This document shows positions 1 through 64,000 of a stretch of DNA of 64,000 nucleotides, one piece after another. Source of the stretch: a virus. How positions within the stretch are numbered: position 1 is the first letter of the stretch; each line of letters starts with the position of its first letter. Location of the stretch: positions 1 to 64,000 of the IMG/VR virus record IMGVR_UViG_3300047557_003034, one strand, 5' to 3'. A program made the position numbers and the translations under genes. The notes beneath the pieces are model-generated. The model saw nothing but the letters and a program-made list of their open reading frames with translations, was not told the DNA's origin and searched no databases.

Positions 1-2
1 AA

Positions 3-1217
3 TTCGTAGACAATGGACAAATAAACTTTTTGAACGAAGCCAAAAAGCCAGAAGGAGTTTACGGACATAATCCAAATGCCGAAAATCAAAAGATCAGAGG
101 CATCGATTATGTAAACTACTATCAAGCTCAAAAAGGCATACACTATGAGCTCTCTAAGATGGGAGAAATCACAGATGAGAACTACAAAAAAGCTCGCAGA
201 AAGGCAGTTGAAACAATACTTAAAAACCCAGACGCATATAAAGATCTACAAATAGCAAACTTCAAGCACATCAAAAAGCTTGATAAGGATCTTGAAATGA
301 AGGAGGTTAAGAAAGATAACCACATTGACAAAGCAAACGGTCTAAAAGTCGTTAAGAAAGATGCACCAGCAAGTGCTAACGCATCAAAAAAGGAGTCAGC
401 AAAGAAGCACAAAGTAGCTCAGATGACTCAAGTACCTAAGAAAGCTAAGGGAGTTGAGGTGATGGAAGTTCCCGGCAAAGAAAAAGTACTACAGGAAGGG
501 ATGAAAGGAAAGTTTCATTCTGATGATAATACCTACACCTACGATCACTTAATTAATACTGATTCTCCAAATAAAGAACAGCTAGCTAAAGTAAGAGCAG
601 CTATTGAAGCTGACAAAAAAGAACTAGAGCAGAAAGGTAAAAAGGCTAAACTTGTTAAAGGTGATACAGTACCTTATCTAGAATTGATTGACAAAGTTAA
701 AGCTCTCAAAGAACATATCTTGGAAGATCTCATGGGTTTCAACGAAGCCTTCGAAGACATCAACAAAGGATCTAGAGTAAGGAAGAAAAGTGTAACAGAT
801 TACGATGCTGCAAGTGTTGGAAATGTAGAAGATTTTGATGGTCACATAGCCATAGTCAAATGGGACAACGGTGAAACTGAGCATGTTCAGAAAAACGTAT
901 TGACTAAGAAAAGCATACCACAACATCCTGAAGCAAGAGAGAAGTTTGGAAACATTCCCGACAGTCCATACATGACAAAAGAGGATGAGTCTACTGAGAA
1001 GCATGATAGAATAAGTGAGTTAAAGGAGAAGCTTGTAAAGGCTCTAAAGAAGCTAAAAAAAGAAGGTGCTGTTGCCAAAACAGCGGATACTGATATAAAC
1101 GTAGCTCTAGGTCAAAACCCAGCACAAGTAGCAAATACTGCAAGACAGATGGAAAAGCAACTGGGTCAGCAAATAAAAGTAACAGATACCAAAACAGGAG
1201 TAACTAGAAACGTATAA
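3..1217 (+). CDS. Lys-rich head-region protein, 5'-truncated
   Basis: The frame is open back to the window edge; codons upstream of the TTG at 30 read in frame, so the true start lies outside the window and at least 405 residues are visible. I do not recognise a named family. The N-terminal ~80 visible residues look globular (a GIDYVNYYQAQKGIHYEL stretch, then charged helices). Next comes a Lys/Ala-rich, probably disordered linker. Around residues 255-300 there is a small beta-rich segment (IAIVKWDNGETEHV) resembling an SH3/KOW-type barrel. The C-terminus is a Lys-rich coiled coil. The stop is 1 nt before the prohead protease start, so it probably belongs to the head-assembly operon as a core or internal head protein. 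A VLQEG stretch fits the (L/I)xE cleavage rule of T4 gp21. Gene reality is near certain; function is inferred from context only. Confidence 0.8.
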   Translation, partial: FVDNGQINFLNEAKKPEGVYGHNPNAENQKIRGIDYVNYYQAQKGIHYELSKMGEITDENYKKARRKAVETILKNPDAYKDLQIANFKHIKKLDKDLEMKEVKKDNHIDKANGLKVVKKDAPASANASKKESAKKHKVAQMTQVPKKAKGVEVMEVPGKEKVLQEGMKGKFHSDDNTYTYDHLINTDSPNKEQLAKVRAAIEADKKELEQKGKKAKLVKGDTVPYLELIDKVKALKEHILEDLMGFNEAFEDINKGSRVRKKSVTDYDAASVGNVEDFDGHIAIVKWDNGETEHVQKNVLTKKSIPQHPEAREKFGNIPDSPYMTKEDESTEKHDRISELKEKLVKALKKLKKEGAVAKTADTDINVALGQNPAQVANTARQMEKQLGQQIKVTDTKTGVTRNV

Positions 1218-1218
1218 T

Positions 1219-1845
1219 ATGGCGAAACAAGTTCTCATAGAGCATATGTTTTTTGAGCCTGCTCCGCAGCAGCTTACCGAGGCTAGATACAATCCAAATA
1301 AGCCTTTTATTGTATCAGGCAAGGTGCAAGCAGCTAACAAACCTAATGCCAATAAGCGTATCTACGATTACGAGATATTAGCAAAGCAAGTACAATTGTA
1401 CATAGATGGACCGATTAAGGAAAGAAGAGCATTAGGTGAATTAGATCATCCTGATTCTTCTGTCATAAACCTAAAGAACGTATGCCACAACATAACTAGA
1501 TTATGGTGGCAAGATAAAGATCTATACGGTGAATTTGAAATCTTAGATACTCCCTCAGGTAACATACTCAAAGAATTATTTATAGCTGGAATTACTGTAG
1601 GTGTTTCTAGTAGAGCTTTGGGATCTGTAAGTCCAATAGGAGAAGGCCTTGTGACAGTTGAGGATGACTTAGAGATTATTTGTTGGGATTTTGTGTCTAC
1701 ACCAAGCACTTTTGGTGCTTACGTAAAACCAGTTTCAGGGCTGCAAGAGTCGTATAATCCACAATCAATAGGCAATCAAGATCGAGTAAATAAAATAATA
1801 TCAGACATCATCTGCACACAATCAGGAGTGTGCTGTATAACTTAA
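1219..1845 (+). CDS. 21: Prohead core protein protease (T4 gp21-like)
   Basis: 208 aa, close to T4 gp21 (212 aa). It matches the S77/U9 prohead protease pattern: a His in GELDHP (His77), a Ser in ITVGVSSRALGS (Ser130/131) and a conserved WDFVSTPS segment near residues 156-163, with an early RIYD strand. In T4 the enzyme sits in the prohead core and cleaves scaffold and capsid proteins after (L/I)xE before DNA packaging. The position directly before the scaffold and gp23 genes matches the T4 order 21-22-23. The start is an ATG 1 nt after the upstream stop. The C-terminal ~35 residues (after VKPVSGLQES) look like a tail that may be self-cleaved, since LQE fits the consensus. Confidence 0.93.
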   Translation: MAKQVLIEHMFFEPAPQQLTEARYNPNKPFIVSGKVQAANKPNANKRIYDYEILAKQVQLYIDGPIKERRALGELDHPDSSVINLKNVCHNITRLWWQDKDLYGEFEILDTPSGNILKELFIAGITVGVSSRALGSVSPIGEGLVTVEDDLEIICWDFVSTPSTFGAYVKPVSGLQESYNPQSIGNQDRVNKIISDIICTQSGVCCIT

Positions 1846-1850
1846 GAACT

Positions 1851-2105
1851 ATGAAACAATACATCAACGAAGTAAGAAAGATGCAAAAAATTGCTGGAAT
1901 CCTTAATGAATCTCAAATAGAAATTGGAGCTAGATTTTTAGATACAGAAAAAGATCAGGTTATAACTATTAAAAAAATACTAGGTAACTCTGTTCACGTG
2001 GAGTCGGATAAACTCAAAGGACACGTGTGGCAGTGGCCAAAAGAGGAAGTTGAAAATCAAATTGACTCGGGAAGGTTACAAAAGCAAGAGGATCAAATAG
2101 ATTAG
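1851..2105 (+). CDS. Small head-operon protein with LQxIAG-type N-terminus
   Basis: 84 aa from the ATG at 1851, 5 nt after the protease stop. An in-frame GTG at 1830 would overlap the protease gene and is less likely. The N-terminus (MKQYINEVRKMQKIAGIL) shares a pattern, basic-hydrophobic-Gln-x-hydrophobic-Ala-Gly, with the next gene (RLQELAG), the 104-aa gene at 5563 and the scaffold C-terminus (WQQLAG). The rest is a compact mixed-charge segment with alternating hydrophobics (VITIKKILGNSVHVE), suggesting a small beta barrel. No family recognised. Context suggests a minor prohead core protein at the position of T4 gp67/gp68, but sequence does not prove it. Confidence 0.72.
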   Translation: MKQYINEVRKMQKIAGILNESQIEIGARFLDTEKDQVITIKKILGNSVHVESDKLKGHVWQWPKEEVENQIDSGRLQKQEDQID

Positions 2106-2125
2106 AATAGCATAATAGTAAAAAA

Positions 2126-2449
2126 ATGAAACACCAACTCAACGAAATAAAAAGACTGCAGGAACTTGCTGGAGTTGTTGACGAAAACGAAGTCAACTCT
2201 CTAGATGATCCGAACATCTACGACGATGTTCCGTCTGTACGGATTACTATCGACGATGAAGACGGCAGGCCTAAAATGTTTCTTGAACTGAGTGCATTTT
2301 TTCACGACGAAGGTGATGGTAAAATAGATCTGCTCAGAGATAATCCCATGCTACAAGAGTTGCTAATGCAAGCAATCCAGCAACAAGCTCAGAAGATGTT
2401 TAGGCATACGGTACACAGCGTACTTGGTAAGCCTTTCGGAATCAAGTAA
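2126..2449 (+). CDS. Small acidic head-operon protein
   Basis: 107 aa. It begins MKHQLNEIKRLQELAGVVDENE, carrying the same LQELAG motif as its neighbours; LQE could be a gp21 protease site. The middle is very acidic (SLDDPNIYDDVP, TIDDEDGRP) and the C-terminal half is helical and Gln-rich (LLMQAIQQQAQKMF). It lies 20 nt after the preceding stop with an A-rich leader and no Shine-Dalgarno sequence. The family is unknown. It lies between the prohead protease and scaffold genes, so a core or internal head role is plausible. Confidence 0.72.
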   Translation: MKHQLNEIKRLQELAGVVDENEVNSLDDPNIYDDVPSVRITIDDEDGRPKMFLELSAFFHDEGDGKIDLLRDNPMLQELLMQAIQQQAQKMFRHTVHSVLGKPFGIK

Positions 2450-2489
2450 ATAGTTATCCTCAAAATTTTACGTTTTCAAGGGGGACGCA

Positions 2490-2497
2490 CTATTTAT
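2490..2497 (+). promoter_or_regulatory. CTATTTAT late-promoter-like octamer before scaffold gene
   Basis: Exact CTATTTAT in the 141-bp gap before the scaffold gene. The distance to the start codon (93 nt) is longer than at most other copies, giving a long leader that contains a hairpin. Confidence 0.5.
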
Positions 2498-2546
2498 GAT
2501 AGTACGTTATTTTAATATGACGTCATAGTAATACTTTTACACTTAT

Positions 2547-2571
2547 ATTGCTACTAATTCTAATTAGCAAT
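2547..2571 (+). promoter_or_regulatory. Hairpin in the scaffold-gene leader
   Basis: Inverted repeat ATTGCTA (2547-2553) / TAGCAAT (2565-2571), partly extendable through AATT bases with one bulge, 20 nt before the scaffold ATG. There is no T-run behind it, so it is not an ordinary terminator. It could control translation or mRNA stability of the abundant scaffold. Confidence 0.35.
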
Positions 2572-2590
2572 CAATCGAACCAAATTTAAG

Positions 2591-3760
2591 ATGGAAAATC
2601 AAGAATTGTACAAACAAGCAATCCTTGATGCAAAGGCAGTTCGCGAGACAGCTATGGCAGCAGCCAGAACAACTCTTGCCGAGCATTTTGAGCCTTACAT
2701 TAAGGAAACTATGGAAAAGACCCTCAAACAAGAAGAGATCGAAGAAACTTCTGAAATGGAAATGGAAGAAGCAGAAGATCCAACAATGGAAGGAATGAGT
2801 TATATGGACGAAAGTGCATTAGACGAGATTCTTGCTGAGTTGGATGCTCTCGAAGAAGCCAGCGACGATCAAATTGAAGAAGGTAAAGGACAAGGCATGA
2901 CTGCAGGATATTCTGAAAAAGCTCATGTTGAAAAAGGTAAAACTGGCTACGATCATAAAGCTGGAAAATCATCTGGTGATCACAAACTTCACGAAGCCGA
3001 CGACGAAGATGGCGATGATGAAGAGAAAGATGACGACGATGAAAAAGACAGCGCTCCTAAAGCTGCAAAAGCACCAGGAGCTGAAAAAGGACCTGCAGCA
3101 GATGTTGTAGATCTAACAGTTGCAGATTTCGAAGATATTATCAGAAGCGTAATCAGTCAATACCTCCCAGGTGCTGGTGAAGAGATGGGTGAACCACTCG
3201 ATGCCGACACAGAAATGGCAGCAGACATGGGTATGGGTGGAGACGAAGAAGGTGGCATGCCAGCTGGTGATGACGCAGATCTTAGCCTCGACGAAATCCT
3301 AGCTGAGCTAGAAGCTGAAGAAAAGAAAATGGAAGAAGCTGCATCAACTCCAGGTAGCATTCAAAATGCAGGAGCTTATGAAGTTTCTCAAGTTGAAGAG
3401 ATGAAGAAAGAATTGAACGAAGCAGTAAAGACCATTAAGGCTCTCAAAGCTGAACTCAATGAAACTAATCTATTCTCTGCTAAAATGCTCTATGTAAATA
3501 AAATCTTCAAGTCTAAAAACTTGACAGAATCACAGAAGAGAAAAGTTATCGATGCATTTGACAGGAACACAAGCATTAAAGAAGTAGAAAATACCTATAA
3601 GACCCTACTTGAGTCTCTTGCTAGCGATAGTAAGAAAGGTTCACTTAAAGAGTCTGTAGGATTTGCCTCAAAATCAATTGGCGGAGCACCAGCTAGGCCA
3701 ATCGTAGAAGCTGATGCCTTCGTATCAAGGTGGCAGCAATTGGCTGGTATTAAAAAATAA
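2591..3760 (+). CDS. 22: Prohead core scaffold protein (gp22-like)
   Basis: 389 aa, strongly acidic, with long runs of Glu/Asp and Ala. An N-terminal helix (~1-45) is followed by alternating ILAELDALEEA-type amphipathic segments, a very acidic Asp/Glu/Lys stretch around 135-155, a second Met/Gly/Asp-rich acidic segment (~200-225) and a C-terminal helical region (~265-350). It ends WQQLAGIKK. Composition, length (T4 gp22 is 269 aa) and position between the gp21 protease and gp23 support the scaffold call. Many (L/I)xE tripeptides (LEE-A, LHE-A, LNE-A, LLE-S, LKE-S, IVE-A) would let the protease degrade it after assembly. The C-terminal QLAGI motif resembles the N-terminal motif of nearby small proteins. 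Confidence 0.82.
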   Translation: MENQELYKQAILDAKAVRETAMAAARTTLAEHFEPYIKETMEKTLKQEEIEETSEMEMEEAEDPTMEGMSYMDESALDEILAELDALEEASDDQIEEGKGQGMTAGYSEKAHVEKGKTGYDHKAGKSSGDHKLHEADDEDGDDEEKDDDDEKDSAPKAAKAPGAEKGPAADVVDLTVADFEDIIRSVISQYLPGAGEEMGEPLDADTEMAADMGMGGDEEGGMPAGDDADLSLDEILAELEAEEKKMEEAASTPGSIQNAGAYEVSQVEEMKKELNEAVKTIKALKAELNETNLFSAKMLYVNKIFKSKNLTESQKRKVIDAFDRNTSIKEVENTYKTLLESLASDSKKGSLKESVGFASKSIGGAPARPIVEADAFVSRWQQLAGIKK

Positions 3761-3779
3761 AAACTAAAACACATTTAAA

Positions 3780-5477
3780 ATGTCAAACCTCGTACAATCA
3801 CTCCTAGAGAGTGCTAACCCGTACCAAGATCAACTTGGTGTTAGTCAGAGGCTTGCTAAGAAATGGTCAAAATCTGGTTTGCTCGAAGGTCTTAGAGACT
3901 ACGATCGCAACAACATGGCCATTATCTTGGAAAACCAAGCCAAGCAACTCGTAATGGAACAATCAAGCACAGGCGGTAACGTAACCAACGGTGCAACCTT
4001 CACTCCCGGCAACGGTGAGCAGTGGGCTGGTGTAGCTCTTCCACTTGTTCGTAAGATCTTTGGACAGATTGCAGCAAAAGAATTCGTTTCTGTTCAGCCT
4101 ATGAATCTCCCTGCAGGTCTAGTGTTCTATCTTGACTTCCAGTATGGTAACAACATTCCTAAGCCTTTCCAAGCCGGACAATCACTCTATGGTACTCTTA
4201 ACCAAACCCTAAACAGCGGATTTGGTAACTTAGCAGAAGGTGGTCTTTATGGTCAAGGTCGCTTTGGATATTCTATCAACCAGTTCTCTGCATCTTATGC
4301 ATCTGGTTCAACTACTGCAGCTCTTGCAACTTTCCAAGACGTAAACTTTAACTCTGCCTACTCTTCTTCTATTGTTGGTGGAACAATGATTAAAGTATTC
4401 GTTAACACTGGTTCTTTAAATCTTGACACCAATGGTGTTCGTGCATTCGAACTTTCTGGTTCTTCTGGTGGCGGTGGTGCTGTTAATCCTAACTCAGTAG
4501 TTTCTGATTTCACTCAGATTCAAGGTGCTAACTTGGTGTTCATCGTAAGTGGTTCTTCACTTGCTAACGTACAGCTTAGCCTTGCAACTGGTTCAACTTT
4601 GTTCTACAACAAAGCTACCAACTTCCAAACTCGTGGTGACTTCGAAGATGCTCCAAACGATACTCCAGCTCCGTTCTCTAATCCGAACGCTGCATCATCT
4701 GCTTCTATCGTTATCCCTGAGATCAACGTACAGATGAAGTCTGAGACTATTTCTGCTAAGACTCGTAAGTTGAAAGCACAATGGACTCCAGAATTTGCAC
4801 AAGACCTTAACGCTTATCACAGCCTTGACGCTGAAGCTGAGTTGACTGGCATGCTTTCTGAGTACATCTCTCTTGAGATTGACCTCGAAATCCTTGACAT
4901 GTTGATTGAGAACGCTCAAACTGTAGCTAACTGGTCTGCTCAAATTGGTAACCAAATCAATGCTGCTGGTACAGCTTACACAAGCAACACAGCAGGTGCT
5001 TACTACAATCAAATGTCTTGGTTCCAAACACTTGGTATTAAACTCCAAGCTGTATCTAACAAGATCCATCAGTTGACTCTCCGTGGTGGTGCTAACTTCC
5101 TTGTATGTTCTCCAACTGTAGCTACTATCTTGGAATCTATCCCTGGATTTGCAGCTGACACAGATGGTGCAGCAGATACCATGAAGTATGCCTTCGGTGT
5201 ACAGAAGATTGGTGCTCTCAACAGCCGTTACAAGGTTTACAAGAACCCTTACATGACTGAGAACACAATCCTCATGGGCTTCCGTGGCAATCAGTTCCTT
5301 GAGACTGGTGCCGTTTATGCTCCGTACGTACCACTTATCATGACTCCTTTGGTGTACGATCCAAATACCTTCACTCCAAGGAAAGGTATTATGACTCGCT
5401 ACGCTAAGAAGATGATTCGTCCTGAGTACTATGGTAAGGTATACGTAAGTGACCTTCAGGTAGCTCAAGCTAGCTAA
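3780..5477 (+). CDS. 23: Major capsid protein (T4 gp23-like)
   Basis: 565 aa (T4 gp23 is 521). Hallmarks are VQPMNLPAGLVFYLDF near residue 105, matching the T4 VQPMNSPTGQVFALR region; KTRKLKAQWTPEFAQDLNAYH and DAEAELTGMLSEYISLEI around 325-365; and a C-terminal MTRYAKKMIRPEYYGKVYV. It forms the hexamers of the capsid. The N-terminal ~60 residues are the expected propeptide, with LLE-S, LLE-G and VME-Q tripeptides as candidate gp21 cleavage points. A roughly 130-residue Ser/Gly-rich insertion between ~150 and 310 probably forms a surface domain. It is the last gene of its unit and is followed by a strong intrinsic terminator. Confidence 0.96.
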   Translation: MSNLVQSLLESANPYQDQLGVSQRLAKKWSKSGLLEGLRDYDRNNMAIILENQAKQLVMEQSSTGGNVTNGATFTPGNGEQWAGVALPLVRKIFGQIAAKEFVSVQPMNLPAGLVFYLDFQYGNNIPKPFQAGQSLYGTLNQTLNSGFGNLAEGGLYGQGRFGYSINQFSASYASGSTTAALATFQDVNFNSAYSSSIVGGTMIKVFVNTGSLNLDTNGVRAFELSGSSGGGGAVNPNSVVSDFTQIQGANLVFIVSGSSLANVQLSLATGSTLFYNKATNFQTRGDFEDAPNDTPAPFSNPNAASSASIVIPEINVQMKSETISAKTRKLKAQWTPEFAQDLNAYHSLDAEAELTGMLSEYISLEIDLEILDMLIENAQTVANWSAQIGNQINAAGTAYTSNTAGAYYNQMSWFQTLGIKLQAVSNKIHQLTLRGGANFLVCSPTVATILESIPGFAADTDGAADTMKYAFGVQKIGALNSRYKVYKNPYMTENTILMGFRGNQFLETGAVYAPYVPLIMTPLVYDPNTFTPRKGIMTRYAKKMIRPEYYGKVYVSDLQVAQAS

Positions 5478-5503
5478 TAACAGATAGCTGATCATAACAA
5501 ATA

Positions 5504-5530
5504 GCCGGTCCCGTAAGACCGGCTTTTTTG
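5504..5530 (+). terminator. Intrinsic terminator after major capsid gene
   Basis: GCCGGTC (5504-5510), 6-nt loop, GACCGGC (5517-5523), then six T. It lies 27 nt past the capsid stop. Confidence 0.9.
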
Positions 5531-5541
5531 TTTTCTGCAAT

Positions 5542-5549
5542 CTATTTAT
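5542..5549 (+). promoter_or_regulatory. CTATTTAT late-promoter-like octamer
   Basis: Exact CTATTTAT between the capsid terminator and the next gene, ending 13 nt before the ATG at 5563. The terminator-promoter arrangement restarts transcription here. Confidence 0.6.
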
Positions 5550-5562
5550 TCTAAAGGAACAC

Positions 5563-5877
5563 ATGCAAGATAAGCAAGCAATAAGGTTGCAAGAGTTAGC
5601 AGGATTGCAAGAGCTGCTCAACGCACCTAAATTGACAGGTAAAATAGAGTATGACGGCTACGAAATGGATACATTTAAGGTAGGTAGCAAGACTTACTAC
5701 GGGCATCCTCGCAAGAAGGATACAAATGCAAACTACACAGACAAGAGATTAGTCTACAAAGAAGACGAATTAGAAAACCTAAAAGACGTCATACATCAGC
5801 TGAAGAAAGGCACCGATGTAGAAGATATAGATCTACCACCAAACGAATACATAAAGAATCCAGAGTTCAGAGGTTAA
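5563..5877 (+). CDS. Small protein with LQELAG motif in terminator-bounded cassette
   Basis: 104 aa. The N-terminus MQDKQAIRLQELAGLQELL carries the motif seen in the two small genes before the scaffold. The middle (EYDGYEMDTFKVGSKTYYG) is beta-rich and the C-terminal part is charged and helical. No family recognised. The gene has its own octamer promoter upstream and its own terminator downstream, and the two flanking terminators are nearly identical, so it behaves like an independently expressed late cassette (moron-like). A weak AAAGGA precedes the start. Confidence 0.72.
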   Translation: MQDKQAIRLQELAGLQELLNAPKLTGKIEYDGYEMDTFKVGSKTYYGHPRKKDTNANYTDKRLVYKEDELENLKDVIHQLKKGTDVEDIDLPPNEYIKNPEFRG

Positions 5878-5884
5878 ACTAAGT

Positions 5885-5912
5885 AGCTGGTCCAAACGAC
5901 CAGCTTTTTTAT
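5885..5912 (+). terminator. Intrinsic terminator after 104-aa gene
   Basis: AGCTGGTC (5885-5892), CAAAC loop, GACCAGCT (5898-5905), then T-run. It closely resembles the terminator at 5504. Confidence 0.9.
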
Positions 5913-5925
5913 TTACACTAACAAA

Positions 5926-5933
5926 CTATTTAT
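5926..5933 (+). promoter_or_regulatory. CTATTTAT late-promoter-like octamer before phoH
   Basis: Exact CTATTTAT ending 17 nt before the ATG at 5951. Confidence 0.6.
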
Positions 5934-5950
5934 TTGCAAAGAACTGTTAT

Positions 5951-6628
5951 ATGAATCAACTAGCGGGGAAGGAAAAACGAAAGCCAAAGAACCCAGTAAA
6001 GTTTCAAATTCAACTAAATGAAGAACAAAAGGTAGCAAAGCAGTTAATACTTGATAACACCATAACAATCCTAACAGGTCAGGCTGGTTCAGGTAAAACG
6101 TTAGTTGCATGTCAAGCTGCACTAGATTCTCTTTTCAGTAGACAATTTGAGAAGATAATCGTAGCAAGACCAGTAGTTACAGCAAGAGAAGAGATTGGAT
6201 TTTTGCCGGGTGGAATGAAAGAAAAACTTGATCCCTACATTGCACCCATCTACGATAACATGTACAGGTTGTATGATAAGAACAAGATTGATAGCTTGAT
6301 TATGGAAGGGCAAATTGAGATTATTCCGTTTGCTTTCATGCGTGGACGCAACTTTTCCAATGCTTTTATCATCCTAGATGAAGCACAAAATGTGACAGAT
6401 ACGCAGATGGAGATGGCAATATCAAGGCTATGTGAGGGATCTAAGATGGTTATAGTAGGAGATGTTGGGCAGATTGACCTAAAAGATAAGAAAGAATCAG
6501 CTCTAATCTTCCTAAACAAGGCAGTGCCTGGTGCTGTTCACGGTGTGCAATCGATGCATCTGAAGCATAATCACAGGCATCCTATAGTAGAAGAAGTGTT
6601 AAACATATATAAACAACTACGTAACTAA
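5951..6628 (+). CDS. phoH: PhoH-like P-loop ATPase
   Basis: 225 aa. It has Walker A GQAGSGKT (residues 43-50), an IVARPVV segment, Walker B IILDEAQN (~139-146) and the sensor-like VIVGDVGQIDL, in the order typical of the PhoH family. PhoH proteins are predicted RNA-associated ATPases, very common in marine and T4-like phages; the role in infection is unsettled. It starts the neck-protein unit and its last base is the first base of the next ATG (TAATG overlap), so it is probably co-transcribed with gp13-gp15. The N-terminus contains NQLAG, a weak echo of the QLAG motif nearby. Confidence 0.92.
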   Translation: MNQLAGKEKRKPKNPVKFQIQLNEEQKVAKQLILDNTITILTGQAGSGKTLVACQAALDSLFSRQFEKIIVARPVVTAREEIGFLPGGMKEKLDPYIAPIYDNMYRLYDKNKIDSLIMEGQIEIIPFAFMRGRNFSNAFIILDEAQNVTDTQMEMAISRLCEGSKMVIVGDVGQIDLKDKKESALIFLNKAVPGAVHGVQSMHLKHNHRHPIVEEVLNIYKQLRN

Positions 6629-7818
6629 TGGCTAACCCAGTAATATACGACGGAAATCCGGGTCCTATCTCAGGTAGTACTCCATTTGGTTATTATGATA
6701 ACGACTTGCAATACCAAGCGGACGGACCTAAAGTCGCTAATTACTGTGCAAGGAAGTTAGGATATCCAGTGCTCGATGTCGAGTTGGATGATCTTAACAT
6801 ATACGCTTGCTTTGAAGAAGCTGTATCGATATATGCAGAGGAACTCTACCAACTTAAGATCAAAGACAACTATCTTACCTTGGAAGGTCAATCAACAGCT
6901 TCTCTGCTTAACAACACAGTTGTAAGTCCAAACCTAACTAATACAATTAACATCTCAGAGACTTATGGTCAAGTGGCTGGAGTTGGTGGATTTGTTAATT
7001 GGAAGAGTGGTTCACTTGAGCTAACTGCTAGTTTGCAAAACTACGATCTATATGATTGGGCAGTCAATACTCAAGGCATGGCAATAACTGACAGACTTAT
7101 AGTACAGAGAGTCATGTACCAAGCTCCCCCAGCTGTCTACGGATACGGGTACGGAGCTTATTATCCACAATTAGGCGGTGCAGGAGCATGGCCTGGTGAT
7201 TGGGGTGGATACGGTATGGGAGCAGGTGTTGGACTAGGTGGCGGATCAAACAGTGTAACGCTATACCCAGTCTTCTGGGACATACAGAGAGTCCAAGAAC
7301 TTGAGATGTCTAACACTGTCAGACTGCCTAACTGGTCCTTTGAACTGATAGGAACAATGCTTAGGATAATGCCTATTCCACTAGTAAATGGTAGGTATGT
7401 TTCCATTCAGTACTGTTTCCAATCTGATCTAATGAGCCTTACTGAGAATAGTCCTTACGGAGCCAATCAGGGGCTAGTAGCAAACCCAAGTCAGGCACCA
7501 TACGGTAACATAACCTATACGCAGATAAATCAACCAGGAAAGCAGTGGATCAAAGAATACACAGCTGCACTTACTTCGGAACTACTTGGACTCGTAAGAG
7601 GTAAGTACACGACTGTAAACATACCTGGAAGCGATGTTACGCTTAATTACAGCGATCTCATATCAAGAGGTCAGACAATGACAACAGCACTTAGAGAGAA
7701 GTTGAGACAAGATCTAGAAGATATGTCTAGGCAAGCACAGCTTCAAAGAAAGCAATCTGAAAATGATTCGTTGCAAAGCACATTACTCAACATTCCATTA
7801 CAAGTATACGTAGGATAA
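6628..7818 (+). CDS. 13: Neck protein (T4 gp13-like)
   Basis: 396 aa. It is assigned by order (directly before gp14- and gp15-like genes) and by its pattern. An N-terminal helical segment (VANYCARKLGYPVLDVELDD) is followed by a beta-rich middle with a Tyr/Gly-rich loop (~170-205). The C-terminal part (IKEYTAALTSELLGLVRGKY, then NYSDLISRGQ and a charged coiled coil) is like the end of gp13 homologues. In T4, gp13 and gp14 close the portal after packaging and form the collar that receives the tail. The Gly/Tyr loop lengthens it relative to T4 gp13 (309 aa). Confidence 0.78.
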   Translation: MANPVIYDGNPGPISGSTPFGYYDNDLQYQADGPKVANYCARKLGYPVLDVELDDLNIYACFEEAVSIYAEELYQLKIKDNYLTLEGQSTASLLNNTVVSPNLTNTINISETYGQVAGVGGFVNWKSGSLELTASLQNYDLYDWAVNTQGMAITDRLIVQRVMYQAPPAVYGYGYGAYYPQLGGAGAWPGDWGGYGMGAGVGLGGGSNSVTLYPVFWDIQRVQELEMSNTVRLPNWSFELIGTMLRIMPIPLVNGRYVSIQYCFQSDLMSLTENSPYGANQGLVANPSQAPYGNITYTQINQPGKQWIKEYTAALTSELLGLVRGKYTTVNIPGSDVTLNYSDLISRGQTMTTALREKLRQDLEDMSRQAQLQRKQSENDSLQSTLLNIPLQVYVG

Positions 7819-7819
7819 G

Positions 7820-8311
7820 ATGGCACTATTTGGATCGATAAGAGACGCAACAATGCAGCTAGGTGTAGCAACTGAGTTTGTGGCTAATGTAGTGACACAA
7901 CAGATAGGCTATTACCAGATCATACTCAAGGACTCACCAGCAAATGTGTATGGAGAAGCACTTGTAAAGAGCTACATTGGACCAGTATTGCTGAACTGTT
8001 TGATTGAGAGAGGAGACTTTACTACAACCAGTGATAACTTTGGACCTGATACAAGAAGGGAAGTGTCCTTTAACTTTCTAAGAGAGATGCTTGTGACAGC
8101 AAATGTAGTGCCAGTTGTGGGTGATATCATCATGTATAACGAACTCTACTATGAAGTTGATAATGTGAATGAGAATCAGTTTTTCCTAGGTAAAGATAAC
8201 TCGTACGCCTACTCAACTGGACTTAATGAGTTTGGTCAGAGTTTTACTATAACATGTAACGCACACCTAACTTCACCAGAAAGATTGGGTATACAACAAC
8301 AAAGATTGTAA
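7820..8311 (+). CDS. 14: Neck protein (T4 gp14-like)
   Basis: 163 aa, shorter than T4 gp14 (256 aa). It has the pattern ALVKSYIGPVLLNCLIERGD, then VSFNFLREML, then PVVGDIIMYNELYYEVDNV followed by an aromatic strand. This corresponds to the gp14 core (GDxIYFP..xLFEI). It probably forms the neck with gp13 and contacts the tail terminator. It lies 1 nt after gp13 and 1 nt before gp15. It could also be described as a generic head-closure protein; order supports gp14. Confidence 0.75.
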   Translation: MALFGSIRDATMQLGVATEFVANVVTQQIGYYQIILKDSPANVYGEALVKSYIGPVLLNCLIERGDFTTTSDNFGPDTRREVSFNFLREMLVTANVVPVVGDIIMYNELYYEVDNVNENQFFLGKDNSYAYSTGLNEFGQSFTITCNAHLTSPERLGIQQQRL

Positions 8312-8312
8312 T

Positions 8313-9173
8313 ATGCCACAACAAGTTAGACCACAGAACAGACGAGAGTTCCTCGATAAAGTCATCGTACCAACTGACCCTCAGTACGGTAATCCTAATA
8401 TCATCTTCTCTGAGCCGTTTAAACCGGGTCAGCCTGAGTTCAATAGGGCATATGAGACAACCTACGATGAAGCACCAACCAAGAAGTTTTCAATAGGTTT
8501 AAAGGATGTTAACGAGGCTCTAGATTGGTATTTCAATCAGCATCTCAAGCTAGAAGTATTCCAAAATAATGATACAATACTGGTGCCTGTCATATACGGT
8601 ACACCAGAAAAGTGGAAGTCAGTTCAGGCTGATGGTTACTATAGGAACAATGCTTCACAGATCATGTCACCTCTCCTAATGTATAAGAGAGCATCAGTGG
8701 AGCAGAATAGAGAGCTAGGCAACAAACTTGACGGTAATAGAGCGTATAATGTACAGCTTTTTGAAAAAGTCTTCAATAGGAGAAACATATACGATAACTT
8801 CTTCACACTACAAGGTCAGAAGCCACAGAAAGAATACTATGTGGTGGTCACACCTGACTACATAACAGCTACCTACGATTGTGTTATATGGACAAACTAC
8901 GTAGAGCAGATGGATAAGTTGATAGAGTCTCTTAACTTTGCATCCAACTCTTACTGGGGTGATCCGTCCAGGTTTCAGTTTCTAACTAAGATTGAGACCT
9001 TCAATGATGTGCAGACCTATGAACAAGGGGAAGATAGGCTAGTTAAGACTGAATTTACTATGACTATCAACGGGTACTTAGTACCGGATAGTTTAAATGC
9101 ATACCTAGCACAGTTGTCGAGTAAGACGTATAACATTTGTAAGATTGTCTTTTCAACTGAAATGGTACTATGA
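8313..9173 (+). CDS. 15: Tail sheath stabilizer / completion protein (gp15-like)
   Basis: 286 aa (T4 gp15 is 272). Diagnostic segments are TILVPVIYGTPEKWKSV near residues 88-104 (T4: VPITYASKEHF), IMSPLLMYKR, the central TYDCVIWTNYVEQMDKLIESL and the closing TEFTMTINGYLVPD. In T4, gp15 caps the tail and joins it to the neck. The gene ends 4 nt inside the next gene (ATGA overlap at 9170). Confidence 0.85.
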   Translation: MPQQVRPQNRREFLDKVIVPTDPQYGNPNIIFSEPFKPGQPEFNRAYETTYDEAPTKKFSIGLKDVNEALDWYFNQHLKLEVFQNNDTILVPVIYGTPEKWKSVQADGYYRNNASQIMSPLLMYKRASVEQNRELGNKLDGNRAYNVQLFEKVFNRRNIYDNFFTLQGQKPQKEYYVVVTPDYITATYDCVIWTNYVEQMDKLIESLNFASNSYWGDPSRFQFLTKIETFNDVQTYEQGEDRLVKTEFTMTINGYLVPDSLNAYLAQLSSKTYNICKIVFSTEMVL

Positions 9174-9763
9174 GTTCATTAGCCGACATAATAACTGAGA
9201 TTAATTCGCTGACTGGGTACAATGTACCTACAGCAAGCGGTATCATCATAAGCTCATCAACAGTACTATCTAGTGGATCAGTGAATGAGATAGTTAATTA
9301 CATAAACAGCATTACTGGATATAGTATTCCAGGCACAAGTGTCACCTATACAAGTGGATCCAATGTAGCAGGATCTCCAATAGTCTACCAAGTTCCAACA
9401 CCGGTTAGTGGTACTATATCAAGAGATGGCATAGCACCAGGAAGAGTCATCAAAGCTGACCACATTTTGAGGATAATTGACGCTCTTGACGGTACTACTC
9501 CGAACCTTATTGTTATGTCTGGCAGCCTGCAAGTTACAGGTTCAACAAATCTATCAAGCAGTCTTACTGTAGGTGGTACAACTAACCTAAACGGACCGCT
9601 TAATGTGTACCAATTAGCCACATTCTTTGGCAATCTTCTAGCATCTGGGTCAGCAACGTTTGCTCAAGATCTCATACTACCATTTGTACCAAATCAGAAT
9701 TTTATCGAATCTGTGTCAGGATCTATGCAAGGCACGGATACTGTCGATGGAGGAACGTTTTAA
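9170..9763 (+). CDS. Short fibre-like structural protein
   Basis: 197 aa. The N-terminal half has two LxxIxxxINSxTGYxxP-like repeats (about residues 6-23 and 40-58). The C-terminal half has Ser/Thr/Gly beta repeats (SGSLQVTGSTNLSSSLTVGG) like those in the next gene and in the giant fibres. It overlaps gp15 by 4 nt and lies before a promoter-like octamer, so it is the last gene of the neck unit and the first of the fibre region. Possibly a fibre-attachment or whisker-like protein; no named family. Confidence 0.72.
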   Translation: MSSLADIITEINSLTGYNVPTASGIIISSSTVLSSGSVNEIVNYINSITGYSIPGTSVTYTSGSNVAGSPIVYQVPTPVSGTISRDGIAPGRVIKADHILRIIDALDGTTPNLIVMSGSLQVTGSTNLSSSLTVGGTTNLNGPLNVYQLATFFGNLLASGSATFAQDLILPFVPNQNFIESVSGSMQGTDTVDGGTF

Positions 9764-9767
9764 GTAA

Positions 9768-9775
9768 CTATTTAT
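9768..9775 (+). promoter_or_regulatory. CTATTTAT late-promoter-like octamer before fibre gene
   Basis: Exact CTATTTAT 50 nt before the ATG at 9826. Confidence 0.5.
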
Positions 9776-9779
9776 TAGC

Positions 9780-9793
9780 GGCTTATATAAGCC
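9780..9793. repeat. 14-bp perfect palindrome
   Basis: GGCTTATATAAGCC reads the same on both strands. It starts 4 nt after the octamer promoter and may be an operator or an mRNA 5' hairpin. Confidence 0.4.
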
Positions 9794-9825
9794 CTAGCTA
9801 GTACATACTTTAAAGCGACCTACAT

Positions 9826-12357
9826 ATGGCAGTTAAGATAGAACTGAAACGCAGTGCGATACCTGGAAAAGTACCTACTGTTGATCAACTAGACCTCGGC
9901 GAATTAGCGATTAATACGTACGATGGTGCGATATACTTTAAACAGGACACTGGTGTTAGTCAGTCTATCGTTCAAGTAACAACTACGGGAGGTACTACGA
10001 TATCAGCATCGTATGCTGTAACATCTTCCCACGCAATAACTGCCAGCTACGCTCTTAATGTACCAGACACAGCATCATTCTCAGTAAGTTCTTCTTACGC
10101 TCTCACAGCTAGTTACGCACTTAACGTGCCTGAGACTGCGTCATTTGCCATTAGTTCATCCTATGCTTTGACAGCAAGCTATGCTTTAAATGTACCTGAG
10201 ACAGCATCTTTTGCTATTAGTTCATCTTATGCAATAAGTGCATCTTACGCAGTTAGTTCATCAAACGCTATATCAGCTAGCTATGCATTAAGTGGTAGTA
10301 ATTCCATTAGTGCATCCTACGCACTCACCGCTTCCTTCGTCAATCCACTTAGGCAAAACGTACAGATTACAGGATCACTGTTCATAAGTGGTTCTCAAAA
10401 TATTATAGGCTCAGGGTCGGATGTATTCTCAGTAGACGGTACATCAGGCAGGCTATTTGAGATAGATGATACACTATCAGGATCACTCTTCTCAGTCAAC
10501 ACAGTATCTGGTCTACCAATCATAGAGGCTTTCTCAGACAACACAGTTAGGATAGGACAGTACGGTACAAGAGCACTGTACGTTTCACAATCTGCTGTTG
10601 GTATTGGAAAGGAAAATGCACTCAACGGAAAGCTTGATGTGAGTGGTAGTACCTTCATGACAGGCTCACTCAATGTGAGTCAAGGCATTACGGGTAGCTT
10701 GTTTGGTACTGCATCTTGGGCACAGAATGCTCAAACTGCATCTTTTGTCTTGAATGCTGTGAGTGCATCGTTTGCAGCTACTGCATCAAGTGCAGATAAC
10801 TTCTTTATTAGGCAAAATCTAACAGCAAGCAACGCTCTTATCAGCGGTACAATCACTGCACAGACACTTGTTGTGCAAACAGTTACATCATCTGTCATCT
10901 ACTCATCAGGCTCAAATGTGTTTGGTGATAGCTTATCAGATGTTCAGCAGATGACCGGATCAGTAAATATAACTGGTTCTCTCAGTGTTAACGGTGGATC
11001 TGTACCACTTGGATCTGGTGTTGCTGGTCAAGTGGCTGTTTGGTCAGGCAGTAGTAGTGTAAGTGGTAGTAATAATTTATTTTGGGATAGGACTAATAGT
11101 AGGTTGGGGATTGGTACTAGCACACCTGGTAATCATAAAGTGTACATACAACATGATTCAACTGGACCTAACTTCTACGATTTCTCTTCGTTGTTTATTA
11201 ACGGTAACGGTTCAAATGTTTATATAAAAGCTGGAACTAACGGCTCTACAGCTGGCGTATCTAGCCTATATTTAGGAAACAGTACTGGTGTTATCCTAAC
11301 TATATCAGGTGAATCCACCAACTCTATAAAATTCTACCACGGCACGACTTCCAACTTCATGTACTACCAACCTGGTGGATACAACATGTTTAGGTTAGGA
11401 TTAACAGAACCAGCTACTTCAGTCTTCAGACAAGCTGTGATATCATCTTTCGGACAAGCAGGAAGAAACGTATTATCAATCTACGGAACCACAAGTCAAA
11501 CAGGAACACTCCTCGACATACATGCTAACGATGCAGACACTTCCAGGGTATTTCAGTTAAATGCCAACGGTAACTTAATGCTTCAAAATGGAGGCACATT
11601 TACTGACACCGGAGAACGTCTTCAAGTATCAGGCAGTGCAAAGATAACAGGCAATACTGTTATTACAGGTTCCCTAACCGTACTAGGCGGTATCACTGGC
11701 TCACTATTCGGAACAGCTTCTTGGGCACAAAACGCAGTGACAGCATCTTTTGTAGCAAATGCTATTAGTGCATCATACGCAGCCACTGCATCAAGTGCAG
11801 ACAGCTTCCTCATAAGACAAAGTCTCACTGCATCACAAGCACTCATATCAGGCTCAGGTACACAAAGACTAACAATTGTAGGTTCAGGTTCAGCACAACC
11901 ACTCTTCACAGTACAAGGCTCACAAGGAGGACTATTCTCAGTAACAGATAGCCTATCAGGATCACTCTTCACAGTTAGCGATGTTTCAGGATTGCCTATA
12001 ATGGAAGTGTTCTCTGATAACACTATCTTGATGGGTAACTACCAAGATCCTATGTTGTTGACTACAACTAGGGCAACTTCAACAGTCGGAGTAAACGTTA
12101 TCTACAACCTACCTACAGCATCTTACGATGCAGTGTACGTAGATTACGCAATTAGGTCGGGTTCTAACGCTAGAGCTGGTAACTTTATGGCGTTGTGGAG
12201 TGGTAGCCAAGTAAACTACGTAGACAATTCAACTACCGACTTTGGTAATACGTTTGGATTTGTGTTCGGAGCATCAATCTCAGGTAGTAACATGGTGGTG
12301 ACCGGATCAGCAACAACGGCAGGTTGGACTATAAAAACAATTGTAAAAGCAATATAA
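9826..12357 (+). CDS. Tail fibre protein with ASYAL repeats
   Basis: 843 aa. The N-terminus (IELKRSAIPGKVPTVDQLDLGELAINTYDGAIYFKQD) is the tail-fibre head typical of phage proteins that attach to a baseplate or to another fibre. Residues ~60-160 are a run of ASYAL(N)VPETASFAISSSY repeats, probably a trimeric fibrous stalk. A module (SVDGTSGRLFEIDDTLSGSLF...FSDNTVRIGQYG, ~200-250) recurs near 690-740 and again in the giant gene at 24747. A second duplicated module (ITGSLFGTASWAQNA...) occurs near 288 and 624. There is no S74 chaperone; the C-terminal ~100 residues form a distinct beta domain ending TIKTIVKAI. The head suggests virion attachment; the receptor is unknown. Confidence 0.85.
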   Translation: MAVKIELKRSAIPGKVPTVDQLDLGELAINTYDGAIYFKQDTGVSQSIVQVTTTGGTTISASYAVTSSHAITASYALNVPDTASFSVSSSYALTASYALNVPETASFAISSSYALTASYALNVPETASFAISSSYAISASYAVSSSNAISASYALSGSNSISASYALTASFVNPLRQNVQITGSLFISGSQNIIGSGSDVFSVDGTSGRLFEIDDTLSGSLFSVNTVSGLPIIEAFSDNTVRIGQYGTRALYVSQSAVGIGKENALNGKLDVSGSTFMTGSLNVSQGITGSLFGTASWAQNAQTASFVLNAVSASFAATASSADNFFIRQNLTASNALISGTITAQTLVVQTVTSSVIYSSGSNVFGDSLSDVQQMTGSVNITGSLSVNGGSVPLGSGVAGQVAVWSGSSSVSGSNNLFWDRTNSRLGIGTSTPGNHKVYIQHDSTGPNFYDFSSLFINGNGSNVYIKAGTNGSTAGVSSLYLGNSTGVILTISGESTNSIKFYHGTTSNFMYYQPGGYNMFRLGLTEPATSVFRQAVISSFGQAGRNVLSIYGTTSQTGTLLDIHANDADTSRVFQLNANGNLMLQNGGTFTDTGERLQVSGSAKITGNTVITGSLTVLGGITGSLFGTASWAQNAVTASFVANAISASYAATASSADSFLIRQSLTASQALISGSGTQRLTIVGSGSAQPLFTVQGSQGGLFSVTDSLSGSLFTVSDVSGLPIMEVFSDNTILMGNYQDPMLLTTTRATSTVGVNVIYNLPTASYDAVYVDYAIRSGSNARAGNFMALWSGSQVNYVDNSTTDFGNTFGFVFGASISGSNMVVTGSATTAGWTIKTIVKAI

Positions 12358-12367
12358 AAAGAGATCT

Positions 12368-13066
12368 ATGGCACTTAATAGCAATTTGAGAACGGTTACG
12401 GATGGATTAGTTTTGTATTTGGATGCTGCTAACACGAAATCATACGTCAGTGGTTCTACAACCTGGAGCGATATGAGCGTATCAGGAAGGAATAGTACAC
12501 TAATAAATGGTCCCACCTTCAGTACTACTAACGCTGGCAGAATCGTGTTTGATGGTGTAGATGATTATGCGTATAGTGGTACTTCGGTTTTAGGTGATAC
12601 TACCACTACCTGTACATTGGAAATGACGTGCATATTCTCTTCTCTTCCCAACTACTCAGCACTTTTTTATATAGGAACATCTCAATTTAACCACAATCTA
12701 CCGTACGTATGCTTTAGTTCTTTTTCAAGCCAATTATACTTTAGTGTAGGTAGTTACTCAAGTGGCACAAGACTCACTAATAGTGCAACATCAACCATTA
12801 CAGCTAATGCCTGGCATCACTGCGTTGGTACAATGGGAGGAGGAGTTTTGAATTTGTACATAGACGGATCTTTCAGATCTTCCTACACACTAGCAGGAGG
12901 TTTCACCAGTCCTTTAGGTGGGTTGGTAACTGCAATCTATGGAGGCATAGCTCTTACGAACTACACTGCGGGATCTGTCGGTTTAGCAAAAGTATACAAC
13001 CGAGCTCTCTCGGCAACAGAAATTACACAGAACTACAACGCGGTAAGAGATCGCTATGGCATCTAA
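12368..13066 (+). CDS. LamG / concanavalin-like adhesin 1
   Basis: 232 aa. It has the array signature: an N-terminal DGLVLYLDAANTKSY strand, TTWSDMS, NGPTFS, VFDGVDDYA, then a jellyroll with NAWHHCVGTMGGGVLNLYIDG, ending KVYNRALSATEITQNYNA. LamG-like domains bind carbohydrate, so a glycan-binding tip is likely. It lies 10 nt after the 843-aa fibre and overlaps the next small gene by 11 nt. It is one of five related proteins in the region. Confidence 0.85.
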   Translation: MALNSNLRTVTDGLVLYLDAANTKSYVSGSTTWSDMSVSGRNSTLINGPTFSTTNAGRIVFDGVDDYAYSGTSVLGDTTTTCTLEMTCIFSSLPNYSALFYIGTSQFNHNLPYVCFSSFSSQLYFSVGSYSSGTRLTNSATSTITANAWHHCVGTMGGGVLNLYIDGSFRSSYTLAGGFTSPLGGLVTAIYGGIALTNYTAGSVGLAKVYNRALSATEITQNYNAVRDRYGI

Positions 13067-13271
13067 TTACAACACTCACACAAAACAACAATCTATGATA
13101 TATCAAGTACAAATGCAGTTTATACCAGGATCCGACGCAATATGGGTAGCAAGACTCAATCCCGACGATCCAGTCTATGAATACGACAACGAACCAGAAG
13201 CTCAAGCAAAGGCAGATGAGCTTCAAGCTCAAGATCCTACCGGAAGAGTGTATAGAGTTATGGCTATTTAG
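13056..13271 (+). CDS. Small fibre-region protein
   Basis: 71 aa, with its ATG inside the end of the LamG gene (11-nt overlap). It contains VYEYDNEPEAQAKADELQAQDPTGRVYRV, a fold often seen as a short alpha/beta unit. Function unknown. The same arrangement (LamG gene, small gene, octamer, giant fibre) recurs at 24408, although the two small proteins are not clearly similar. Confidence 0.65.
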   Translation: MASNYNTHTKQQSMIYQVQMQFIPGSDAIWVARLNPDDPVYEYDNEPEAQAKADELQAQDPTGRVYRVMAI

Positions 13272-13272
13272 A

Positions 13273-13280
13273 CTATTTAT
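13273..13280 (+). promoter_or_regulatory. CTATTTAT late-promoter-like octamer before first giant fibre
   Basis: Exact CTATTTAT, 49 nt before the ATG at 13330, just after the preceding stop. Confidence 0.55.
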
Positions 13281-13329
13281 ATCTGAACCAAACCCCACCT
13301 TAGGGAGAGTGAACTAAGGAAGAGTATAC

Positions 13330-16300
13330 ATGGCCAACGAATTTGTCGCCCGGTTAGGGCTTATTTCAAACTGTACCCTCACGGTTACAGGATCTTCAAC
13401 ACTTTACGGAGTAATTTGTGGTGGTACCAATCCAATAGTAGCTGGCGATGGGTCTGCTGTGTTGAATGGTTGGAGCAACAGTGCAATAGGTAGCGGTTCC
13501 ATAGTAGGTAGCGGTTGCCAAAACATAGCATCAGGCTCATGCTCAGCAGTAGTAGGTGGTAGATTCAATACTGGTTCAGGTGGATTTAGCTTTGTAGGAA
13601 ATGGCTATGGTAACATAGCATCAGGTAGTTACACAGCAATAGTAGGCGGTCTAAACAACACAGGCTCAGGAGCATTTGGTTTTATAGGTGGTGGCAACAA
13701 CAATAAGATAATTTACAACACAACAAGCGATGCTTGTTATGTAGCTATAGGTGGCGGACTCAATAACACAGTATGCTCTAGATACAGTGCAATATTTGGC
13801 GGTGTCAACAACACAATAGGCATTGAAACAGATGCATCAACTATTGTTGGAGGTAATGCTAACCAAGTAACAAGTGCAGGATACTCGTTCGTAGGTGGTG
13901 GTGGAAACAACCTAAGCACTGGTTACTACAGCTTTGTAGGAGGTGGATGCGGTAATAGAATTAGCATAGGAATATGTGCATACGGTGTTATAGTAGGTGG
14001 TGCTGGAAACTGTTTAGTAATAAACAACAACTCAGCTATTGTAGGAGGTCAAACAAACTGTATAGATGGTAACTACAGCTTTATAGGAGGTGGTGCTGGA
14101 AACAGAGTTATAGCAGCATCAGGATCAATAGTAGGTGGTTTTTCTAATATAGTAAGTACAGCTGGATGTGCAGGATTCATAGGTGGTGGTCAGTCTAACA
14201 CAGTCAATAGCACTGCAGCAGTAATTGGAGGTGGTCTTTCGAACAGTGCAACAGGAATATACTCAATAGTAGCTGGAGGTGCTAGTAACATAGCAAATAG
14301 CTCCTACGCAGCAGTATTAGGCGGTACATTAAACTGTGCAACAGAATTTTACTCGACAGTATCAGGTGGCTACAAAAGTTGTGCAACAAATCAATTTTCT
14401 TTTGTTGGTGGTGGTCGTATTAATGTAGTTAGCGGTAACTCGGCAGGTATAGTAGCAGGACGCTCAAATGTAGCTAGTGGTCAATCTTCTTTTATCGGTA
14501 GTGGATTTAGCAACTCAGCATCAAACTGTTACGCAGTTGCAGTAGGAGGTTCAGGAAGCTTAGCATCAGGAATTGGCAGTTTTGTAGGTGGTGGATTTAA
14601 TAATAGAGCAACATCAGCTTGTTCGGTAGTAGTAGGCGGTCAACAGAATACTGGCTCAGCAGCGTGGACCTTTGTAGGAGGAGGTATATCAAACACAGCT
14701 TCTAACACATATGCATTTGTAGGAGGAGGTTTTTGCAACGTTTCTAGTGGTTTATACGCCACTGTCACAGGAGGTCAATTCAATACAGCTTCATTCGGTT
14801 TTGCTTTCGTAGGAGGTGGATGTCGCAATGCAGCAACAAGTTACGCATCGTTTGTAGGAGGTGGTGATGGAAACACTGCATCGGGATATAGAAACGTCGT
14901 AGTAGGTGGTGCTGGCAACACTGCATCGGGATACAGAGCAGCAATAGTAGGAGGTTCTGGAAACACTAACACAGGTACAAATTCGTTTGTAGGAGCTGGT
15001 GCACAGAACAATGCAGGTGGTCTATGGTCAGGAATCGTATTGGGAAGGTTGAACTGTACTTGTACATCATCAACAGCATCATTCATAGGTGGTGGTCAAA
15101 ACAATACAGTAAGCAACGTACTACAATCTTCCATCGTAGGTGGAGGTTCAAACTCAGTAACTGCTACTTTAGGATTTATAGGAGGTGGTGCAGAAAATAC
15201 AGTAGCAGCTGAAACTGGATCGATTGTAGGTGGTAGGGGCAACGTAATTTGCATAGGAGGCTCAGGATCATTCATAGGAGGTGGTCGAAGTAACGTAATC
15301 AGCTCATGTCTTGCAGCAATAGTAAGCGGTCTTACTAACACAGTATCAAATTTTTACGGTTTTATAGGTGGTGGTACGAGCAATACAGTATCGGGGTATC
15401 TTGGTGCTGTTCTAGGAGGAGCCAGCAACCAAGCCACAGCAGGGTATTCAACAGTAGTTGGCGGTCAAAGCAACTGTGCAGTTGGACAGAAAGGATTTGT
15501 AGGAGGTGGTAGGTGTAACAGAGCATCAGGATTTGCAATTGTGGGTGGTGGTTGCTGCAACTCAGCATCAAACTATTACACAGCTATACTAGGAGGTAGA
15601 CAAAATACTATAACAACGGGTGGCAACTGTTCAATTATAGGCGGCGGTGCTTTTAATACAATAGCAGCCTATACTGGATCAATAGTAGGTGGAGATAGAA
15701 ACCGCATCTGTGCAGCTGCATGTGGTGCATTTATAGGTGGAGGTCAACAGAACACCGGTTCCGGTGTACTAACCTTCATAGGTGGTGGTCAGCAAAATGT
15801 AGCTGCTGGTGCCCTTAGTTTTGTAGGGGGTGGTCAGCAAAATGTAGCTACTGGTATCCTTAGTTTTGTGGGGGGTGGTACTTTTAATACTGTAGCAGCA
15901 GCAACTGGCTCAATAGTAGGCGGTGAACGCAACCTCATAACATCAACAGGATGTGCAGCATTCATAGGTGGTGGTCAACTGAACACAGGCTCAGCAGCAT
16001 GGAGCTTTATAGGTGGTGGTTTTAACAACTATGCTTTAGGACAAGGAAGCTTTATAGGTGGAGGTGGCTCTAATCTAACATTTGGTTCAGCAACATCAGC
16101 CTCAGTAGTTAGTGGTACGTGCAACTGTGCACAGGGAATTGCAAGTATTGTGGGTAGTGGATGTCTAAACAAAGCTACAGGTACAAATACCGGTGTATTG
16201 GGTGGTTCAGGCAATACTGCATCAGGTGCTTGTTCTACTGTAGTTGGTGGTAATGGCAACGTTGCAAGCGGTGGATATAGCATAGCAGGATCAGGTTTAA

Positions 16301-19300
16301 CAAACAGTGCATCAGGATATCTATCAGCATTGCTTGGTGGTGAAAGTAATACATCAGGAGGTTCTCGAAGTGCAGTATTAGGAGGTCGCTCAAACAGTGC
16401 TAGTGCTTATCAATCAGTAGCAGTTGGAGGTGGAACTAACTGTGCAACAGCAACTGCTGCTGCAGTAGTAGGAGGCTCTTTGAACACTGTTTCTGGAGCT
16501 TGTAGCTTTATAGGGGGTGGCACACTCAACACACTAAGCGGAATAGGAGGTGTTATTGTAGGAGGCAGCTCTAATACAGGTTCAGCTAATTTAGGTTTCA
16601 TAGGAGGTGGTGGTGGTAATGTAGTATGTAACTCCTACGCTACAGTACTAGGTGGTGAAAATAACCGAGCCATGGCCAGCCGTTCAACTGTAGGAGCTGG
16701 TAGTGGTAACCTTGCATCTGGAAGCTACTCAGGAGTCTTCAGCGGTCAAAACAATAACGGATCAGGTTCATATAGCTTCATAGGAGGTGGAGTTAGCAAC
16801 GTAGCATTAACTGTATCAGTTGTAGCTGGTGGAGGTCAAAATACAGCATCAGGTGGTTATGCAATCATAGGAGGCGGTAAACAAAACTCACTATCAGGTG
16901 ACTACGCATCTATACTAGGAGGTACTATAAATGCAGTAACAGCTATTCACGGATTTGTAGGAGGAGGCTGTAGAAATACAGTGGCAGGACCAAGCGGATC
17001 AATAGTCGGTGGTTCTAGAAACTGCATTACTACTGCAGGAGTTGAAAGCTTCATAGGTGGTGGTTATGGTAACTGTACAACAGCAGCTTGTACAGCAATC
17101 TTGGGCGGTGGATTCAACACAGCATCAGCAGCTTTTGCAGGTGCATTTGGCTGCAACTTGAATGCAAGTCAAGCTTGCCACTTCTACGTCAACAACTTAT
17201 CAGTACCAGGCAACCTAACCGGTTCTAACATGGTACTTAGCGGTAAGCTAACAGTATGTCAGATAGAAGTACAAATCTTATCATCATCAGTAAGCTTCTT
17301 TACAGGATCTACAATCTTTGGATCTTGTTTAACAAATACACATCAGTTTACAGGATCAGTTAGTATAACTGGAAGTTTGAGGACCTGCGGTCCAGTTTGC
17401 TTTACGCAAACTATGGCTGTAGGTAGCGGATCTACTGCATCAGGAACTTATAGCAGTGTTGCAGGTGGTTTATCAAACACAGCATCAGGCAACTGTTCAC
17501 ACGTGGGTGGCGGTAGAGCTAATACGACATCAGGTGGATTTAGTACTGTAGGTGGTGGTTTTTCAAACAGCTCATCTGCAAACTATGCAACTACAGCAGG
17601 AGGTATTGGTAACAGAGCAGCTGGTGATTCTTCCTTCGTAGGTGGTGGTGGTAGCAACCTCGCATGTGGCAACTGTTCAGCAGTCGTAGGAGGTAGCCTT
17701 AACAGTGGATCAGCTGCTTTCACATTTGTTGGTGGTGGTTCTGATAACAGAGCGACTGCATTTGCATCAGCGGTTGTAGGTGGTCAAGTTGGTCTAGTAA
17801 GTGGAGAATACTCAACGATATCAGGAGGATATAGAAATACTGTAGCTGGGTGTTTTGGATTCGTAGGAGGTGGGTATGAAAATACCGTATCAGCGCAGAC
17901 TGGATCAATAGTGGGTGGTCGTAGTAACTGTATCTGCATAAGTGCGAGTGGATCATTCATAGGTGGCGGTCGAAGTAACATAGTCAGAGGACTCCTCGCA
18001 TCGGCAGTAGGAGGTGTAGGCAACTCAGCATCGGGATCATACAGCTTTATAGGAGGTGGTAGTAGTAATGTAGTTGAGAGTTGTGGTGGAGCAGTTGTGA
18101 GTGGTACAGGTAACATTATACGAGCTGTAGTAGGAGGACAAGGATTTATAGGAGCAGGTGCTGCTAATACGGTATCAGGATGCAGAGCAATAATAGGTGC
18201 TGGTGTCGGTAACACAGCATCAGGAGATGATAACGTTATAGGAGGTGGCTTTTACAACACAGTAAGCAATTACCAATCAGTTGTAGTAGGTGGCTATCAA
18301 AACGTAGCAAGTAATACAAGAGTATTCATAGGTGGCGGTCAAAACAACTTAGCTTGTGGTAGTTTATCAGTTGTAGCAGGTGGTCAGCTAAATACTGGAT
18401 CAGCAAATTTAACATCTGTATTAGGAGGTTTTGGTAATCGTGCAACAGCTGCAGGAGCAGTTGCTGTAGGTGGTTCTTCAAACCAATCCGCAGGTGCATC
18501 CGGATTTATTGGTGGAGGCTTCAACAACACAGTATCAGCACCCACTGGTTCAATAGTAGGTGGTGCCTTTAACTGTCTTTGCACAGCAGCATGTGCAGCA
18601 TTTATAGGAGGTGGCCAACAAAACACTGGTTCAGGTGTAATGAGCTTTATTGGTGGTGGAATTTGCAATGTAGCATCAGGCAACTGTTCAACAATAGTAG
18701 GCGGTCAACAGAACACTGGTTCAGGCATATTCAGCTTTATGGGTGGCGGTGGGAGAAATGCTGCATTAGGTGCCTGCTCTACAGTAGGTGGTGGTGAAAT
18801 AAACATTGCAGGCAATCAACTATCAACAGTATCAGGCGGGTATAGAAACTACGCATGTGAATATGGTGCTACTGTAGCAGGTGGTATAACAAACTGTGTA
18901 TGCGGTTACATAGGAACTATAGCAGGTGGATTTGGAAATGCAGCATCAGGTTCTTATTCTTTTGTAGGAGGAGGTAGACAAAATCTAGCGTTAGCAGCAT
19001 CAAGTTCTATAGTAGGTGGTTGTAGTAATACAATCTGCATAAGTGCAAGTGGATCATTCATAGGTGGCGGTCAAAGCAACACAGTATCAGGACTACTGTC
19101 AGCAGTGGTTGGTGGTCAGAGTAATCTAGCATCAGGATCTCATAGCTTTGTAGGAGGAGGATCTAGTAATGCTGTTCGCACTTGTTTCTCATTCATAGGA
19201 GGTGGTACTGGAAACTCGATAACAACAAGTTGCTGTTCAGTAATTGTCGGTGGTCAAAACAACACTATCAGCGGTGATTTCTATCAAAACTGGCACTTTA

Positions 19301-22197
19301 TAGGTGGTGGATTTGGAAACTCGATAGCTGGTGGAACCAATAATAGGTACGGTAACATTATTGTAGGTGGCTGTCTTAACAGTACTAGTGGTTACAATAG
19401 TGTAATAGTAGGAGGACACTCAAATACAATAAGTGGAACACAATCAGATACTGTAGGTTCAGTGATAGGTGGTGGTTGTTTCAACACTGTTAGTCTACTA
19501 GGTGCGATCTTCAGTGGTCATAGAAACTGTGTAATAGGTGTAAACTCTCAGGGAGAAGTAGGCGGTATCTTTGGTGGTGCATACAACACAGGATCTAATA
19601 GAAGTCACATCGTAGGTGGCTGTAATAACTCAGCAACTGGATGTAGATCTTTCATCGGATCAGGTACACGCAACTCAGTGTCAGGGTACGCTTCATCAGT
19701 AGTAGGAGGTTATCAAAACACCGGTTCTGCTAGCAACGTATTCGTAGGAAACGGAGCATTTAACGCAGCAGCTGCAACATACGCAGTCGTAGGAGGCGGT
19801 CAAGGCAATAGAGTACTAGGAGAAACCGGCTCAATAGCAGGCGGTTGGGGTAATACAATATGTCTTGCTGGTAGCGGTTCATTCATAGGAGGTGGTCGAG
19901 TAAATACTATAACAGCACAGCTATCAACAATAGGAGGTGGTGTTAATAATACTGGTTCAAACTCTTATACGTTTATAGGTGGTGGTGCAAGTAATACAGC
20001 AACTGGTCTATTTGCATCAGTCGTAGGAGGAGGTAGTAACTGTTCTGCATGCAACTTCGGTTTTGTAGGAGGTGGTCAAAATAACTGGTCAATAGGAAAT
20101 GAATCAACTATATCAGGTGGATATTGTAATAGGATATTAAACACAGTATCAACATTTATAGGAGGTGGTTTCAAGAACTGTGTTACATCAGGACCCTACT
20201 CAGCTGTAGCAGGTGGTATTTTAAACACGATCACAGTAAGAGATTTTAGAAACAGTGCAATAATAGCTGGAGGATCTACTAACACTGTAACAGCTGGTCT
20301 TAGTTTTATAGGCGGAGGTTGCACGAATACAGTAGCAGCAGAAACAGGATCAATAGTAGGTGGTGCTAGTAACACAATCTGCATAAGTGCAAGTGGATCA
20401 TTCATAGGTGGTGGTAGAGGTAATATAGTGTCAGGACAGCTAGCAGCAGTGGTAGGTGGTCAAAGTAATACAGCATCGGGATCTAATAGTTTTGTAGGAG
20501 GAGGTTTAGCTAATAATGCAGCAGGTGCAGTATCTGTCGTAGGTGGTGGATGTGGAAATCGAACAAGTAACACCTACACAACTATTGCAGGAGGACTTAT
20601 TAACACAACTAGCGGATACGGAGATACTATAGGTGGTGGTTATTTAAACATCACAGCAAATAACAACTATCAAGGAATCTTTAGTGGATATGGTAATCAA
20701 ACTACAGGTTCTTATAGTGCAGTACTAGGTGGTCTTCAAAACAGAGCAGCAGGTACAGCAGCAGCAGTAGGAAGTGGTTATTACAATGTAGCAGGTGGTT
20801 CTCACTCGTTTATAGGAAGTGGTAGAAACAACACTGCTAGCGGAACTTGCTCAACTATATCAGGTGGATACTTCAACGTCGCAACAGGCAACCATAGCTT
20901 CATAGGAAACGGTGCTTATAATAGCAACGTAGCATTAGGAGGTTTCATAGGAAACGGCTTTGAAAACTGTCTTACATCTGCAGCAGTATCATCCTCAGTA
21001 GTAGGCGGTGCTGATAACTGTGTTACAGGATGCTTTGCATTCATAGGAGGCGGTTGTCGAAACACTGGTTCAGGTGTATTTAGCTTCGTAGGAGTTGGTA
21101 ACAACAACAAAGCACTAAGTAACCATGGCCTAATAGTAGGAGGTAGAAACATTACCGTATCAGGAACTTATGGAATAGTAGGAGGTGGTGAAGGTAACTG
21201 TGTAACAGAAGTTTACGGATCTGTTTTTGGTGGTCTAACTAACTGTGTGATTGCTACTTACGGTTTTGTAGGTGGTGGTACTACCAATACGGTAGCAGGA
21301 CAAACCGGCTCAATAGTAGGTGGTCACAGTAATAGAATTTGCATCGGAGCATCCGGTTCATTTATAGGTGGTGGTCGCTCAAACGTTGCATTGGACGGCA
21401 TTGAAACAGTTATAGGAGGTGGCACAACTAACTGCACTAGTCAAAGATGGTCAGCAGTTGTAGGAGGTAACAACAACATCATAGCTAACTCAGCTGCATG
21501 TGCAAGTTTTATAGGTGCTGGTATCAGTAATATAATCTGCTGTGGATACAGTGTTATAGGAGGTGGATTTACGAACACAGCAATCCAGATGGGTAACGTC
21601 ATTGCAGGAGGCTTCAATAACTCAAACAGCGGTGCATACGGTGTTATAGGAGGTGGTTGTTTGAATGTGGTTACTGCAACAGCAGCTACAATAGCAGGTG
21701 GTGTTAGGAACTGTGCAACAGCAGCTTGCTCAGCAATCTTGGGTGGTAACTTCAACACAGCATCAGCAGTATTCGCAGGAGCTTTTGGATGCAACATCAA
21801 CGCAAATGTGGCTTGTCACTTCTTCGTTAATAACCTCTCCGTAACAAATAACGTAACAGGATCAAACGCCTGCTACACAGGCACAGTATCAGCAGCCTGT
21901 TTGATAGAAACATCATCAGAGAGGTATAAAGAGTGTATCAGACCTATAGGCTACAACACTGAAACTGTACAGCAACTTAATCCAATCCGCTTCCAATGGA
22001 AAGACAAAACCATCAGCAAGGATGACCAGTTAGGTCTCATTGCAGAAGAAGTGCAGAAGATAATGCCGGAAGCAGTGATCTTGAATGATAAAGGTGAAGC
22101 AGAAGGTATCTCATACACAAAACTTGTACCGGTTCTAATCAAAGCAGTACAAGAGTTAGAGCAAAGAGTTGTATATTTAGAGAGTAAACTAAAATAA
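13330..22197 (+). CDS. Giant repeat fibre with S74 chaperone (2955 aa)
   Basis: After a short N-terminal head (~1-45) come two long blocks of a ~15-residue repeat, roughly N-T-x-S-G-x-x-S-x-V-x-G-G-x-x. Block A covers ~47-1280 and block B ~1362-2825. The pattern resembles the left-handed beta-roll heads of trimeric autotransporters (YadA/Hep_Hag type). Each block ends in the same cap (AILGG..NTASA.FAGAFGCN, then HF.VNNLSV). A linker at ~1310-1365 matches the N-terminal part of the giant gene at 24747. The C-terminus is a peptidase S74 intramolecular chaperone with a Ser2862-Lys2867 dyad (SSERYK), the GLIAEEVQKIMPE motif and a coiled coil. Known S74 domains trimerise the fibre and then cut themselves off, here leaving ~94 residues. 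Cys is unusually common in the repeats. Probably a very long side or tail fibre. Confidence 0.9.
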   Translation: MANEFVARLGLISNCTLTVTGSSTLYGVICGGTNPIVAGDGSAVLNGWSNSAIGSGSIVGSGCQNIASGSCSAVVGGRFNTGSGGFSFVGNGYGNIASGSYTAIVGGLNNTGSGAFGFIGGGNNNKIIYNTTSDACYVAIGGGLNNTVCSRYSAIFGGVNNTIGIETDASTIVGGNANQVTSAGYSFVGGGGNNLSTGYYSFVGGGCGNRISIGICAYGVIVGGAGNCLVINNNSAIVGGQTNCIDGNYSFIGGGAGNRVIAASGSIVGGFSNIVSTAGCAGFIGGGQSNTVNSTAAVIGGGLSNSATGIYSIVAGGASNIANSSYAAVLGGTLNCATEFYSTVSGGYKSCATNQFSFVGGGRINVVSGNSAGIVAGRSNVASGQSSFIGSGFSNSASNCYAVAVGGSGSLASGIGSFVGGGFNNRATSACSVVVGGQQNTGSAAWTFVGGGISNTASNTYAFVGGGFCNVSSGLYATVTGGQFNTASFGFAFVGGGCRNAATSYASFVGGGDGNTASGYRNVVVGGAGNTASGYRAAIVGGSGNTNTGTNSFVGAGAQNNAGGLWSGIVLGRLNCTCTSSTASFIGGGQNNTVSNVLQSSIVGGGSNSVTATLGFIGGGAENTVAAETGSIVGGRGNVICIGGSGSFIGGGRSNVISSCLAAIVSGLTNTVSNFYGFIGGGTSNTVSGYLGAVLGGASNQATAGYSTVVGGQSNCAVGQKGFVGGGRCNRASGFAIVGGGCCNSASNYYTAILGGRQNTITTGGNCSIIGGGAFNTIAAYTGSIVGGDRNRICAAACGAFIGGGQQNTGSGVLTFIGGGQQNVAAGALSFVGGGQQNVATGILSFVGGGTFNTVAAATGSIVGGERNLITSTGCAAFIGGGQLNTGSAAWSFIGGGFNNYALGQGSFIGGGGSNLTFGSATSASVVSGTCNCAQGIASIVGSGCLNKATGTNTGVLGGSGNTASGACSTVVGGNGNVASGGYSIAGSGLTNSASGYLSALLGGESNTSGGSRSAVLGGRSNSASAYQSVAVGGGTNCATATAAAVVGGSLNTVSGACSFIGGGTLNTLSGIGGVIVGGSSNTGSANLGFIGGGGGNVVCNSYATVLGGENNRAMASRSTVGAGSGNLASGSYSGVFSGQNNNGSGSYSFIGGGVSNVALTVSVVAGGGQNTASGGYAIIGGGKQNSLSGDYASILGGTINAVTAIHGFVGGGCRNTVAGPSGSIVGGSRNCITTAGVESFIGGGYGNCTTAACTAILGGGFNTASAAFAGAFGCNLNASQACHFYVNNLSVPGNLTGSNMVLSGKLTVCQIEVQILSSSVSFFTGSTIFGSCLTNTHQFTGSVSITGSLRTCGPVCFTQTMAVGSGSTASGTYSSVAGGLSNTASGNCSHVGGGRANTTSGGFSTVGGGFSNSSSANYATTAGGIGNRAAGDSSFVGGGGSNLACGNCSAVVGGSLNSGSAAFTFVGGGSDNRATAFASAVVGGQVGLVSGEYSTISGGYRNTVAGCFGFVGGGYENTVSAQTGSIVGGRSNCICISASGSFIGGGRSNIVRGLLASAVGGVGNSASGSYSFIGGGSSNVVESCGGAVVSGTGNIIRAVVGGQGFIGAGAANTVSGCRAIIGAGVGNTASGDDNVIGGGFYNTVSNYQSVVVGGYQNVASNTRVFIGGGQNNLACGSLSVVAGGQLNTGSANLTSVLGGFGNRATAAGAVAVGGSSNQSAGASGFIGGGFNNTVSAPTGSIVGGAFNCLCTAACAAFIGGGQQNTGSGVMSFIGGGICNVASGNCSTIVGGQQNTGSGIFSFMGGGGRNAALGACSTVGGGEINIAGNQLSTVSGGYRNYACEYGATVAGGITNCVCGYIGTIAGGFGNAASGSYSFVGGGRQNLALAASSSIVGGCSNTICISASGSFIGGGQSNTVSGLLSAVVGGQSNLASGSHSFVGGGSSNAVRTCFSFIGGGTGNSITTSCCSVIVGGQNNTISGDFYQNWHFIGGGFGNSIAGGTNNRYGNIIVGGCLNSTSGYNSVIVGGHSNTISGTQSDTVGSVIGGGCFNTVSLLGAIFSGHRNCVIGVNSQGEVGGIFGGAYNTGSNRSHIVGGCNNSATGCRSFIGSGTRNSVSGYASSVVGGYQNTGSASNVFVGNGAFNAAAATYAVVGGGQGNRVLGETGSIAGGWGNTICLAGSGSFIGGGRVNTITAQLSTIGGGVNNTGSNSYTFIGGGASNTATGLFASVVGGGSNCSACNFGFVGGGQNNWSIGNESTISGGYCNRILNTVSTFIGGGFKNCVTSGPYSAVAGGILNTITVRDFRNSAIIAGGSTNTVTAGLSFIGGGCTNTVAAETGSIVGGASNTICISASGSFIGGGRGNIVSGQLAAVVGGQSNTASGSNSFVGGGLANNAAGAVSVVGGGCGNRTSNTYTTIAGGLINTTSGYGDTIGGGYLNITANNNYQGIFSGYGNQTTGSYSAVLGGLQNRAAGTAAAVGSGYYNVAGGSHSFIGSGRNNTASGTCSTISGGYFNVATGNHSFIGNGAYNSNVALGGFIGNGFENCLTSAAVSSSVVGGADNCVTGCFAFIGGGCRNTGSGVFSFVGVGNNNKALSNHGLIVGGRNITVSGTYGIVGGGEGNCVTEVYGSVFGGLTNCVIATYGFVGGGTTNTVAGQTGSIVGGHSNRICIGASGSFIGGGRSNVALDGIETVIGGGTTNCTSQRWSAVVGGNNNIIANSAACASFIGAGISNIICCGYSVIGGGFTNTAIQMGNVIAGGFNNSNSGAYGVIGGGCLNVVTATAATIAGGVRNCATAACSAILGGNFNTASAVFAGAFGCNINANVACHFFVNNLSVTNNVTGSNACYTGTVSAACLIETSSERYKECIRPIGYNTETVQQLNPIRFQWKDKTISKDDQLGLIAEEVQKIMPEAVILNDKGEAEGISYTKLVPVLIKAVQELEQRVVYLESKLK
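13465..17175 (+). repeat. 45-bp repeat block A in first giant fibre
   Basis: About 80 degenerate units of 45 bp, each encoding ~15 residues around the core SxVxGGxxN. Units differ at the DNA level, mostly by synonymous or conservative changes, and end in an AFGCN cap near 17130-17165. Confidence 0.85.
17251..17440 (+). repeat. Inter-block linker module (copy 1)
   Basis: Encodes SSSVSFFTGSTIFG, HQFTGSVSITGSLRTCGPVC and the MAVGSGSTASG entry to a new repeat block. It matches 25131-25320 closely at protein level; the DNA differs mainly at third positions. Confidence 0.8.
17413..21800 (+). repeat. 45-bp repeat block B in first giant fibre
   Basis: Roughly 95 units of the same 15-residue repeat, closed by a cap (21715-21870) almost identical in protein sequence to the cap of block A and to that of the second giant gene. 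Confidence 0.85.
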
Positions 22198-22201
22198 GAG
22201 T

Positions 22202-22942
22202 ATGGCATTTTCAAATGGTTGGAGAGGTCCTGATATTGTAGCTGATGGCTTGGTGTTGTATCTTGATGCAGGATCACCTAATTCATATAGGACTGGCTTT
22301 GGCACTACATGGAAGGATATTAGTGGGTTTGGGTATAACGGAACGTTGACTAATGGTCCAACTTTCAGTTCTGCGAATGGAGGTAGTTTTGTGTTTGATG
22401 GGACAGATGACTATGCCCAGTTTACTAATCCATCTAACCTACAAGCTCAGAACCTGACTATCTCATTGTGGGTTAATCCTGCTAGTGCAACTAATGTGAT
22501 TACTAGCCTTATAGACTACGATCATGCAAGCCTTCCTGTTCAAGGCTGGGTAATACAATCTGAAGACGCAACTTCAAACAGATACTACTATTTTGCATAC
22601 TATGATGGAACTAAATACGAACCAGCTACAGGTATAGGAGCAGGAAAAGGTGTACAATTAACAAATTCGACGTGGCAAAATCTAACATTCACTAAAAGTG
22701 GGACGTCTGTTCTAGGATACTTGAACGGAACTCAAACATTCACTTCCACTGCAGGAAACGCTACTATTTCATACCTACCCAGTAGGAATTTAAGAATTGC
22801 AAACGTTATTTCTACTGCATCTGGCGTTGGTAATCGCTCTTATAACGGACAAGTGTCAACAACACAAATCTACAACAAAGCTCTTTCAGCCTCAGAAGTA
22901 CTCCAAAACTATAACGCAACTAAAACCCGATTCGGATTATAA
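22202..22942 (+). CDS. LamG / concanavalin-like adhesin 2
   Basis: 246 aa. N-terminal ADGLVLYLDAGSPNSY, TTWKDISGFGYNGTLTNGP, VFDGTDDYAQF, then LTISLWVNP, a strand-rich jellyroll and a C-terminal TTQIYNKALSASEVLQNYNA. It starts 4 nt after the giant fibre stop. It is a likely glycan-binding accessory or tip protein and the first of three consecutive LamG genes that differ mostly in the central binding region. A longer reading of the next frame overlaps its 3' end but is not the real start of that gene. Confidence 0.85.
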   Translation: MAFSNGWRGPDIVADGLVLYLDAGSPNSYRTGFGTTWKDISGFGYNGTLTNGPTFSSANGGSFVFDGTDDYAQFTNPSNLQAQNLTISLWVNPASATNVITSLIDYDHASLPVQGWVIQSEDATSNRYYYFAYYDGTKYEPATGIGAGKGVQLTNSTWQNLTFTKSGTSVLGYLNGTQTFTSTAGNATISYLPSRNLRIANVISTASGVGNRSYNGQVSTTQIYNKALSASEVLQNYNATKTRFGL

Positions 22943-22943
22943 T

Positions 22944-23705
22944 ATGTCAGTAGCAGGTGGACCAGATACAATACAAGATAGTTTAGTGTTATCACTAGAT
23001 GCAGCAGACAGGAATAGTTATCCAGGATCTGGTGCAACCTGGTTTGATTTGAGTGGGAATGGATATAATTTTATTGGCAATGGAAACTATGGATTCTCGA
23101 ATAACGCGATCCTATTCAATAGGGATAACGCTGCTAATACAGGTACTGTCTTTACACTTTCAAATATAGCTAACCAATTAAAGATAGAAAATTTTTTAGC
23201 AGGCAGTTGTACAATTGAAGTTTGGCATGTACCTCAAACTCTAAATAGCTCTAATTTTGATGCAAACGAAGTCATATCAGGAGTTGTAGTTTGGCCAGGA
23301 TTTCATAATGGTATGGTTTTTAGTTCAACAAGCTACCAATTTACTTTATGGAACTCAACACAAACTAATGCTTTTAATATGGTTTCCACAAGTAGCATTT
23401 CTCTACCTTCCGTTACTTCATTTAATCAAATGATAACGTCTATTGATAGGAGTAACACAACTTCATACATATATAGAAACGGTACGCAAGTTTACAGCAC
23501 CGGATCTATACCAACTCTACCTTCAATGACTTCAGCTCAAAGTCTTCCTACAAACACACTTAACATCGGAGCAGCAAGAAACTCAGGAACCTTTAGATGG
23601 TTCTACACAGGAAGTATAGCTATAGTTAGGTTATACAACCGAGCTCTCTCAGCCTCAGAAATCGCTCAAAATTACAACTCAACTAAAACCCGATTCGGAC
23701 TATAA
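22944..23705 (+). CDS. LamG / concanavalin-like adhesin 3
   Basis: 253 aa from the ATG at 22944, 1 nt after the preceding stop. An in-frame upstream ATG at 22797 would overlap the preceding gene by ~146 nt and gives a sequence without LamG features, so it is rejected. It has the family N-terminus (QDSLVLSLDAADRNSYPGSG, TWFDLSGNGYNF) and C-terminus (IAIVRLYNRALSASEIAQNYN). The central part differs from its neighbours (IEVWHVPQTL, SYIYRNGTQVYSTGS), as expected of a ligand-binding face under diversification. Confidence 0.85.
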   Translation: MSVAGGPDTIQDSLVLSLDAADRNSYPGSGATWFDLSGNGYNFIGNGNYGFSNNAILFNRDNAANTGTVFTLSNIANQLKIENFLAGSCTIEVWHVPQTLNSSNFDANEVISGVVVWPGFHNGMVFSSTSYQFTLWNSTQTNAFNMVSTSSISLPSVTSFNQMITSIDRSNTTSYIYRNGTQVYSTGSIPTLPSMTSAQSLPTNTLNIGAARNSGTFRWFYTGSIAIVRLYNRALSASEIAQNYNSTKTRFGL

Positions 23706-23708
23706 ACT

Positions 23709-24395
23709 ATGGCTACACAATACGCAAATGGAAAGATCGTTACGGATGGTTTAGTATTGTCACTAAATGCTGCGGATAGAAATTCATATCCAGGCAGTGG
23801 TACTACTTGGACTGATATGTCGGGTAATGGAAATAATGGTACCTTGACTAACGGTCCCACTTTTAGTTCTGCGAATGGCGGTGCGATTGTGTTTGACGGA
23901 ACTAACGATTATGTGGCTACGGCTGGTATCAGTGCAACTGTTAGTGAACTTACAATTGCTACCTGGCTTTTTGTAACAGAACCTCAACCAAACGAGTATA
24001 GTTCTATTGTCTTTTCTAGGAGTGGTAATATTACAGGTTTACATTTTTTAGGAATAGCCTTTGGAGGAAACGGGTACAAGCTAAGCTACACCTACAACGG
24101 CAGTGGCTATACTTGGGGAGGCGCACCTGCAGTTACTCCTTCAGTCTGGAATAGTGTAACACTTGTTTTCAGGAGTACAGGAGCATTCTTTTACATAAAC
24201 GGACAGTTCTCAGCATCAGATTTAGCGAGTTTAGCAGCAACAAACCTAGCAGCTCTCCAGATAGGTAGAGACTCTGGTACGTTTGGTAGATACTATAAAG
24301 GTAATCTTGCAACAACTCAAATCTACAACAGAGCCCTCTCAGCCTCAGAAATCACACAAAACTACAACGCACAAAAATCACGATACGGACTATAA
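23709..24395 (+). CDS. LamG / concanavalin-like adhesin 4
   Basis: 228 aa. Starts VTDGLVLSLNAADRNSYPGSG, TTWTDMSGNGNNGTLTNGP, VFDGTNDYVATAG, then LTIATWLF, a typical SVWNSVTLVF...FFYINGQF jellyroll pair, and ends TTQIYNRALSASEITQNYNA. It lies 3 nt after the previous LamG gene. The N- and C-terminal thirds are nearly interchangeable with the other LamG copies and the middle is different, pointing to duplication followed by domain swapping. Confidence 0.87.
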   Translation: MATQYANGKIVTDGLVLSLNAADRNSYPGSGTTWTDMSGNGNNGTLTNGPTFSSANGGAIVFDGTNDYVATAGISATVSELTIATWLFVTEPQPNEYSSIVFSRSGNITGLHFLGIAFGGNGYKLSYTYNGSGYTWGGAPAVTPSVWNSVTLVFRSTGAFFYINGQFSASDLASLAATNLAALQIGRDSGTFGRYYKGNLATTQIYNRALSASEITQNYNAQKSRYGL

Positions 24396-24407
24396 AACAA
24401 TATAACT

Positions 24408-24674
24408 ATGGAAGAAACGCAATACGACAACAGAGAATTTATGATATTCGCTGTATCTGAACTAGATCAAATCGACTTCACACAGGTCTTGGAAACTAGC
24501 ATAGATACTGTTAGAAAGTCTGTGGACGGTCTCAAGACTTTTGTGAAGTGGGATGGTCTAAGTATCCCAAGCTCGGTAGAAGCACTGACAACAAAGGAAG
24601 GACCCTACACATACAACGAAATACTCACCATCCTAGCAACACCGGAGTGGACAGATCCTAATCCAATCCCATAA
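24408..24674 (+). CDS. Small acidic fibre-region protein
   Basis: 88 aa, no recognised family. It reads as an alpha/beta protein (REFMIFAVSELDQIDFTQVLET, then KTFVKWDG) with a Pro-rich end (TPEWTDPNPIP). It sits between the LamG cluster and the promoter of the second giant fibre, mirroring the place of the 71-aa gene before the first giant fibre. It may be a chaperone or adaptor for the downstream fibre; that is inference from position. Confidence 0.65.
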   Translation: MEETQYDNREFMIFAVSELDQIDFTQVLETSIDTVRKSVDGLKTFVKWDGLSIPSSVEALTTKEGPYTYNEILTILATPEWTDPNPIP

Positions 24675-24702
24675 TTCTTGCAAGCCTTTTACCGACTCTT
24701 AC

Positions 24703-24710
24703 CTATTTAT
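24703..24710 (+). promoter_or_regulatory. CTATTTAT late-promoter-like octamer before second giant fibre
   Basis: Exact CTATTTAT ending 36 nt before the ATG at 24747. Confidence 0.55.
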
Positions 24711-24746
24711 ATGTAGGTGATTTCTAAGTAAAACAGCAAGAAATAT

Positions 24747-27700
24747 ATGGCATACTTACAGTGTACGGTCATTACTGGGTCTCAAAATGTATTGAGTGTT
24801 ATAGGTTCAGGTAGTGCCACGACATCTTCTTTGTTATCTGTCGATGGAAATAGCGGAAGGCTGTTCCAAGTAACCGACACATTATCTGGTTCTCTCTTCT
24901 CTGTCAATACAGTATCGGGTCTACCCGTAATAGAGGCATTTTCCGACAACACTGTCCGCATTGGACAGTACGGTCAGAAGGCACTTTTTGTATCACAATC
25001 CAAGGTAGGAGTTGGCAAGGAAGACTCACTTAACGGAACACTAGACGTATCAGGCAGCTTAACTGTTACCGGATCAACCAATATCAACGGTAATCTCACA
25101 GGATCTAATGCTCTTTTGACAGGAACTTTGACAGTGAACACGATCAATGTCAGCATACTGTCATCTTCAATAAGCTTCTTTACGGGTTCTACGATATTTG
25201 GATGCTCAATTTCCAATCAACATCAATTTACGGGATCTGTTAGCATAACAGGAAGTTTAAGAACATGCGGTCCCATGTGCTCCACTACAACAATGGCAAT
25301 AGGTAGTGGATCTACAGCATCAGGCATCTACAGTAGTGTAGCAGGAGGTAGATTGAACACAGCATCAGGAAACTATTCACATATAGGAGGCGGTAGTGGT
25401 AGCCTAGCATTAGGTGTAAATTCGTTTATAGGCGGTGGTCAGTTTAACTGTATTCCTGCCGGTGGTCAATGTGCAGTAATAGGAGGCGGTCAATACAACA
25501 CTGGATCGTCGGTGTTAGGTTTCATTGGTGGTGGTACCAATAACAATATGTCTTGTTTTTACGCTGTGATTGGAGGTGGTATATCAAATACAACAAGTGG
25601 ATACGGCTCAGTAATCGCAGGAGGTAACATAAACAATAACTCAGGTAGATGGGGATTCTTAGGTGCTGGACGCTCAAATCAGCTATCAGGAAACTGTACT
25701 GCTATCGTTGGTGGTGGTAGTAACACGGTTAGTGGATTCTACAATGCAATAGTAGCAGGATGTGCTAATACTGTTAGTAATAGTGGTAGTTTCATTGGTG
25801 GAGGCTTTGGTAACACGGTATTAGCAGATACCGGATCAATAGTAGGTGGTCGTAGTAATATAATCTGCTTAGGTGGCTCCGGTTCATTTATAGGTGGTGG
25901 CCAAAGTAATACAGTCTCCGGTAAGTGCAGTGCGGTAGTAGTAGGTCAGCTTAATAGTGCTACTGGTGAAAATGGATTTGTAGGCAGTGGTTATCAAAAC
26001 TCATTCACTGGTTTTAGAGGTGGTATTGTAGCTGGTCAGCAAAATACGTTATCATCCGTTTACGGATTTATAGGTTCAGGTCTCTCAAACGTAGTTGCAG
26101 CTAGTTCTACCTCAATAATAGCTGGTCAAAATAACTGTGCTATTGGAGCACTTTCCATTATAGGAGGTGGTAACTTCAACAGAATGTCAGCTAACTGCGC
26201 AGCAGTAGTAGCTGGTACGTACAACACGGGTTCAGGAGCAGGCAGCTTCATAGGTGCTGGTAGTGGAAGTGTGGCAGCAGGAGCTCTAACATTTATAGGA
26301 GGCGGTCAATTTAACTGTGCATCAGCTAACTATGCAGCAGTAGTAGGAGGCTTTCAAAATACAGGTTCAGGTACGTTTAGCTTTGTGGGTGGAGGCGGTG
26401 GAAATACTGCAGCAGGTGCATGTTCTACAGTAGGCGGTGGTGAAATAAACATTGCAAGCAGCCAGATATCAACGGTATCAGGTGGATATAGAAACTATGC
26501 AGCAAGCTACGCTGCAACTGTAGGGGGTGGATTGCTAAACTGTGCATGTGGATACAACGGAACTGTATCAGGCGGATACAGAAACTCAGCATCAGGAAGC
26601 TACTCTTTTGTAGGAGGAGGTAAGCAGAACCTAGCACTAGCAGTATCAAGTTCAGTAGTAGGAGGCTGGCTTAACTGTGTAACTACTAATGGTACTGGTT
26701 CATTCATAGGAGGTGGTCAGGGCAACACAGTAACAGGACGACTATCAACAGTAGTAGGTGGTGCTGGTAACCAAGTTACCGGAAACTGCTCAACAATATC
26801 TGGTGGATACTTTAACGTAGCTACTAATACATTAGCAGCAGTAGTAGGTGGTCGGAATAATCAAGCACGAGGAGAAAATAGCGTAGTAGGTGGATATTTC
26901 AACTGTGCTTGTGGTGTTTCAAGCATAGTAGCAGGCGGACACAATCAGACTGTGCTAAGCAGTTATGGCACTGTAAGTGGAGGTTACAACAACTGTATTA
27001 CATCAACTCTAGCTGATTCATCGACAATTAGTGGTGGATATCAAAATAGAATATCAAGCATCCGTTCCGTCATAGCAGGAGGTCAAAATAACGTTATCAG
27101 TGGAAACCGATCATTCATAGGGGGTGGTCGACAAAATACAGCATCAGGCAACTATGCATCAGTAGCAGGTGGTAGTGGAAGTGTAGCATCAGGACTTAAC
27201 TCATTCGTAGGAGGCGGTCAATTCAACCTAGCAAACGGTGCATGTGCATCGGTAGTAGGTGGCTTTCAAAACACTGGTTCAGGTGGATTTAGCTTTGTAG
27301 GAGGCGGTACAGGAAGTATTGCAGCAGGACTTTATAGCTCTGTAATAGGTGGATTCATAAACTGTGCTAGCCAAGTCTACGCAACAGTAGGTGGTGGTGG
27401 TAGGAATCTTTCAAGTGGAAACAGTACGACAGTAAGTGGTGGCTATGGTAACCAAGCAACAGTCACCTTCGCAAGTGTGTTAGGTGGTGTAGGCAACGTA
27501 GCTACGGGACATACCTCAACTGCGGTAGGAGGACAATCCAACTCAGCAACAGCTTGTCATTCGTTTGTAGGAGGTGGTGCATCAAATACGGTAGCAGCAG
27601 AAACAGGATCTATAGTAGGTGGTCGTAGTAACAGCATAACTTCAAACGGCTCTGGTTCATTTATAGGTGGTGGTCAAGGTAACATAGTCTCAGGACAGCT

Positions 27701-30700
27701 ATCGACAGTGGTAGGTGGTCTTGTTAATCAAGTTACTGGCTGTCATAGTGTTGTGGGAGGTGGTATAACTAACTGTGTAACTGGAAATTGCTCTACAGTA
27801 GCAGGTGGCAGACTTAACACTGTAAGTAATAATTATTCTGTAATTGCTGGAGGTAATGTTAATACTGCATCAGGTCAAGCTTCTTTCGTAGGTGGTGGCT
27901 TCCGAAATACAAGCGGACTCACCTATTCAATAGTAGTTGGTGGTATAGATAACATATCAAATGCTAACAGATCAGTAATAGTTGGTGGTGAGTCCAATTG
28001 TATTGTGACCGGTGGTTATAGTTTCATAGGCGGTGGTCAACTGAACACTGGATCAGGAGCGTTTAGCTTCATAGGAGGAGGTAGTGGTAGTGTGGCAGTA
28101 GGAGCTAATTCATTTATAGGAGGCGGTCAATTCAACATAGCAGGTAACTGTGCAGCAGTAGTAGGTGGGCAATTAAACACAGGTTCAGGGTACTGGAGCT
28201 TTGTAGGTGGAGGCTGTTTGAATCTAGCAATTGGAAACAATTCATTTGTGGGTGCTGGTAGGCAAAACTGCACTACGCAAAACTGTTCGGTATCAGTTGG
28301 AGGATACAACAATGTTGCTAGCGGTGTCAATTCAACAGTAGTTGGAGGCTTTGTAAACACAGCAAGTGGTTATAGATCGGGAATACTAACTGGTCAAGGT
28401 AACGTAGCAGATGGTCAGTGGAGCTTTCTTGGTGGTGGAAACTTCAACCAAGCAAACGGCGTCTGCTCAGTTACTGTGGGTGGTAGATTTAACTGCTCAA
28501 ATGCAACATCGTCTTTTGTAGGTGGTGGATGTGGAAACTACGTTGTAGCAAACAGTGCATCAATAGTAGGTGGACACGGTAACATAGTAACCGTTGGAGG
28601 CTCTGGTTCATTTATAGGTGGTGGTCAAGGAAACTTAGTATCAGCACAGCTATCAGCACTGGTAGGAGGTTTTGGTAACCTAGCATCAGGAAATGGCTCA
28701 TTTGTAGGAGGTGGTGTTATAAACTGTGCAACTGGAAACTGCTCTACAGTAGGTGGAGGACGTTGGAATGTAGCATCAAACAACAGTGCAACTGTTATAG
28801 GAGGTTGGGTTAACACAGCATCAGGTCTTTATAGTGTGACAGCAGGTTACGAAAACAAAAACTCAGCCAATTACGGAGTAATACCAGGAGGTGGTACTAA
28901 CTGCTTACAAGCAGGTGCAAGCTATTCAACAATATCAGGAGGCTACACAAACATATTAACTAACACATACTCTGCAATTGGAGGTGGTCTTCGAAACAGT
29001 GGGTCAGGTGCATTTAGCTTCATAGGAGGTGGTTTCTGTAACAACAACGCAGCAGCAGGAGGCTTTATAGGAGGTGGTTTTAACAACTGTTTAACTACAG
29101 CTGCAGTATCAGCTTCAATAGCAGGCGGTGATAGAAACTGTGCTACAGGCTGCTTTGCATTCATAGGAAATGGTCAACTGAACACTGGATCAGGAGTTTA
29201 CAGCTTCGTTGGAGGTGGTTCTGGAAATAGAGCAACACTCAACGGTGCTGCTGTTGTGGCAGGCACAACTAACGGAGCTACAGACGTAGCTGCATTTGTA
29301 GGAACTGGTTTTTGTAATAATGCAACTGGCAGAGCATCTGCAATCGTCAGCGGTTTTCTCAACTCAGCATCGAACTTTTACGCAGCAGTACTTGGCGGTG
29401 CTCGCAACTGTGCAATTGCTAGAGCATCAGCAATAGTAGGTGGATGTGTAAATGCAGCAAGAGCTTCCGGATCATTCATAGGAGGTGGTCAACAAAACTG
29501 CAACTCAGGAGATTGTGCAGTGATAGGTGGTGGTATCCAAAATTGCCTAACAGGTAATGCGTCAGTTTTAACAGGAGGTAGTGCTAATGCAGTTGGTGCA
29601 CCACATGCATTCCTGGGAGGTGGTCAATTCAACTTAACATCAGGATCCCACTCTAGTATAGTTGGTGGTGTACTTAATTGTGTTATGGGCAATTGTACAA
29701 CCGTAGTTGGTGGTCAAAGCAACACTGGTTCAGGAGCATGGAGCTTTGTAGGAGGCGGTCAGTGTAATAACGTATCAGCAAATTATACAACACTATCAGG
29801 AGGATACTTCAATACAGCATCAGGTAGGTATGCAACACTCGTAGGTGGAGATTCTAACACAGCTGGCGGTAGAGCTAGTTTTGTTGGTGGAGGCATTAAC
29901 AACAGAACATGTGCACCAGCCTCATCATCAGTTCTTGCTGGTGGTCAAAGTAACGTATTGCAAGGACTGAGAAGTGCAATGTTGGGAGGCTATCTCAACA
30001 CTGTATCAAGCACATACGGAACAATAGGAGGTGGTTATTTCAATATAGTAGGCGGAGCAAACGGATTTATAGGTGCAGGTGACACCAACTTTGTATCAGG
30101 ATCACATGCAAGTGTGGTAGGAGGATTTGGAAACTGTGCAACAGGCAACTGCTCAGCAGTAGTAGGAGGTTTTCAAAATACCGGATCAGGCATAGCTAGT
30201 TTCGTAGGAGGTGGCATTCAAAACTGTGCTTGCGGTTGCAGGACTTTTGTAGGAGGTGGATCTAATAACTGCGCATTCGATAGCTGGGCAACAGTAGGTG
30301 GCGGCTATCTTAATGTGGCCAGCGGATCACATAGTACAGTTGGAGGTGGCTGTACAAACATAGCTAGTGGATCGGCTGCTACTGTGGCTGGTGGATCTAA
30401 CAACTGCGCATTTGAACTCTCGGCAACTGTGGGTGGTGGTGGAGTGAATACTGTTAGAAGGTGTTTTGGTACAATTGCTGGAGGATATTTGAACTGTACA
30501 GATGGTGCTTTTGGAACCATCAGTGGCGGTTATCAAAACAGAGCTAGTGGATCCCACAACTTTATAGGCAGCGGTCGCTGTAACACATCCAGCGGATCTT
30601 ATGTGGCAATAGTAGGCGGACGGTTCAACTGTATTGAAGGAGCAGTCTCCTATAGCTTTTTAGGAGGTGGTCAGTTGAATATTGTGGCTGCAACAGCAGC

Positions 30701-31298
30701 TACTATAGCAGGTGGTGATAGAAACTGCATAACAGCAGCTTGTTCAGCAATCTTGGGAGGCACTCTTAACACTGCATCAGCAGTATTTGCAGGAGCTTTT
30801 GGATGTAACATTAATGCAAATGTAGCAAACCACTTCTTTGTTAACAATCTTAACGCAACAAATAACATCACGGGATCAAATGCTCGCTTTACAGGTACAG
30901 CAACAATAGGTTCTGCACTTGCAGTTGGAGCAATAACGCCATCAGCAACAGTAGGTCGTATTGACGCAGCCAACGACGTAGTAGCATTTTCAACTTCAGA
31001 TAGGAATCTCAAGACCAATCTTACTCCAATTTCAGATGCACTTTATAAGATAGCGGAGATAACAGGATATGAATTTGATTGGATACCAAACGAAGAGATA
31101 CATGGGTACGAAGGTCATGATGTAGGTATCATAGCTCAAGAGATAGAGAAAGTACTTCCTGAAGTGGTAACAACAAGATCTAACGGCTACAAAGCAGTTA
31201 AGTATGAGAAGATTGTACCACTCCTCATTCAAGCAATTAAAGAACAAAGCCAGCAAATAAAGAGATTAGAAGAGTTAATCAAGACAATCAAAGGGTAA
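24747..31298 (+). CDS. Giant repeat fibre with S74 chaperone (2183 aa)
   Basis: Residues ~1-180 carry a module shared with the 843-aa fibre (SVDGNSGRLFQVTDTLSGSLF...FSDNTVRIGQYG) and the linker found inside the first giant fibre (SFFTGSTIFG...GSLRTCGP). One long block of the ~15-residue N-T-x-S-G-x-x-S-x-V-x-G-G repeat then runs from ~183 to ~2020 (about 120 units). It is closed by the same AFGCN/VNNLN cap and a short beta segment (TIGSALAVGAITPSATVGRI). The C-terminus is a peptidase S74 chaperone with Ser2084-Lys2089 (SDRNLK), GIIAQEIEKVLPE and a terminal coiled coil. It is probably a second long fibre or a partner of the first. Autocleavage would remove ~100 residues. Confidence 0.9.
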   Translation: MAYLQCTVITGSQNVLSVIGSGSATTSSLLSVDGNSGRLFQVTDTLSGSLFSVNTVSGLPVIEAFSDNTVRIGQYGQKALFVSQSKVGVGKEDSLNGTLDVSGSLTVTGSTNINGNLTGSNALLTGTLTVNTINVSILSSSISFFTGSTIFGCSISNQHQFTGSVSITGSLRTCGPMCSTTTMAIGSGSTASGIYSSVAGGRLNTASGNYSHIGGGSGSLALGVNSFIGGGQFNCIPAGGQCAVIGGGQYNTGSSVLGFIGGGTNNNMSCFYAVIGGGISNTTSGYGSVIAGGNINNNSGRWGFLGAGRSNQLSGNCTAIVGGGSNTVSGFYNAIVAGCANTVSNSGSFIGGGFGNTVLADTGSIVGGRSNIICLGGSGSFIGGGQSNTVSGKCSAVVVGQLNSATGENGFVGSGYQNSFTGFRGGIVAGQQNTLSSVYGFIGSGLSNVVAASSTSIIAGQNNCAIGALSIIGGGNFNRMSANCAAVVAGTYNTGSGAGSFIGAGSGSVAAGALTFIGGGQFNCASANYAAVVGGFQNTGSGTFSFVGGGGGNTAAGACSTVGGGEINIASSQISTVSGGYRNYAASYAATVGGGLLNCACGYNGTVSGGYRNSASGSYSFVGGGKQNLALAVSSSVVGGWLNCVTTNGTGSFIGGGQGNTVTGRLSTVVGGAGNQVTGNCSTISGGYFNVATNTLAAVVGGRNNQARGENSVVGGYFNCACGVSSIVAGGHNQTVLSSYGTVSGGYNNCITSTLADSSTISGGYQNRISSIRSVIAGGQNNVISGNRSFIGGGRQNTASGNYASVAGGSGSVASGLNSFVGGGQFNLANGACASVVGGFQNTGSGGFSFVGGGTGSIAAGLYSSVIGGFINCASQVYATVGGGGRNLSSGNSTTVSGGYGNQATVTFASVLGGVGNVATGHTSTAVGGQSNSATACHSFVGGGASNTVAAETGSIVGGRSNSITSNGSGSFIGGGQGNIVSGQLSTVVGGLVNQVTGCHSVVGGGITNCVTGNCSTVAGGRLNTVSNNYSVIAGGNVNTASGQASFVGGGFRNTSGLTYSIVVGGIDNISNANRSVIVGGESNCIVTGGYSFIGGGQLNTGSGAFSFIGGGSGSVAVGANSFIGGGQFNIAGNCAAVVGGQLNTGSGYWSFVGGGCLNLAIGNNSFVGAGRQNCTTQNCSVSVGGYNNVASGVNSTVVGGFVNTASGYRSGILTGQGNVADGQWSFLGGGNFNQANGVCSVTVGGRFNCSNATSSFVGGGCGNYVVANSASIVGGHGNIVTVGGSGSFIGGGQGNLVSAQLSALVGGFGNLASGNGSFVGGGVINCATGNCSTVGGGRWNVASNNSATVIGGWVNTASGLYSVTAGYENKNSANYGVIPGGGTNCLQAGASYSTISGGYTNILTNTYSAIGGGLRNSGSGAFSFIGGGFCNNNAAAGGFIGGGFNNCLTTAAVSASIAGGDRNCATGCFAFIGNGQLNTGSGVYSFVGGGSGNRATLNGAAVVAGTTNGATDVAAFVGTGFCNNATGRASAIVSGFLNSASNFYAAVLGGARNCAIARASAIVGGCVNAARASGSFIGGGQQNCNSGDCAVIGGGIQNCLTGNASVLTGGSANAVGAPHAFLGGGQFNLTSGSHSSIVGGVLNCVMGNCTTVVGGQSNTGSGAWSFVGGGQCNNVSANYTTLSGGYFNTASGRYATLVGGDSNTAGGRASFVGGGINNRTCAPASSSVLAGGQSNVLQGLRSAMLGGYLNTVSSTYGTIGGGYFNIVGGANGFIGAGDTNFVSGSHASVVGGFGNCATGNCSAVVGGFQNTGSGIASFVGGGIQNCACGCRTFVGGGSNNCAFDSWATVGGGYLNVASGSHSTVGGGCTNIASGSAATVAGGSNNCAFELSATVGGGGVNTVRRCFGTIAGGYLNCTDGAFGTISGGYQNRASGSHNFIGSGRCNTSSGSYVAIVGGRFNCIEGAVSYSFLGGGQLNIVAATAATIAGGDRNCITAACSAILGGTLNTASAVFAGAFGCNINANVANHFFVNNLNATNNITGSNARFTGTATIGSALAVGAITPSATVGRIDAANDVVAFSTSDRNLKTNLTPISDALYKIAEITGYEFDWIPNEEIHGYEGHDVGIIAQEIEKVLPEVVTTRSNGYKAVKYEKIVPLLIQAIKEQSQQIKRLEELIKTIKG
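25131..25320 (+). repeat. Linker module (copy 2)
   Basis: Protein-level copy of 17251-17440 (SSSISFFTGSTIFG, HQFTGSVSITGSLRTCGPMC), again directly before a repeat block. Confidence 0.8.
25293..30840 (+). repeat. 45-bp repeat block C in second giant fibre
   Basis: About 120 degenerate 45-bp units coding the same 15-residue repeat as blocks A and B, with interspersed longer SIVGG...GSFIGGG super-motifs and the shared cap at the end. Confidence 0.85.
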
Positions 31299-31301
31299 GT
31301 T

Positions 31302-32189
31302 ATGGCGATACCAGCATCAGGACCGGTTTCAATGAGTATGCTCAATGTTGAATTGGGCAGAAGTTTTAACACAGCCAACTCAGCTCTGGCAGGTTCTTCG
31401 ACACCTTCCATAGGATCTCTATTCTATCTTGGTGCACAGAGTGGTAGTCTTAATCAAACAGCACCACATGCAATAAGTGAGTGGTACGGATACACTACTA
31501 TAATTCCACAACCTACACTTAAGTATGATGCTTACAGCAGTAGCTACGACGGATCTGTATCAGTTAACTTAGGTTCAGGAGGTACAACGTATAACTTAAA
31601 TGAGACAGGAACTGTAGAGACTGGTAGTGGAACTAATCTAGGAAGCAATTACTATAATATAAACTTGCCTGGAACTACAACTGGATATCTTACATCTAGT
31701 TTTTCTCCCGTACCGTCCAACACTTCATTCTCTATTAGTATAATGGCATTTATTACTGGTAGCTCTGGTCAACTGTTTAGTATAGAATTAGCAACAGGTA
31801 ACCGACTATACATCGAGACTAATTTTGTAACAACTGGTGTGTACGATATCAGAGCTAATTTATACTCAGCAGGTACTAGAGTAGTATACTTATCTGGATC
31901 TATAAATCAAAATGATTGGAATCACATAGTTTGGGTGCATGATAACAACTTAGCTACGGACGATAGTAAGCTGTACATCAACAATGCATTAGCTCAATCT
32001 GTCACAGCAACCAATAACATATCTCAAACTGATGCATATCAAATCAGAGTTGGTATTAACATACTTTCGACCATTGTTAGCTATAGATTAGGATCGGTCT
32101 CTTTCTGGAATGGTTACTATCTAGCACCTTTACAAATAGAAGACCTATATAACGAGTTCTACGACAGATACGTGTACGTACCCGTATAA
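31302..32189 (+). CDS. LamG-like adhesin 5 with phage-type N-terminus
   Basis: 295 aa. The N-terminal ~65 residues (PASGPVSMSMLNVELGR...ISEWYGY) form a short domain often found at the start of phage tail or fibre proteins, probably a virion-attachment segment. The remainder is a concanavalin-like jellyroll: FSISIMAFITGSSGQLFSI, QNDWNHIVWVHDNN, SKLYINNALAQS and a closing LGSVSFWNGYYLAPLQIEDLYNEF, which corresponds to the KVYNRALS..EI..NYN end of the other LamG proteins. It lies 3 nt after the second giant fibre. Confidence 0.8.
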   Translation: MAIPASGPVSMSMLNVELGRSFNTANSALAGSSTPSIGSLFYLGAQSGSLNQTAPHAISEWYGYTTIIPQPTLKYDAYSSSYDGSVSVNLGSGGTTYNLNETGTVETGSGTNLGSNYYNINLPGTTTGYLTSSFSPVPSNTSFSISIMAFITGSSGQLFSIELATGNRLYIETNFVTTGVYDIRANLYSAGTRVVYLSGSINQNDWNHIVWVHDNNLATDDSKLYINNALAQSVTATNNISQTDAYQIRVGINILSTIVSYRLGSVSFWNGYYLAPLQIEDLYNEFYDRYVYVPV

Positions 32190-32222
32190 GCAATTTCAAG
32201 CAACTTAATGTAACAGAAGCAA

Positions 32223-32230
32223 CTATTTAT
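32223..32230 (+). promoter_or_regulatory. CTATTTAT late-promoter-like octamer
   Basis: Exact CTATTTAT ending 20 nt before the ATG at 32251. Confidence 0.58.
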
Positions 32231-32250
32231 AACAGTAAAACATAAAAACT

Positions 32251-32589
32251 ATGATGATAATTGGCAAAATCGATCCGACAGCTACAATATACCTTCAATC
32301 GGATCCGTTTAATCCTTCTACAATTACAGGATCTTACATTGCTGCTGTAGCACGTCCTTATGTTCTTGGTACCAACAGTGTAAACTTCCAAGTGTCTTAT
32401 GGTAACTGTACTTTCGATGAAGGTGGTAACATAACTGAGTTCACTACTATCTTCAATAGTAATTGCAACCTTTCTGGTACAGCAATTGAGACTTGGGGTA
32501 CAGATGACACAGTAGTTCTTCAAGAGATTGCACAAGCGCAAGGTACAACTGTTACACAGTTCTACTCAAGCAGTCTTAACATATTCTAA
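32251..32589 (+). CDS. Small beta-rich protein, last of the fibre region
   Basis: 112 aa, no recognised family. It is beta-rich with Asn/Thr/Ser (TATIYLQSDPFNPSTITGSYIAA) and two Cys (residues ~51 and ~70, GNCTF and SNCNL) that could pair. It ends with an amphipathic helix and SSSLNIF. It has its own octamer promoter and is followed by a 42-bp gap before the sugar module, so it is probably a late virion protein and not part of the sugar operon. Confidence 0.68.
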   Translation: MMIIGKIDPTATIYLQSDPFNPSTITGSYIAAVARPYVLGTNSVNFQVSYGNCTFDEGGNITEFTTIFNSNCNLSGTAIETWGTDDTVVLQEIAQAQGTTVTQFYSSSLNIF

Positions 32590-32631
32590 AATTCGTTTTG
32601 CAATCTAATCTAGTTTTCGTAAATTGCCGTT

Positions 32632-33507
32632 ATGAACATAATATTCCAAATCAACGGAGGAATAGGTAAATGTATTATGGCTACCGCTGTATGCGAAGCC
32701 ATTAAAAAGCAATACCCAAACTCTAAGCTCATAGTTGTTTCAGGATACGCAGATGTGTTCTTAAATAACCCACATGTTGATAGATCGCTGCAGTTTGGCA
32801 GCATAAGTTACTTCTACGAAGAGTATTTGCAAAACGAGAAGGACTTCAAAGTATTCGCTCACGATCCGTACGTACAAACCGAATATCTCTACCAAAATGA
32901 ACACTTGATTCAAACTTGGTGTGAGATGTTCGGCATTGCTTATGATGGTGAATACCCAAGCATACATCTGACAGATAGAGAAAAAACATTCCTAAGCTCC
33001 AAATTTACATCGGATAGACCGATGCTAGTAATGCAAACAAATGGAGGAGCTGATGCAAACTTAAAGTACTCCTGGGCAAGAGATTTACCAGCCAATAACG
33101 TAACGGATGTAGTACAATACTTTTCTGAGCATTATAACATTGTGCATATAAGAAGAGAAGATCAAATACAATATCCAGGCACAATACCAGTATCAGACAA
33201 CTTCAGATCACTTGTGGTGCTTATATCACTGAGCCATAAGAGGCTGTTTATTGATAGCATGGGTCAACATGTGGCTGCATGTTTAGGATTACCATCAACA
33301 GTGTGTTGGGTTGTGAATAAACCTGAAGTCTTTGGATACCCAATACACGATAACATCATCTGTAAACCATTCACCAAGAAACCAGAGCTGAGAAATTCAT
33401 ACTTCCAGCAGTTCAATATTGGTGGTGATTTACTAGAATTTCCCTATAACTCCGAACACGAAGTGTTTGATAGCAAAGACATCATAAACTCAATACTAAA
33501 ACAATAG
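32632..33507 (+). CDS. GT9 / heptosyltransferase-like glycosyltransferase
   Basis: 291 aa, a little short for GT9 (~320-350). The N-terminal NIIFQINGGIGKCIMATAVCEAIKKQYP is the Gly-rich first strand-loop of GT-B heptosyltransferases, followed by KLIVVSGYADVFLNNPHVD. The C-terminal half has VMQTNGGADANLKYSWARDLP, YNIVHIRRED and SHKRLFIDSMGQHVAACLGLPS, corresponding to the nucleotide-sugar binding part (FIGxDSGxxHxAAALG). ADP-heptose is the usual donor for this family. Three heptose-synthesis genes follow in the same cluster, which strengthens the donor assignment. The acceptor is unknown: host surface glycan, or Ser residues of the giant fibres. Confidence 0.75.
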   Translation: MNIIFQINGGIGKCIMATAVCEAIKKQYPNSKLIVVSGYADVFLNNPHVDRSLQFGSISYFYEEYLQNEKDFKVFAHDPYVQTEYLYQNEHLIQTWCEMFGIAYDGEYPSIHLTDREKTFLSSKFTSDRPMLVMQTNGGADANLKYSWARDLPANNVTDVVQYFSEHYNIVHIRREDQIQYPGTIPVSDNFRSLVVLISLSHKRLFIDSMGQHVAACLGLPSTVCWVVNKPEVFGYPIHDNIICKPFTKKPELRNSYFQQFNIGGDLLEFPYNSEHEVFDSKDIINSILKQ

Positions 33508-33512
33508 GTTAC

Positions 33513-34331
33513 ATGGAGAAGTTATTCTTTCAGAGTTCTTTACCGAGAGCAGGCAGTACACTTTTACAAAACATTCTCGCACAAAACCCAGACATCTATG
33601 CTACTCCTACATCAGGAGTGTTAGAACTTGTGTTTGCAGCAAGAGGAAATTACACTGAATCACCAGAGTTCATTGCTCAAGATCCAAGTCTAATGCGAGC
33701 AGGCTTTTTATCCTTTTGTAGAAAGGGAATGGATGGCTTTTACGAAGCTGTGACAGACAAGAAGTACGTAGTAGATAAATCAAGAGGATGGGGAATACAC
33801 TACGACTTCCTCAACCTAATCTATCCAGAACCCAAGATCGTTGTCATGGTTAGGGACCTAAGAGACATCTTCTGTTCAATGGAGAAGAACTTCAGAAAGA
33901 ATCCTGACAAAGCTAGTTCAGTTCTTAACTGGTCACAGATGAGCGGTACAACAGTACCTAAGAGGATTGATATATGGGCTCAATCACAGCCGGTAGGACT
34001 TGCAATAGAGAGGTTGTCTGAAATATTCAGGCAGGGACTTGACAGTAAAATGCTATTTGTTCGCTTTGAAGATCTTTGTTTATATCCCGAAACTGAGATG
34101 ACTAGGATCTATCAATACCTCGATATCCCCTACTACCAGCATGATTTTGATCATATAGAACAAGTGACAAAGGAAGATGATGAGGTGTATGGTATGTTCG
34201 GAGATCACCAGATCAGAACTAAGTTAGCTCCTGTACCATCTACTGCTAAACAAGTACTTGGAAAGGATGTAACAGAGTGGATTTGGAATGCATACCCCTG
34301 GTATTTCCAACAGTTTAGGTACACAAAATAA
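33513..34331 (+). CDS. PAPS-dependent sulfotransferase
   Basis: 272 aa. The 5'-phosphosulfate-binding loop is SLPRAGSTLLQN (residues 9-20). The 3'-phosphate-binding motif is VVMVRDLRDIFCSM near 109-122, followed by RFEDLCLYPETEMTRIYQYL, typical of the sulfotransferase family. It transfers sulfate from PAPS to a hydroxyl, most often on a sugar. The adjacent APS kinase would supply PAPS, and the preceding glycosyltransferase suggests a glycan acceptor. There is no signal peptide, so it is cytoplasmic. It lies 5 nt after the glycosyltransferase. Confidence 0.87.
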   Translation: MEKLFFQSSLPRAGSTLLQNILAQNPDIYATPTSGVLELVFAARGNYTESPEFIAQDPSLMRAGFLSFCRKGMDGFYEAVTDKKYVVDKSRGWGIHYDFLNLIYPEPKIVVMVRDLRDIFCSMEKNFRKNPDKASSVLNWSQMSGTTVPKRIDIWAQSQPVGLAIERLSEIFRQGLDSKMLFVRFEDLCLYPETEMTRIYQYLDIPYYQHDFDHIEQVTKEDDEVYGMFGDHQIRTKLAPVPSTAKQVLGKDVTEWIWNAYPWYFQQFRYTK

Positions 34332-34335
34332 AAGT

Positions 34336-34773
34336 ATGATATACTGGTTCACTGGTCAGCCTGGAGCAGGCAAAACAACTCTCTGCAAAAGTCTCATTCT
34401 TCAGTTCTACCCGTCTAAGACAATTCACGTGGATGGTGACGACATAAGAGAGATTTTTGAAAATAAAGATTACTCGGAAGCAGGTAGAAGAAAAAACGTA
34501 GAGCTTGCACAGAACATTGCCTACTTCATGCATAAAAAAGGCTACCTAGTGTTGGTTTCACTAGTATCTCCTTATAAAGATCAAAGAGAAGCCTTCAAAG
34601 CACGGCTAGGTGACTCAATTAAGGAAATCTACGTACATGCGTTTACAGATAGGGGTAGAACGCAGTTTCACGTGGCTAATTACGAGCCTCCTACTGAGAA
34701 CTACATTGACATAGATACAACAAATGCCACTGAATTTGAGTCGTTAAAACAGCTATTAACACAGATAAAATAA
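34336..34773 (+). CDS. cysC: Adenylylsulfate (APS) kinase
   Basis: 145 aa from the ATG at 34336. The longer in-frame reading from 34288 overlaps the sulfotransferase and adds nothing typical. P-loop GQPGAGKTT (7-15), then HVDGDDIREIF matching the family LDGDNxR motif, EAGRRKNVELAQNIAYFMHKKGYLVLVSLVSPY and a TDRGRTQFHVANYEPP segment. It makes PAPS from APS and ATP. It is shorter than cellular enzymes (~175-200 aa) but keeps the core motifs. No ATP sulfurylase is visible in the window, so APS comes from the host or from another enzyme; the HxGH protein at 37045 is a speculative candidate. Confidence 0.87.
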   Translation: MIYWFTGQPGAGKTTLCKSLILQFYPSKTIHVDGDDIREIFENKDYSEAGRRKNVELAQNIAYFMHKKGYLVLVSLVSPYKDQREAFKARLGDSIKEIYVHAFTDRGRTQFHVANYEPPTENYIDIDTTNATEFESLKQLLTQIK

Positions 34774-35135
34774 TGATAAAAGAAGCAGAAATAGTTGAAA
34801 AAGGTTGGGGACAGGAAGTGGTGTTTGCAAATAGCCAGCAGTATTGTGGTAAAATACTCGTATTCAAGGAAGGTGGTACTAGCTCAATGCATTACCACAT
34901 ACAAAAGCAAGAGACTTGGTACGTTACAAAAGGTAAGTTTCTGTACAAGTACATTGATACAGATACAGCAGATGTACTAGAGGCTGAACTAAATGTCGGA
35001 GATGTTGTGACAAATCTAAGAGGAGAACCACATCAGTTAATAGCTCTAGAAGAGAATAGTGTAATATTCGAAGTGTCAACAGAGCATATAGATGAGGATT
35101 CTTACAGAGTATTTAAAGGAGATTCACAACAATGA
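34773..35135 (+). CDS. Cupin protein, sugar-isomerase type
   Basis: 120 aa, a single small cupin barrel: SSMHYHIQKQETWYVTKGKF (first cupin motif with His-x-His and Glu) and GDVVTNLRGEPHQLIAL (second motif with His). This resembles the cupin half of mannose-6-phosphate isomerase / GDP-mannose pyrophosphorylase proteins. It overlaps the APS kinase stop by 1 nt and the next gene by 4 nt, so it is translationally coupled in the sugar operon. Whether it isomerises or epimerises a sugar phosphate or only binds one cannot be read from the sequence. Confidence 0.8.
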   Translation: MIKEAEIVEKGWGQEVVFANSQQYCGKILVFKEGGTSSMHYHIQKQETWYVTKGKFLYKYIDTDTADVLEAELNVGDVVTNLRGEPHQLIALEENSVIFEVSTEHIDEDSYRVFKGDSQQ

Positions 35136-35545
35136 AAGTTTGGGTAAATGGAACATTTGATGTTTTACATTTGGGGCATATTAGGTTACTTGAGTATGCT
35201 GCCAGTCATGGAGAGGTCAGAGTGGGGGTGGACACAGATGAGAGAGTTAGACAGGCGAAAGGTCCAACCAGACCCTTTAACATACTTAGAGATAGGATGG
35301 CTATGCTATCATCTATCAGGTATGTTAGTAGCGTCGTGTCTTTTGGTACAGATGATGAACTTGTACAATGTGTTATGGAGTACAAACCTGACATTATGGT
35401 AGTTGGCTCAGATTATGAGAACAAGAGGGTTATTGGTCATGAGCATGCGGATGTTTTAATATTCTTTCCCAAAATCCAATCGTACAGCACAACTGACATA
35501 TTAAGGTATGAAACAAATATTAATAATCGGGGATCAGTGTATTGA
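35132..35545 (+). CDS. Heptose-1-phosphate adenylyltransferase-like (HldE C-terminal type)
   Basis: 137 aa nucleotidylyltransferase. Its GTFDVLHLGH (residues 7-16) carries the HxGH motif, RPFNILRDRMAML is the conserved second half and SYSTTDIL is the ISSTxI-like motif. Length and motifs match the second domain of HldE/RfaE, which makes ADP-D-glycero-beta-D-manno-heptose. Glycerol-3-phosphate cytidylyltransferase is the main alternative; the kinase and epimerase that follow favour heptose. In bacterial HldE this domain follows the kinase in one chain. Here it is separate, comes first and overlaps the kinase gene by 38 nt. Confidence 0.82.
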   Translation: MKVWVNGTFDVLHLGHIRLLEYAASHGEVRVGVDTDERVRQAKGPTRPFNILRDRMAMLSSIRYVSSVVSFGTDDELVQCVMEYKPDIMVVGSDYENKRVIGHEHADVLIFFPKIQSYSTTDILRYETNINNRGSVY

Positions 35546-36251
35546 TAAGTTTGTGTACGGAGAAGCAAAGAGACTAAGTCCTGAAGCTCCTGTACCAGTC
35601 TTTACACCTCATAATACAGCAACCAGCAATGGAATGGCTGCAAATGTTGCACGTAATCTACGAGCAATGGCTCCCGAATACATGATAACAACTCAACACA
35701 ATCCGGAAACCATAACTAAGACTAGGTATATCGATCATAAGACAAATCATATGTTTCTTAGAGTGGATGAAGGAGATACTGTGAAACCACTTGAACTAGA
35801 TCTAAAACTAAGAGCTTCCATCCCAGAATTTGATGCTGTTGTAGTAAGCGATTATAACAAAGGATACCTACCACTCAGCGTTATTGAGTACATAGGTAAG
35901 AATGCCAAAATGTCTTTCATTGACTCTAAAAAGAAGCTGCCACTAGAAGTTGCTAGTCTTTATACTATTGTCAAAATGAACGAACAAGAGTATGAGAGCT
36001 ATAACGGGTCTCTAGACTCAATCTCAAACAGCCTCATAATCACACTAGGTAGTAAGGGAGCTAAGTATAAGCACAAAGTATTCAACTCACTGCAGCCAAA
36101 AGAAACGATAGATGTGAGTGGTGCTGGAGATACTTTCCTAGCAGCATTCGTATATTGGTACCTACAGACAGGATCAATCCAATCAGCAATAGTCCATGCC
36201 AATGAAAAAGCCGCTATAGTTGTAACTAAAAAAGGAGTTGCTGTACCATGA
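35508..36251 (+). CDS. PfkB-family heptose-7-phosphate kinase-like (HldE N-terminal type)
   Basis: 247 aa, compact compared with the ~320-aa HldE kinase domain. It keeps ILIIGDQCIDKFVYGEAKRLSPEAPVPVF (the HldE DxxxDxYxxGxxxRxSPEAPVPV pattern), AANVARNL, VVVSDYNKGYL, and the PfkB signature DVSGAGDTFLAAF with its catalytic Asp. The predicted reaction phosphorylates D-glycero-D-manno-heptose 7-phosphate at C1. It overlaps both the adenylyltransferase gene (38 nt) and the epimerase gene (4 nt), indicating coupled translation. The SPEAPVPV motif is specific enough to favour heptose kinase over generic ribokinase. Confidence 0.85.
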   Translation: MKQILIIGDQCIDKFVYGEAKRLSPEAPVPVFTPHNTATSNGMAANVARNLRAMAPEYMITTQHNPETITKTRYIDHKTNHMFLRVDEGDTVKPLELDLKLRASIPEFDAVVVSDYNKGYLPLSVIEYIGKNAKMSFIDSKKKLPLEVASLYTIVKMNEQEYESYNGSLDSISNSLIITLGSKGAKYKHKVFNSLQPKETIDVSGAGDTFLAAFVYWYLQTGSIQSAIVHANEKAAIVVTKKGVAVP

Positions 36252-37060
36252 ATATAGTAGTGACTGGTCATTTAGGTTTTATTGGTCGTAATCTGAAAGC
36301 AGAGCTTGAAAAGAAACACCAAGTCTACGGGATTGAAGTAGATGCCTATGATGATGCAGACTGGCAATTTACACTAAAAAACAAACTGGATAGCATAAAA
36401 CCAACTGCTATTTTTCATGTAGGAGCAATATCAAACACGCTTCATACGGACGTTGAAACCATAATGAAACTAAACTGGGAGACAACAACAGTGTTTTCAG
36501 ACTACTGCAAAGCAGTAAACATTCCACTAATCTACAGCTCAACTGCAGCTATCTACGGAGATGGTGAAGGTAAGAAAAACCTATATGCTTGGACTAAGTA
36601 TGCAGGAGAGAAGTATGTAATAGCAAACAATCAAATAGCTCTCAGGTACTTCAACGTATACGGACCTGGAGAGGATAAAAAGAAACGTATGGCATCAGTT
36701 GCCTACCAAGCCTTTTTGCACGATATACACGGAACCAAGATCAAGCTGTTCAAAGGAGAACCAAAGAGAGACTTCGTATACGTAAAGGATGTAGTGGATG
36801 CAAACATATTCGCACTTAAGAATTACTTCAAACTAACTAAGAAACAATATGATGTGGGTGTTGGTAAAGCGGTTACGTTTGAGTATCTTATGGATATAAT
36901 GAATCTCAAGTACGCATATCAAGATATATCAGCAATACCAAACAACTATCAATACCATACCCAAAGTAATCCTGAAAACTGGATGAAGGGTTGGAAACCT
37001 AAATACGACGTTGAGAAAGGATTAAATGAATACAAGCAACACTTATGGAATACTATTTAG
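36248..37060 (+). CDS. hldD: ADP-heptose 6-epimerase-like SDR
   Basis: 270 aa (HldD is ~310). Extended SDR: GHLGFIGRNL (NAD-binding GxxGxxG, residues 7-14), YSSTAAIYGDGEG, a YxxxK-type active site in LYAWTKYAGEKY, then LRYFNVYGPGEDKKKRMASV and KLFKGEPKRDFVYVKDV, both characteristic of HldD. It would convert ADP-D-glycero- to ADP-L-glycero-manno-heptose. With the two preceding genes it completes the last steps of ADP-heptose synthesis. GmhA and GmhB steps are not seen here. It overlaps the next gene by 16 nt. Confidence 0.87.
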   Translation: MNIVVTGHLGFIGRNLKAELEKKHQVYGIEVDAYDDADWQFTLKNKLDSIKPTAIFHVGAISNTLHTDVETIMKLNWETTTVFSDYCKAVNIPLIYSSTAAIYGDGEGKKNLYAWTKYAGEKYVIANNQIALRYFNVYGPGEDKKKRMASVAYQAFLHDIHGTKIKLFKGEPKRDFVYVKDVVDANIFALKNYFKLTKKQYDVGVGKAVTFEYLMDIMNLKYAYQDISAIPNNYQYHTQSNPENWMKGWKPKYDVEKGLNEYKQHLWNTI

Positions 37061-37443
37061 CAAGAGCAGCTGGAGATTTGCTGACAAAAGGACCTAAATA
37101 TGCCATGTTCATAGGAAGATGGCAACCATGGCATGCTGGACATAGGTGGCTTATTGATCAAGCACTTAACAAAGGTAAAAATGTTCTCATCTGCATAAGA
37201 GATGTAGAACCTGATGATAAAAATCCTTGGACTGCAAAGCAGATACTTGACAATCTTGCAAACGAGCTTAAAGATTTGCTTTTAGAAGGCAGAGTAGTAC
37301 TGCTTGTGATTCCTGACATAGAGTCTGTCAACATAGGTAGAGGTGTTGGATATGATGTAATAGAACATACACCACCCGAAGAAATCAGACAGATATCAGC
37401 AACAGCAATCAGGGAAGAAATGAAAAAGGAAGGTAAACTGTGA
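37045..37443 (+). CDS. HxGH nucleotidylyltransferase (NMNAT / ATP-sulfurylase-like fold)
   Basis: 132 aa. MFIGRWQPWHAGHRWLIDQAL holds HxGH (residues 30-33). Conserved ICIRDVEPDDKNPWTAKQI and the C-terminal ISATAIREEMKK (ISxTxxR) complete the fold. The GRWQPWH form resembles NadM-type NMN adenylyltransferases. I also associate this subtype with APS kinase and sulfotransferase genes in other phages, but could not check that. It could therefore work in NAD synthesis, in sulfate activation or on a sugar phosphate. Its ATG lies inside hldD (16-nt overlap); an internal ATG at 37105 gives a shorter protein that still has the motif. Confidence 0.8.
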   Translation: MEYYLARAAGDLLTKGPKYAMFIGRWQPWHAGHRWLIDQALNKGKNVLICIRDVEPDDKNPWTAKQILDNLANELKDLLLEGRVVLLVIPDIESVNIGRGVGYDVIEHTPPEEIRQISATAIREEMKKEGKL

Positions 37444-37652
37444 AGGTAACTGCAAAACGACATATAGCAAAAACAATCAGCTACCGTATTGTAAGTACGT
37501 TGATAGGGTTTTTGATAATGTGGTGGGCAACAGGAAGTGTGAAAGTGGGAGCGGCTTTTGGTGTAGCTGAACTGATCTATAAACCAGTTCAATACTACAT
37601 TCATGAGAGAGTTTGGTATAAATGGATAAAATTTGGATTAGTGAAAGAGTAG
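37440..37652 (+). CDS. DUF2061 small membrane protein
   Basis: 70 aa from a GTG overlapping the previous stop (GTGA). It matches the DUF2061 pattern: KTISYRIVSTLIGFLIMWWATGS, GAAFGVAELIYKPVQYYIHERVWYK. There are one or two membrane segments (about 15-32 and 36-52). DUF2061 genes occur near sulfate-assimilation genes in some bacteria (from memory). Its tight coupling to this cluster, which contains APS kinase and sulfotransferase, fits that. It is the last gene of the sugar/sulfate operon. Molecular role unknown. Confidence 0.83.
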   Translation: MKVTAKRHIAKTISYRIVSTLIGFLIMWWATGSVKVGAAFGVAELIYKPVQYYIHERVWYKWIKFGLVKE

Positions 37653-37670
37653 TTTTTCTGTAATCTCTTA

Positions 37671-37678
37671 ATATTTAT
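37671..37678 (+). promoter_or_regulatory. ATATTTAT variant of the late-promoter octamer
   Basis: One-base variant, ending 19 nt before the ATG at 37698, where most exact copies have similar spacing. Confidence 0.5.
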
Positions 37679-37697
37679 ATATAACAAAACAGCAATT

Positions 37698-37955
37698 ATG
37701 GGTCCATTTATCTTTATTCTTGCCGTTATCGTAGTAGTTACACTATTAGCAATCGGCGTTCAGAAGAACAAAAAGAAGCTTGCAGAAGAACACAAGCAAC
37801 ACGAACTACCGAATCCAATCGCACAAGTGCCTACACTTGAGCAACCAGGAGCCGGAGACGATGTTGCAGTAGAATGGCCAACTGCACAGCCAGTAGAAGC
37901 TCCACAAGAAAAGAAATTAGTAAGAAAGCCAAGAAAACCAAAAGCAGATAAATAA
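37698..37955 (+). CDS. Single-span membrane protein with charged tail
   Basis: 85 aa. One N-terminal transmembrane helix (FIFILAVIVVVTLLAIGV, residues 4-21), then a Lys-rich region, a Pro/Ala/Glu linker and a very basic end (KKLVRKPRKPKADK). The topology resembles an inner-membrane spanin or a small holin-like protein, but no lysis gene is adjacent. It overlaps the following gene by 1 nt (TAATG) and leads the tail-gene cluster. Function unknown. Confidence 0.68.
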   Translation: MGPFIFILAVIVVVTLLAIGVQKNKKKLAEEHKQHELPNPIAQVPTLEQPGAGDDVAVEWPTAQPVEAPQEKKLVRKPRKPKADK

Positions 37956-38233
37956 TGAGTAATCAATTGACACCAGAAGAGTTGCAAGAGTTTCAGAGCT
38001 ATCGTACTGAAGTTAACAATCTAGCATCCGTATTAGGAGAGCTAACTTACCAAAAAACCTTGATTGATTTTGAACTTGATTCAGTGAAGGCAAACATCAA
38101 AGAGGTTGCACAAAAACAACGTGCACAGCTTCGTGAACTTGGAAACAAATACGGAAACGTACTAATCGATTTCGAGACAGGAAAACTCACACCCCAGGAG
38201 GTAGACAGCGAGCAATCAGAGTCACAAGAATAA
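37955..38233 (+). CDS. Small coiled-coil protein before tail sheath
   Basis: 92 aa, almost entirely helical: PEELQEFQSYRTEVNNLAS, then a heptad-like stretch LIDFELDSVKANIKEVAQKQRAQLREL, and an acidic tail (VDSEQSESQE). The pattern suggests a prefoldin-like or adaptor coiled coil. Co-translated with the preceding membrane protein. No family recognised. Confidence 0.7.
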   Translation: MSNQLTPEELQEFQSYRTEVNNLASVLGELTYQKTLIDFELDSVKANIKEVAQKQRAQLRELGNKYGNVLIDFETGKLTPQEVDSEQSESQE

Positions 38234-38257
38234 ATTTGCTTTTGCCACTTTACACTG

Positions 38258-38265
38258 CTATTTAT
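38258..38265 (+). promoter_or_regulatory. CTATTTAT late-promoter-like octamer before tail sheath
   Basis: Exact CTATTTAT ending 21 nt before the sheath ATG at 38287. Confidence 0.62.
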
Positions 38266-38286
38266 TAGTAGAAATAAACTATTAAG

Positions 38287-40407
38287 ATGGCAGAAGCATT
38301 AATAAGTCCTGGTGTTTTCCTAAGAGAAAACGACCTATCCCAGATAACAGTTGGACCAATTACGGTAGGATCAGCATTGATTGGTCCTACTGTTCTTGGT
38401 AGAGCTAATGTACCAACCCTAGTAACATCCTACTCTCAGTACAAAGCGAGATTTGGAGCTACCTTTATTTCAGGAGGTACCACTTACGAATATCTGACCT
38501 CTCAAGCTGCGTACAACTACTTTCAACAAGGTGGTACATCGCTCTTAGTAACAAGAGTCACTAGTGGTTCCTATACTCCAGCATCAGCTAGTGTATTAAA
38601 TAATCTAGGAAGCACAGCTGGTGCTGTGATTAACGACAACAGCGCATCTTTTCAAAACTACCCAGCAACTAATACATCAGCCTTTGAGTTGACTGGATCT
38701 GGATTAGCTAAGATATTCATCACATCTAGTACTTTTATAGGTAGTGACTCAGCTCCTAACTATTTTGTTGCTTCTGGTTCAAGTCAAGCACTTACATCAG
38801 CAGCTATAGTATCAAAAATTAACACCCTAACGTCTACGTTAGGAATTGTAGCAACACTGAGCGGCAATGCTTTCACACTAGCCGCTAACGTTCCAGGTAC
38901 TGCAGGAAATAGTTACATCTATAGAACTGGTTCCATTACCAGTACTTTTTCTGGTGGACTTGCTCAAACAGCTAGCTTCGAACTAGAAACTATATCCGTA
39001 GGTAACGCAATGAATAACAACTACAACTCAGCAGCAGGTGTAGCAGTTAACGGTGTACTTCAATCAGGTTCAGCTGATAACATTAGATGGCAGATTACAC
39101 AAGCTGATACAGCTTCTGGATACTTTACTCTTTTGATCAGGCAAGGTAACGATTACACAGCTAATCAAAGCGTACTTGAGACTTGGTCTAACATCTCTCT
39201 TGATCCAAACCAGAACAACTACATTGAGTATGTAATTGGTAACCAAACTTATCAAGTACTTACAGATGAATCTGGTCAAGCTTACTTGCAAGTTACTGGT
39301 AGCTATCCAAACGCGTCTAACTACGTTAGAGTTAAAGCAGTAAACTACCCAACACCAAACTATCTTAGCCCTACTGGTCAGGCACAACCTCAATACACTG
39401 CATCCATTCCTGTAAACGGAAGTGGATCTTACAATGGTTCGTTTGGTGGTGCAAGCGGTCCTTTATTTGGAGGTCTTGGTGTAGCAGCAGTTAACCTTTA
39501 CGAATCGATTCCAACAGTAACTTCTACAACTCCTGCAACCAACATTCAGGGTCTTGTAGCAGCAGATTACAACACAGCAATTAATCTACTTGCAAATACA
39601 GATGCATACGTCTACAACGCAATATATGCACCTGGTTTGACTAATCAGAATGCATCAACTCAAGTAAGTGCTCTACTAGCTACTGTGCAAAATCGTGGTG
39701 ATGCTATTGCAGTAGTAGACATGGTTGGATACAATCAAACAATCACAGCAGTATCAACTGCAGCACAATCTTACGATAACTCATACGGTGCAACTTACTG
39801 GCCTTGGGTTCAGCTAAGATCAACTGAGACTGGTAGACTTAATTTCGTTCCTGCATCAACAATTGTACCTGCAGTTTATGAGTACAATGATAAAGTAGCT
39901 GCTGAATGGTTTGCACCAGCAGGTTTAAATCGTGGTGGTCTTCCGACAGTAATTCAACCAGAAAGAAGGCTAACAGTAGCACAGAGAAACACACTCTATA
40001 CTGCTAAAGTAAACCCAATAGCAATATTCCCTGGTCAAGGTACAGTAATATACGGTCAGAAGACTCTACAAGCTAGAGCATCTGCTCTTGATCGTGTGAA
40101 TGTAAGGCGTCTTTTGATTGCTCTTAAGAGTTACATCGGTCAAATTGCACAAACACTCGTGTTCGAACAAAACACAGCTGTTACACGTAACAAGTTCTTG
40201 TCTCAAGTTAATCCATACCTTGAGTATGTACAACAAAGACAAGGTCTCTATGCATTCAGAGTAGTAATGGATGACACCAATAACACTCCAGATGTAATTG
40301 ATAGAAACTTGCTTGTAGGTGCTATTTACTTACAACCAACTAGGACTGCTGAATTTATTCAACTTGATTTCAACATCCTACCAACTGGTGTAACATTTGG
40401 ACAGTAA
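38287..40407 (+). CDS. 18: Tail sheath protein (T4 gp18-like)
   Basis: 706 aa (T4 gp18 is 659). The N-terminus (ISPGVFLRENDLSQITVGPITVGSALIGPTVLGRANVPTLVTSYSQY) is the signature of contractile sheath proteins. The C-terminal ~300 residues (GDAIAVVDMVGY, YWPWVQLRSTETGRLNFVPASTIVPAVY, then LTVAQRNTLYTAKVNPIAIFPGQGTVIYGQKTL and VRRLLIALKSYIG) form the conserved sheath core that binds the tube. The middle (~110-400) holds variable Ser/Ala-rich surface domains. It contracts to drive the tube through the envelope. Confidence 0.96.
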   Translation: MAEALISPGVFLRENDLSQITVGPITVGSALIGPTVLGRANVPTLVTSYSQYKARFGATFISGGTTYEYLTSQAAYNYFQQGGTSLLVTRVTSGSYTPASASVLNNLGSTAGAVINDNSASFQNYPATNTSAFELTGSGLAKIFITSSTFIGSDSAPNYFVASGSSQALTSAAIVSKINTLTSTLGIVATLSGNAFTLAANVPGTAGNSYIYRTGSITSTFSGGLAQTASFELETISVGNAMNNNYNSAAGVAVNGVLQSGSADNIRWQITQADTASGYFTLLIRQGNDYTANQSVLETWSNISLDPNQNNYIEYVIGNQTYQVLTDESGQAYLQVTGSYPNASNYVRVKAVNYPTPNYLSPTGQAQPQYTASIPVNGSGSYNGSFGGASGPLFGGLGVAAVNLYESIPTVTSTTPATNIQGLVAADYNTAINLLANTDAYVYNAIYAPGLTNQNASTQVSALLATVQNRGDAIAVVDMVGYNQTITAVSTAAQSYDNSYGATYWPWVQLRSTETGRLNFVPASTIVPAVYEYNDKVAAEWFAPAGLNRGGLPTVIQPERRLTVAQRNTLYTAKVNPIAIFPGQGTVIYGQKTLQARASALDRVNVRRLLIALKSYIGQIAQTLVFEQNTAVTRNKFLSQVNPYLEYVQQRQGLYAFRVVMDDTNNTPDVIDRNLLVGAIYLQPTRTAEFIQLDFNILPTGVTFGQ

Positions 40408-40418
40408 AATAAAAGATA

Positions 40419-41249
40419 ATGAATAAGAATACTATTATACGACTTCACATGCCTAAAAGCCTTCTCGAGTCTCTCACAAAGCAGATACTTGCAGAAGCTA
40501 AGAAAGGTGATATGTCAGGTGGTGCTTATACCGAAGCTGTTAAGATGCCTAAAGCCAAAAAGATAAAAGAGGAAGCTAGAAAAGGAGTGTTTGATAACTT
40601 TGAAGAATGGAAAAAATCCTTCCCTGGAGGTACTGAATTTCAAAGTAAAAATAACTACATGGTTGCCATGAAAGATGGCGAACAATTAGGCAAGTGGAAC
40701 CCAATTCAAAAACAGGGTATGCATGCTGACGACTTTCAGTATAAAAACCTCGAAGAGACTAGGGAAGGAGTTTTTAATAATTTTGAAGAATGGAAAAAAT
40801 CATTTCCTGGAGGCACCGAGTTTGAAAGTAAAAACAACTACATGGTTGCCATGAAAGATGGTAAGGAGCTAGGTAAATGGAATCCAATCCAGAAGCAGGG
40901 TATGCATACTGGTGACTTTCAATATAAAAACCTCGAAGAAACTGAGCATGGCGGAGAGTATAAAGTAGGAGACAAAGTGACATACCTTGGACATCCTGCT
41001 GAAATTACGAAGGTACACAAGGATGTCATGGGACGGACCCAATATAGCTTATACTACGACAAAGGAAACGGCAAAACTAAGGTATCCAATATCATGTCAA
41101 ATGACGACTCCATAAAGCCAGTAAAAGAAGTAGCTAAGAAGCAACATTCTCTAGAGGAGCTTATGAAAGTAAAAGAGAAGATAGAAAAGAAGATCATGGA
41201 GATGGAATCTTCTAGTAAAAAAGCTGATGACTCAAAACACATGAAGTAA
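40419..41249 (+). CDS. Tandem-repeat protein between sheath and tube genes
   Basis: 276 aa. An N-terminal amphipathic helix (MPKSLLESLTKQILAEAKK) is followed by two near-identical 61-residue repeats (GVFDNFEEWKKSFPGG..., GVFNNFEEWKKSFPGG..., starting at residues ~56 and ~117). Then comes a KOW/SH3-like segment (YKVGDKVTYLGHPAEITKVH, ~183-225) and a Lys/Glu-rich C-terminal coiled coil. No known family; T4 has nothing at this place. The KOW-like part recalls the one in the truncated gene at the left edge of the window. Possibly a tail decoration or a regulatory protein co-expressed with the sheath. Confidence 0.75.
   Translation: MNKNTIIRLHMPKSLLESLTKQILAEAKKGDMSGGAYTEAVKMPKAKKIKEEARKGVFDNFEEWKKSFPGGTEFQSKNNYMVAMKDGEQLGKWNPIQKQGMHADDFQYKNLEETREGVFNNFEEWKKSFPGGTEFESKNNYMVAMKDGKELGKWNPIQKQGMHTGDFQYKNLEETEHGGEYKVGDKVTYLGHPAEITKVHKDVMGRTQYSLYYDKGNGKTKVSNIMSNDDSIKPVKEVAKKQHSLEELMKVKEKIEKKIMEMESSSKKADDSKHMK
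40584..40949 (+). repeat. 183-bp tandem duplication
   Basis: Two copies with a period of 183 bp (61 codons) beginning at 40584 and 40767. They are highly similar in DNA and almost identical in protein, so the duplication is fairly recent. Confidence 0.88.
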
Positions 41250-41270
41250 GAGTGAAAAAGCTGTTATTGT

Positions 41271-41278
41271 CTATTTAT
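41271..41278 (+). promoter_or_regulatory. CTATTTAT late-promoter-like octamer before tail tube
   Basis: Exact CTATTTAT ending 23 nt before the ATG at 41302. Confidence 0.62.
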
Positions 41279-41301
41279 AAAGGAAGAAAAACTACATAAA
41301 A

Positions 41302-41787
41302 ATGCCTGTACTCGATCCAAATGAAATTATGTTTACGGCCTTTGAACCAACAGTTCAAAACCGTTTCATAATGTATATTGATGGTATTCCATCATTCATG
41401 ATCAAAAGTGCCACTGCACCAAACGTAAACTTGAACGAGGTTAAACTTGACCACATCAACGTTTACCGTAAGATCAAAGGTAAAGCTGAGTGGCAGGACA
41501 TGACACTCAACCTTTATAACCCAATCTCTCCTTCTGGACAACAAGCTTGTATGGAATGGATTCGTTTATCACACGAATCTGTTACTGGACGTGATGGATA
41601 TTCAGACTTCTATAAGAAAGATCTGAATCTATCAATTCTAGGTCCGGTAGGTGATGTAGTATCAGAGTGGATAATCAAAGGAGCTTTTGTGAAGACTGCT
41701 AACTTTGGTCAGTACGATTGGTCCAATCAAGAAGCGATATCAATCGAACTTGGAATTGGAATGGATTATTGTATCCTCAACTACTAA
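41302..41787 (+). CDS. 19: Tail tube protein (T4 gp19-like)
   Basis: 161 aa, essentially the T4 gp19 length (163). Contains FTAFEPTVQNRFIMYIDGIPSFMIKSA, LDHINVYRKIKGKAEWQDMTLNLY, and GRDGYSDFYKKDLNLSILGPVGDVVSEWIIKGAFVKTANFG, all typical of gp19-family tubes. It polymerises into the inner tail tube inside the sheath. It has its own promoter octamer and a strong terminator, so it can be expressed alone at a high level. Confidence 0.95.
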   Translation: MPVLDPNEIMFTAFEPTVQNRFIMYIDGIPSFMIKSATAPNVNLNEVKLDHINVYRKIKGKAEWQDMTLNLYNPISPSGQQACMEWIRLSHESVTGRDGYSDFYKKDLNLSILGPVGDVVSEWIIKGAFVKTANFGQYDWSNQEAISIELGIGMDYCILNY

Positions 41788-41811
41788 GACTTAACACATT
41801 ATATAAAAATG

Positions 41812-41840
41812 CCCTTCCTATGGAAGGGTTTTTTATTTTG
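41812..41840 (+). terminator. Intrinsic terminator after tail tube gene
   Basis: CCCTTCC (41812-41818), TAT loop, GGAAGGG (41822-41828), six T, then ATTTTG. Confidence 0.92.
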
Positions 41841-41843
41841 TAT

Positions 41844-41851
41844 ATATTTAT
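41844..41851 (+). promoter_or_regulatory. ATATTTAT variant late-promoter octamer
   Basis: ATATTTAT directly after the tube terminator, ending 19 nt before the ATG at 41871. Confidence 0.5.
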
Positions 41852-41870
41852 AAGTACAAACAAATAGATT

Positions 41871-42626
41871 ATGTCAGAAAAGTTTACGTTGCCAACAGAA
41901 ATCGTTACGCTACCTTCCGAAGGTTTAGTCTACGAATTAGAAAATCCGTTATCAGCGGGTACGGTAGAAATGAAGTATATGACAGCAAGAGAAGAGGATA
42001 TTTTAACAAATGTCAACTTATTACGTCAAGGTCTTGCTATTGAGAAGATGCTTCAATCACTCATAAAATCACCAATCAAGTACGAAGATTTACTACTAGG
42101 AGACAGAAACGGTCTTCTTATAGCAGCGAGAATCCTAGCCTACGGATCTCAGTACTCATTCTCGTACACAGAAGAAAACTCGGACATACCAGAACAGGTC
42201 ATGTTTGATCTACAGGAACTTAAGAACAAAGAGATTGATAGGAAGATATTCAACAACAAAAACGAATTCTTCTTCGAATTACCAGCCTCCAAGAACAAAG
42301 TAAGCTTCAAGCTGCTCACAGTTGGAGATGAAAAGAAGATTGAGCAAGAGATAAAAGGATTCAAGAAAGCTACAAACCTCACTGCAGGAGAGCTTACAAC
42401 AAGACTAAAGCACCAAATACTATCAGTAAATGGCGACTATGAGCAAAAGAGTGTAAGAGACTTTGTAGACAATTATCTACTTGCAAAAGATTCTAGTGCA
42501 CTTAGAAGTTACATGCTAACAGTCACACCCGACATAGATTTGCAAATTACTTTCACATTATCAAGTGGAAGGGAGGTCACAGAAAGTTTGCCACTAACGG
42601 CAGAGTTTTTTTTTCCCGGGACCTGA
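41871..42626 (+). CDS. 26: T4-type baseplate / tail assembly protein (gp26-like), frameshift donor
   Basis: 251 aa in the zero frame. The N-terminal half (TEIVTLPSEGLVYELENPLSAGTVEMKYMTAREEDILTN, then IEKMLQSLIKSP and LLLGDRNGLLIAARILAYG) matches the T4 baseplate protein family that includes gp26. The C-terminal half has ELPASKNKVSFKLLTVGDEKKI and a helical region. The zero frame stops right after a run of nine T and CCCGGG (FFFPGT-stop). The +1 frame continues without a stop to 42891 with sequence that looks like real protein, giving a 339-aa fusion. The place between the tube and tape-measure genes is where many tailed phages make frameshifted tail-assembly chaperones. Confidence 0.85.
   Translation: MSEKFTLPTEIVTLPSEGLVYELENPLSAGTVEMKYMTAREEDILTNVNLLRQGLAIEKMLQSLIKSPIKYEDLLLGDRNGLLIAARILAYGSQYSFSYTEENSDIPEQVMFDLQELKNKEIDRKIFNNKNEFFFELPASKNKVSFKLLTVGDEKKIEQEIKGFKKATNLTAGELTTRLKHQILSVNGDYEQKSVRDFVDNYLLAKDSSALRSYMLTVTPDIDLQITFTLSSGREVTESLPLTAEFFFPGT
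42606..42626 (+). promoter_or_regulatory. Candidate +1 programmed frameshift site
   Basis: Zero frame reads GAG TTT TTT TTT CCC GGG ACC TGA. A +1 slip of the peptidyl-tRNA from CCC to CCG at 42615-42618 (or slippage on the T9 run) enters the open frame that encodes PGPEYRAVYKREVFELTYH. The stop TGA is two codons downstream. A 1-base error in the T-run would give the same picture. Confidence 0.6.
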
Positions 42627-42891
42627 GTATAGAGCTGTCTACAAACGAGAGGTATTTGAACTGACGTATCACGGTGGTGGTGGATTTTCGTGGTCGGAGG
42701 TAATGGATATGCCTATCTCCGAGAGAAGACTCAATATAAAGTTTATCAACGAACACCTCAACAAAATGCAGGAAGTGCAAGAAAAGAACCGAATGGTTAC
42801 TGCAGATAAACCGCTTACAGCAAAGCCAGCAATAAAACCTCCCGTTGAACAGAAGCCAACTTATACATCGACAGTAAAACCTAGGAAATAG
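42627..42891 (+). CDS. Frameshift extension of gp26-like protein (gp51-like position)
   Basis: Open in the +1 frame from the T-run through to TAG at 42889-42891; I list it from the base after the zero-frame stop. Visible sequence: EYRAVYKREVFELTYHGGGGFSWSEVMDMPISERRLNIKFINEHLNKMQE, then a Pro/Lys-rich tail. The segment before the first ATG (42703) has a protein-like composition, arguing that it is read as an extension and not only from an internal start. Internal starts at ATG 42703 or ATG 42709 (GGAGG at 42696-42700) are an alternative and would give ~60 aa. In T4-like phages the neighbour of gp26 is the gp51 hub-assembly protein; identity is inferred from position. Confidence 0.65.
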
Positions 42892-42899
42892 CTATTTAT
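42892..42899 (+). promoter_or_regulatory. CTATTTAT late-promoter-like octamer before tape measure
   Basis: Exact CTATTTAT starting at the base after the preceding stop, ending 20 nt before the ATG at 42920. Confidence 0.62.
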
Positions 42900-42919
42900 T
42901 TAGGTAACAACTAACTAAT

Positions 42920-45292
42920 ATGCCTCCTCCCCAAGGTCCAGGTAACATAACTGATCAAAGCTCGTTTAACATATCTGAAACAGACGTAAAACGTCTAGAA
43001 GCTCAGGAACTATCTCTACGTAATATACTGAAGCTCAAGAAAGAGATTAAGAAAGCTTCAAAGGAGCAAACAACAATCTACGACGAGCTAGCTAAGTTGA
43101 CTGGTCAAGAAGCGCAAAACTCACGAGCTTACAAAGCTTCAGTAGCGTTCACAACTCAACTCGAAAAGAATCTAGAACGAGCCAGAGCACAAGGTAATAC
43201 ACGTGCTGTACGCACAACTCAAAATCTAATAAAAGCTCAAAAAGCACAGCAGGACCTACTAGCAAAAACACTTGGTGGTAGTTTAAGAGCTCAAGAAGTT
43301 GAAGCAGCCAAGAGGAGAGTCATGCTTGAAAAGGAGAGAGATCTCATAAAAAACATCAACAAACAGAGATCAATAGGTCAGAAAATAGGATCACTTTTCA
43401 TGAGTGATCAAAAAAAACAGTTACAAATTGACATAGCTCGTGCACAAGCAGGAGGTGGTATAAATCAACCCCCTGGAGGTGACGGTGGTGGAGCCGGAGG
43501 TGGTGGCGGAGCTGGCGGTGGCGGTGGCACTGGAGGCGGTGGTGGAGGCCAAGGAGGCGGTGGTGGCAAAGGTAAAGGTGCTGTCGGTATTTTAGGTGCG
43601 TTAGCAGGTTTAGGTGTAGTTGGAGGTATTATAGCAGCTATAGGAATGGGTATTAGCAAGATAATGGCACCCATTAAAGCTCTAGGAAATGCACTAAAAG
43701 CAGGAGTAGTTGGATCTTTAGCACAAGCATCTGGCTTAGTAAGTGGTGGTATAGGTGGTGGATACGGAGTAGGAGGAGGTGCTGTATCGGGTGAAGGAGC
43801 TACAAGTATACTAGGCGGACTTCAAGACATAGCTAAATCAATTCCTTTCATAGGCGGACTTTTAGGTGGTCTGGTTGGAGCTTTGAAAGGTGTTGTCGAT
43901 CTTGTTTTAGGTGTAGATCAAGGCCTAACAAACTTCAGCAGAAACCTAGCCATATCAAAAGAGGATGCTAGAGGCTTAAAATTACAATTTGATGGCATAG
44001 CTGCTGCTAGTGGTAACATAGTTGTCAACTCGACAAGGTTGATGGAGTCGCAAGTTGAGATGGGTAAAGCACTTGGTATAACCAATACCCTAACAGAGAG
44101 TCAACTAGTTGCCAACGTAAAGCTAAAAGAGTTAGCAGGTCTTGAACTTGAAACTCGAAAGGAGTTACTAGCTACTAGCATAATAACAGGTCGCAACGAA
44201 GAAGAGCTTACAAAGAGCATACTTGGTCAAGTAAAGTCTTTCCAACTAGCAACTGGTATTGCATTTGATTACAAGCAAGTACTAGGAGAAGCTTCTAAAT
44301 TAGGTGGTGCACTTGGATTACAATTTGCTAAATATCCAGAGAAGATAGTTAAAGCTTTGATGTCAACGAAAGCTCTTGGATTTGAGCTTAAGAGTTTGGA
44401 TCAAACTGCAAACAGCTTCCTAGATTTTGAAAGCAGCATATCAAAGGAATTTGAAGCTCAGATCTTAACTGGAAAAGAGTTAAATTTAACCAAAGCAAGA
44501 GAAGCTGCTCTCAACAACGATCTAGTTACTTTAGCTGGTGAAATAAATAAAAACATAGGAGACTCAACTGCATACCTAAAACTTAATAGGATTCAACAGG
44601 ATTCTATTGCTGAGGCTGTTGGTATGACTAGGGATAGTTTAGCAGATGCACTTAAGCAGCAAGAGATGTTTCGGAGGATTGGTGCTAAAGATCTCAAACA
44701 AGCTCAAGAAAAGCTGAGAGTTTTACAGCAACAAGGTAAAACACAGGAAGAGATTACTAAGATGCTTGGTGAAGATGCTTACAACTACATTACACAAACA
44801 TCTACAGCAGAGAAGTTAGCTGAGTTGATGAATAAGATAAAAACTGTATTTGTGCAGTTTGTTGAAAACTCAGGACTACTCGACTTCATAACAAACCCAG
44901 CAAAGATAGAATCATTTGCAAGAGGATTACTTAACACTATTGCAGGAGCAGTATCGTTGATAGGTGACATAATTGCAACTGTTTTACGTGCAATAGGATC
45001 ACTACCCTTTACAGATAAAGCCAAGTTTGAGAACTTAGCTAATCAAGTTCAAGGTGGTTCATCAAATTTAGCAGGTAGTATTCAAGGTGTACAGACAAAT
45101 TTTGGACCAGCAGCAGCTTCAATAAGCGATACAGTAGCAAATGGTGCAACCTCAAAAGCACCAGCACCGGCAGCAGGTACTTCGGGTAAAGCTGCAAAAG
45201 GAGAAGAAAATTACCAAATCATCTACTTAACAATAGATGGTGAAGTGGTTGCAAAGAAAGTATTAATTAACGCAGCAAAAGTGCACCAATAA
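42920..45292 (+). CDS. Tape measure protein (gp29-like)
   Basis: 790 aa. The N-terminal ~180 residues are a coiled coil (LEAQELSLRNILKLKKEIKKASKEQ, LEKNLERARAQG). Next is a Gly-rich stretch at ~187-218, then hydrophobic, probably membrane-interacting helices (ILGALAGLGVVGGIIAAIGMGI; FIGGLLGGLVGALKGVVDLVLG). A long helical region (~340-620) and a further hydrophobic segment (~670-700) follow, and the protein ends with ENYQIIYLTIDGEVVAKKVLI. This arrangement and the position after tube and gp26-like genes fit a tail-length tape measure. The two hydrophobic zones may act in membrane penetration during DNA entry. Confidence 0.85.
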   Translation: MPPPQGPGNITDQSSFNISETDVKRLEAQELSLRNILKLKKEIKKASKEQTTIYDELAKLTGQEAQNSRAYKASVAFTTQLEKNLERARAQGNTRAVRTTQNLIKAQKAQQDLLAKTLGGSLRAQEVEAAKRRVMLEKERDLIKNINKQRSIGQKIGSLFMSDQKKQLQIDIARAQAGGGINQPPGGDGGGAGGGGGAGGGGGTGGGGGGQGGGGGKGKGAVGILGALAGLGVVGGIIAAIGMGISKIMAPIKALGNALKAGVVGSLAQASGLVSGGIGGGYGVGGGAVSGEGATSILGGLQDIAKSIPFIGGLLGGLVGALKGVVDLVLGVDQGLTNFSRNLAISKEDARGLKLQFDGIAAASGNIVVNSTRLMESQVEMGKALGITNTLTESQLVANVKLKELAGLELETRKELLATSIITGRNEEELTKSILGQVKSFQLATGIAFDYKQVLGEASKLGGALGLQFAKYPEKIVKALMSTKALGFELKSLDQTANSFLDFESSISKEFEAQILTGKELNLTKAREAALNNDLVTLAGEINKNIGDSTAYLKLNRIQQDSIAEAVGMTRDSLADALKQQEMFRRIGAKDLKQAQEKLRVLQQQGKTQEEITKMLGEDAYNYITQTSTAEKLAELMNKIKTVFVQFVENSGLLDFITNPAKIESFARGLLNTIAGAVSLIGDIIATVLRAIGSLPFTDKAKFENLANQVQGGSSNLAGSIQGVQTNFGPAAASISDTVANGATSKAPAPAAGTSGKAAKGEENYQIIYLTIDGEVVAKKVLINAAKVHQ
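43478..43580 (+). repeat. GGN-rich low-complexity tract
   Basis: A ~100-bp run of GGT/GGC/GGA codons encodes the Gly-rich linker of the tape measure. The minus strand shows a poly-Pro open frame that is only its shadow. Confidence 0.85.
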
Positions 45293-45299
45293 TAGCAAC

Positions 45300-45530
45300 A
45301 TGGCAATAATACAACAAATCAAGAAATCAAACCTCAGCAAGCAGGGTTTTACTAATCCAACAGGAGTCTTTGAGGGAAAGCCTCAAAACGTAGCAGTTGT
45401 ACAAAGAGGATCGACAGTACCAAGAGCATCCTCTGTCATACCTGCTATTAGGAATCCAATAGATACAACTTATAATTTTCTCAATCAAGGCACCTATTTA
45501 GATTATTTGAAATCATCACCAAGACGATAA
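45300..45530 (+). CDS. Small basic tail-region protein
   Basis: 76 aa, basic, beginning MAIIQQIKKSNLSKQGFTNPTGVFEG and ending YLDYLKSSPRR. It lies 7 nt after the tape measure gene and 1 nt before the tube-cap gene. No family recognised. Its place suggests a small baseplate or tail-assembly factor. Its first ~20 residues are helical and the rest lacks clear secondary-structure pattern. Confidence 0.72.
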   Translation: MAIIQQIKKSNLSKQGFTNPTGVFEGKPQNVAVVQRGSTVPRASSVIPAIRNPIDTTYNFLNQGTYLDYLKSSPRR

Positions 45531-45531
45531 C

Positions 45532-47505
45532 ATGCCACTAATAGACTTTAAAACTGATTTAACTAGCCTCAAATACGGTCTAGATAGACCTGGTGGCGGA
45601 TCTAGTGGTCAGCCTTACGTTCAATTTCCCATTGATAATGCAGAGGCGCCAACTAACATTAGGAGGTACTACGAGTTAAACAGAACAAGTCTAGACTTTC
45701 CAATAAGAGGTGGTGCGATTGAGTCTTTAATTAACGGTAACTACTCCGCATTAGCAGCAACAGTTGATAGGAGACGAATAGAGCAGTTTTTCAAAGATGC
45801 ACCAAGAGGCACAGCATTCATACAAAAGCAGATAGGACTTGGACTAACTAATCCAAGAACACAAGTACCAAACACGTTAACTTTTGCAGGTTCCATTTTA
45901 CAAAACGCAATTCTACCTGTAACTCAAACGTATAACCCACTTAACACACTAGCACAAGTACAAGTTCAAGGTACCGGAGCTCATTTCAACAGACAGGGTG
46001 TTGCACCTACTATAACAGAATCGCTTAGACAAACCTATGAGTATCTAGCAGGTGCACCACAAAACAACACAGCTACTACTAACAGATTGCTTATACTGAA
46101 AGCACTTAAGTTAGATGCACAGAGTGGATTCAATCCTACACAGAACGATATTATAGATACTGGAGTAGATCCAATTACAATAAATCAACTGGGCATCTCA
46201 CCTATAAGCAATCAGCTATTCAACTACCCAGGAGGTCCTGGATCTGTGTATGGTATAGGAACTACTAGAATATTTAGAGTAACCAATACCGAACCAACTG
46301 AAGATCCAATAACACAAACACCCTACTCTTCCATTGCGTTTAGCTATGCACAAATAGCATCTCAAAATACTCACCTACCAACGTCTCCAACTGAAGTCAA
46401 GATCCAAAACTTTATGGGTCAGTTGGTTGATGGTAGAACACCTTTTGTTTCCTATAGCCCTTATAACATACAAATTCCATTCAACGGTATAGGTGGATTG
46501 GGTACCGGTAATCCAGGAGGTCCTCTCACCAGCGATCAAAGAAAGAGCTTTTTATTCAGTAATCCAAATGCAGTTGATGCAGTCAACGCTCTTAAACCTT
46601 ACTACTACGATTCAAATAGTGAAGATCCTTGGACAGCTGGTGGTAATAACACAAAGGACATCATTAAATTTGTATTCGAATGTTTATCAAACGACAATCC
46701 AGGTTTTGCAGTCGCATTAGTTTTTAGAGCCTTCTTTGATGGATCGATCACAGACAACAACACAGCTGAGTTCAACTCATTTAAGTATCTAGGAAGAGGT
46801 GAAACTTTTAGAACCTACCAAGGATTTGACAGATCAATTTCCTTTAGCTTCAAGTTATTTGCACAGACAAGGTCTGAGATGGCACCAATTTACACAAAAC
46901 TCAACCACCTCATGTCCCAAGTGTATCCAGATTACTCTCCTGACTCAAAGTTGATGAGAGGTTCCGTTGTTAGATTGACGATAGGTGATTATATTTATAG
47001 GATGCACGGTTTCATAGAAAATGTGAACGTTACAATAGACAATAGCACAACACCTTGGGAAATCCAACTATTTGGTCAGGAAGCTGAGAGTGATGTCGCA
47101 CAAATGCCTCACGTGGTATCAGTACAGGTGTCTTTTAGACCTATAATGGAGCAACTACCATCAAGAGTTACAAATACTAATCCAAACGTAGATTTAATAG
47201 GAAATGTAGTGGATGGAAAGTTCATAGGAGACATCGTCGATACGACAGCACCACCGGTCACAACTGCAGCCGACAGTGATCAAACTGATGTAGAGTTAGA
47301 TGATACATCAATACCAGCATCAGAACTTGAAGCAACTGGTCCGGTTAGCGATAATGCCAAAACTGATCCGCTAAAGAGGAAAGCAGCTAGACAAGCAGCA
47401 GCTAGAGCAAGAGCACAAGCACGAGCAGAAGCAAGAGAAGCAAGGAGGGAAGCACGAGCAGAGGTAAGGGAACAAGCAAGTTTCAGGAGACTTATCAACG
47501 GGTAA
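45532..47505 (+). CDS. Baseplate-tail tube initiator / cap (gp48/gp54-like)
   Basis: 657 aa. The C-terminal core (~415-545) is diagnostic: FKYLGRGETFRTYQGFDRSISFSFKLFAQTRSEM, PIYTKLNHLMSQVYPDYS, MRGSVVRLTIGDYIYRMHGFIENVNVTID, and MPHVVSVQVSFRPI. It matches the tube-like domain of T4 gp48/gp54, the proteins that cap the baseplate and start tube polymerisation. The N-terminal ~400 residues are Pro/Asn/Thr-rich and not recognised. The last ~45 residues are an unusual Ala/Arg/Glu-rich single helix (RAQARAEAREARREARAEV). T4 gp48 and gp54 are 364 and 320 aa, so this one protein may replace both. Confidence 0.75.
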   Translation: MPLIDFKTDLTSLKYGLDRPGGGSSGQPYVQFPIDNAEAPTNIRRYYELNRTSLDFPIRGGAIESLINGNYSALAATVDRRRIEQFFKDAPRGTAFIQKQIGLGLTNPRTQVPNTLTFAGSILQNAILPVTQTYNPLNTLAQVQVQGTGAHFNRQGVAPTITESLRQTYEYLAGAPQNNTATTNRLLILKALKLDAQSGFNPTQNDIIDTGVDPITINQLGISPISNQLFNYPGGPGSVYGIGTTRIFRVTNTEPTEDPITQTPYSSIAFSYAQIASQNTHLPTSPTEVKIQNFMGQLVDGRTPFVSYSPYNIQIPFNGIGGLGTGNPGGPLTSDQRKSFLFSNPNAVDAVNALKPYYYDSNSEDPWTAGGNNTKDIIKFVFECLSNDNPGFAVALVFRAFFDGSITDNNTAEFNSFKYLGRGETFRTYQGFDRSISFSFKLFAQTRSEMAPIYTKLNHLMSQVYPDYSPDSKLMRGSVVRLTIGDYIYRMHGFIENVNVTIDNSTTPWEIQLFGQEAESDVAQMPHVVSVQVSFRPIMEQLPSRVTNTNPNVDLIGNVVDGKFIGDIVDTTAPPVTTAADSDQTDVELDDTSIPASELEATGPVSDNAKTDPLKRKAARQAAARARAQARAEAREARREARAEVREQASFRRLING

Positions 47506-47514
47506 ACAATAAAC

Positions 47515-47820
47515 ATGGCATCTAGATATCAAAACATACCAATAGTAAAGTTAGATGGAAGTGGAAGTTTGTACTACCGAAACAACGTCTATCCAACAAT
47601 AGCACCTACAAACAGTGACTACTACGTAATCACAACAGCTGGTGATAGATTAGATCTACTGGCTTATGATTTTTATCAAGATAGTAGTTTATGGTGGGTT
47701 ATAGCATCAGCAAATGCCTTACCAGGAGATTCTATTTATCCACCTATAGGAGTTCAGTTAAGAATACCAACAGACTTGGGAGTAATACTAAGTTCGTATA
47801 ACATACAAAACAATGGCTGA
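47515..47820 (+). CDS. 53: LysM-type baseplate wedge protein (gp53-like)
   Basis: 101 aa. The central TTAGDRLDLLAYDFYQDSSLWWVIASANALPGDSIYPPIGVQLRIP is a LysM-like motif (GDxLxxLAxxxYxxxxxWWxIxxAN...P..G..LxIP) as found in T4 gp53 and in phage tail protein X. Such proteins link hub and wedges or contact peptidoglycan. It overlaps the hub gene by 8 nt. It is about half the size of T4 gp53 (196 aa). Confidence 0.82.
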   Translation: MASRYQNIPIVKLDGSGSLYYRNNVYPTIAPTNSDYYVITTAGDRLDLLAYDFYQDSSLWWVIASANALPGDSIYPPIGVQLRIPTDLGVILSSYNIQNNG

Positions 47821-50800
47821 TAAGTTATCAAATGTAATTGGTGCACCTTTTGAACAGTACGTTTTGGAACAGCTATATGTTAGAGCTGCTAGGAACAGTA
47901 CATCTAAGAGAAGCACAGAGGAAGTTCTGTTTTTAGCCAACAAGACAGCGTGGGTTAGAATGATATCATCAGTCAACATCGCAGCTGGCAGCAATTCAGA
48001 TACAGAACCCTTAACTAAGTTTTATGAAAAACTAGAATTAGGTGACACTTATACAACACCTGATGCACTTGCAAGAAACTGGATATTAGAAGCCGGAACA
48101 TCTAAAAATGCAGGACAAGGTAGTCAACTAAGATACGGTGTTAGTGACGATGGATCGTATGGATTAGGTGGTACTGAAGAATTAGGTTATAGACCAATGC
48201 CAGGACTTGATTCTGTTCAAATTGAAACAGCGGGCAGGTTAGGATCACTTAGGATAGCTACTGTGAGATTTAAGGTGTGGAACATGAATCAACTCAATGT
48301 AGTTGAAGCTCTATACTTTAGGCTAGGATACTCCATGTTGCTAGAATGGGGACACACGCAGTATTTTGCAAATCCAAAACTGAAGAGCACTACCAACGGT
48401 ACTTTTACAATTACAACAAACACATACGGTATAGATAATCCCTTCAGTACAAGTCTCAACAAAACACTAATACAGCAGAACATCAAGAAGAAGTCAAAGG
48501 AAATGAGTGGCAACTATGATGGAATGCTTGGGATTGTTTCAAATTTTACATGGGCATTTAATCAAGAGGGAGGCTATGACTGCACAGTCAAGTTAATTGG
48601 ACTAGGCGCAATTATAGACACTATGAGGATAAACCAATCCTACAAAATGCCTCCAGGGATAGTTAAGGCTTTTAAAAAAGCATCGCAGGCAATTCAGGAT
48701 GAGATAGAAAGGAGAAAAGCAGAAGAAGCAAAAGCTGCAGCAGATAGGCTTGCAAAGGAAGAAGCTGAGAAAAAAAGAAAAGCAGACGCAGCAGCAGCAG
48801 CTGCTGCAGCACGATTTCCGGTAATTAAGAACTTCGACGAATTGTATCAATACGCTGTTGATCTAGGTGGGTTTGTAGGTTCAAAAGATAATTTTACAGA
48901 AGAAGTATCCTACTACCCAACATACTTCCCAGAAAACCAGACTATCGCAACCTTCCCAGATTACTTTTTTGTTGCAGGGGGAGTGGCGGATGCTGATCTC
49001 TACAATAAAGAGGTATTTGGGTTATTTCTTCAAAAAGATGGTGCAGCTTGGGTACCGTTACATCAAAACACTGCTCTAGAGTATGGAGGAGCTTATTTTA
49101 CAATTAATCAACTCTTGTTAGCAAAAGCAATTGAAAGTATTATAGAAGAAACAAATCTTCTTCGGGATTCTGACAAAGAGGTGTATAGAAAATCAACTTA
49201 TAAAACTCCTATTGCAAGATACGTTGAAGCTGCTTTACCGCTAGCTACTGCAAAAAATTTTGGAGCAGTACAAGGAGCTGGATTAAGTCCCGTTTTTGTT
49301 TTCTATTCTGGAAATGTTACCGAGAAGCGTGCCGAAAAGGATTTTGAAATTAGATTCACTGTAAGGTATAATGACGAAGGCTATCAACCAACTGTCAAAC
49401 AATTTCTAAATGCAGTGGATGATTGGCTAAGCACCTCTACTCCAAATTCAAAACCTGGGCAACTTTACTTAACTAATTTTGAAGTTGAACGTGAATACGC
49501 CCGTCCCTGGTATCTTGAAGACTTGTTTGTAACAGGTATATCACCTAAATTTACAATACCAAACGTTCCGTATACTGGACCTAGCAAGGACAAAGCAAAA
49601 ACAAAACCATTATCCGATGTGCAGGTCTGGTTTGAAATGAGATTCGATAATACAGGGTTGATAGATGAAGTGGGAAAAGGAACTGCAACTCAACCAGCTC
49701 CACCCACAACTACTCAACCAGCTAACGATGGTAATACGACAGCAGCTCAGAATCAAGCAACACCTGTGCAGACAGAAGCAGCTGAAGGCTACGAATCAGC
49801 CTTGCATGTTATGTTATCTTATGTAAAGACTGTATCGATATCTAAAGCATTGGATACCCGTTACAGACAAGTACCGGTTATTCCAGTTGATATATTAGAT
49901 GCCACTAAAACTTTCTATCAGGATGGCATTTTCAAAAACGTTTTGACAACTGCAACTGGAAGTGTAAATAGTGCTACTGGAGTTCCTTTTGATCTTACTA
50001 AATACGCTCAAAAAGGATTTAATAGCTACTTGCTAGCTGATGGTTTATCTACACCATCACTATACGACCAAGTTCCGTTTGTAGATTTCAAAGCATTATC
50101 CAAAGCGTATCTAGTACAGTACCAAATAAGCGGCCAAACAACGGATGAGATAAGTTTTCCGGTGTACATTACACTTGGATACTTAATGGCATTCCTTAAC
50201 AATATGTGTTTGATTTACGATTCAAAACAAGAAGCCGGATCAAACAAAACACCAAGCGGAGATGACAAAACACCATACGTATTCTTGGACTTTAATCCAG
50301 AAACCAACTACTGTTTGACATCACCTCAACATTTATCCATAGATCCGACTATTTGTTTAATTCCGTTTAATTCAAGTGACCAACAATATCGAGACATATT
50401 TCCCGACAATGTTGTGAGTAGTATAACTGGAATCTATAAACCCCAATCCCAAGATTTCCTATCAGGTCAGATTCCAGCATTTAAAACACAAAATCCTTAC
50501 CAAGGTAGAACAATGAATATTCTACTGAACGTAGATTATCTCATGAATCTAGCTCATACCTACGCTCTTGAAGATCCTGACCACTCTGTTAACTTAAAAA
50601 GATTTTTAGAGCAGATCGTTGTAGATGTAAACAAGAGTCTTGGAAATATCAACCTCTTCAGTATTGCCTACAGAGACGATTCAAATACCTTGCAAATTAA
50701 AGATGATCAATTCGTACCACCAAAAGATGGTGAAAGTACAGCAATTAGTAGAATCCAACAAGGAGGAGGTGGGTATGGTAACTTACCAATCTTCGGTTTG

Positions 50801-51967
50801 CAGAGTCTTGTTAGAGAGTTTCAATTCAAGACAAACCTATCAACAAAGTTGAGCAGCATGATAGCTATATCAGCTCAAGCAGCAACCGGATCTGTAAACT
50901 CCATAGACGGTTCATCTATGAGTTACTTAAATCGAAATTATGTAGATAGGTTTAAACCTTTTATAACAGATGCATCTGCAAACCCTGCTGGAACTGGTGC
51001 AGCAACTAAGACTACGACTGCTGCAGCAGGTAAGCTTCCTAATAATGATGTTACAGTAGCAGAGCATTTTAACACAATGGTTAAAAATGTCTACTCAAAC
51101 TTCACTTTAGATGTAGCTAGGATAGAAACAGCTAAGAACTACTACATAGAGCGTTTGAGCAAAGTAAAATCAGAAGATCCAATTACATCAGCAGCCATAC
51201 CAATACCAGCTGATCTCGATATGACTATTGATGGTATTGCAGGAATTGTAATGGGGAATGCTTTTACGATACCAGAAAGTAGGTTACCGCTATCATTGAG
51301 AGGAGAGAACGGAGTTCCAAAAGTTGGATTCATTGTAGCAGGTCTAGTACACATAATTGAAAACAACGAATGGCTGACCAGGATCAAAGGTCAGATGATC
51401 AAACTACGCGAGACTGCTAAGTACGGAACTGTGACAGCACCGCAAACAGCCTCAGCACCACCAGCTAATTGTAAAACTAGCTACCCAGAGCTTAAGCTTA
51501 TTGATGCTGTTCAGTTAGAAATCTACCCTAAACAGAATGCAATAAATTACCTAAAAGCTAATTATCCTAGTGTTGGAAAATCTGTATATGCAATAATGAC
51601 AGCAGAAGCAAGAACTATAGGAAAGGATAAGTTTAGATCTGCTGGTGGTAATAACTTTGGTGGTGTACAAACAGATGGTGGAAGGTGGGGATTTGGTACT
51701 TTTGTTGGACAGTTTTGTAGACCGGATGTATCAGGTAATCTTAGAATGTTTGCAGCTTTTAGCAGTCCTGAAGCTTTTATGGACTTTGTTGCTAATAGAG
51801 CATTGAGTAAAGGTTTTGCAGGTGTGGATGGTGAAAAGTGGGTAGAGTTGTATGTGAATAAGTGGGTATTCCGTCCTGATAGAAAAGACATTGTAAAAGG
51901 AACAGCTACCTTTAATAATATTTTAACAATTTTTAATGATGCTTCAAAACAATACGATCGTACGTAA
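47813..51967 (+). CDS. Large baseplate hub protein with C-terminal lytic domain
   Basis: 1384 aa. Residues ~1-280 resemble gp27-type hub sequence (GLDSVQIETAGRLGSLRIATVRFKVWNMNQLNVVEALYFRLGYSMLLEWGH; later NFTWAFNQEGGYDCTVKLIGLGAIIDTMRI). An Ala/Lys/Glu helix lies at ~285-335 and a Pro/Thr/Gln linker near 625-660. The middle again looks hub-like (YLNRNYVDRF). After an Ala/Pro linker (~1205-1220), residues ~1225-1384 look like a glucosaminidase / lytic-transglycosylase fold: VYAIMTAEARTIGKDKFRSAGGNNFGGVQTDGGRWGFG, with Glu1265 the candidate catalytic acid. It would combine the T4 gp27 and gp5 (lysozyme) roles in one chain and open peptidoglycan during injection. Confidence 0.78.
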   Translation: MADKLSNVIGAPFEQYVLEQLYVRAARNSTSKRSTEEVLFLANKTAWVRMISSVNIAAGSNSDTEPLTKFYEKLELGDTYTTPDALARNWILEAGTSKNAGQGSQLRYGVSDDGSYGLGGTEELGYRPMPGLDSVQIETAGRLGSLRIATVRFKVWNMNQLNVVEALYFRLGYSMLLEWGHTQYFANPKLKSTTNGTFTITTNTYGIDNPFSTSLNKTLIQQNIKKKSKEMSGNYDGMLGIVSNFTWAFNQEGGYDCTVKLIGLGAIIDTMRINQSYKMPPGIVKAFKKASQAIQDEIERRKAEEAKAAADRLAKEEAEKKRKADAAAAAAAARFPVIKNFDELYQYAVDLGGFVGSKDNFTEEVSYYPTYFPENQTIATFPDYFFVAGGVADADLYNKEVFGLFLQKDGAAWVPLHQNTALEYGGAYFTINQLLLAKAIESIIEETNLLRDSDKEVYRKSTYKTPIARYVEAALPLATAKNFGAVQGAGLSPVFVFYSGNVTEKRAEKDFEIRFTVRYNDEGYQPTVKQFLNAVDDWLSTSTPNSKPGQLYLTNFEVEREYARPWYLEDLFVTGISPKFTIPNVPYTGPSKDKAKTKPLSDVQVWFEMRFDNTGLIDEVGKGTATQPAPPTTTQPANDGNTTAAQNQATPVQTEAAEGYESALHVMLSYVKTVSISKALDTRYRQVPVIPVDILDATKTFYQDGIFKNVLTTATGSVNSATGVPFDLTKYAQKGFNSYLLADGLSTPSLYDQVPFVDFKALSKAYLVQYQISGQTTDEISFPVYITLGYLMAFLNNMCLIYDSKQEAGSNKTPSGDDKTPYVFLDFNPETNYCLTSPQHLSIDPTICLIPFNSSDQQYRDIFPDNVVSSITGIYKPQSQDFLSGQIPAFKTQNPYQGRTMNILLNVDYLMNLAHTYALEDPDHSVNLKRFLEQIVVDVNKSLGNINLFSIAYRDDSNTLQIKDDQFVPPKDGESTAISRIQQGGGGYGNLPIFGLQSLVREFQFKTNLSTKLSSMIAISAQAATGSVNSIDGSSMSYLNRNYVDRFKPFITDASANPAGTGAATKTTTAAAGKLPNNDVTVAEHFNTMVKNVYSNFTLDVARIETAKNYYIERLSKVKSEDPITSAAIPIPADLDMTIDGIAGIVMGNAFTIPESRLPLSLRGENGVPKVGFIVAGLVHIIENNEWLTRIKGQMIKLRETAKYGTVTAPQTASAPPANCKTSYPELKLIDAVQLEIYPKQNAINYLKANYPSVGKSVYAIMTAEARTIGKDKFRSAGGNNFGGVQTDGGRWGFGTFVGQFCRPDVSGNLRMFAAFSSPEAFMDFVANRALSKGFAGVDGEKWVELYVNKWVFRPDRKDIVKGTATFNNILTIFNDASKQYDRT

Positions 51968-52602
51968 TGATTAAGTATTATCCACTGAACAGAATTAAAA
52001 TGAATCTCTACACAGGTGGTGGTCAGTTTAAACTACCTAATGGAAAAGAGTATGTAGGGAGATACTACTTGACTTACAATAACAAAGCCTTTGCAGGAGC
52101 AAATCCATACATAGGCACCAATCAATCGTTAGAAAGAATACCACCAAGACCTGCACCACTTGCAGACGGACCAGCACCGTCATCAGACTACACAAGAGCA
52201 TCTAGTCAGGGTATTGTTAGAAGAGCAGGACCTGCTGAAACAGAATTACAAGAACTTAAACCATACTATCCAACACCACTAGAATCTGATTACCAAAAAG
52301 GTTATTTTACTCGATACTTTGCGAAGTACGTATCAGGTCCTGGTTACATAATTGAGATTTCTGAAAACGACTTCTCAAATATAGACAACGGATTAACTCA
52401 AACAAACATGCTTGCTTATGAGGTTGAGTCGATGTTGTGGCAGTTAACAGGACCTTTAAAGGACACGAGAATTTCACAGTATCAGATTAAAGGAGGTGTT
52501 GAGACAACTAACCGAAGAGTCACAGAAGCAAAAGAAAAAACTTTCAAAGGAATTATCGCATACATAGGGGGAGACTATACTAAATTTGCACGTATTGTAT
52601 AA
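51967..52602 (+). CDS. Baseplate-region protein of unknown function
   Basis: 211 aa, ATG overlapping the hub stop by 1 nt. The N-terminal KMNLYTGGGQFKLPNGKEYVGRYYLTYNNKAFAGANPY is a beta hairpin-rich segment. It is followed by a Pro/Ala-rich loop (~60-85), then LESDYQKGYFTRYFAKYVSGPGYIIEISENDF and ESMLWQLTGPL. Its position as last gene of the baseplate unit suggests a baseplate or hub accessory. I know the pattern only as an uncharacterised structural protein. Confidence 0.75.
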   Translation: MIKYYPLNRIKMNLYTGGGQFKLPNGKEYVGRYYLTYNNKAFAGANPYIGTNQSLERIPPRPAPLADGPAPSSDYTRASSQGIVRRAGPAETELQELKPYYPTPLESDYQKGYFTRYFAKYVSGPGYIIEISENDFSNIDNGLTQTNMLAYEVESMLWQLTGPLKDTRISQYQIKGGVETTNRRVTEAKEKTFKGIIAYIGGDYTKFARIV

Positions 52603-52658
52603 TCAAGGTTTGTTGATGTAGAAATACTCGGTAACTTGCCGCAAAGGTTATAAAGGTT

Positions 52659-53960
52659 ATGTTTTATATCGTCGAAACACAATGGCAGCTACAAAATTTA
52701 CCACAAACTGATGAATGCTTTATAGAGCTTATAGCACAGTGTGACGACTACCATCCCAACCTAACAAACCCAAGCTTAGTTTACTATAACGATTTCAGTA
52801 AAGGATACATTATCCCTATCACACATTCAGAAGGATTTAGCATTGACCTCGGAAGTGTTTATAAGTTTTTATCTCGAAAAGCTAAAGTATATGTATTGGA
52901 TGCTAAATGGCATTCTTACTTTCTAGCCTCTCATAACCTAGTGGATGTCTATACAACTGTGTTGGATGAAACAAACAAGCTAGAAGAGGATGACTGCAAT
53001 ACACGGTTACACAACGACTACAATAACAAGTTTAAGTACGAATCAAACAGAAACACGTTAATACCTATTTCTAAGCATTATGAACGCTGTCAATGCTTAT
53101 ATGATAGTATCAAGCCTTTTATAGGATTGGAGGAAAATTTGCCGTGGAAAAACGATTATTACGAGGCTTATAAATGGGTTGAAAGGAGAGGTATCAAAAT
53201 AGATGAGAAAATCTTCGATAAATACTTTGAACCTGTATGGAAAGCTAGGTCAGTTAAGAATGGACTTATTTACACATCGTACAACCTCTACAATGTAACT
53301 GGTAGACCAACCAATGCATTTAATGGTATAAACTTTCTTGCTTTCAACAAAGACAATAATTCAAGAGCTGCTTTTGTACCGTATGGAGATTTCTTTGTTG
53401 AGTTTGATTTTGATGCCTACCATCTAAGATTGTTGGGTAATCATTTAGGAGTTGAGCTACCACAAGATGAATCAATACACAAGATATTAGGATGCCACTA
53501 TTTCGGAGTTGATGAACTCACCGAAGAACAGTACAAGGAATCTAAAAAGATCACTTTTAGACAACTATACAATGGGGTTGAGGAAGCATATAGAGAAATA
53601 GAGCTTTTCAAACGCATATCACAATTTGTATTGGAACTTGATGATCATTACACAAAGCACGGTTACATAATACTACCAAACGGAAGAAAACTCCTGAAAG
53701 GTGATTACAATCCGCAGAAGCTACTAAACTACTATGTACAATGCTTAGAAACAGTTAATAATGTCCAAAAACTACTAAGACTGAGGGATTATCTATCAAA
53801 CAAACTCAGTGGTGTGGTTTTGGTTGTTTACGATTCTATTTTAATTGATTTTCATAAACAAGACGGCATAGAAACAATAAAAGGCATACTGGCTATTCTA
53901 CAAGAAGGTGGATACACAGTCAAGGTCCAAAAAGGTACTAACTACAACTTTTACAACTAA
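52659..53960 (+). CDS. Short, divergent family-A DNA polymerase
   Basis: 433 aa. Polymerase motifs are readable. Motif A is VEFDFDAYHLRLLGN with Asp250 as metal ligand; the position of E. coli Pol I Glu710 is His255. Motif B is SKKITFRQLYNGV, keeping the Lys, Phe and Tyr of the O-helix, while Arg754 is replaced by Tyr. Motif C is VVYDSILIDF, keeping the Asp but with Ser instead of the usual Glu after it. YNVTGRPTNAFNGINFLAFNKDN is the conserved template-binding segment. The N-terminal ~190 residues have the outline of a DnaQ-like exonuclease domain but no DEDD residues are visible. It is followed downstream by gp32, UvsX, an exonuclease and gp41-like genes. Finding a Pol A-type enzyme here, where T4 uses family-B gp43, is notable. 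Confidence 0.83.
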   Translation: MFYIVETQWQLQNLPQTDECFIELIAQCDDYHPNLTNPSLVYYNDFSKGYIIPITHSEGFSIDLGSVYKFLSRKAKVYVLDAKWHSYFLASHNLVDVYTTVLDETNKLEEDDCNTRLHNDYNNKFKYESNRNTLIPISKHYERCQCLYDSIKPFIGLEENLPWKNDYYEAYKWVERRGIKIDEKIFDKYFEPVWKARSVKNGLIYTSYNLYNVTGRPTNAFNGINFLAFNKDNNSRAAFVPYGDFFVEFDFDAYHLRLLGNHLGVELPQDESIHKILGCHYFGVDELTEEQYKESKKITFRQLYNGVEEAYREIELFKRISQFVLELDDHYTKHGYIILPNGRKLLKGDYNPQKLLNYYVQCLETVNNVQKLLRLRDYLSNKLSGVVLVVYDSILIDFHKQDGIETIKGILAILQEGGYTVKVQKGTNYNFYN

Positions 53961-53966
53961 TTAAGA

Positions 53967-53974
53967 CTATTTAT
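53967..53974 (+). promoter_or_regulatory. CTATTTAT octamer abutting a start codon
   Basis: Exact CTATTTAT ending 1 nt before the ATG at 53976. If it works like the other copies, the transcript would begin at or after that ATG, so either it is a chance copy or translation starts downstream. Confidence 0.35.
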
Positions 53975-53975
53975 A

Positions 53976-54395
53976 ATGGAATATGTAGAACTAACCCAGG
54001 AGCAGTTGAAGAATAAATTATTTTGTACTTTTTCACCGAAATCAAAAATTACTGAAACTTTAGATACGATCAAAAGTGAGTACACTATTATGTACGATAA
54101 GATCTTCGTGTTGGAGTCGGTTGATTCTGAGGAGTATCTTTGTACATATAATATCCTGGTGCAGAATGGTACAGCAAGAATCCTCCCAAACACAATACTG
54201 CTACACAGAAAAAAAGAGTCCAACACTCTTTACACAATCAACAGCCTCAATCTACTTATCAAGTCTTTAAATGAAGGTATTTTAGATACATCCTACAGAA
54301 TCGATTGGTTCAATTACAGAAACACAGTGCTATTGACACAAGGGGAGGAACTAAAGAAGCTCTCCACCAAGATTCACAAAATAGTAACAGTGTGA
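53976..54395 (+). CDS. Protein of unknown function in the replication cluster
   Basis: 139 aa, no recognised family. Begins MEYVELTQEQLKNKLFCTFSPKSKITETLDTIKSEY. The middle is beta-rich (KIFVLESVDSEEYLCTYNIL, NTILLHRKKESNTLYTINSLNLLIKSL), looking like a small alpha/beta protein. It sits between the polymerase and the single-strand binding protein, so a replication-accessory role is possible. The position of an octamer immediately before the start makes the true start uncertain; the next in-frame Met is near residue 39. Confidence 0.68.
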   Translation: MEYVELTQEQLKNKLFCTFSPKSKITETLDTIKSEYTIMYDKIFVLESVDSEEYLCTYNILVQNGTARILPNTILLHRKKESNTLYTINSLNLLIKSLNEGILDTSYRIDWFNYRNTVLLTQGEELKKLSTKIHKIVTV

Positions 54396-54455
54396 GTTGC
54401 TAGATCGGTGTAACCTGCCTACCTTTATTTCCTCGAAAAACTAAATCTCAATTAT

Positions 54456-55262
54456 ATGGCTATGGATCTAAGTATGATCAAGAACAAGCTATCCTCTCTG
54501 CAGAATCAGCGTCAGGGGGGTGGACAGAAAAGGGATATGTCACTTATCCTGTGGAAACCTGGTATAGGTAAGCACAGTGTACGTATTGTCCCATCTATGT
54601 ACGATAAGACAAATCCGTTTAAGGAAGTTTTCGTACACTACGGTATTGGAAACCGCACAATGATTTCTCTTGCTAACTTTGGCGAGAAAGATCCTATTGT
54701 AGAGTTTGCAAAATCACTTCGCACAACAAGCGACAAAGAAAACTGGTCACTTGCTAAGAAACTCGAACCAAAGATGAGAGTCTTTGCTCCTGTTATTGTT
54801 CGTGGTGAAGAAGAAAAAGGTGTTCGTTTGTGGGAGTTTGGAAAGCAAGTCTACCAAGAACTCCTCAGCATTGCAGATGACCCAGATGTAGGTGATTACA
54901 CCGACCCAGTAGAAGGTCGTGATATCACAATTGAAACAACTGGTCCTGAGACAAACGGTACAAGTTTCAATCAATCTAAAGTACGTGTTCGTACTAAGGT
55001 TACTCCTCTTTCTGACAGTGCTGAAGAAGTAGAGAAGTGGCTCAACAATCAACCTGAAGCACTTGGAGTTTTCAAGAAGTATTCCTATGATGAGATGAAA
55101 GAATCTCTACTCAGTTGGTTGAACCCAGAAGATCAAGCTGAAGAACCAGCTCCTGCAGCACCAATAGCAGAAGCACCAGCTCCACAGTCCTTTGCACTTA
55201 ACACTCCTGCAAAGAAGACTATCGATGATGAGTTTGATGAGTTGTTTAACATCAAGAAATAA
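54456..55262 (+). CDS. 32: Single-stranded DNA-binding protein (gp32-like)
   Basis: 268 aa (T4 gp32 is 301). The N-terminal basic segment (MIKNKLSSLQNQRQGGG) corresponds to the self-assembly domain. The core (SLILWKPGIGKHSVRIVPSMYDKTNPFKEVFVHYGIG) is the family OB-fold. YDEMKESLLSWLNPEDQ and a Pro/Ala linker lead to an acidic C-terminal tail (DDEFDELFNIKK) used to recruit partners. The Cys/His zinc-binding residues of T4 gp32 are not visible. It is followed 2 nt later by uvsX, its recombination partner. Confidence 0.9.
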   Translation: MAMDLSMIKNKLSSLQNQRQGGGQKRDMSLILWKPGIGKHSVRIVPSMYDKTNPFKEVFVHYGIGNRTMISLANFGEKDPIVEFAKSLRTTSDKENWSLAKKLEPKMRVFAPVIVRGEEEKGVRLWEFGKQVYQELLSIADDPDVGDYTDPVEGRDITIETTGPETNGTSFNQSKVRVRTKVTPLSDSAEEVEKWLNNQPEALGVFKKYSYDEMKESLLSWLNPEDQAEEPAPAAPIAEAPAPQSFALNTPAKKTIDDEFDELFNIKK

Positions 55263-55264
55263 TT

Positions 55265-56332
55265 ATGGCAAAAGCACTTAACCAAAGTGTTGGAGATGCA
55301 TTGAAAGGTTCCTTTGATTTAGATAAGTTTATCAAGTCGAAGAACCTCTCAAGCACTTCAATCAAAATGAAGGAGCAAAAATGGATACCACTATCACAAG
55401 CATTTCAGAACTGTCTTTCAATCCCAGGGATTCCCATTGGACATATAACCCTTTTACGGGGTCATTCGGATACTGGAAAGACGACAGCATTGCTGGAAGC
55501 AGCAGTGAGTTGCCAGAAGATGGGAATCCTACCAGTTTTCATCATAACAGAGATGAAATGGAACTGGGATCACGCAAAGCAGATGGGTCTACAATTTGAG
55601 GGAGTTCCTAATGAAGATGGTGAAATAGCTGACTACAAAGGTTTCTTTATCTACGTAGACCGAGAAAAGTTGAACACTATTGAAGATGTAGCAGCCTTTA
55701 TTGCTGACTTACTAGATGAGCAAAAGAATGGTAGGTTACCTTACGATCTATGTTTCTTCTGGGATAGTGTTGGATCAATTCCGTGTCGTCTTAGTGTTGA
55801 ATCTAACAAGAACAACAACGAATGGAATGCTGGTGCAATGTCTCAGCAGTTTGGAAACTTCATTAACCAAAAGATCGTACTCTCTCGCAAGCAATCACAA
55901 CCCTACACCAATACAATGGTTGCTGTGAATAAGATCTGGGTTGCTAAAGCTGAAACTATTATGTCACAACCTAAGATGAAGAATAAAGGAGGTGACACAA
56001 TGTACTTCGATTCAAGTCTCATAATTACATTTGGTAACGTAACAAACTCAGGTACCAATAAGATTAAGGCAACTAAGAATAGCAAGGAAGTTGAGTTTGC
56101 AAAAAGAACCAAGATCAGCTGTGATAAGAACCATGTAAACGATGTTACATCTACTAGCAAGGTTATTATGACTGCTCATGGTTTTATTGATGACACCAAA
56201 GCTGCGATTGACAACTACAAAAAAGCACATTCCAACGAATGGTTGAAAACACTAGGAAGTGCTGATTTTGAGGTAGTTGTAGAATCTGATGAAGATAACA
56301 GAGATATCTTTGACGCAACTGACTCAGAATAG
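55265..56332 (+). CDS. uvsX: RecA-like recombinase (UvsX)
   Basis: 355 aa (T4 UvsX is ~390). Walker A GHSDTGKTT (residues 66-74), a RecA-like ITEMKWNWDHAKQMGLQFEGV segment, and the DSVGSIPCRLSVE region at the Walker B (CFFWDSVGSI). Loop regions with NAGAMSQQFGNFINQKI and an MVAVNKIWVA strand match UvsX. It catalyses strand exchange for recombination-dependent replication and repair. The acidic C-terminus (DEDNRDIFDATDSE) matches the family. The denV ATG lies 26 nt after its stop. Confidence 0.92.
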   Translation: MAKALNQSVGDALKGSFDLDKFIKSKNLSSTSIKMKEQKWIPLSQAFQNCLSIPGIPIGHITLLRGHSDTGKTTALLEAAVSCQKMGILPVFIITEMKWNWDHAKQMGLQFEGVPNEDGEIADYKGFFIYVDREKLNTIEDVAAFIADLLDEQKNGRLPYDLCFFWDSVGSIPCRLSVESNKNNNEWNAGAMSQQFGNFINQKIVLSRKQSQPYTNTMVAVNKIWVAKAETIMSQPKMKNKGGDTMYFDSSLIITFGNVTNSGTNKIKATKNSKEVEFAKRTKISCDKNHVNDVTSTSKVIMTAHGFIDDTKAAIDNYKKAHSNEWLKTLGSADFEVVVESDEDNRDIFDATDSE

Positions 56333-56357
56333 TAGTATATTATCACAAATAAAAGTT

Positions 56358-56801
56358 ATGACTAGAATAAACATCGGTATCCCAGTTAAGTCTTTAACGG
56401 ATAAACATCTCATTGCAGAGCATAGAGAACTTAAAAGAATCCCTAATGTCGTATCAAAAGGTAGATATAACCTCAAGACTGCTCCAAAAGAGTTTACTCT
56501 TGGTAAAGGACACGTCTCCTTTTTTTACGACAAGCTGGGATATTTGAAAGAACGCTACATAGAACTTTACAACGAATGTCGAGAGCGGGGCTTTAATGTC
56601 CAAAGCTACCTCAACTCCTGGGATGGAGTACCAGACCATCTAATGAACAGCTACACTCCAACTCAAAAAGACATAGAGATAGTGAGTGCAAGAATAGCTG
56701 ATAGGCTAGCTAATCCAATATCAAAACAAAAGAAACAACGTGATGGACTACAGAAAGTTATTCAATCAGATGGAGAGTCAGAAGGAGGAGGATCTACATA
56801 G
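56358..56801 (+). CDS. denV: Pyrimidine-dimer glycosylase (DenV / endonuclease V)
   Basis: 147 aa from the ATG at 56358; a longer reading from 56289 overlaps uvsX and would bury the essential N-terminus. It starts MTRINIGIPVKSLTDKHLIAEHRELKRIP, aligning residue by residue with T4 DenV: Thr2 (the N-terminal nucleophile after Met removal), Arg23, catalytic Glu24 and Arg27. GKGHVSFFYDKLGYLKERYIELYNECRERGFN is the conserved second part. The last ~25 residues extend beyond T4 DenV (138 aa). It nicks DNA at UV-induced cyclobutane dimers, implying a sunlit habitat. The next gene starts inside it. Confidence 0.93.
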   Translation: MTRINIGIPVKSLTDKHLIAEHRELKRIPNVVSKGRYNLKTAPKEFTLGKGHVSFFYDKLGYLKERYIELYNECRERGFNVQSYLNSWDGVPDHLMNSYTPTQKDIEIVSARIADRLANPISKQKKQRDGLQKVIQSDGESEGGGST

Positions 56802-57756
56802 AAACAGTAGAGTTCTCATTGTAGATTCGCTCAACACCTTCCTTAGGAGTTTTGCTGCGATACACCACTTGAATCCAAGCGGCAATCACATAGGAGGTTT
56901 AGCAGGCTACCTAAAATCAGTTGGGTCTGTTATTAAGCACATTGAGCCTACACGAGTGGTGCTTGTCTTCGACGGACAAGGTGGATCAACAAACAAACGA
57001 TACCTATATCCTGAATACAAAGCCAACAGACACATAAGCAAGATAACCAATTGGGATATCTTTGACACACAAGAAGAAGAGTCAGAAGCTATCACAGCAC
57101 AGATCATAAGACTCATCGATTACTTAAAATGCTTACCAGTAGATTTAATCTCGATAGATAAGATCGAAGCAGATGATGTAATCGGCTACCTCTCTCAGAG
57201 GTTTCCAGAAAAAGTAGTTATACTTTCAACAGACCAAGACTACCTACAACTCGTATCAGAAAACGTATCAGTATTCTCTCCCGTTAAGAAAACAATTTAC
57301 TACCCTGAAACTGTAATGAAAGAGTATGGTATTCCACCACACAACTTCCTCTTGCATAAGATTGTAGTTGGTGATAAAGGAGACAATGTACCAGGAGTTA
57401 AGGGTATAGCCATTAAGACGCTTCTGAAATTGTTTCCCGACCTCAAAGGGGAGAAACTACAGCTTAACCAATTGTTACAGGAATGTGAAGGTAAGCCGGG
57501 AAAATATGGTGATATTTACAATTACAGACATCAGCTTAGTATAAACAAGCAGCTTATGGATTTGGTTGAGCCAAACATACCTGAGGAAGATGCTGAGAGG
57601 TTGGATGCTGTTATTAATAATCCACGTATTGTATACGATCCTCAAACATTTCTTAAGCTGTGTCAAGAAGACCAGCTAGGTAAGAGTCTAATGAATCCAC
57701 AAGTGTGGTTAAGTGAGACTTTTGCAAAGCTTCAAAACTACGAAATAAGAAACTAA
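56743..57756 (+). CDS. rnh: 5'-3' exonuclease / RNase H (FEN-like)
   Basis: 337 aa from the ATG at 56743 (a GTG at 56740 is also possible; T4 Rnh is 305 aa). The acidic active-site motifs are VLIVDSLNTF, VVLVFDGQGG, IDKIEADDVIGYL and STDQDYLQL, followed by the helix-three-turn-helix GDKGDNVPGVKGIAIKTLL. T4 Rnh removes RNA primers. It also supplies the 5' nuclease activity that the short family-A polymerase lacks. It overlaps denV by ~59 nt. Confidence 0.9.
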   Translation: MDYRKLFNQMESQKEEDLHRNSRVLIVDSLNTFLRSFAAIHHLNPSGNHIGGLAGYLKSVGSVIKHIEPTRVVLVFDGQGGSTNKRYLYPEYKANRHISKITNWDIFDTQEEESEAITAQIIRLIDYLKCLPVDLISIDKIEADDVIGYLSQRFPEKVVILSTDQDYLQLVSENVSVFSPVKKTIYYPETVMKEYGIPPHNFLLHKIVVGDKGDNVPGVKGIAIKTLLKLFPDLKGEKLQLNQLLQECEGKPGKYGDIYNYRHQLSINKQLMDLVEPNIPEEDAERLDAVINNPRIVYDPQTFLKLCQEDQLGKSLMNPQVWLSETFAKLQNYEIRN

Positions 57757-57767
57757 ATATAAGAGTT

Positions 57768-59150
57768 ATGCCAGTCCTCAATCAATTACATTCTTACGGT
57801 GTAGGCTTTCAAATCAAAGTCCTATCCAGTCTACTAACCCATAGAGAGTTTCTACAAGGGATACACGATATCCTAGAAGCTGATTACTTTGATAACCCAG
57901 CACATAAATGGATAGTTGAAGAGATCTTGAAGTACTACTACCGGTATCATGCAACACCTACTCTAGATGCATTGCAAGTCGAAGTCAAGAAAATTGAAAA
58001 CGAAATCCTAAGAATATCAGTAGTAGAGCAGTTAAAGGAATCCTACAAAGCATCTAACGAAGACAGAGAGTACGTTGAACAGGAGTTCAGTAACTTTTGT
58101 AAGAACCAACAGCTCAAAAAAGCACTACTCTCTTCGGTTGATCTTTTAGAGAAAGGACAATACGATGACATACGTTATTTAATAGATTCAGCACTAAAAG
58201 CAGGTCAAGATAAAAACATAGGACATGAGTATGAGAAGGATACTGAAGTAAGATACAGAGAAGAAGAAAGAAGAGCAGTACCAACCTCATGGGATCACTT
58301 AAACGATCTTTTGATGGGTGGTCTTGGTGCAGGAGACTTAGGACTTGTGTTTGGTAATCCAGGAGGAGGTAAGAGTTGGTTCCTAGTAAACATAGGAGCT
58401 AAGGCAGCTTCTTTAGGTTTCAAAGTATGCCACTATACGTTAGAGTTATCTGAATACTACGTCGGTAGAAGATACGACTCAGTATTCACAGGCATAGGTG
58501 TACAAGACCTGCAAAAGCATAGAGCTGAGATTGATGAGATTGTGAGCAAAGTTCCAGGAAAGCTAATCATAAAGGAGTTTGCAATGGGTAAAGCATCCAT
58601 TGCCAATATAGAATCCCACATCCAGAAATGTAAAGATTTAGGACACTCACCAGATCTTATTATAATAGACTACGTTGACTTATTGAAATCTAAACGCAAG
58701 TCAATAGATAGAAAGGATGAGATAGACGATGTCTACACATCAACTAAAGGACTGGCTAGAGAATTAAATGTTCCAATTTGGACAGTATCCCAGGTGAATA
58801 GAGCAGGTGCAAAGGATGATATTATAGAAGGAGATAAAGCAGCAGGTTCTTATAATAAGATGATGATTGCTGACTTTGCAATATCCCTATCAAGAAAGAG
58901 GCAGGACAAAGTAAATGGTACTGGTAGGATACATGTGATGAAAAATAGGTATGGATCTGATGGTATGACCTACGCAGCTAAGATAAATACCAACAACGGT
59001 AACATTGAGATTAGTGCAAATGAAATGGACGAAGATCAATTCACAACAAGTGAAACCAGCATGTCAGGATCTCGATCTGGTTCAGCCACAGGGTTTAGTA
59101 GTCAAGAGAGAAATTATTTGAATCAGAAGTTCTTTGAATTGAGTAAATAG
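57768..59150 (+). CDS. 41: Replicative DNA helicase (gp41 / DnaB-like)
   Basis: 460 aa (T4 gp41 is 475). The N-terminal helical domain (~1-150; FQIKVLSSLLTHREFLQGI, NPAHKWIVEEILKYY) is followed by the RecA-fold motor. Walker A is GNPGGGKS (196-203), with THYTLELSEYYVGRRYD-like helicase motif H1a/2, Walker B PDLIIIDYVDLL, the WTVSQVNRAG sensor and an arginine-rich ISLSRKRQDK. It unwinds duplex DNA at the fork as a hexamer. The Ser/Gly-rich tail (~430-445) is typical. No primase gene is visible in the window. Confidence 0.93.
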   Translation: MPVLNQLHSYGVGFQIKVLSSLLTHREFLQGIHDILEADYFDNPAHKWIVEEILKYYYRYHATPTLDALQVEVKKIENEILRISVVEQLKESYKASNEDREYVEQEFSNFCKNQQLKKALLSSVDLLEKGQYDDIRYLIDSALKAGQDKNIGHEYEKDTEVRYREEERRAVPTSWDHLNDLLMGGLGAGDLGLVFGNPGGGKSWFLVNIGAKAASLGFKVCHYTLELSEYYVGRRYDSVFTGIGVQDLQKHRAEIDEIVSKVPGKLIIKEFAMGKASIANIESHIQKCKDLGHSPDLIIIDYVDLLKSKRKSIDRKDEIDDVYTSTKGLARELNVPIWTVSQVNRAGAKDDIIEGDKAAGSYNKMMIADFAISLSRKRQDKVNGTGRIHVMKNRYGSDGMTYAAKINTNNGNIEISANEMDEDQFTTSETSMSGSRSGSATGFSSQERNYLNQKFFELSK

Positions 59151-59152
59151 CT

Positions 59153-59160
59153 CTATTTAT
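59153..59160 (+). promoter_or_regulatory. CTATTTAT late-promoter-like octamer
   Basis: Exact CTATTTAT right after the helicase stop, ending 19 nt before the ATG at 59180. Confidence 0.55.
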
Positions 59161-59179
59161 TAATACAAATTCCAGGATT

Positions 59180-59389
59180 ATGAGCCTTATTTCGCTATAT
59201 GAAAAGAAAAAGACCGCTTTCGGACCACCCGCAGTTAAAACTACATACGAGCAGTTCGTATTCAATATGGAAAGGTCTGGTCTAAACAACTTAGTGACTC
59301 TTAACGAAGAAGATCCTCTTTTCACACCTCCAAAAGTAACAGACACTTACATCGGAAAGCTGTTCAGAGAGGGTGTACTTCCTGGATAA
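59180..59389 (+). CDS. Small protein of unknown function
   Basis: 69 aa: SLISLYEKKKTAFGPPAVKTTYEQFVFNMERSGLN..., ending YIGKLFREGVLPG. It has a spaced octamer promoter like virion genes although it sits in the replication region, so it may be a late protein. No family recognised. The 96-bp gap to the RNR gene holds a TATAAT-like stretch (59461-59466) but no clear element. Confidence 0.65.
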   Translation: MSLISLYEKKKTAFGPPAVKTTYEQFVFNMERSGLNNLVTLNEEDPLFTPPKVTDTYIGKLFREGVLPG

Positions 59390-59485
59390 TTACTGATCTT
59401 TACTGCAAAGGTTGCGAACTCTACGCCGGAGAGCTTCTTTTCTGAGTGTTAAACCTATCTCTATAATTTTAAAAACCAACTAAAA

Positions 59486-61538
<2,053 letters not shown>

Positions 61539-61557
61539 ATTTATCAAAACATTTAGT

Positions 61558-62019
61558 ATGAAATTCCAATCAAGTAAGGTTTTTGACGGCTTTTCAACTG
61601 TGTTTAGACAGTGGAAGGCTGATGGAACTCATTGTCGTTTTTTGCACGGTTATGATATCGAAATACGAGTTCACTTTGAAGGAGAGCTGGATCATCGGAA
61701 TTGGGTATGGGATTTTGGTGGTATGAAAAGAGCTCAAGGTACTATTGATGGATATAATCCAAAAGAGTGGTTTGACTATATGTTCGATCACACAACTGTC
61801 GTAGCTGAAGATGATCCGTTCATAGAGAAGTTCATTGACATGGATCTCAAAGGAATTATTCAACTTCGCATCATTCCATCAGTGGGAGCAGAGCAGTTTG
61901 CTAAGTTCGTATTTGAGAAAGTTGATGCTTTTGTGAAAGAGGAGACGGACGGAAGAGTTTACATTACCAAAGTAGAAGTAGCAGAGAATCGCAAGAACGC
62001 AGCATCATACACAAAATAA
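61558..62019 (+). CDS. queD: QueD-like 6-carboxy-tetrahydropterin synthase variant
   Basis: 153 aa. The family outline is readable: FDGFSTVFRQW, HCRFLHGYDIEIRVHFEG, WDFGGMKRAQGTIDG, FDHTTVVAEDD, and EVAENRKNAASY at the end. In standard QueD the zinc is held by three His (AAH and HGH). Here the first is replaced (FSTVFR) and HGH reads HGY, so only one canonical His remains, though another His and a Cys precede it (THC). The same variant pattern is familiar to me from some other bacterial and phage proteins. It probably acts with QueE in 7-deazaguanine synthesis. Confidence 0.82.
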   Translation: MKFQSSKVFDGFSTVFRQWKADGTHCRFLHGYDIEIRVHFEGELDHRNWVWDFGGMKRAQGTIDGYNPKEWFDYMFDHTTVVAEDDPFIEKFIDMDLKGIIQLRIIPSVGAEQFAKFVFEKVDAFVKEETDGRVYITKVEVAENRKNAASYTK

Positions 62020-62023
62020 CAAT

Positions 62024-62899
62024 ATGAGTAAAATTGATTCACACAAGTTATTAATCAGTTCCGACTTCTACTCTGTCCAAGGTGAGGGTATTTCATCAGG
62101 AGTACCTTCCTACTTTGTTCGCTTAGGTATTTGCAATCTAACCTGCGGTATGAGTAGGCAGTTTGCAAATCAACTAGCCAAAGAACAAACATTAGAGGAT
62201 GGAGAGATATTTGAAGGTGATTTAGTCAAAGAAGGTAAAGCAACTTGGACTTGTGATTCTACGAGTCAGTGGTTGTGGAGAGGTGAAGATAAAGAGTTCC
62301 AGTATTTAATAGACAGGTGGAAAGAGCAAGACATCTACGATGACGTTAAGAATGGTACTATCCACATCATCTGGACTGGTGGTGAACCTACGATCAAAGG
62401 TCATCAAGAAGCAATTGTTAATTTCTTTAGATACTGGAAATCAATAGACCCCTCTGTTAAGAAAGTTGAATCGGGAGGTTTAATTCACACAGATGCTGTT
62501 ACTGCTTTTAGTGAGATAGAAACAAACGGAACTGTAGAAATTACCGATTTACTCAGAGTTTACATAGACCAGATCAACTGCTCTCCCAAGCTATCTAACT
62601 CAGGTATGACTGAAAAACAGCGTATCAATCCAGAAGCTATCAAGACAATAATGAACAGCAATAGAACTTATCAATTCAAATTCGTTATATCAAACGAAGA
62701 AGATGTTCAAGAATTGTTCCGTGACTTTGTTGTACCATTCAACATACCTCTTGCCAACGTGGTTTGTATGCCGGGACTAGACGATGTAGCTAATTTTGAA
62801 GAGCGTACACAATTTGTACTTGAAATGGCTAAGAAGTATAAGTTCAGAGGATTAACTCGTTTGCACATTGCAGCTTGGAATAAAACACTAAACGTATAG
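62024..62899 (+). CDS. queE: QueE-like 7-carboxy-7-deazaguanine synthase (radical SAM)
   Basis: 291 aa. YSVQGEGISSGVPSYFVRLGICNLTCGM is the QueE start. IIWTGGEPTIKG is the SAM-binding GGEP motif, and IETNGTVEI and QFKFVIS follow. The iron-sulfur Cys are C37 and C41, and a third Cys in TWTCDS at C77 separated by a ~33-residue insertion, where a standard radical-SAM motif has CxxxCxxC. It makes CDG, the precursor of preQ0, queuosine and deazaguanine-modified DNA. QueC, FolE and the DNA-modifying enzymes are not in the window. It lies 4 nt after queD. Confidence 0.85.
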   Translation: MSKIDSHKLLISSDFYSVQGEGISSGVPSYFVRLGICNLTCGMSRQFANQLAKEQTLEDGEIFEGDLVKEGKATWTCDSTSQWLWRGEDKEFQYLIDRWKEQDIYDDVKNGTIHIIWTGGEPTIKGHQEAIVNFFRYWKSIDPSVKKVESGGLIHTDAVTAFSEIETNGTVEITDLLRVYIDQINCSPKLSNSGMTEKQRINPEAIKTIMNSNRTYQFKFVISNEEDVQELFRDFVVPFNIPLANVVCMPGLDDVANFEERTQFVLEMAKKYKFRGLTRLHIAAWNKTLNV

Positions 62900-62900
62900 T

Positions 62901-63008
62901 ATGGGAATAGCCATCTTTATATCATTAGTATGTTTAACTATTGCTACTGCGTACGGTGTTGTAGATGTACTTAGACAGACAAATAGAATAAAGAAAAATG
63001 AAAAATAA
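62901..63008 (+). CDS. Short single-span membrane peptide
   Basis: 35 aa from the ATG at 62901, 1 nt after the queE stop, ending at TAA 63006-63008 and overlapping the next gene by 11 nt. It has one hydrophobic span (AIFISLVCLTIATAYGVVDV) and a basic tail (RQTNRIKKNEK). The tight spacing on both sides supports translation. Role unknown. Confidence 0.55.
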   Translation: MGIAIFISLVCLTIATAYGVVDVLRQTNRIKKNEK

Positions 63009-63672
63009 TATTCTAATTATAAACGCATCTATTAGAGGACAGCAAGGTAATTCTTATGCAATTGCATTATTCACAAAAAGTTACATTGAAAAAAAACAAA
63101 GTGCTAATGTAGAAATATACGACCTCACACATCCTAAAAATACAATTCAGGAAGTGTATGCACTGTTGGAACACGCAGATGCATTTGTAGTCATATCAGG
63201 CACATATTGGAACAATTTAGGTTCAACTCTTCAAAGATTTATTGAAGTCTGCACTCCTTTTGAAAACACAAATGCTTTTTTCGGAAAACCAGTTTCAACA
63301 ATTATTTCAATGGATTCCGTTGGAGGCATTGATGTTGCCAATAAAATAATAAGTTCTTTTTCAGGATTAGGCTGTTGGACACCACCGTGTTCAACAATTA
63401 TCTTATCAAGATTAGGTGAAGAATCTGTAAAACGGACACAAGACTTGGAGGATGACCCCAATGAAGATGTATGGAGATTGGAGGACATTGAAATTCTTAT
63501 AGACAATTTAATTTTAGCAAGTCAAATAGAAAAAAATAAATGGAGAGTATGGCCCAATATTCAACTTCAAATAGAAGACAGGCAGTGGCCATCAAGCGGA
63601 GATTTGAATATGAACAATCCAATATTTATTAAACAAAATTTTCTAAAAACCACATTTAACTACCAAATATGA
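62998..63672 (+). CDS. NAD(P)H-dependent FMN reductase / flavodoxin-like protein
   Basis: 224 aa. NILIINASIRGQQGNSYAIALFTKSYIE is the phosphate-binding loop of flavodoxin-like FMN reductases. ADAFVVISGTYWNNLGSTLQRFIEVCTPF is the flavin-binding GTYWNN region, and VSTIISMDSVGG follows. The ~50-residue C-terminal extension is unfamiliar. Wording and codon use are more A/T-rich and less phage-like than those of the neighbours, consistent with recent acquisition from a cellular genome. Its stop overlaps the next start (ATGA). Confidence 0.82.
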   Translation: MKNNILIINASIRGQQGNSYAIALFTKSYIEKKQSANVEIYDLTHPKNTIQEVYALLEHADAFVVISGTYWNNLGSTLQRFIEVCTPFENTNAFFGKPVSTIISMDSVGGIDVANKIISSFSGLGCWTPPCSTIILSRLGEESVKRTQDLEDDPNEDVWRLEDIEILIDNLILASQIEKNKWRVWPNIQLQIEDRQWPSSGDLNMNNPIFIKQNFLKTTFNYQI

Positions 63673-63845
63673 GAAACCTAATCCTAATCTTTCTTGGAAC
63701 TGTGCTTTTATACGAGTTCATAGCATTCCCTATGATAACATCTAGAAGCACTCTGCTTAATGTATTAGGAGTAGCTATCTTTGTATCCAATACTGTACTC
63801 ATTATAGAGTACATAAGAATCAAGTTTTTGAACCGTAAAAATTGA
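63669..63845 (+). CDS. Small two-span membrane protein
   Basis: 58 aa from the ATG at 63669, overlapping the FMN reductase stop by 4 nt. Two hydrophobic segments (NLILIFLGTVLLYEFIAF and LNVLGVAIFVSNTVLII) are separated by a short polar loop, with a basic end (RIKFLNRKN). Unknown function; could be a holin-like or membrane-modulating protein. Confidence 0.6.
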   Translation: MRNLILIFLGTVLLYEFIAFPMITSRSTLLNVLGVAIFVSNTVLIIEYIRIKFLNRKN

Positions 63846-63849
63846 CGTT

Positions 63850-64000
63850 ATGCCTAATTTTGATCAAGACATCGAACCTTCCGATTATGTAGAATCTTGT
63901 AGTCGTTATGAGATTGATGAGTTACTAGATGCACTAGAGATTGGTGGATACATTTCTAAGAATTTGAGACGGACTAAAGAAGATCCTGGTAGATCTGTTG
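63850..64000 (+). CDS. Unknown protein, 3'-truncated by window end
   Basis: Begins MPNFDQDIEPSDYVESCSRYEIDELLDALEIGGY and stays open to the last base (50 codons visible). Acidic helical start; the family is not recognised. The start lies 4 nt after the preceding stop. Confidence 0.6.
   Translation, partial: MPNFDQDIEPSDYVESCSRYEIDELLDALEIGGYISKNLRRTKEDPGRSV

Follow-up and report, generated by a model that had tools for sequence, protein, structure and literature searches.

Glycosylation of adhesins and virion proteins

Bacterial adhesins are known to be glycosylated by dedicated enzymes, and so are the virions of a few mycobacteriophages. In the bacterial autotransporter heptosyltransferase (BAHT) systems (TibC and Aah, with AIDA-I/TibA; PMC4358343), a dedicated GT-B enzyme is encoded beside a Ser/Gly-rich repeat beta-solenoid surface protein and modifies Ser residues of that neighbouring adhesin. 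The acceptors carry 19-residue autotransporter repeats and a barrel, and the iron finger of TibC is formed by Cys339, 342, 358, and 370 (PMC4358343). In mycobacteriophages, phage-encoded glycosyltransferases modify virion structural proteins (Freeman et al. 2023, cited in PMC12619734), the targets being, as summarized there, the C-termini of capsid and tail tube proteins.

Here, we describe a locus in a 64,000-nucleotide stretch of viral DNA, referred to as the window (positions 1 to 64,000 of IMG/VR record IMGVR_UViG_3300047557_003034). As in the BAHT systems, the neighbour of a GT-B enzyme of similar fold is a repeat-containing, in this case beta-roll, surface protein; in contrast to BAHT acceptors, it has 15-residue repeats and an S74 end. 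As in the mycobacteriophages, virion proteins are the proposed targets of a phage glycosyltransferase, but they would be giant repeat fibres, and the window adds a sulfotransferase, an APS kinase, and heptose synthesis genes to the system as PMC12619734 summarizes it. The explanation that best accounts for the locus as a whole, and which we consider probable, is a glycosylation and sulfation module dedicated to the fibres, with heptose probably in the added sugar.

Organization of the locus

The fibres, the intervening genes, and the module are listed below.

13330..22197, + strand: giant fibre 1 of 2955 aa, built from 15-residue beta-roll repeats of the GxxNTASGxYSxVGG type, with a peptidase S74 domain at the C-terminus; candidate acceptor
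24747..31298, + strand: giant fibre 2 of 2183 aa, with the 15-residue repeats of fibre 1, a Pfam beta-roll match, and S74 at the C-terminus; candidate acceptor
31302..32189, + strand: LamG-like tail protein between fibre 2 and the module; weak Laminin_G_3 match
32251..32589, + strand: small conserved protein, 112 aa; precedes GT or ST in many relatives
32632..33507, + strand: GT, GT-B glycosyltransferase; GT9/TibC-like fold, GGxGK signature; module core
33513..34331, + strand: ST, PAPS-dependent sulfotransferase; Sulfotransfer_3; module core
34336..34773, + strand: APSK, APS kinase homologue with short lid; Pfam APS_kinase; presumed PAPS supply
34773..35135, + strand: cupin, which opens the heptose cassette; Pfam cupin
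35132..35545, + strand: HldE2, heptose-1-phosphate adenylyltransferase domain protein; rfaE domain II match
35508..36251, + strand: HldE1, heptose-7-phosphate kinase; rfaE domain I match, shortened, GAGD motif kept
36248..37060, + strand: HldD, ADP-heptose epimerase homologue; ADP-heptose epimerase family match
37045..37443, + strand: NT, small HIGH-superfamily nucleotidylyltransferase; NMNAT-like; travels with APS kinase and DUF2061
37440..37652, + strand: DUF2061 predicted membrane protein; Pfam DUF2061

The ORF and family analysis recovers the nine tightly packed genes that the first-pass annotation had placed at 32632-37652. All lie on the same strand and most overlap (successive gaps of +5, +4, -1, -4, -38, -4, -16, and -4 bases), and family matches agree with the earlier calls of APS kinase, sulfotransferase, cupin, second nucleotidylyltransferase, and DUF2061. 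The start of APSK is probably 34336 rather than 34288. The module had been said to follow directly after the two fibres; the fibres are indeed upstream, but two small genes intervene between fibre 2 and GT, of which the 112-aa protein possibly has a role in fibre attachment or as a chaperone.

The gene arrangement is seen again in dozens of independent viral contigs and is therefore not due to chance. Judging from sequence, the core of the module is GT and ST, accompanied by the APS kinase, NT, and DUF2061. A role in DNA hypermodification was considered and rejected, as the module contains no gene that would support it. Genes of 7-deazaguanine type occur elsewhere in the same record and are a separate matter.

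The two fibres had been described as autotransporter-like, which is not borne out. In Pfam they match only S74 and a beta-roll model, with no translocator barrel or autotransporter domain detected in either, and no NCBIfam family matches them at E up to 1. We therefore reject true autotransporters in favour of phage-type beta-roll/S74 fibres. The structure model of the fibre repeat is confident, a confidence that may be inflated as the alignment was built from internal repeats, and a fold search with it gave no significant PDB match.

The glycosyltransferase

No Pfam family matches GT at E 0.001, so GT9 (PF01075) is not matched, and no NCBIfam match was obtained. A profile sequence search against solved structures returned nothing, hence a fold search was needed. 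The AF2 model (pLDDT 80, pTM 0.81) has a GT-B fold of the GT9/heptosyltransferase type, with GT9, WaaF, WaaC, and TibC as best PDB matches (including 3tov and 1psw). The comparison with TibC and WaaC/WaaF proposed by the first-pass annotation thus finds that the predicted model folds like both. With the GT9 enzymes WaaC/WaaF, GT shares the fold (TM-score 0.53-0.67) and the Asp-x4-His motif (D208 and H213 in GT), but identity is at most 14% and GxGD has become GxGK. Lys13 of this GGxGK motif replaces the catalytic Asp and is Lys in 82/82 sequences. Because the catalytic Asp of GT9 and TibC is absent, donor and mechanism may differ from those of either group.

BAHTs are recognized by the catalytic base Asp110 (GD motif) and by a TIGR04414 score above the curated cut-off of 200 bits. 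GT has no TIGR04414 match, nor is there one anywhere in the 77-kb record, which is possibly incomplete; the set of four iron-finger Cys is absent from the GT alignment, and Asp is replaced by the invariant Lys. Membership in TibC/Aah is thus rejected. The earlier label of a GT9 heptosyltransferase-like enzyme is right as to the fold, which is that of ADP-heptose heptosyltransferases, but GT is neither a TibC/Aah enzyme nor an ordinary GT9.

Predicted sulfate activation and transfer

ST matches Pfam Sulfotransfer_3 with 71.6 bits (gathering score 27) and keeps the PAPS-binding motifs, namely PRxGSTL and the invariant R114 and S122. A sulfotransferase is close by in most of the loci, unlike in BAHT systems, which to our knowledge are not known for one. 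APSK matches Pfam APS_kinase with 61.6 bits (gathering score 21.1), and its closest solved relatives are APS kinases; the protein has 145 aa, and its matches end before the lid, so that a full-length lid segment is lacking. The claim that sulfate is added is well supported by ST together with APSK.

NT is possibly part of sulfate activation. A minimal ATP sulfurylase was considered, as NT shares a superfamily with ATP sulfurylase and travels with APS kinase, with which it is fused in an existing family (phrog_10255); its best sequence matches, however, are NMN adenylyltransferases.

Pairing of enzymes with fibre repeats

In 50/58 evaluable loci, the GT and ST pair lies behind a fibre with short-period repeats, and no periodic fibre is nearby in 8/58; at these loci, the baseline of periodic ORFs is 76/531 among those of 180 aa or more. 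In the reverse search, starting from the fibre repeat, GT and/or ST adjoin the fibre in 14/23 loci, several others being cut at the fibre. The enzyme subtype also matches the repeat length: GT clades T1/T3 occur with 15-residue repeats 40 times and with 17-residue repeats never (0), GT clades T2/T2b once and 23 times, respectively, figures that are not independent events as fibre and enzymes are partly inherited as one block. Fibre modification by the GT/ST module is likely on this comparative evidence, which gives strong support to the fibres as the acceptor, as first proposed.

Fibre loci are recombination hot spots, and the gene content of the slot is varied, with halogenase, carbamoyltransferase, and methyltransferases also found there. 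Alternatively, GT and ST could be passengers that move with the tail-fibre genes in one mobile block, their target being an unrelated small molecule or virion protein. We regard this as very improbable, since ST clades group by repeat type even though, among the GT clades, T3 is closer to T2, and a single stretch (L294/L296) holds both pairings side by side, one of a 17-residue fibre with ST and GT(T2b) and one of 15-residue fibres with GT(T3) and ST(T1-like). This arrangement, like the bacterial operons, points to enzymes and fibres being functional partners.

The bacterial operons are found on Bacteroidota chromosomal contigs of up to 360 kb, on which a repeat protein is combined with GT and ST, with no visible phage genes and no S74. 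They carry a 15-residue repeat protein, a secreted NHL protein with a T9SS sorting tail, GT, and ST. By tail sheath, the nearest isolate is a Flavobacterium phage, and the uncultured aquatic phages bearing the module apparently infect Bacteroidota.

These observations also bear on whether the module alters host surface glycans (LPS or capsule), changing the receptor or blocking superinfection. LPS is the normal target of heptose and GT9-like enzymes, and DUF2061 is a predicted membrane protein. Moreover, the short HldE1 kinase is also found in cyanophages (P-SSM2, S-CAM1, S-SM2, and others; 38-44% identity), and their heptose kinase and adenylyltransferase genes, usually taken as LPS-type, are not next to this GT/ST pair or 15-residue fibres. 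We nevertheless judge host modification improbable. The GT/ST subtype follows the fibre repeat type, the pair remains beside the fibre when the orientation flips (L114, L116, L117, and L119), the bacterial homologues sit behind 15-residue repeat proteins, and the module genes include no recognisable flippase, ligase, or polymerase for lipid-linked glycans.

The heptose cassette

Four genes, cupin-HldE2-HldE1-HldD, are inserted inside the GT/ST operon. ADP-heptose families are the best matches of HldE1, HldE2, and HldD, short phage versions that score below the curated cut-offs (kinase 134.7 vs 345 bits, adenylyltransferase 91.2 vs 181.5, epimerase 168.2 vs 274.6). The GmhA isomerase (TIGR00441) has no match in the window record or in 32 other phage records with heptose genes, and this step may be supplied by the host or by the cupin. 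The cupin is a possible replacement for GmhA; cupin genes adjoin HldE1 in 52/63 loci of viral relatives.

The four genes occur all-or-none, in 6/52 evaluable related loci, and we reject the idea that the system is built around the cassette. The first-pass annotation had weighed the case of a cassette apart from giant fibres and beside LPS-type acceptors; this case does not apply, as in the relatives that have the module the cassette always adjoins the GT/ST pair, although other phages have heptose kinases and lack the pair. Because the heptose genes are optional, being absent beside most close homologues of GT, heptose is only plausible as the sugar moved by the window GT. Of the original proposal that heptose and sulfate are added to the fibres, the fibres as the likely acceptor and the sulfate find support; the heptose part is weakened by the optional cassette and by a GT that is not TibC/Aah.

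The analogy with TibC holds in relatives, where genuine TIGR04414 heptosyltransferases, scoring above the cut-off, were found near the module in 17/48 GT records (2/33 among heptose-kinase phages without GT), 0.8-5.2 kb from GT in 16/17. They adjoin the same fibres and conserve the four iron-finger Cys and the catalytic Asp. UniProt labels one uncultured phage protein automatically as 'Glycosyltransferase Aah/TibC'. In one myovirus lineage, the fibre-sheath slot holds GT/ST of type 1, of type 2, or TibC-type enzymes instead. A statistical tie between cassette and TibC-type enzymes was not obtained (4/5 records with the epimerase vs 11/28 without; Fisher p 0.15).

The fibres could be the acceptor of GT and ST with GT moving a sugar other than heptose, the cassette feeding another step, for example an unsampled TibC-type enzyme elsewhere in the genome or host heptosyltransferases. 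This would fit the invariant Lys, the existence of close homologues of GT (57-73% identity) with no heptose gene in the DNA examined, the coexistence of cassette and separate TIGR04414 enzyme in three relatives (L087, L092, and L120), and a window record that is possibly partial. We consider it rather unlikely, as the best structural matches of GT are ADP-heptose enzymes and the cassette sits inside the GT/ST operon. Furthermore, the nearest cassette-bearing relatives (L002, L071, and L072), like the window, show no TIGR04414 enzyme, which leaves GT as the obvious heptose consumer.

Proposed mechanism and implications

From gene content, families, folds, conservation, and co-variation, we infer the following scheme for a module dedicated to the fibres. 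Late in infection, GT would glycosylate both giant fibres encoded upstream, on their 15-residue beta-roll repeats. The cassette would raise or provide ADP-heptose, and heptose is probably all or part of what GT adds in this phage. ST would sulfate either the attached sugar or the fibre itself, drawing on PAPS that APSK, perhaps with NT and DUF2061, helps to provide. The fibres would thereby gain a coat of sulfated glycan, which may alter receptor binding, stability, or recognition.

Searches of the open-access literature for phage heptosyltransferase/fibre glycosylation and for phage sulfotransferase/fibre found no relevant paper, and as far as that literature shows, sulfation of phage fibres is undescribed. 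The GT/ST pair also stands behind matching repeat proteins in many other phages and in bacteria, and its probable attachment of a sulfated sugar to the fibres would be a little-known form of phage surface decoration. We give even chances to a broader proposal, in which GT and ST are the first members of a protein glycosylation-sulfation system not described before. Its glycosyltransferases would form a new GGxGK family, dedicated to beta-roll repeats of 15 to 17 residues. The system would be common to Bacteroidota surface proteins and phage fibres, swapped together with its fibre from one phage backbone to another, and fed here by a phage-borne ADP-heptose pathway. Given the match between repeat length and enzyme, short recombinant pieces of fibre would allow a direct test of the acceptor. 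If the fibres are indeed modified in this way, sulfated glycans are carried on the receptor-binding apparatus of many uncultured aquatic phages whose hosts are apparently Bacteroidota; host-range prediction from fibre sequence would change, and new glyco- and sulfotransferases for simple repeats would become available.

Organization of the module and fibres

The nine genes lie just after two giant fibres in a source record of 77,361 bases that may be incomplete.

13330-22197: giant fibre
24747-31298: giant fibre
32632-37652: nine-gene module, all genes on the same strand
32632-33507: GT, first gene of the module
37045-37652: small nucleotidylyltransferase (NT) and DUF2061, the latter at 37440-37652

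All nine open reading frames described by the first-pass annotation were confirmed in place, with spacings of +5 to -38 bases. Family searches identified a sulfotransferase (ST), an APS kinase, a cupin, a heptose-1-phosphate adenylyltransferase, a heptose-7-phosphate kinase, an ADP-heptose epimerase, an NMNAT-like nucleotidylyltransferase (NT) and DUF2061; the GT gave no match in Pfam or NCBIfam. Both fibres have a period of 15 residues and end in S74. Their cysteine content is unusually high (3.1-3.5%), scattered over repeat positions.

A core with an optional heptose cassette

Scans of viral contigs yielded 63 loci for the kinase and 68 for the GT, and profiles found both in seven, the window included. 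In 52 GT loci the sequence extends 5 kb or more past the GT; of these, 49 also have ST, 40 APS kinase, and 32 NT and DUF2061. The latter two occur jointly in those 32 and are almost never separated. The four heptose genes occur jointly in 6 of the 52 and never singly, versus 49 for ST; thus GT and ST are the core, and the cassette, flanked by APS kinase on one side and NT on the other, is an optional addition.

Relatives' cassettes carry between cupin and HldE2 an extra small HAD-type protein with a weak Pfam match only (as at L002:8954-9259 in a related locus), which is absent from the window and could be a GmhB-like phosphatase. GmhA was not found in any of the 33 heptose-gene records searched. 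The cupin adjoins the kinase HldE1 in 52 of 63 loci and may be the isomerase, the sole pointer being weak similarity to D-lyxose isomerase.

ST retains the PAPS motifs. Its closest solved relatives are protein-tyrosine sulfotransferases, a weak match (E 6e-8) that is compatible with a Tyr, Ser/Thr or sugar acceptor. The APS kinase has conserved APS-binding residues and a short lid. PHROGs has a single family in which NT is fused to APS kinase, so the two probably act together.

The GT and TibC-type enzymes

The GT had been likened to heptosyltransferases. Its AlphaFold2 model (28 input relatives; pLDDT 80, pTM 0.81) upholds the fold, the best matches being GT9, WaaF, WaaC and TibC. In the alignment, all 82 phage and bacterial relatives have GGxGK at the site of the GxGD motif that holds the catalytic Asp of GT9 and TibC; YSWxRDxP and DSxxxH are retained across these 82. 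The GT thus belongs to a separate, GT9-like family; that the window enzyme itself transfers heptose is a tentative proposal, with the odds slightly against it.

The TibC/Aah-type profile TIGR04414 passes its cut-off in 17 of 48 GT records, versus 2 of 33 control phages with the heptose kinase and without this GT (Fisher p 0.003). Of the 17 enzymes, 16 lie at a distance of 0.8-5.2 kb from the GT; the remaining one would be near it if its record is circularly permuted. They match TibC in the PDB at E 7e-76 and retain its four Cys and Asp (residue set from PMC4358343). Three related loci (L087, L092, L120) combine the heptose cassette with a TibC-type enzyme. Three records of the tail-tube lineage also contain an enzyme of this type, and in two of these it is seen in the slot between fibre and sheath.

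Fibres as putative acceptors

A short-period repeat ORF lies within 3 kb of the module in 50 of 58 evaluable GT loci, 42 of the 50 with period 15. The reverse search, with a fibre piece, found GT and/or ST at 14 of 23 loci; several of the others stop at the fibre. A second GT clade, reached via the tail-tube lineage and scanned separately, goes with 17-residue repeats. With near-duplicates removed, clades T1/T3 have 15-residue repeats at 40 loci and 17-residue repeats at none, and T2/T2b at 1 and 23, respectively (Fisher p 1.6e-16, relatedness ignored). In two loci (L294, L296) both pairings lie adjacent, each enzyme set with its own repeat length. The T3 GT is closer to T2 (54%) than to the other clade (40%), whereas its ST is closer to T1 (60% vs 51%) and its fibres have the T1 repeat length; ST therefore tracks fibre type more closely. 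The consensuses GxxNTASGxYSxVGG and NTTGxNNTAIGxNALxx share the core N-T-A-x-G.

In related phages, the fibre-to-sheath slot also holds a tryptophan halogenase (L157:947-2422), a carbamoyltransferase (L187:3295-4959) and a C-methyltransferase (L164:278-1528), and looks like a general tailoring island. Elsewhere in the window's record, QueD-type (6-pyruvoyl-tetrahydropterin synthase-like) and GTP cyclohydrolase I genes (L150:1558-2019 and L150:6311-6955; record positions 61558-66955) suggest a 7-deazaguanine pathway, and a phage GroEL (cpn60; L150:12509-14462) has a small GroES-like gene upstream.

Probable bacterial counterparts and overall reading

The GT is present at 11 genome loci, 10 of them titled Bacteroidetes, Bacteroidia or Flavipsychrobacter MAGs. 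At several loci, GT, FkbM methyltransferase and ST are found with a protein of 15-residue repeats and a secreted NHL protein that ends in a T9SS sorting tail, and no S74 or tail genes were seen there; L343 differs in looking like phage. This set, found on five Bacteroidota MAG contigs (L338, L339, L340, L341, L348), probably represents the system in cellular form.

In the phage, the fibres are likely the acceptor, and addition of sulfate is predicted with the same good confidence. Taken as a whole, the best explanation, favoured somewhat less firmly than either part, is that the GT would glycosylate the fibres and the ST route would sulfate them.
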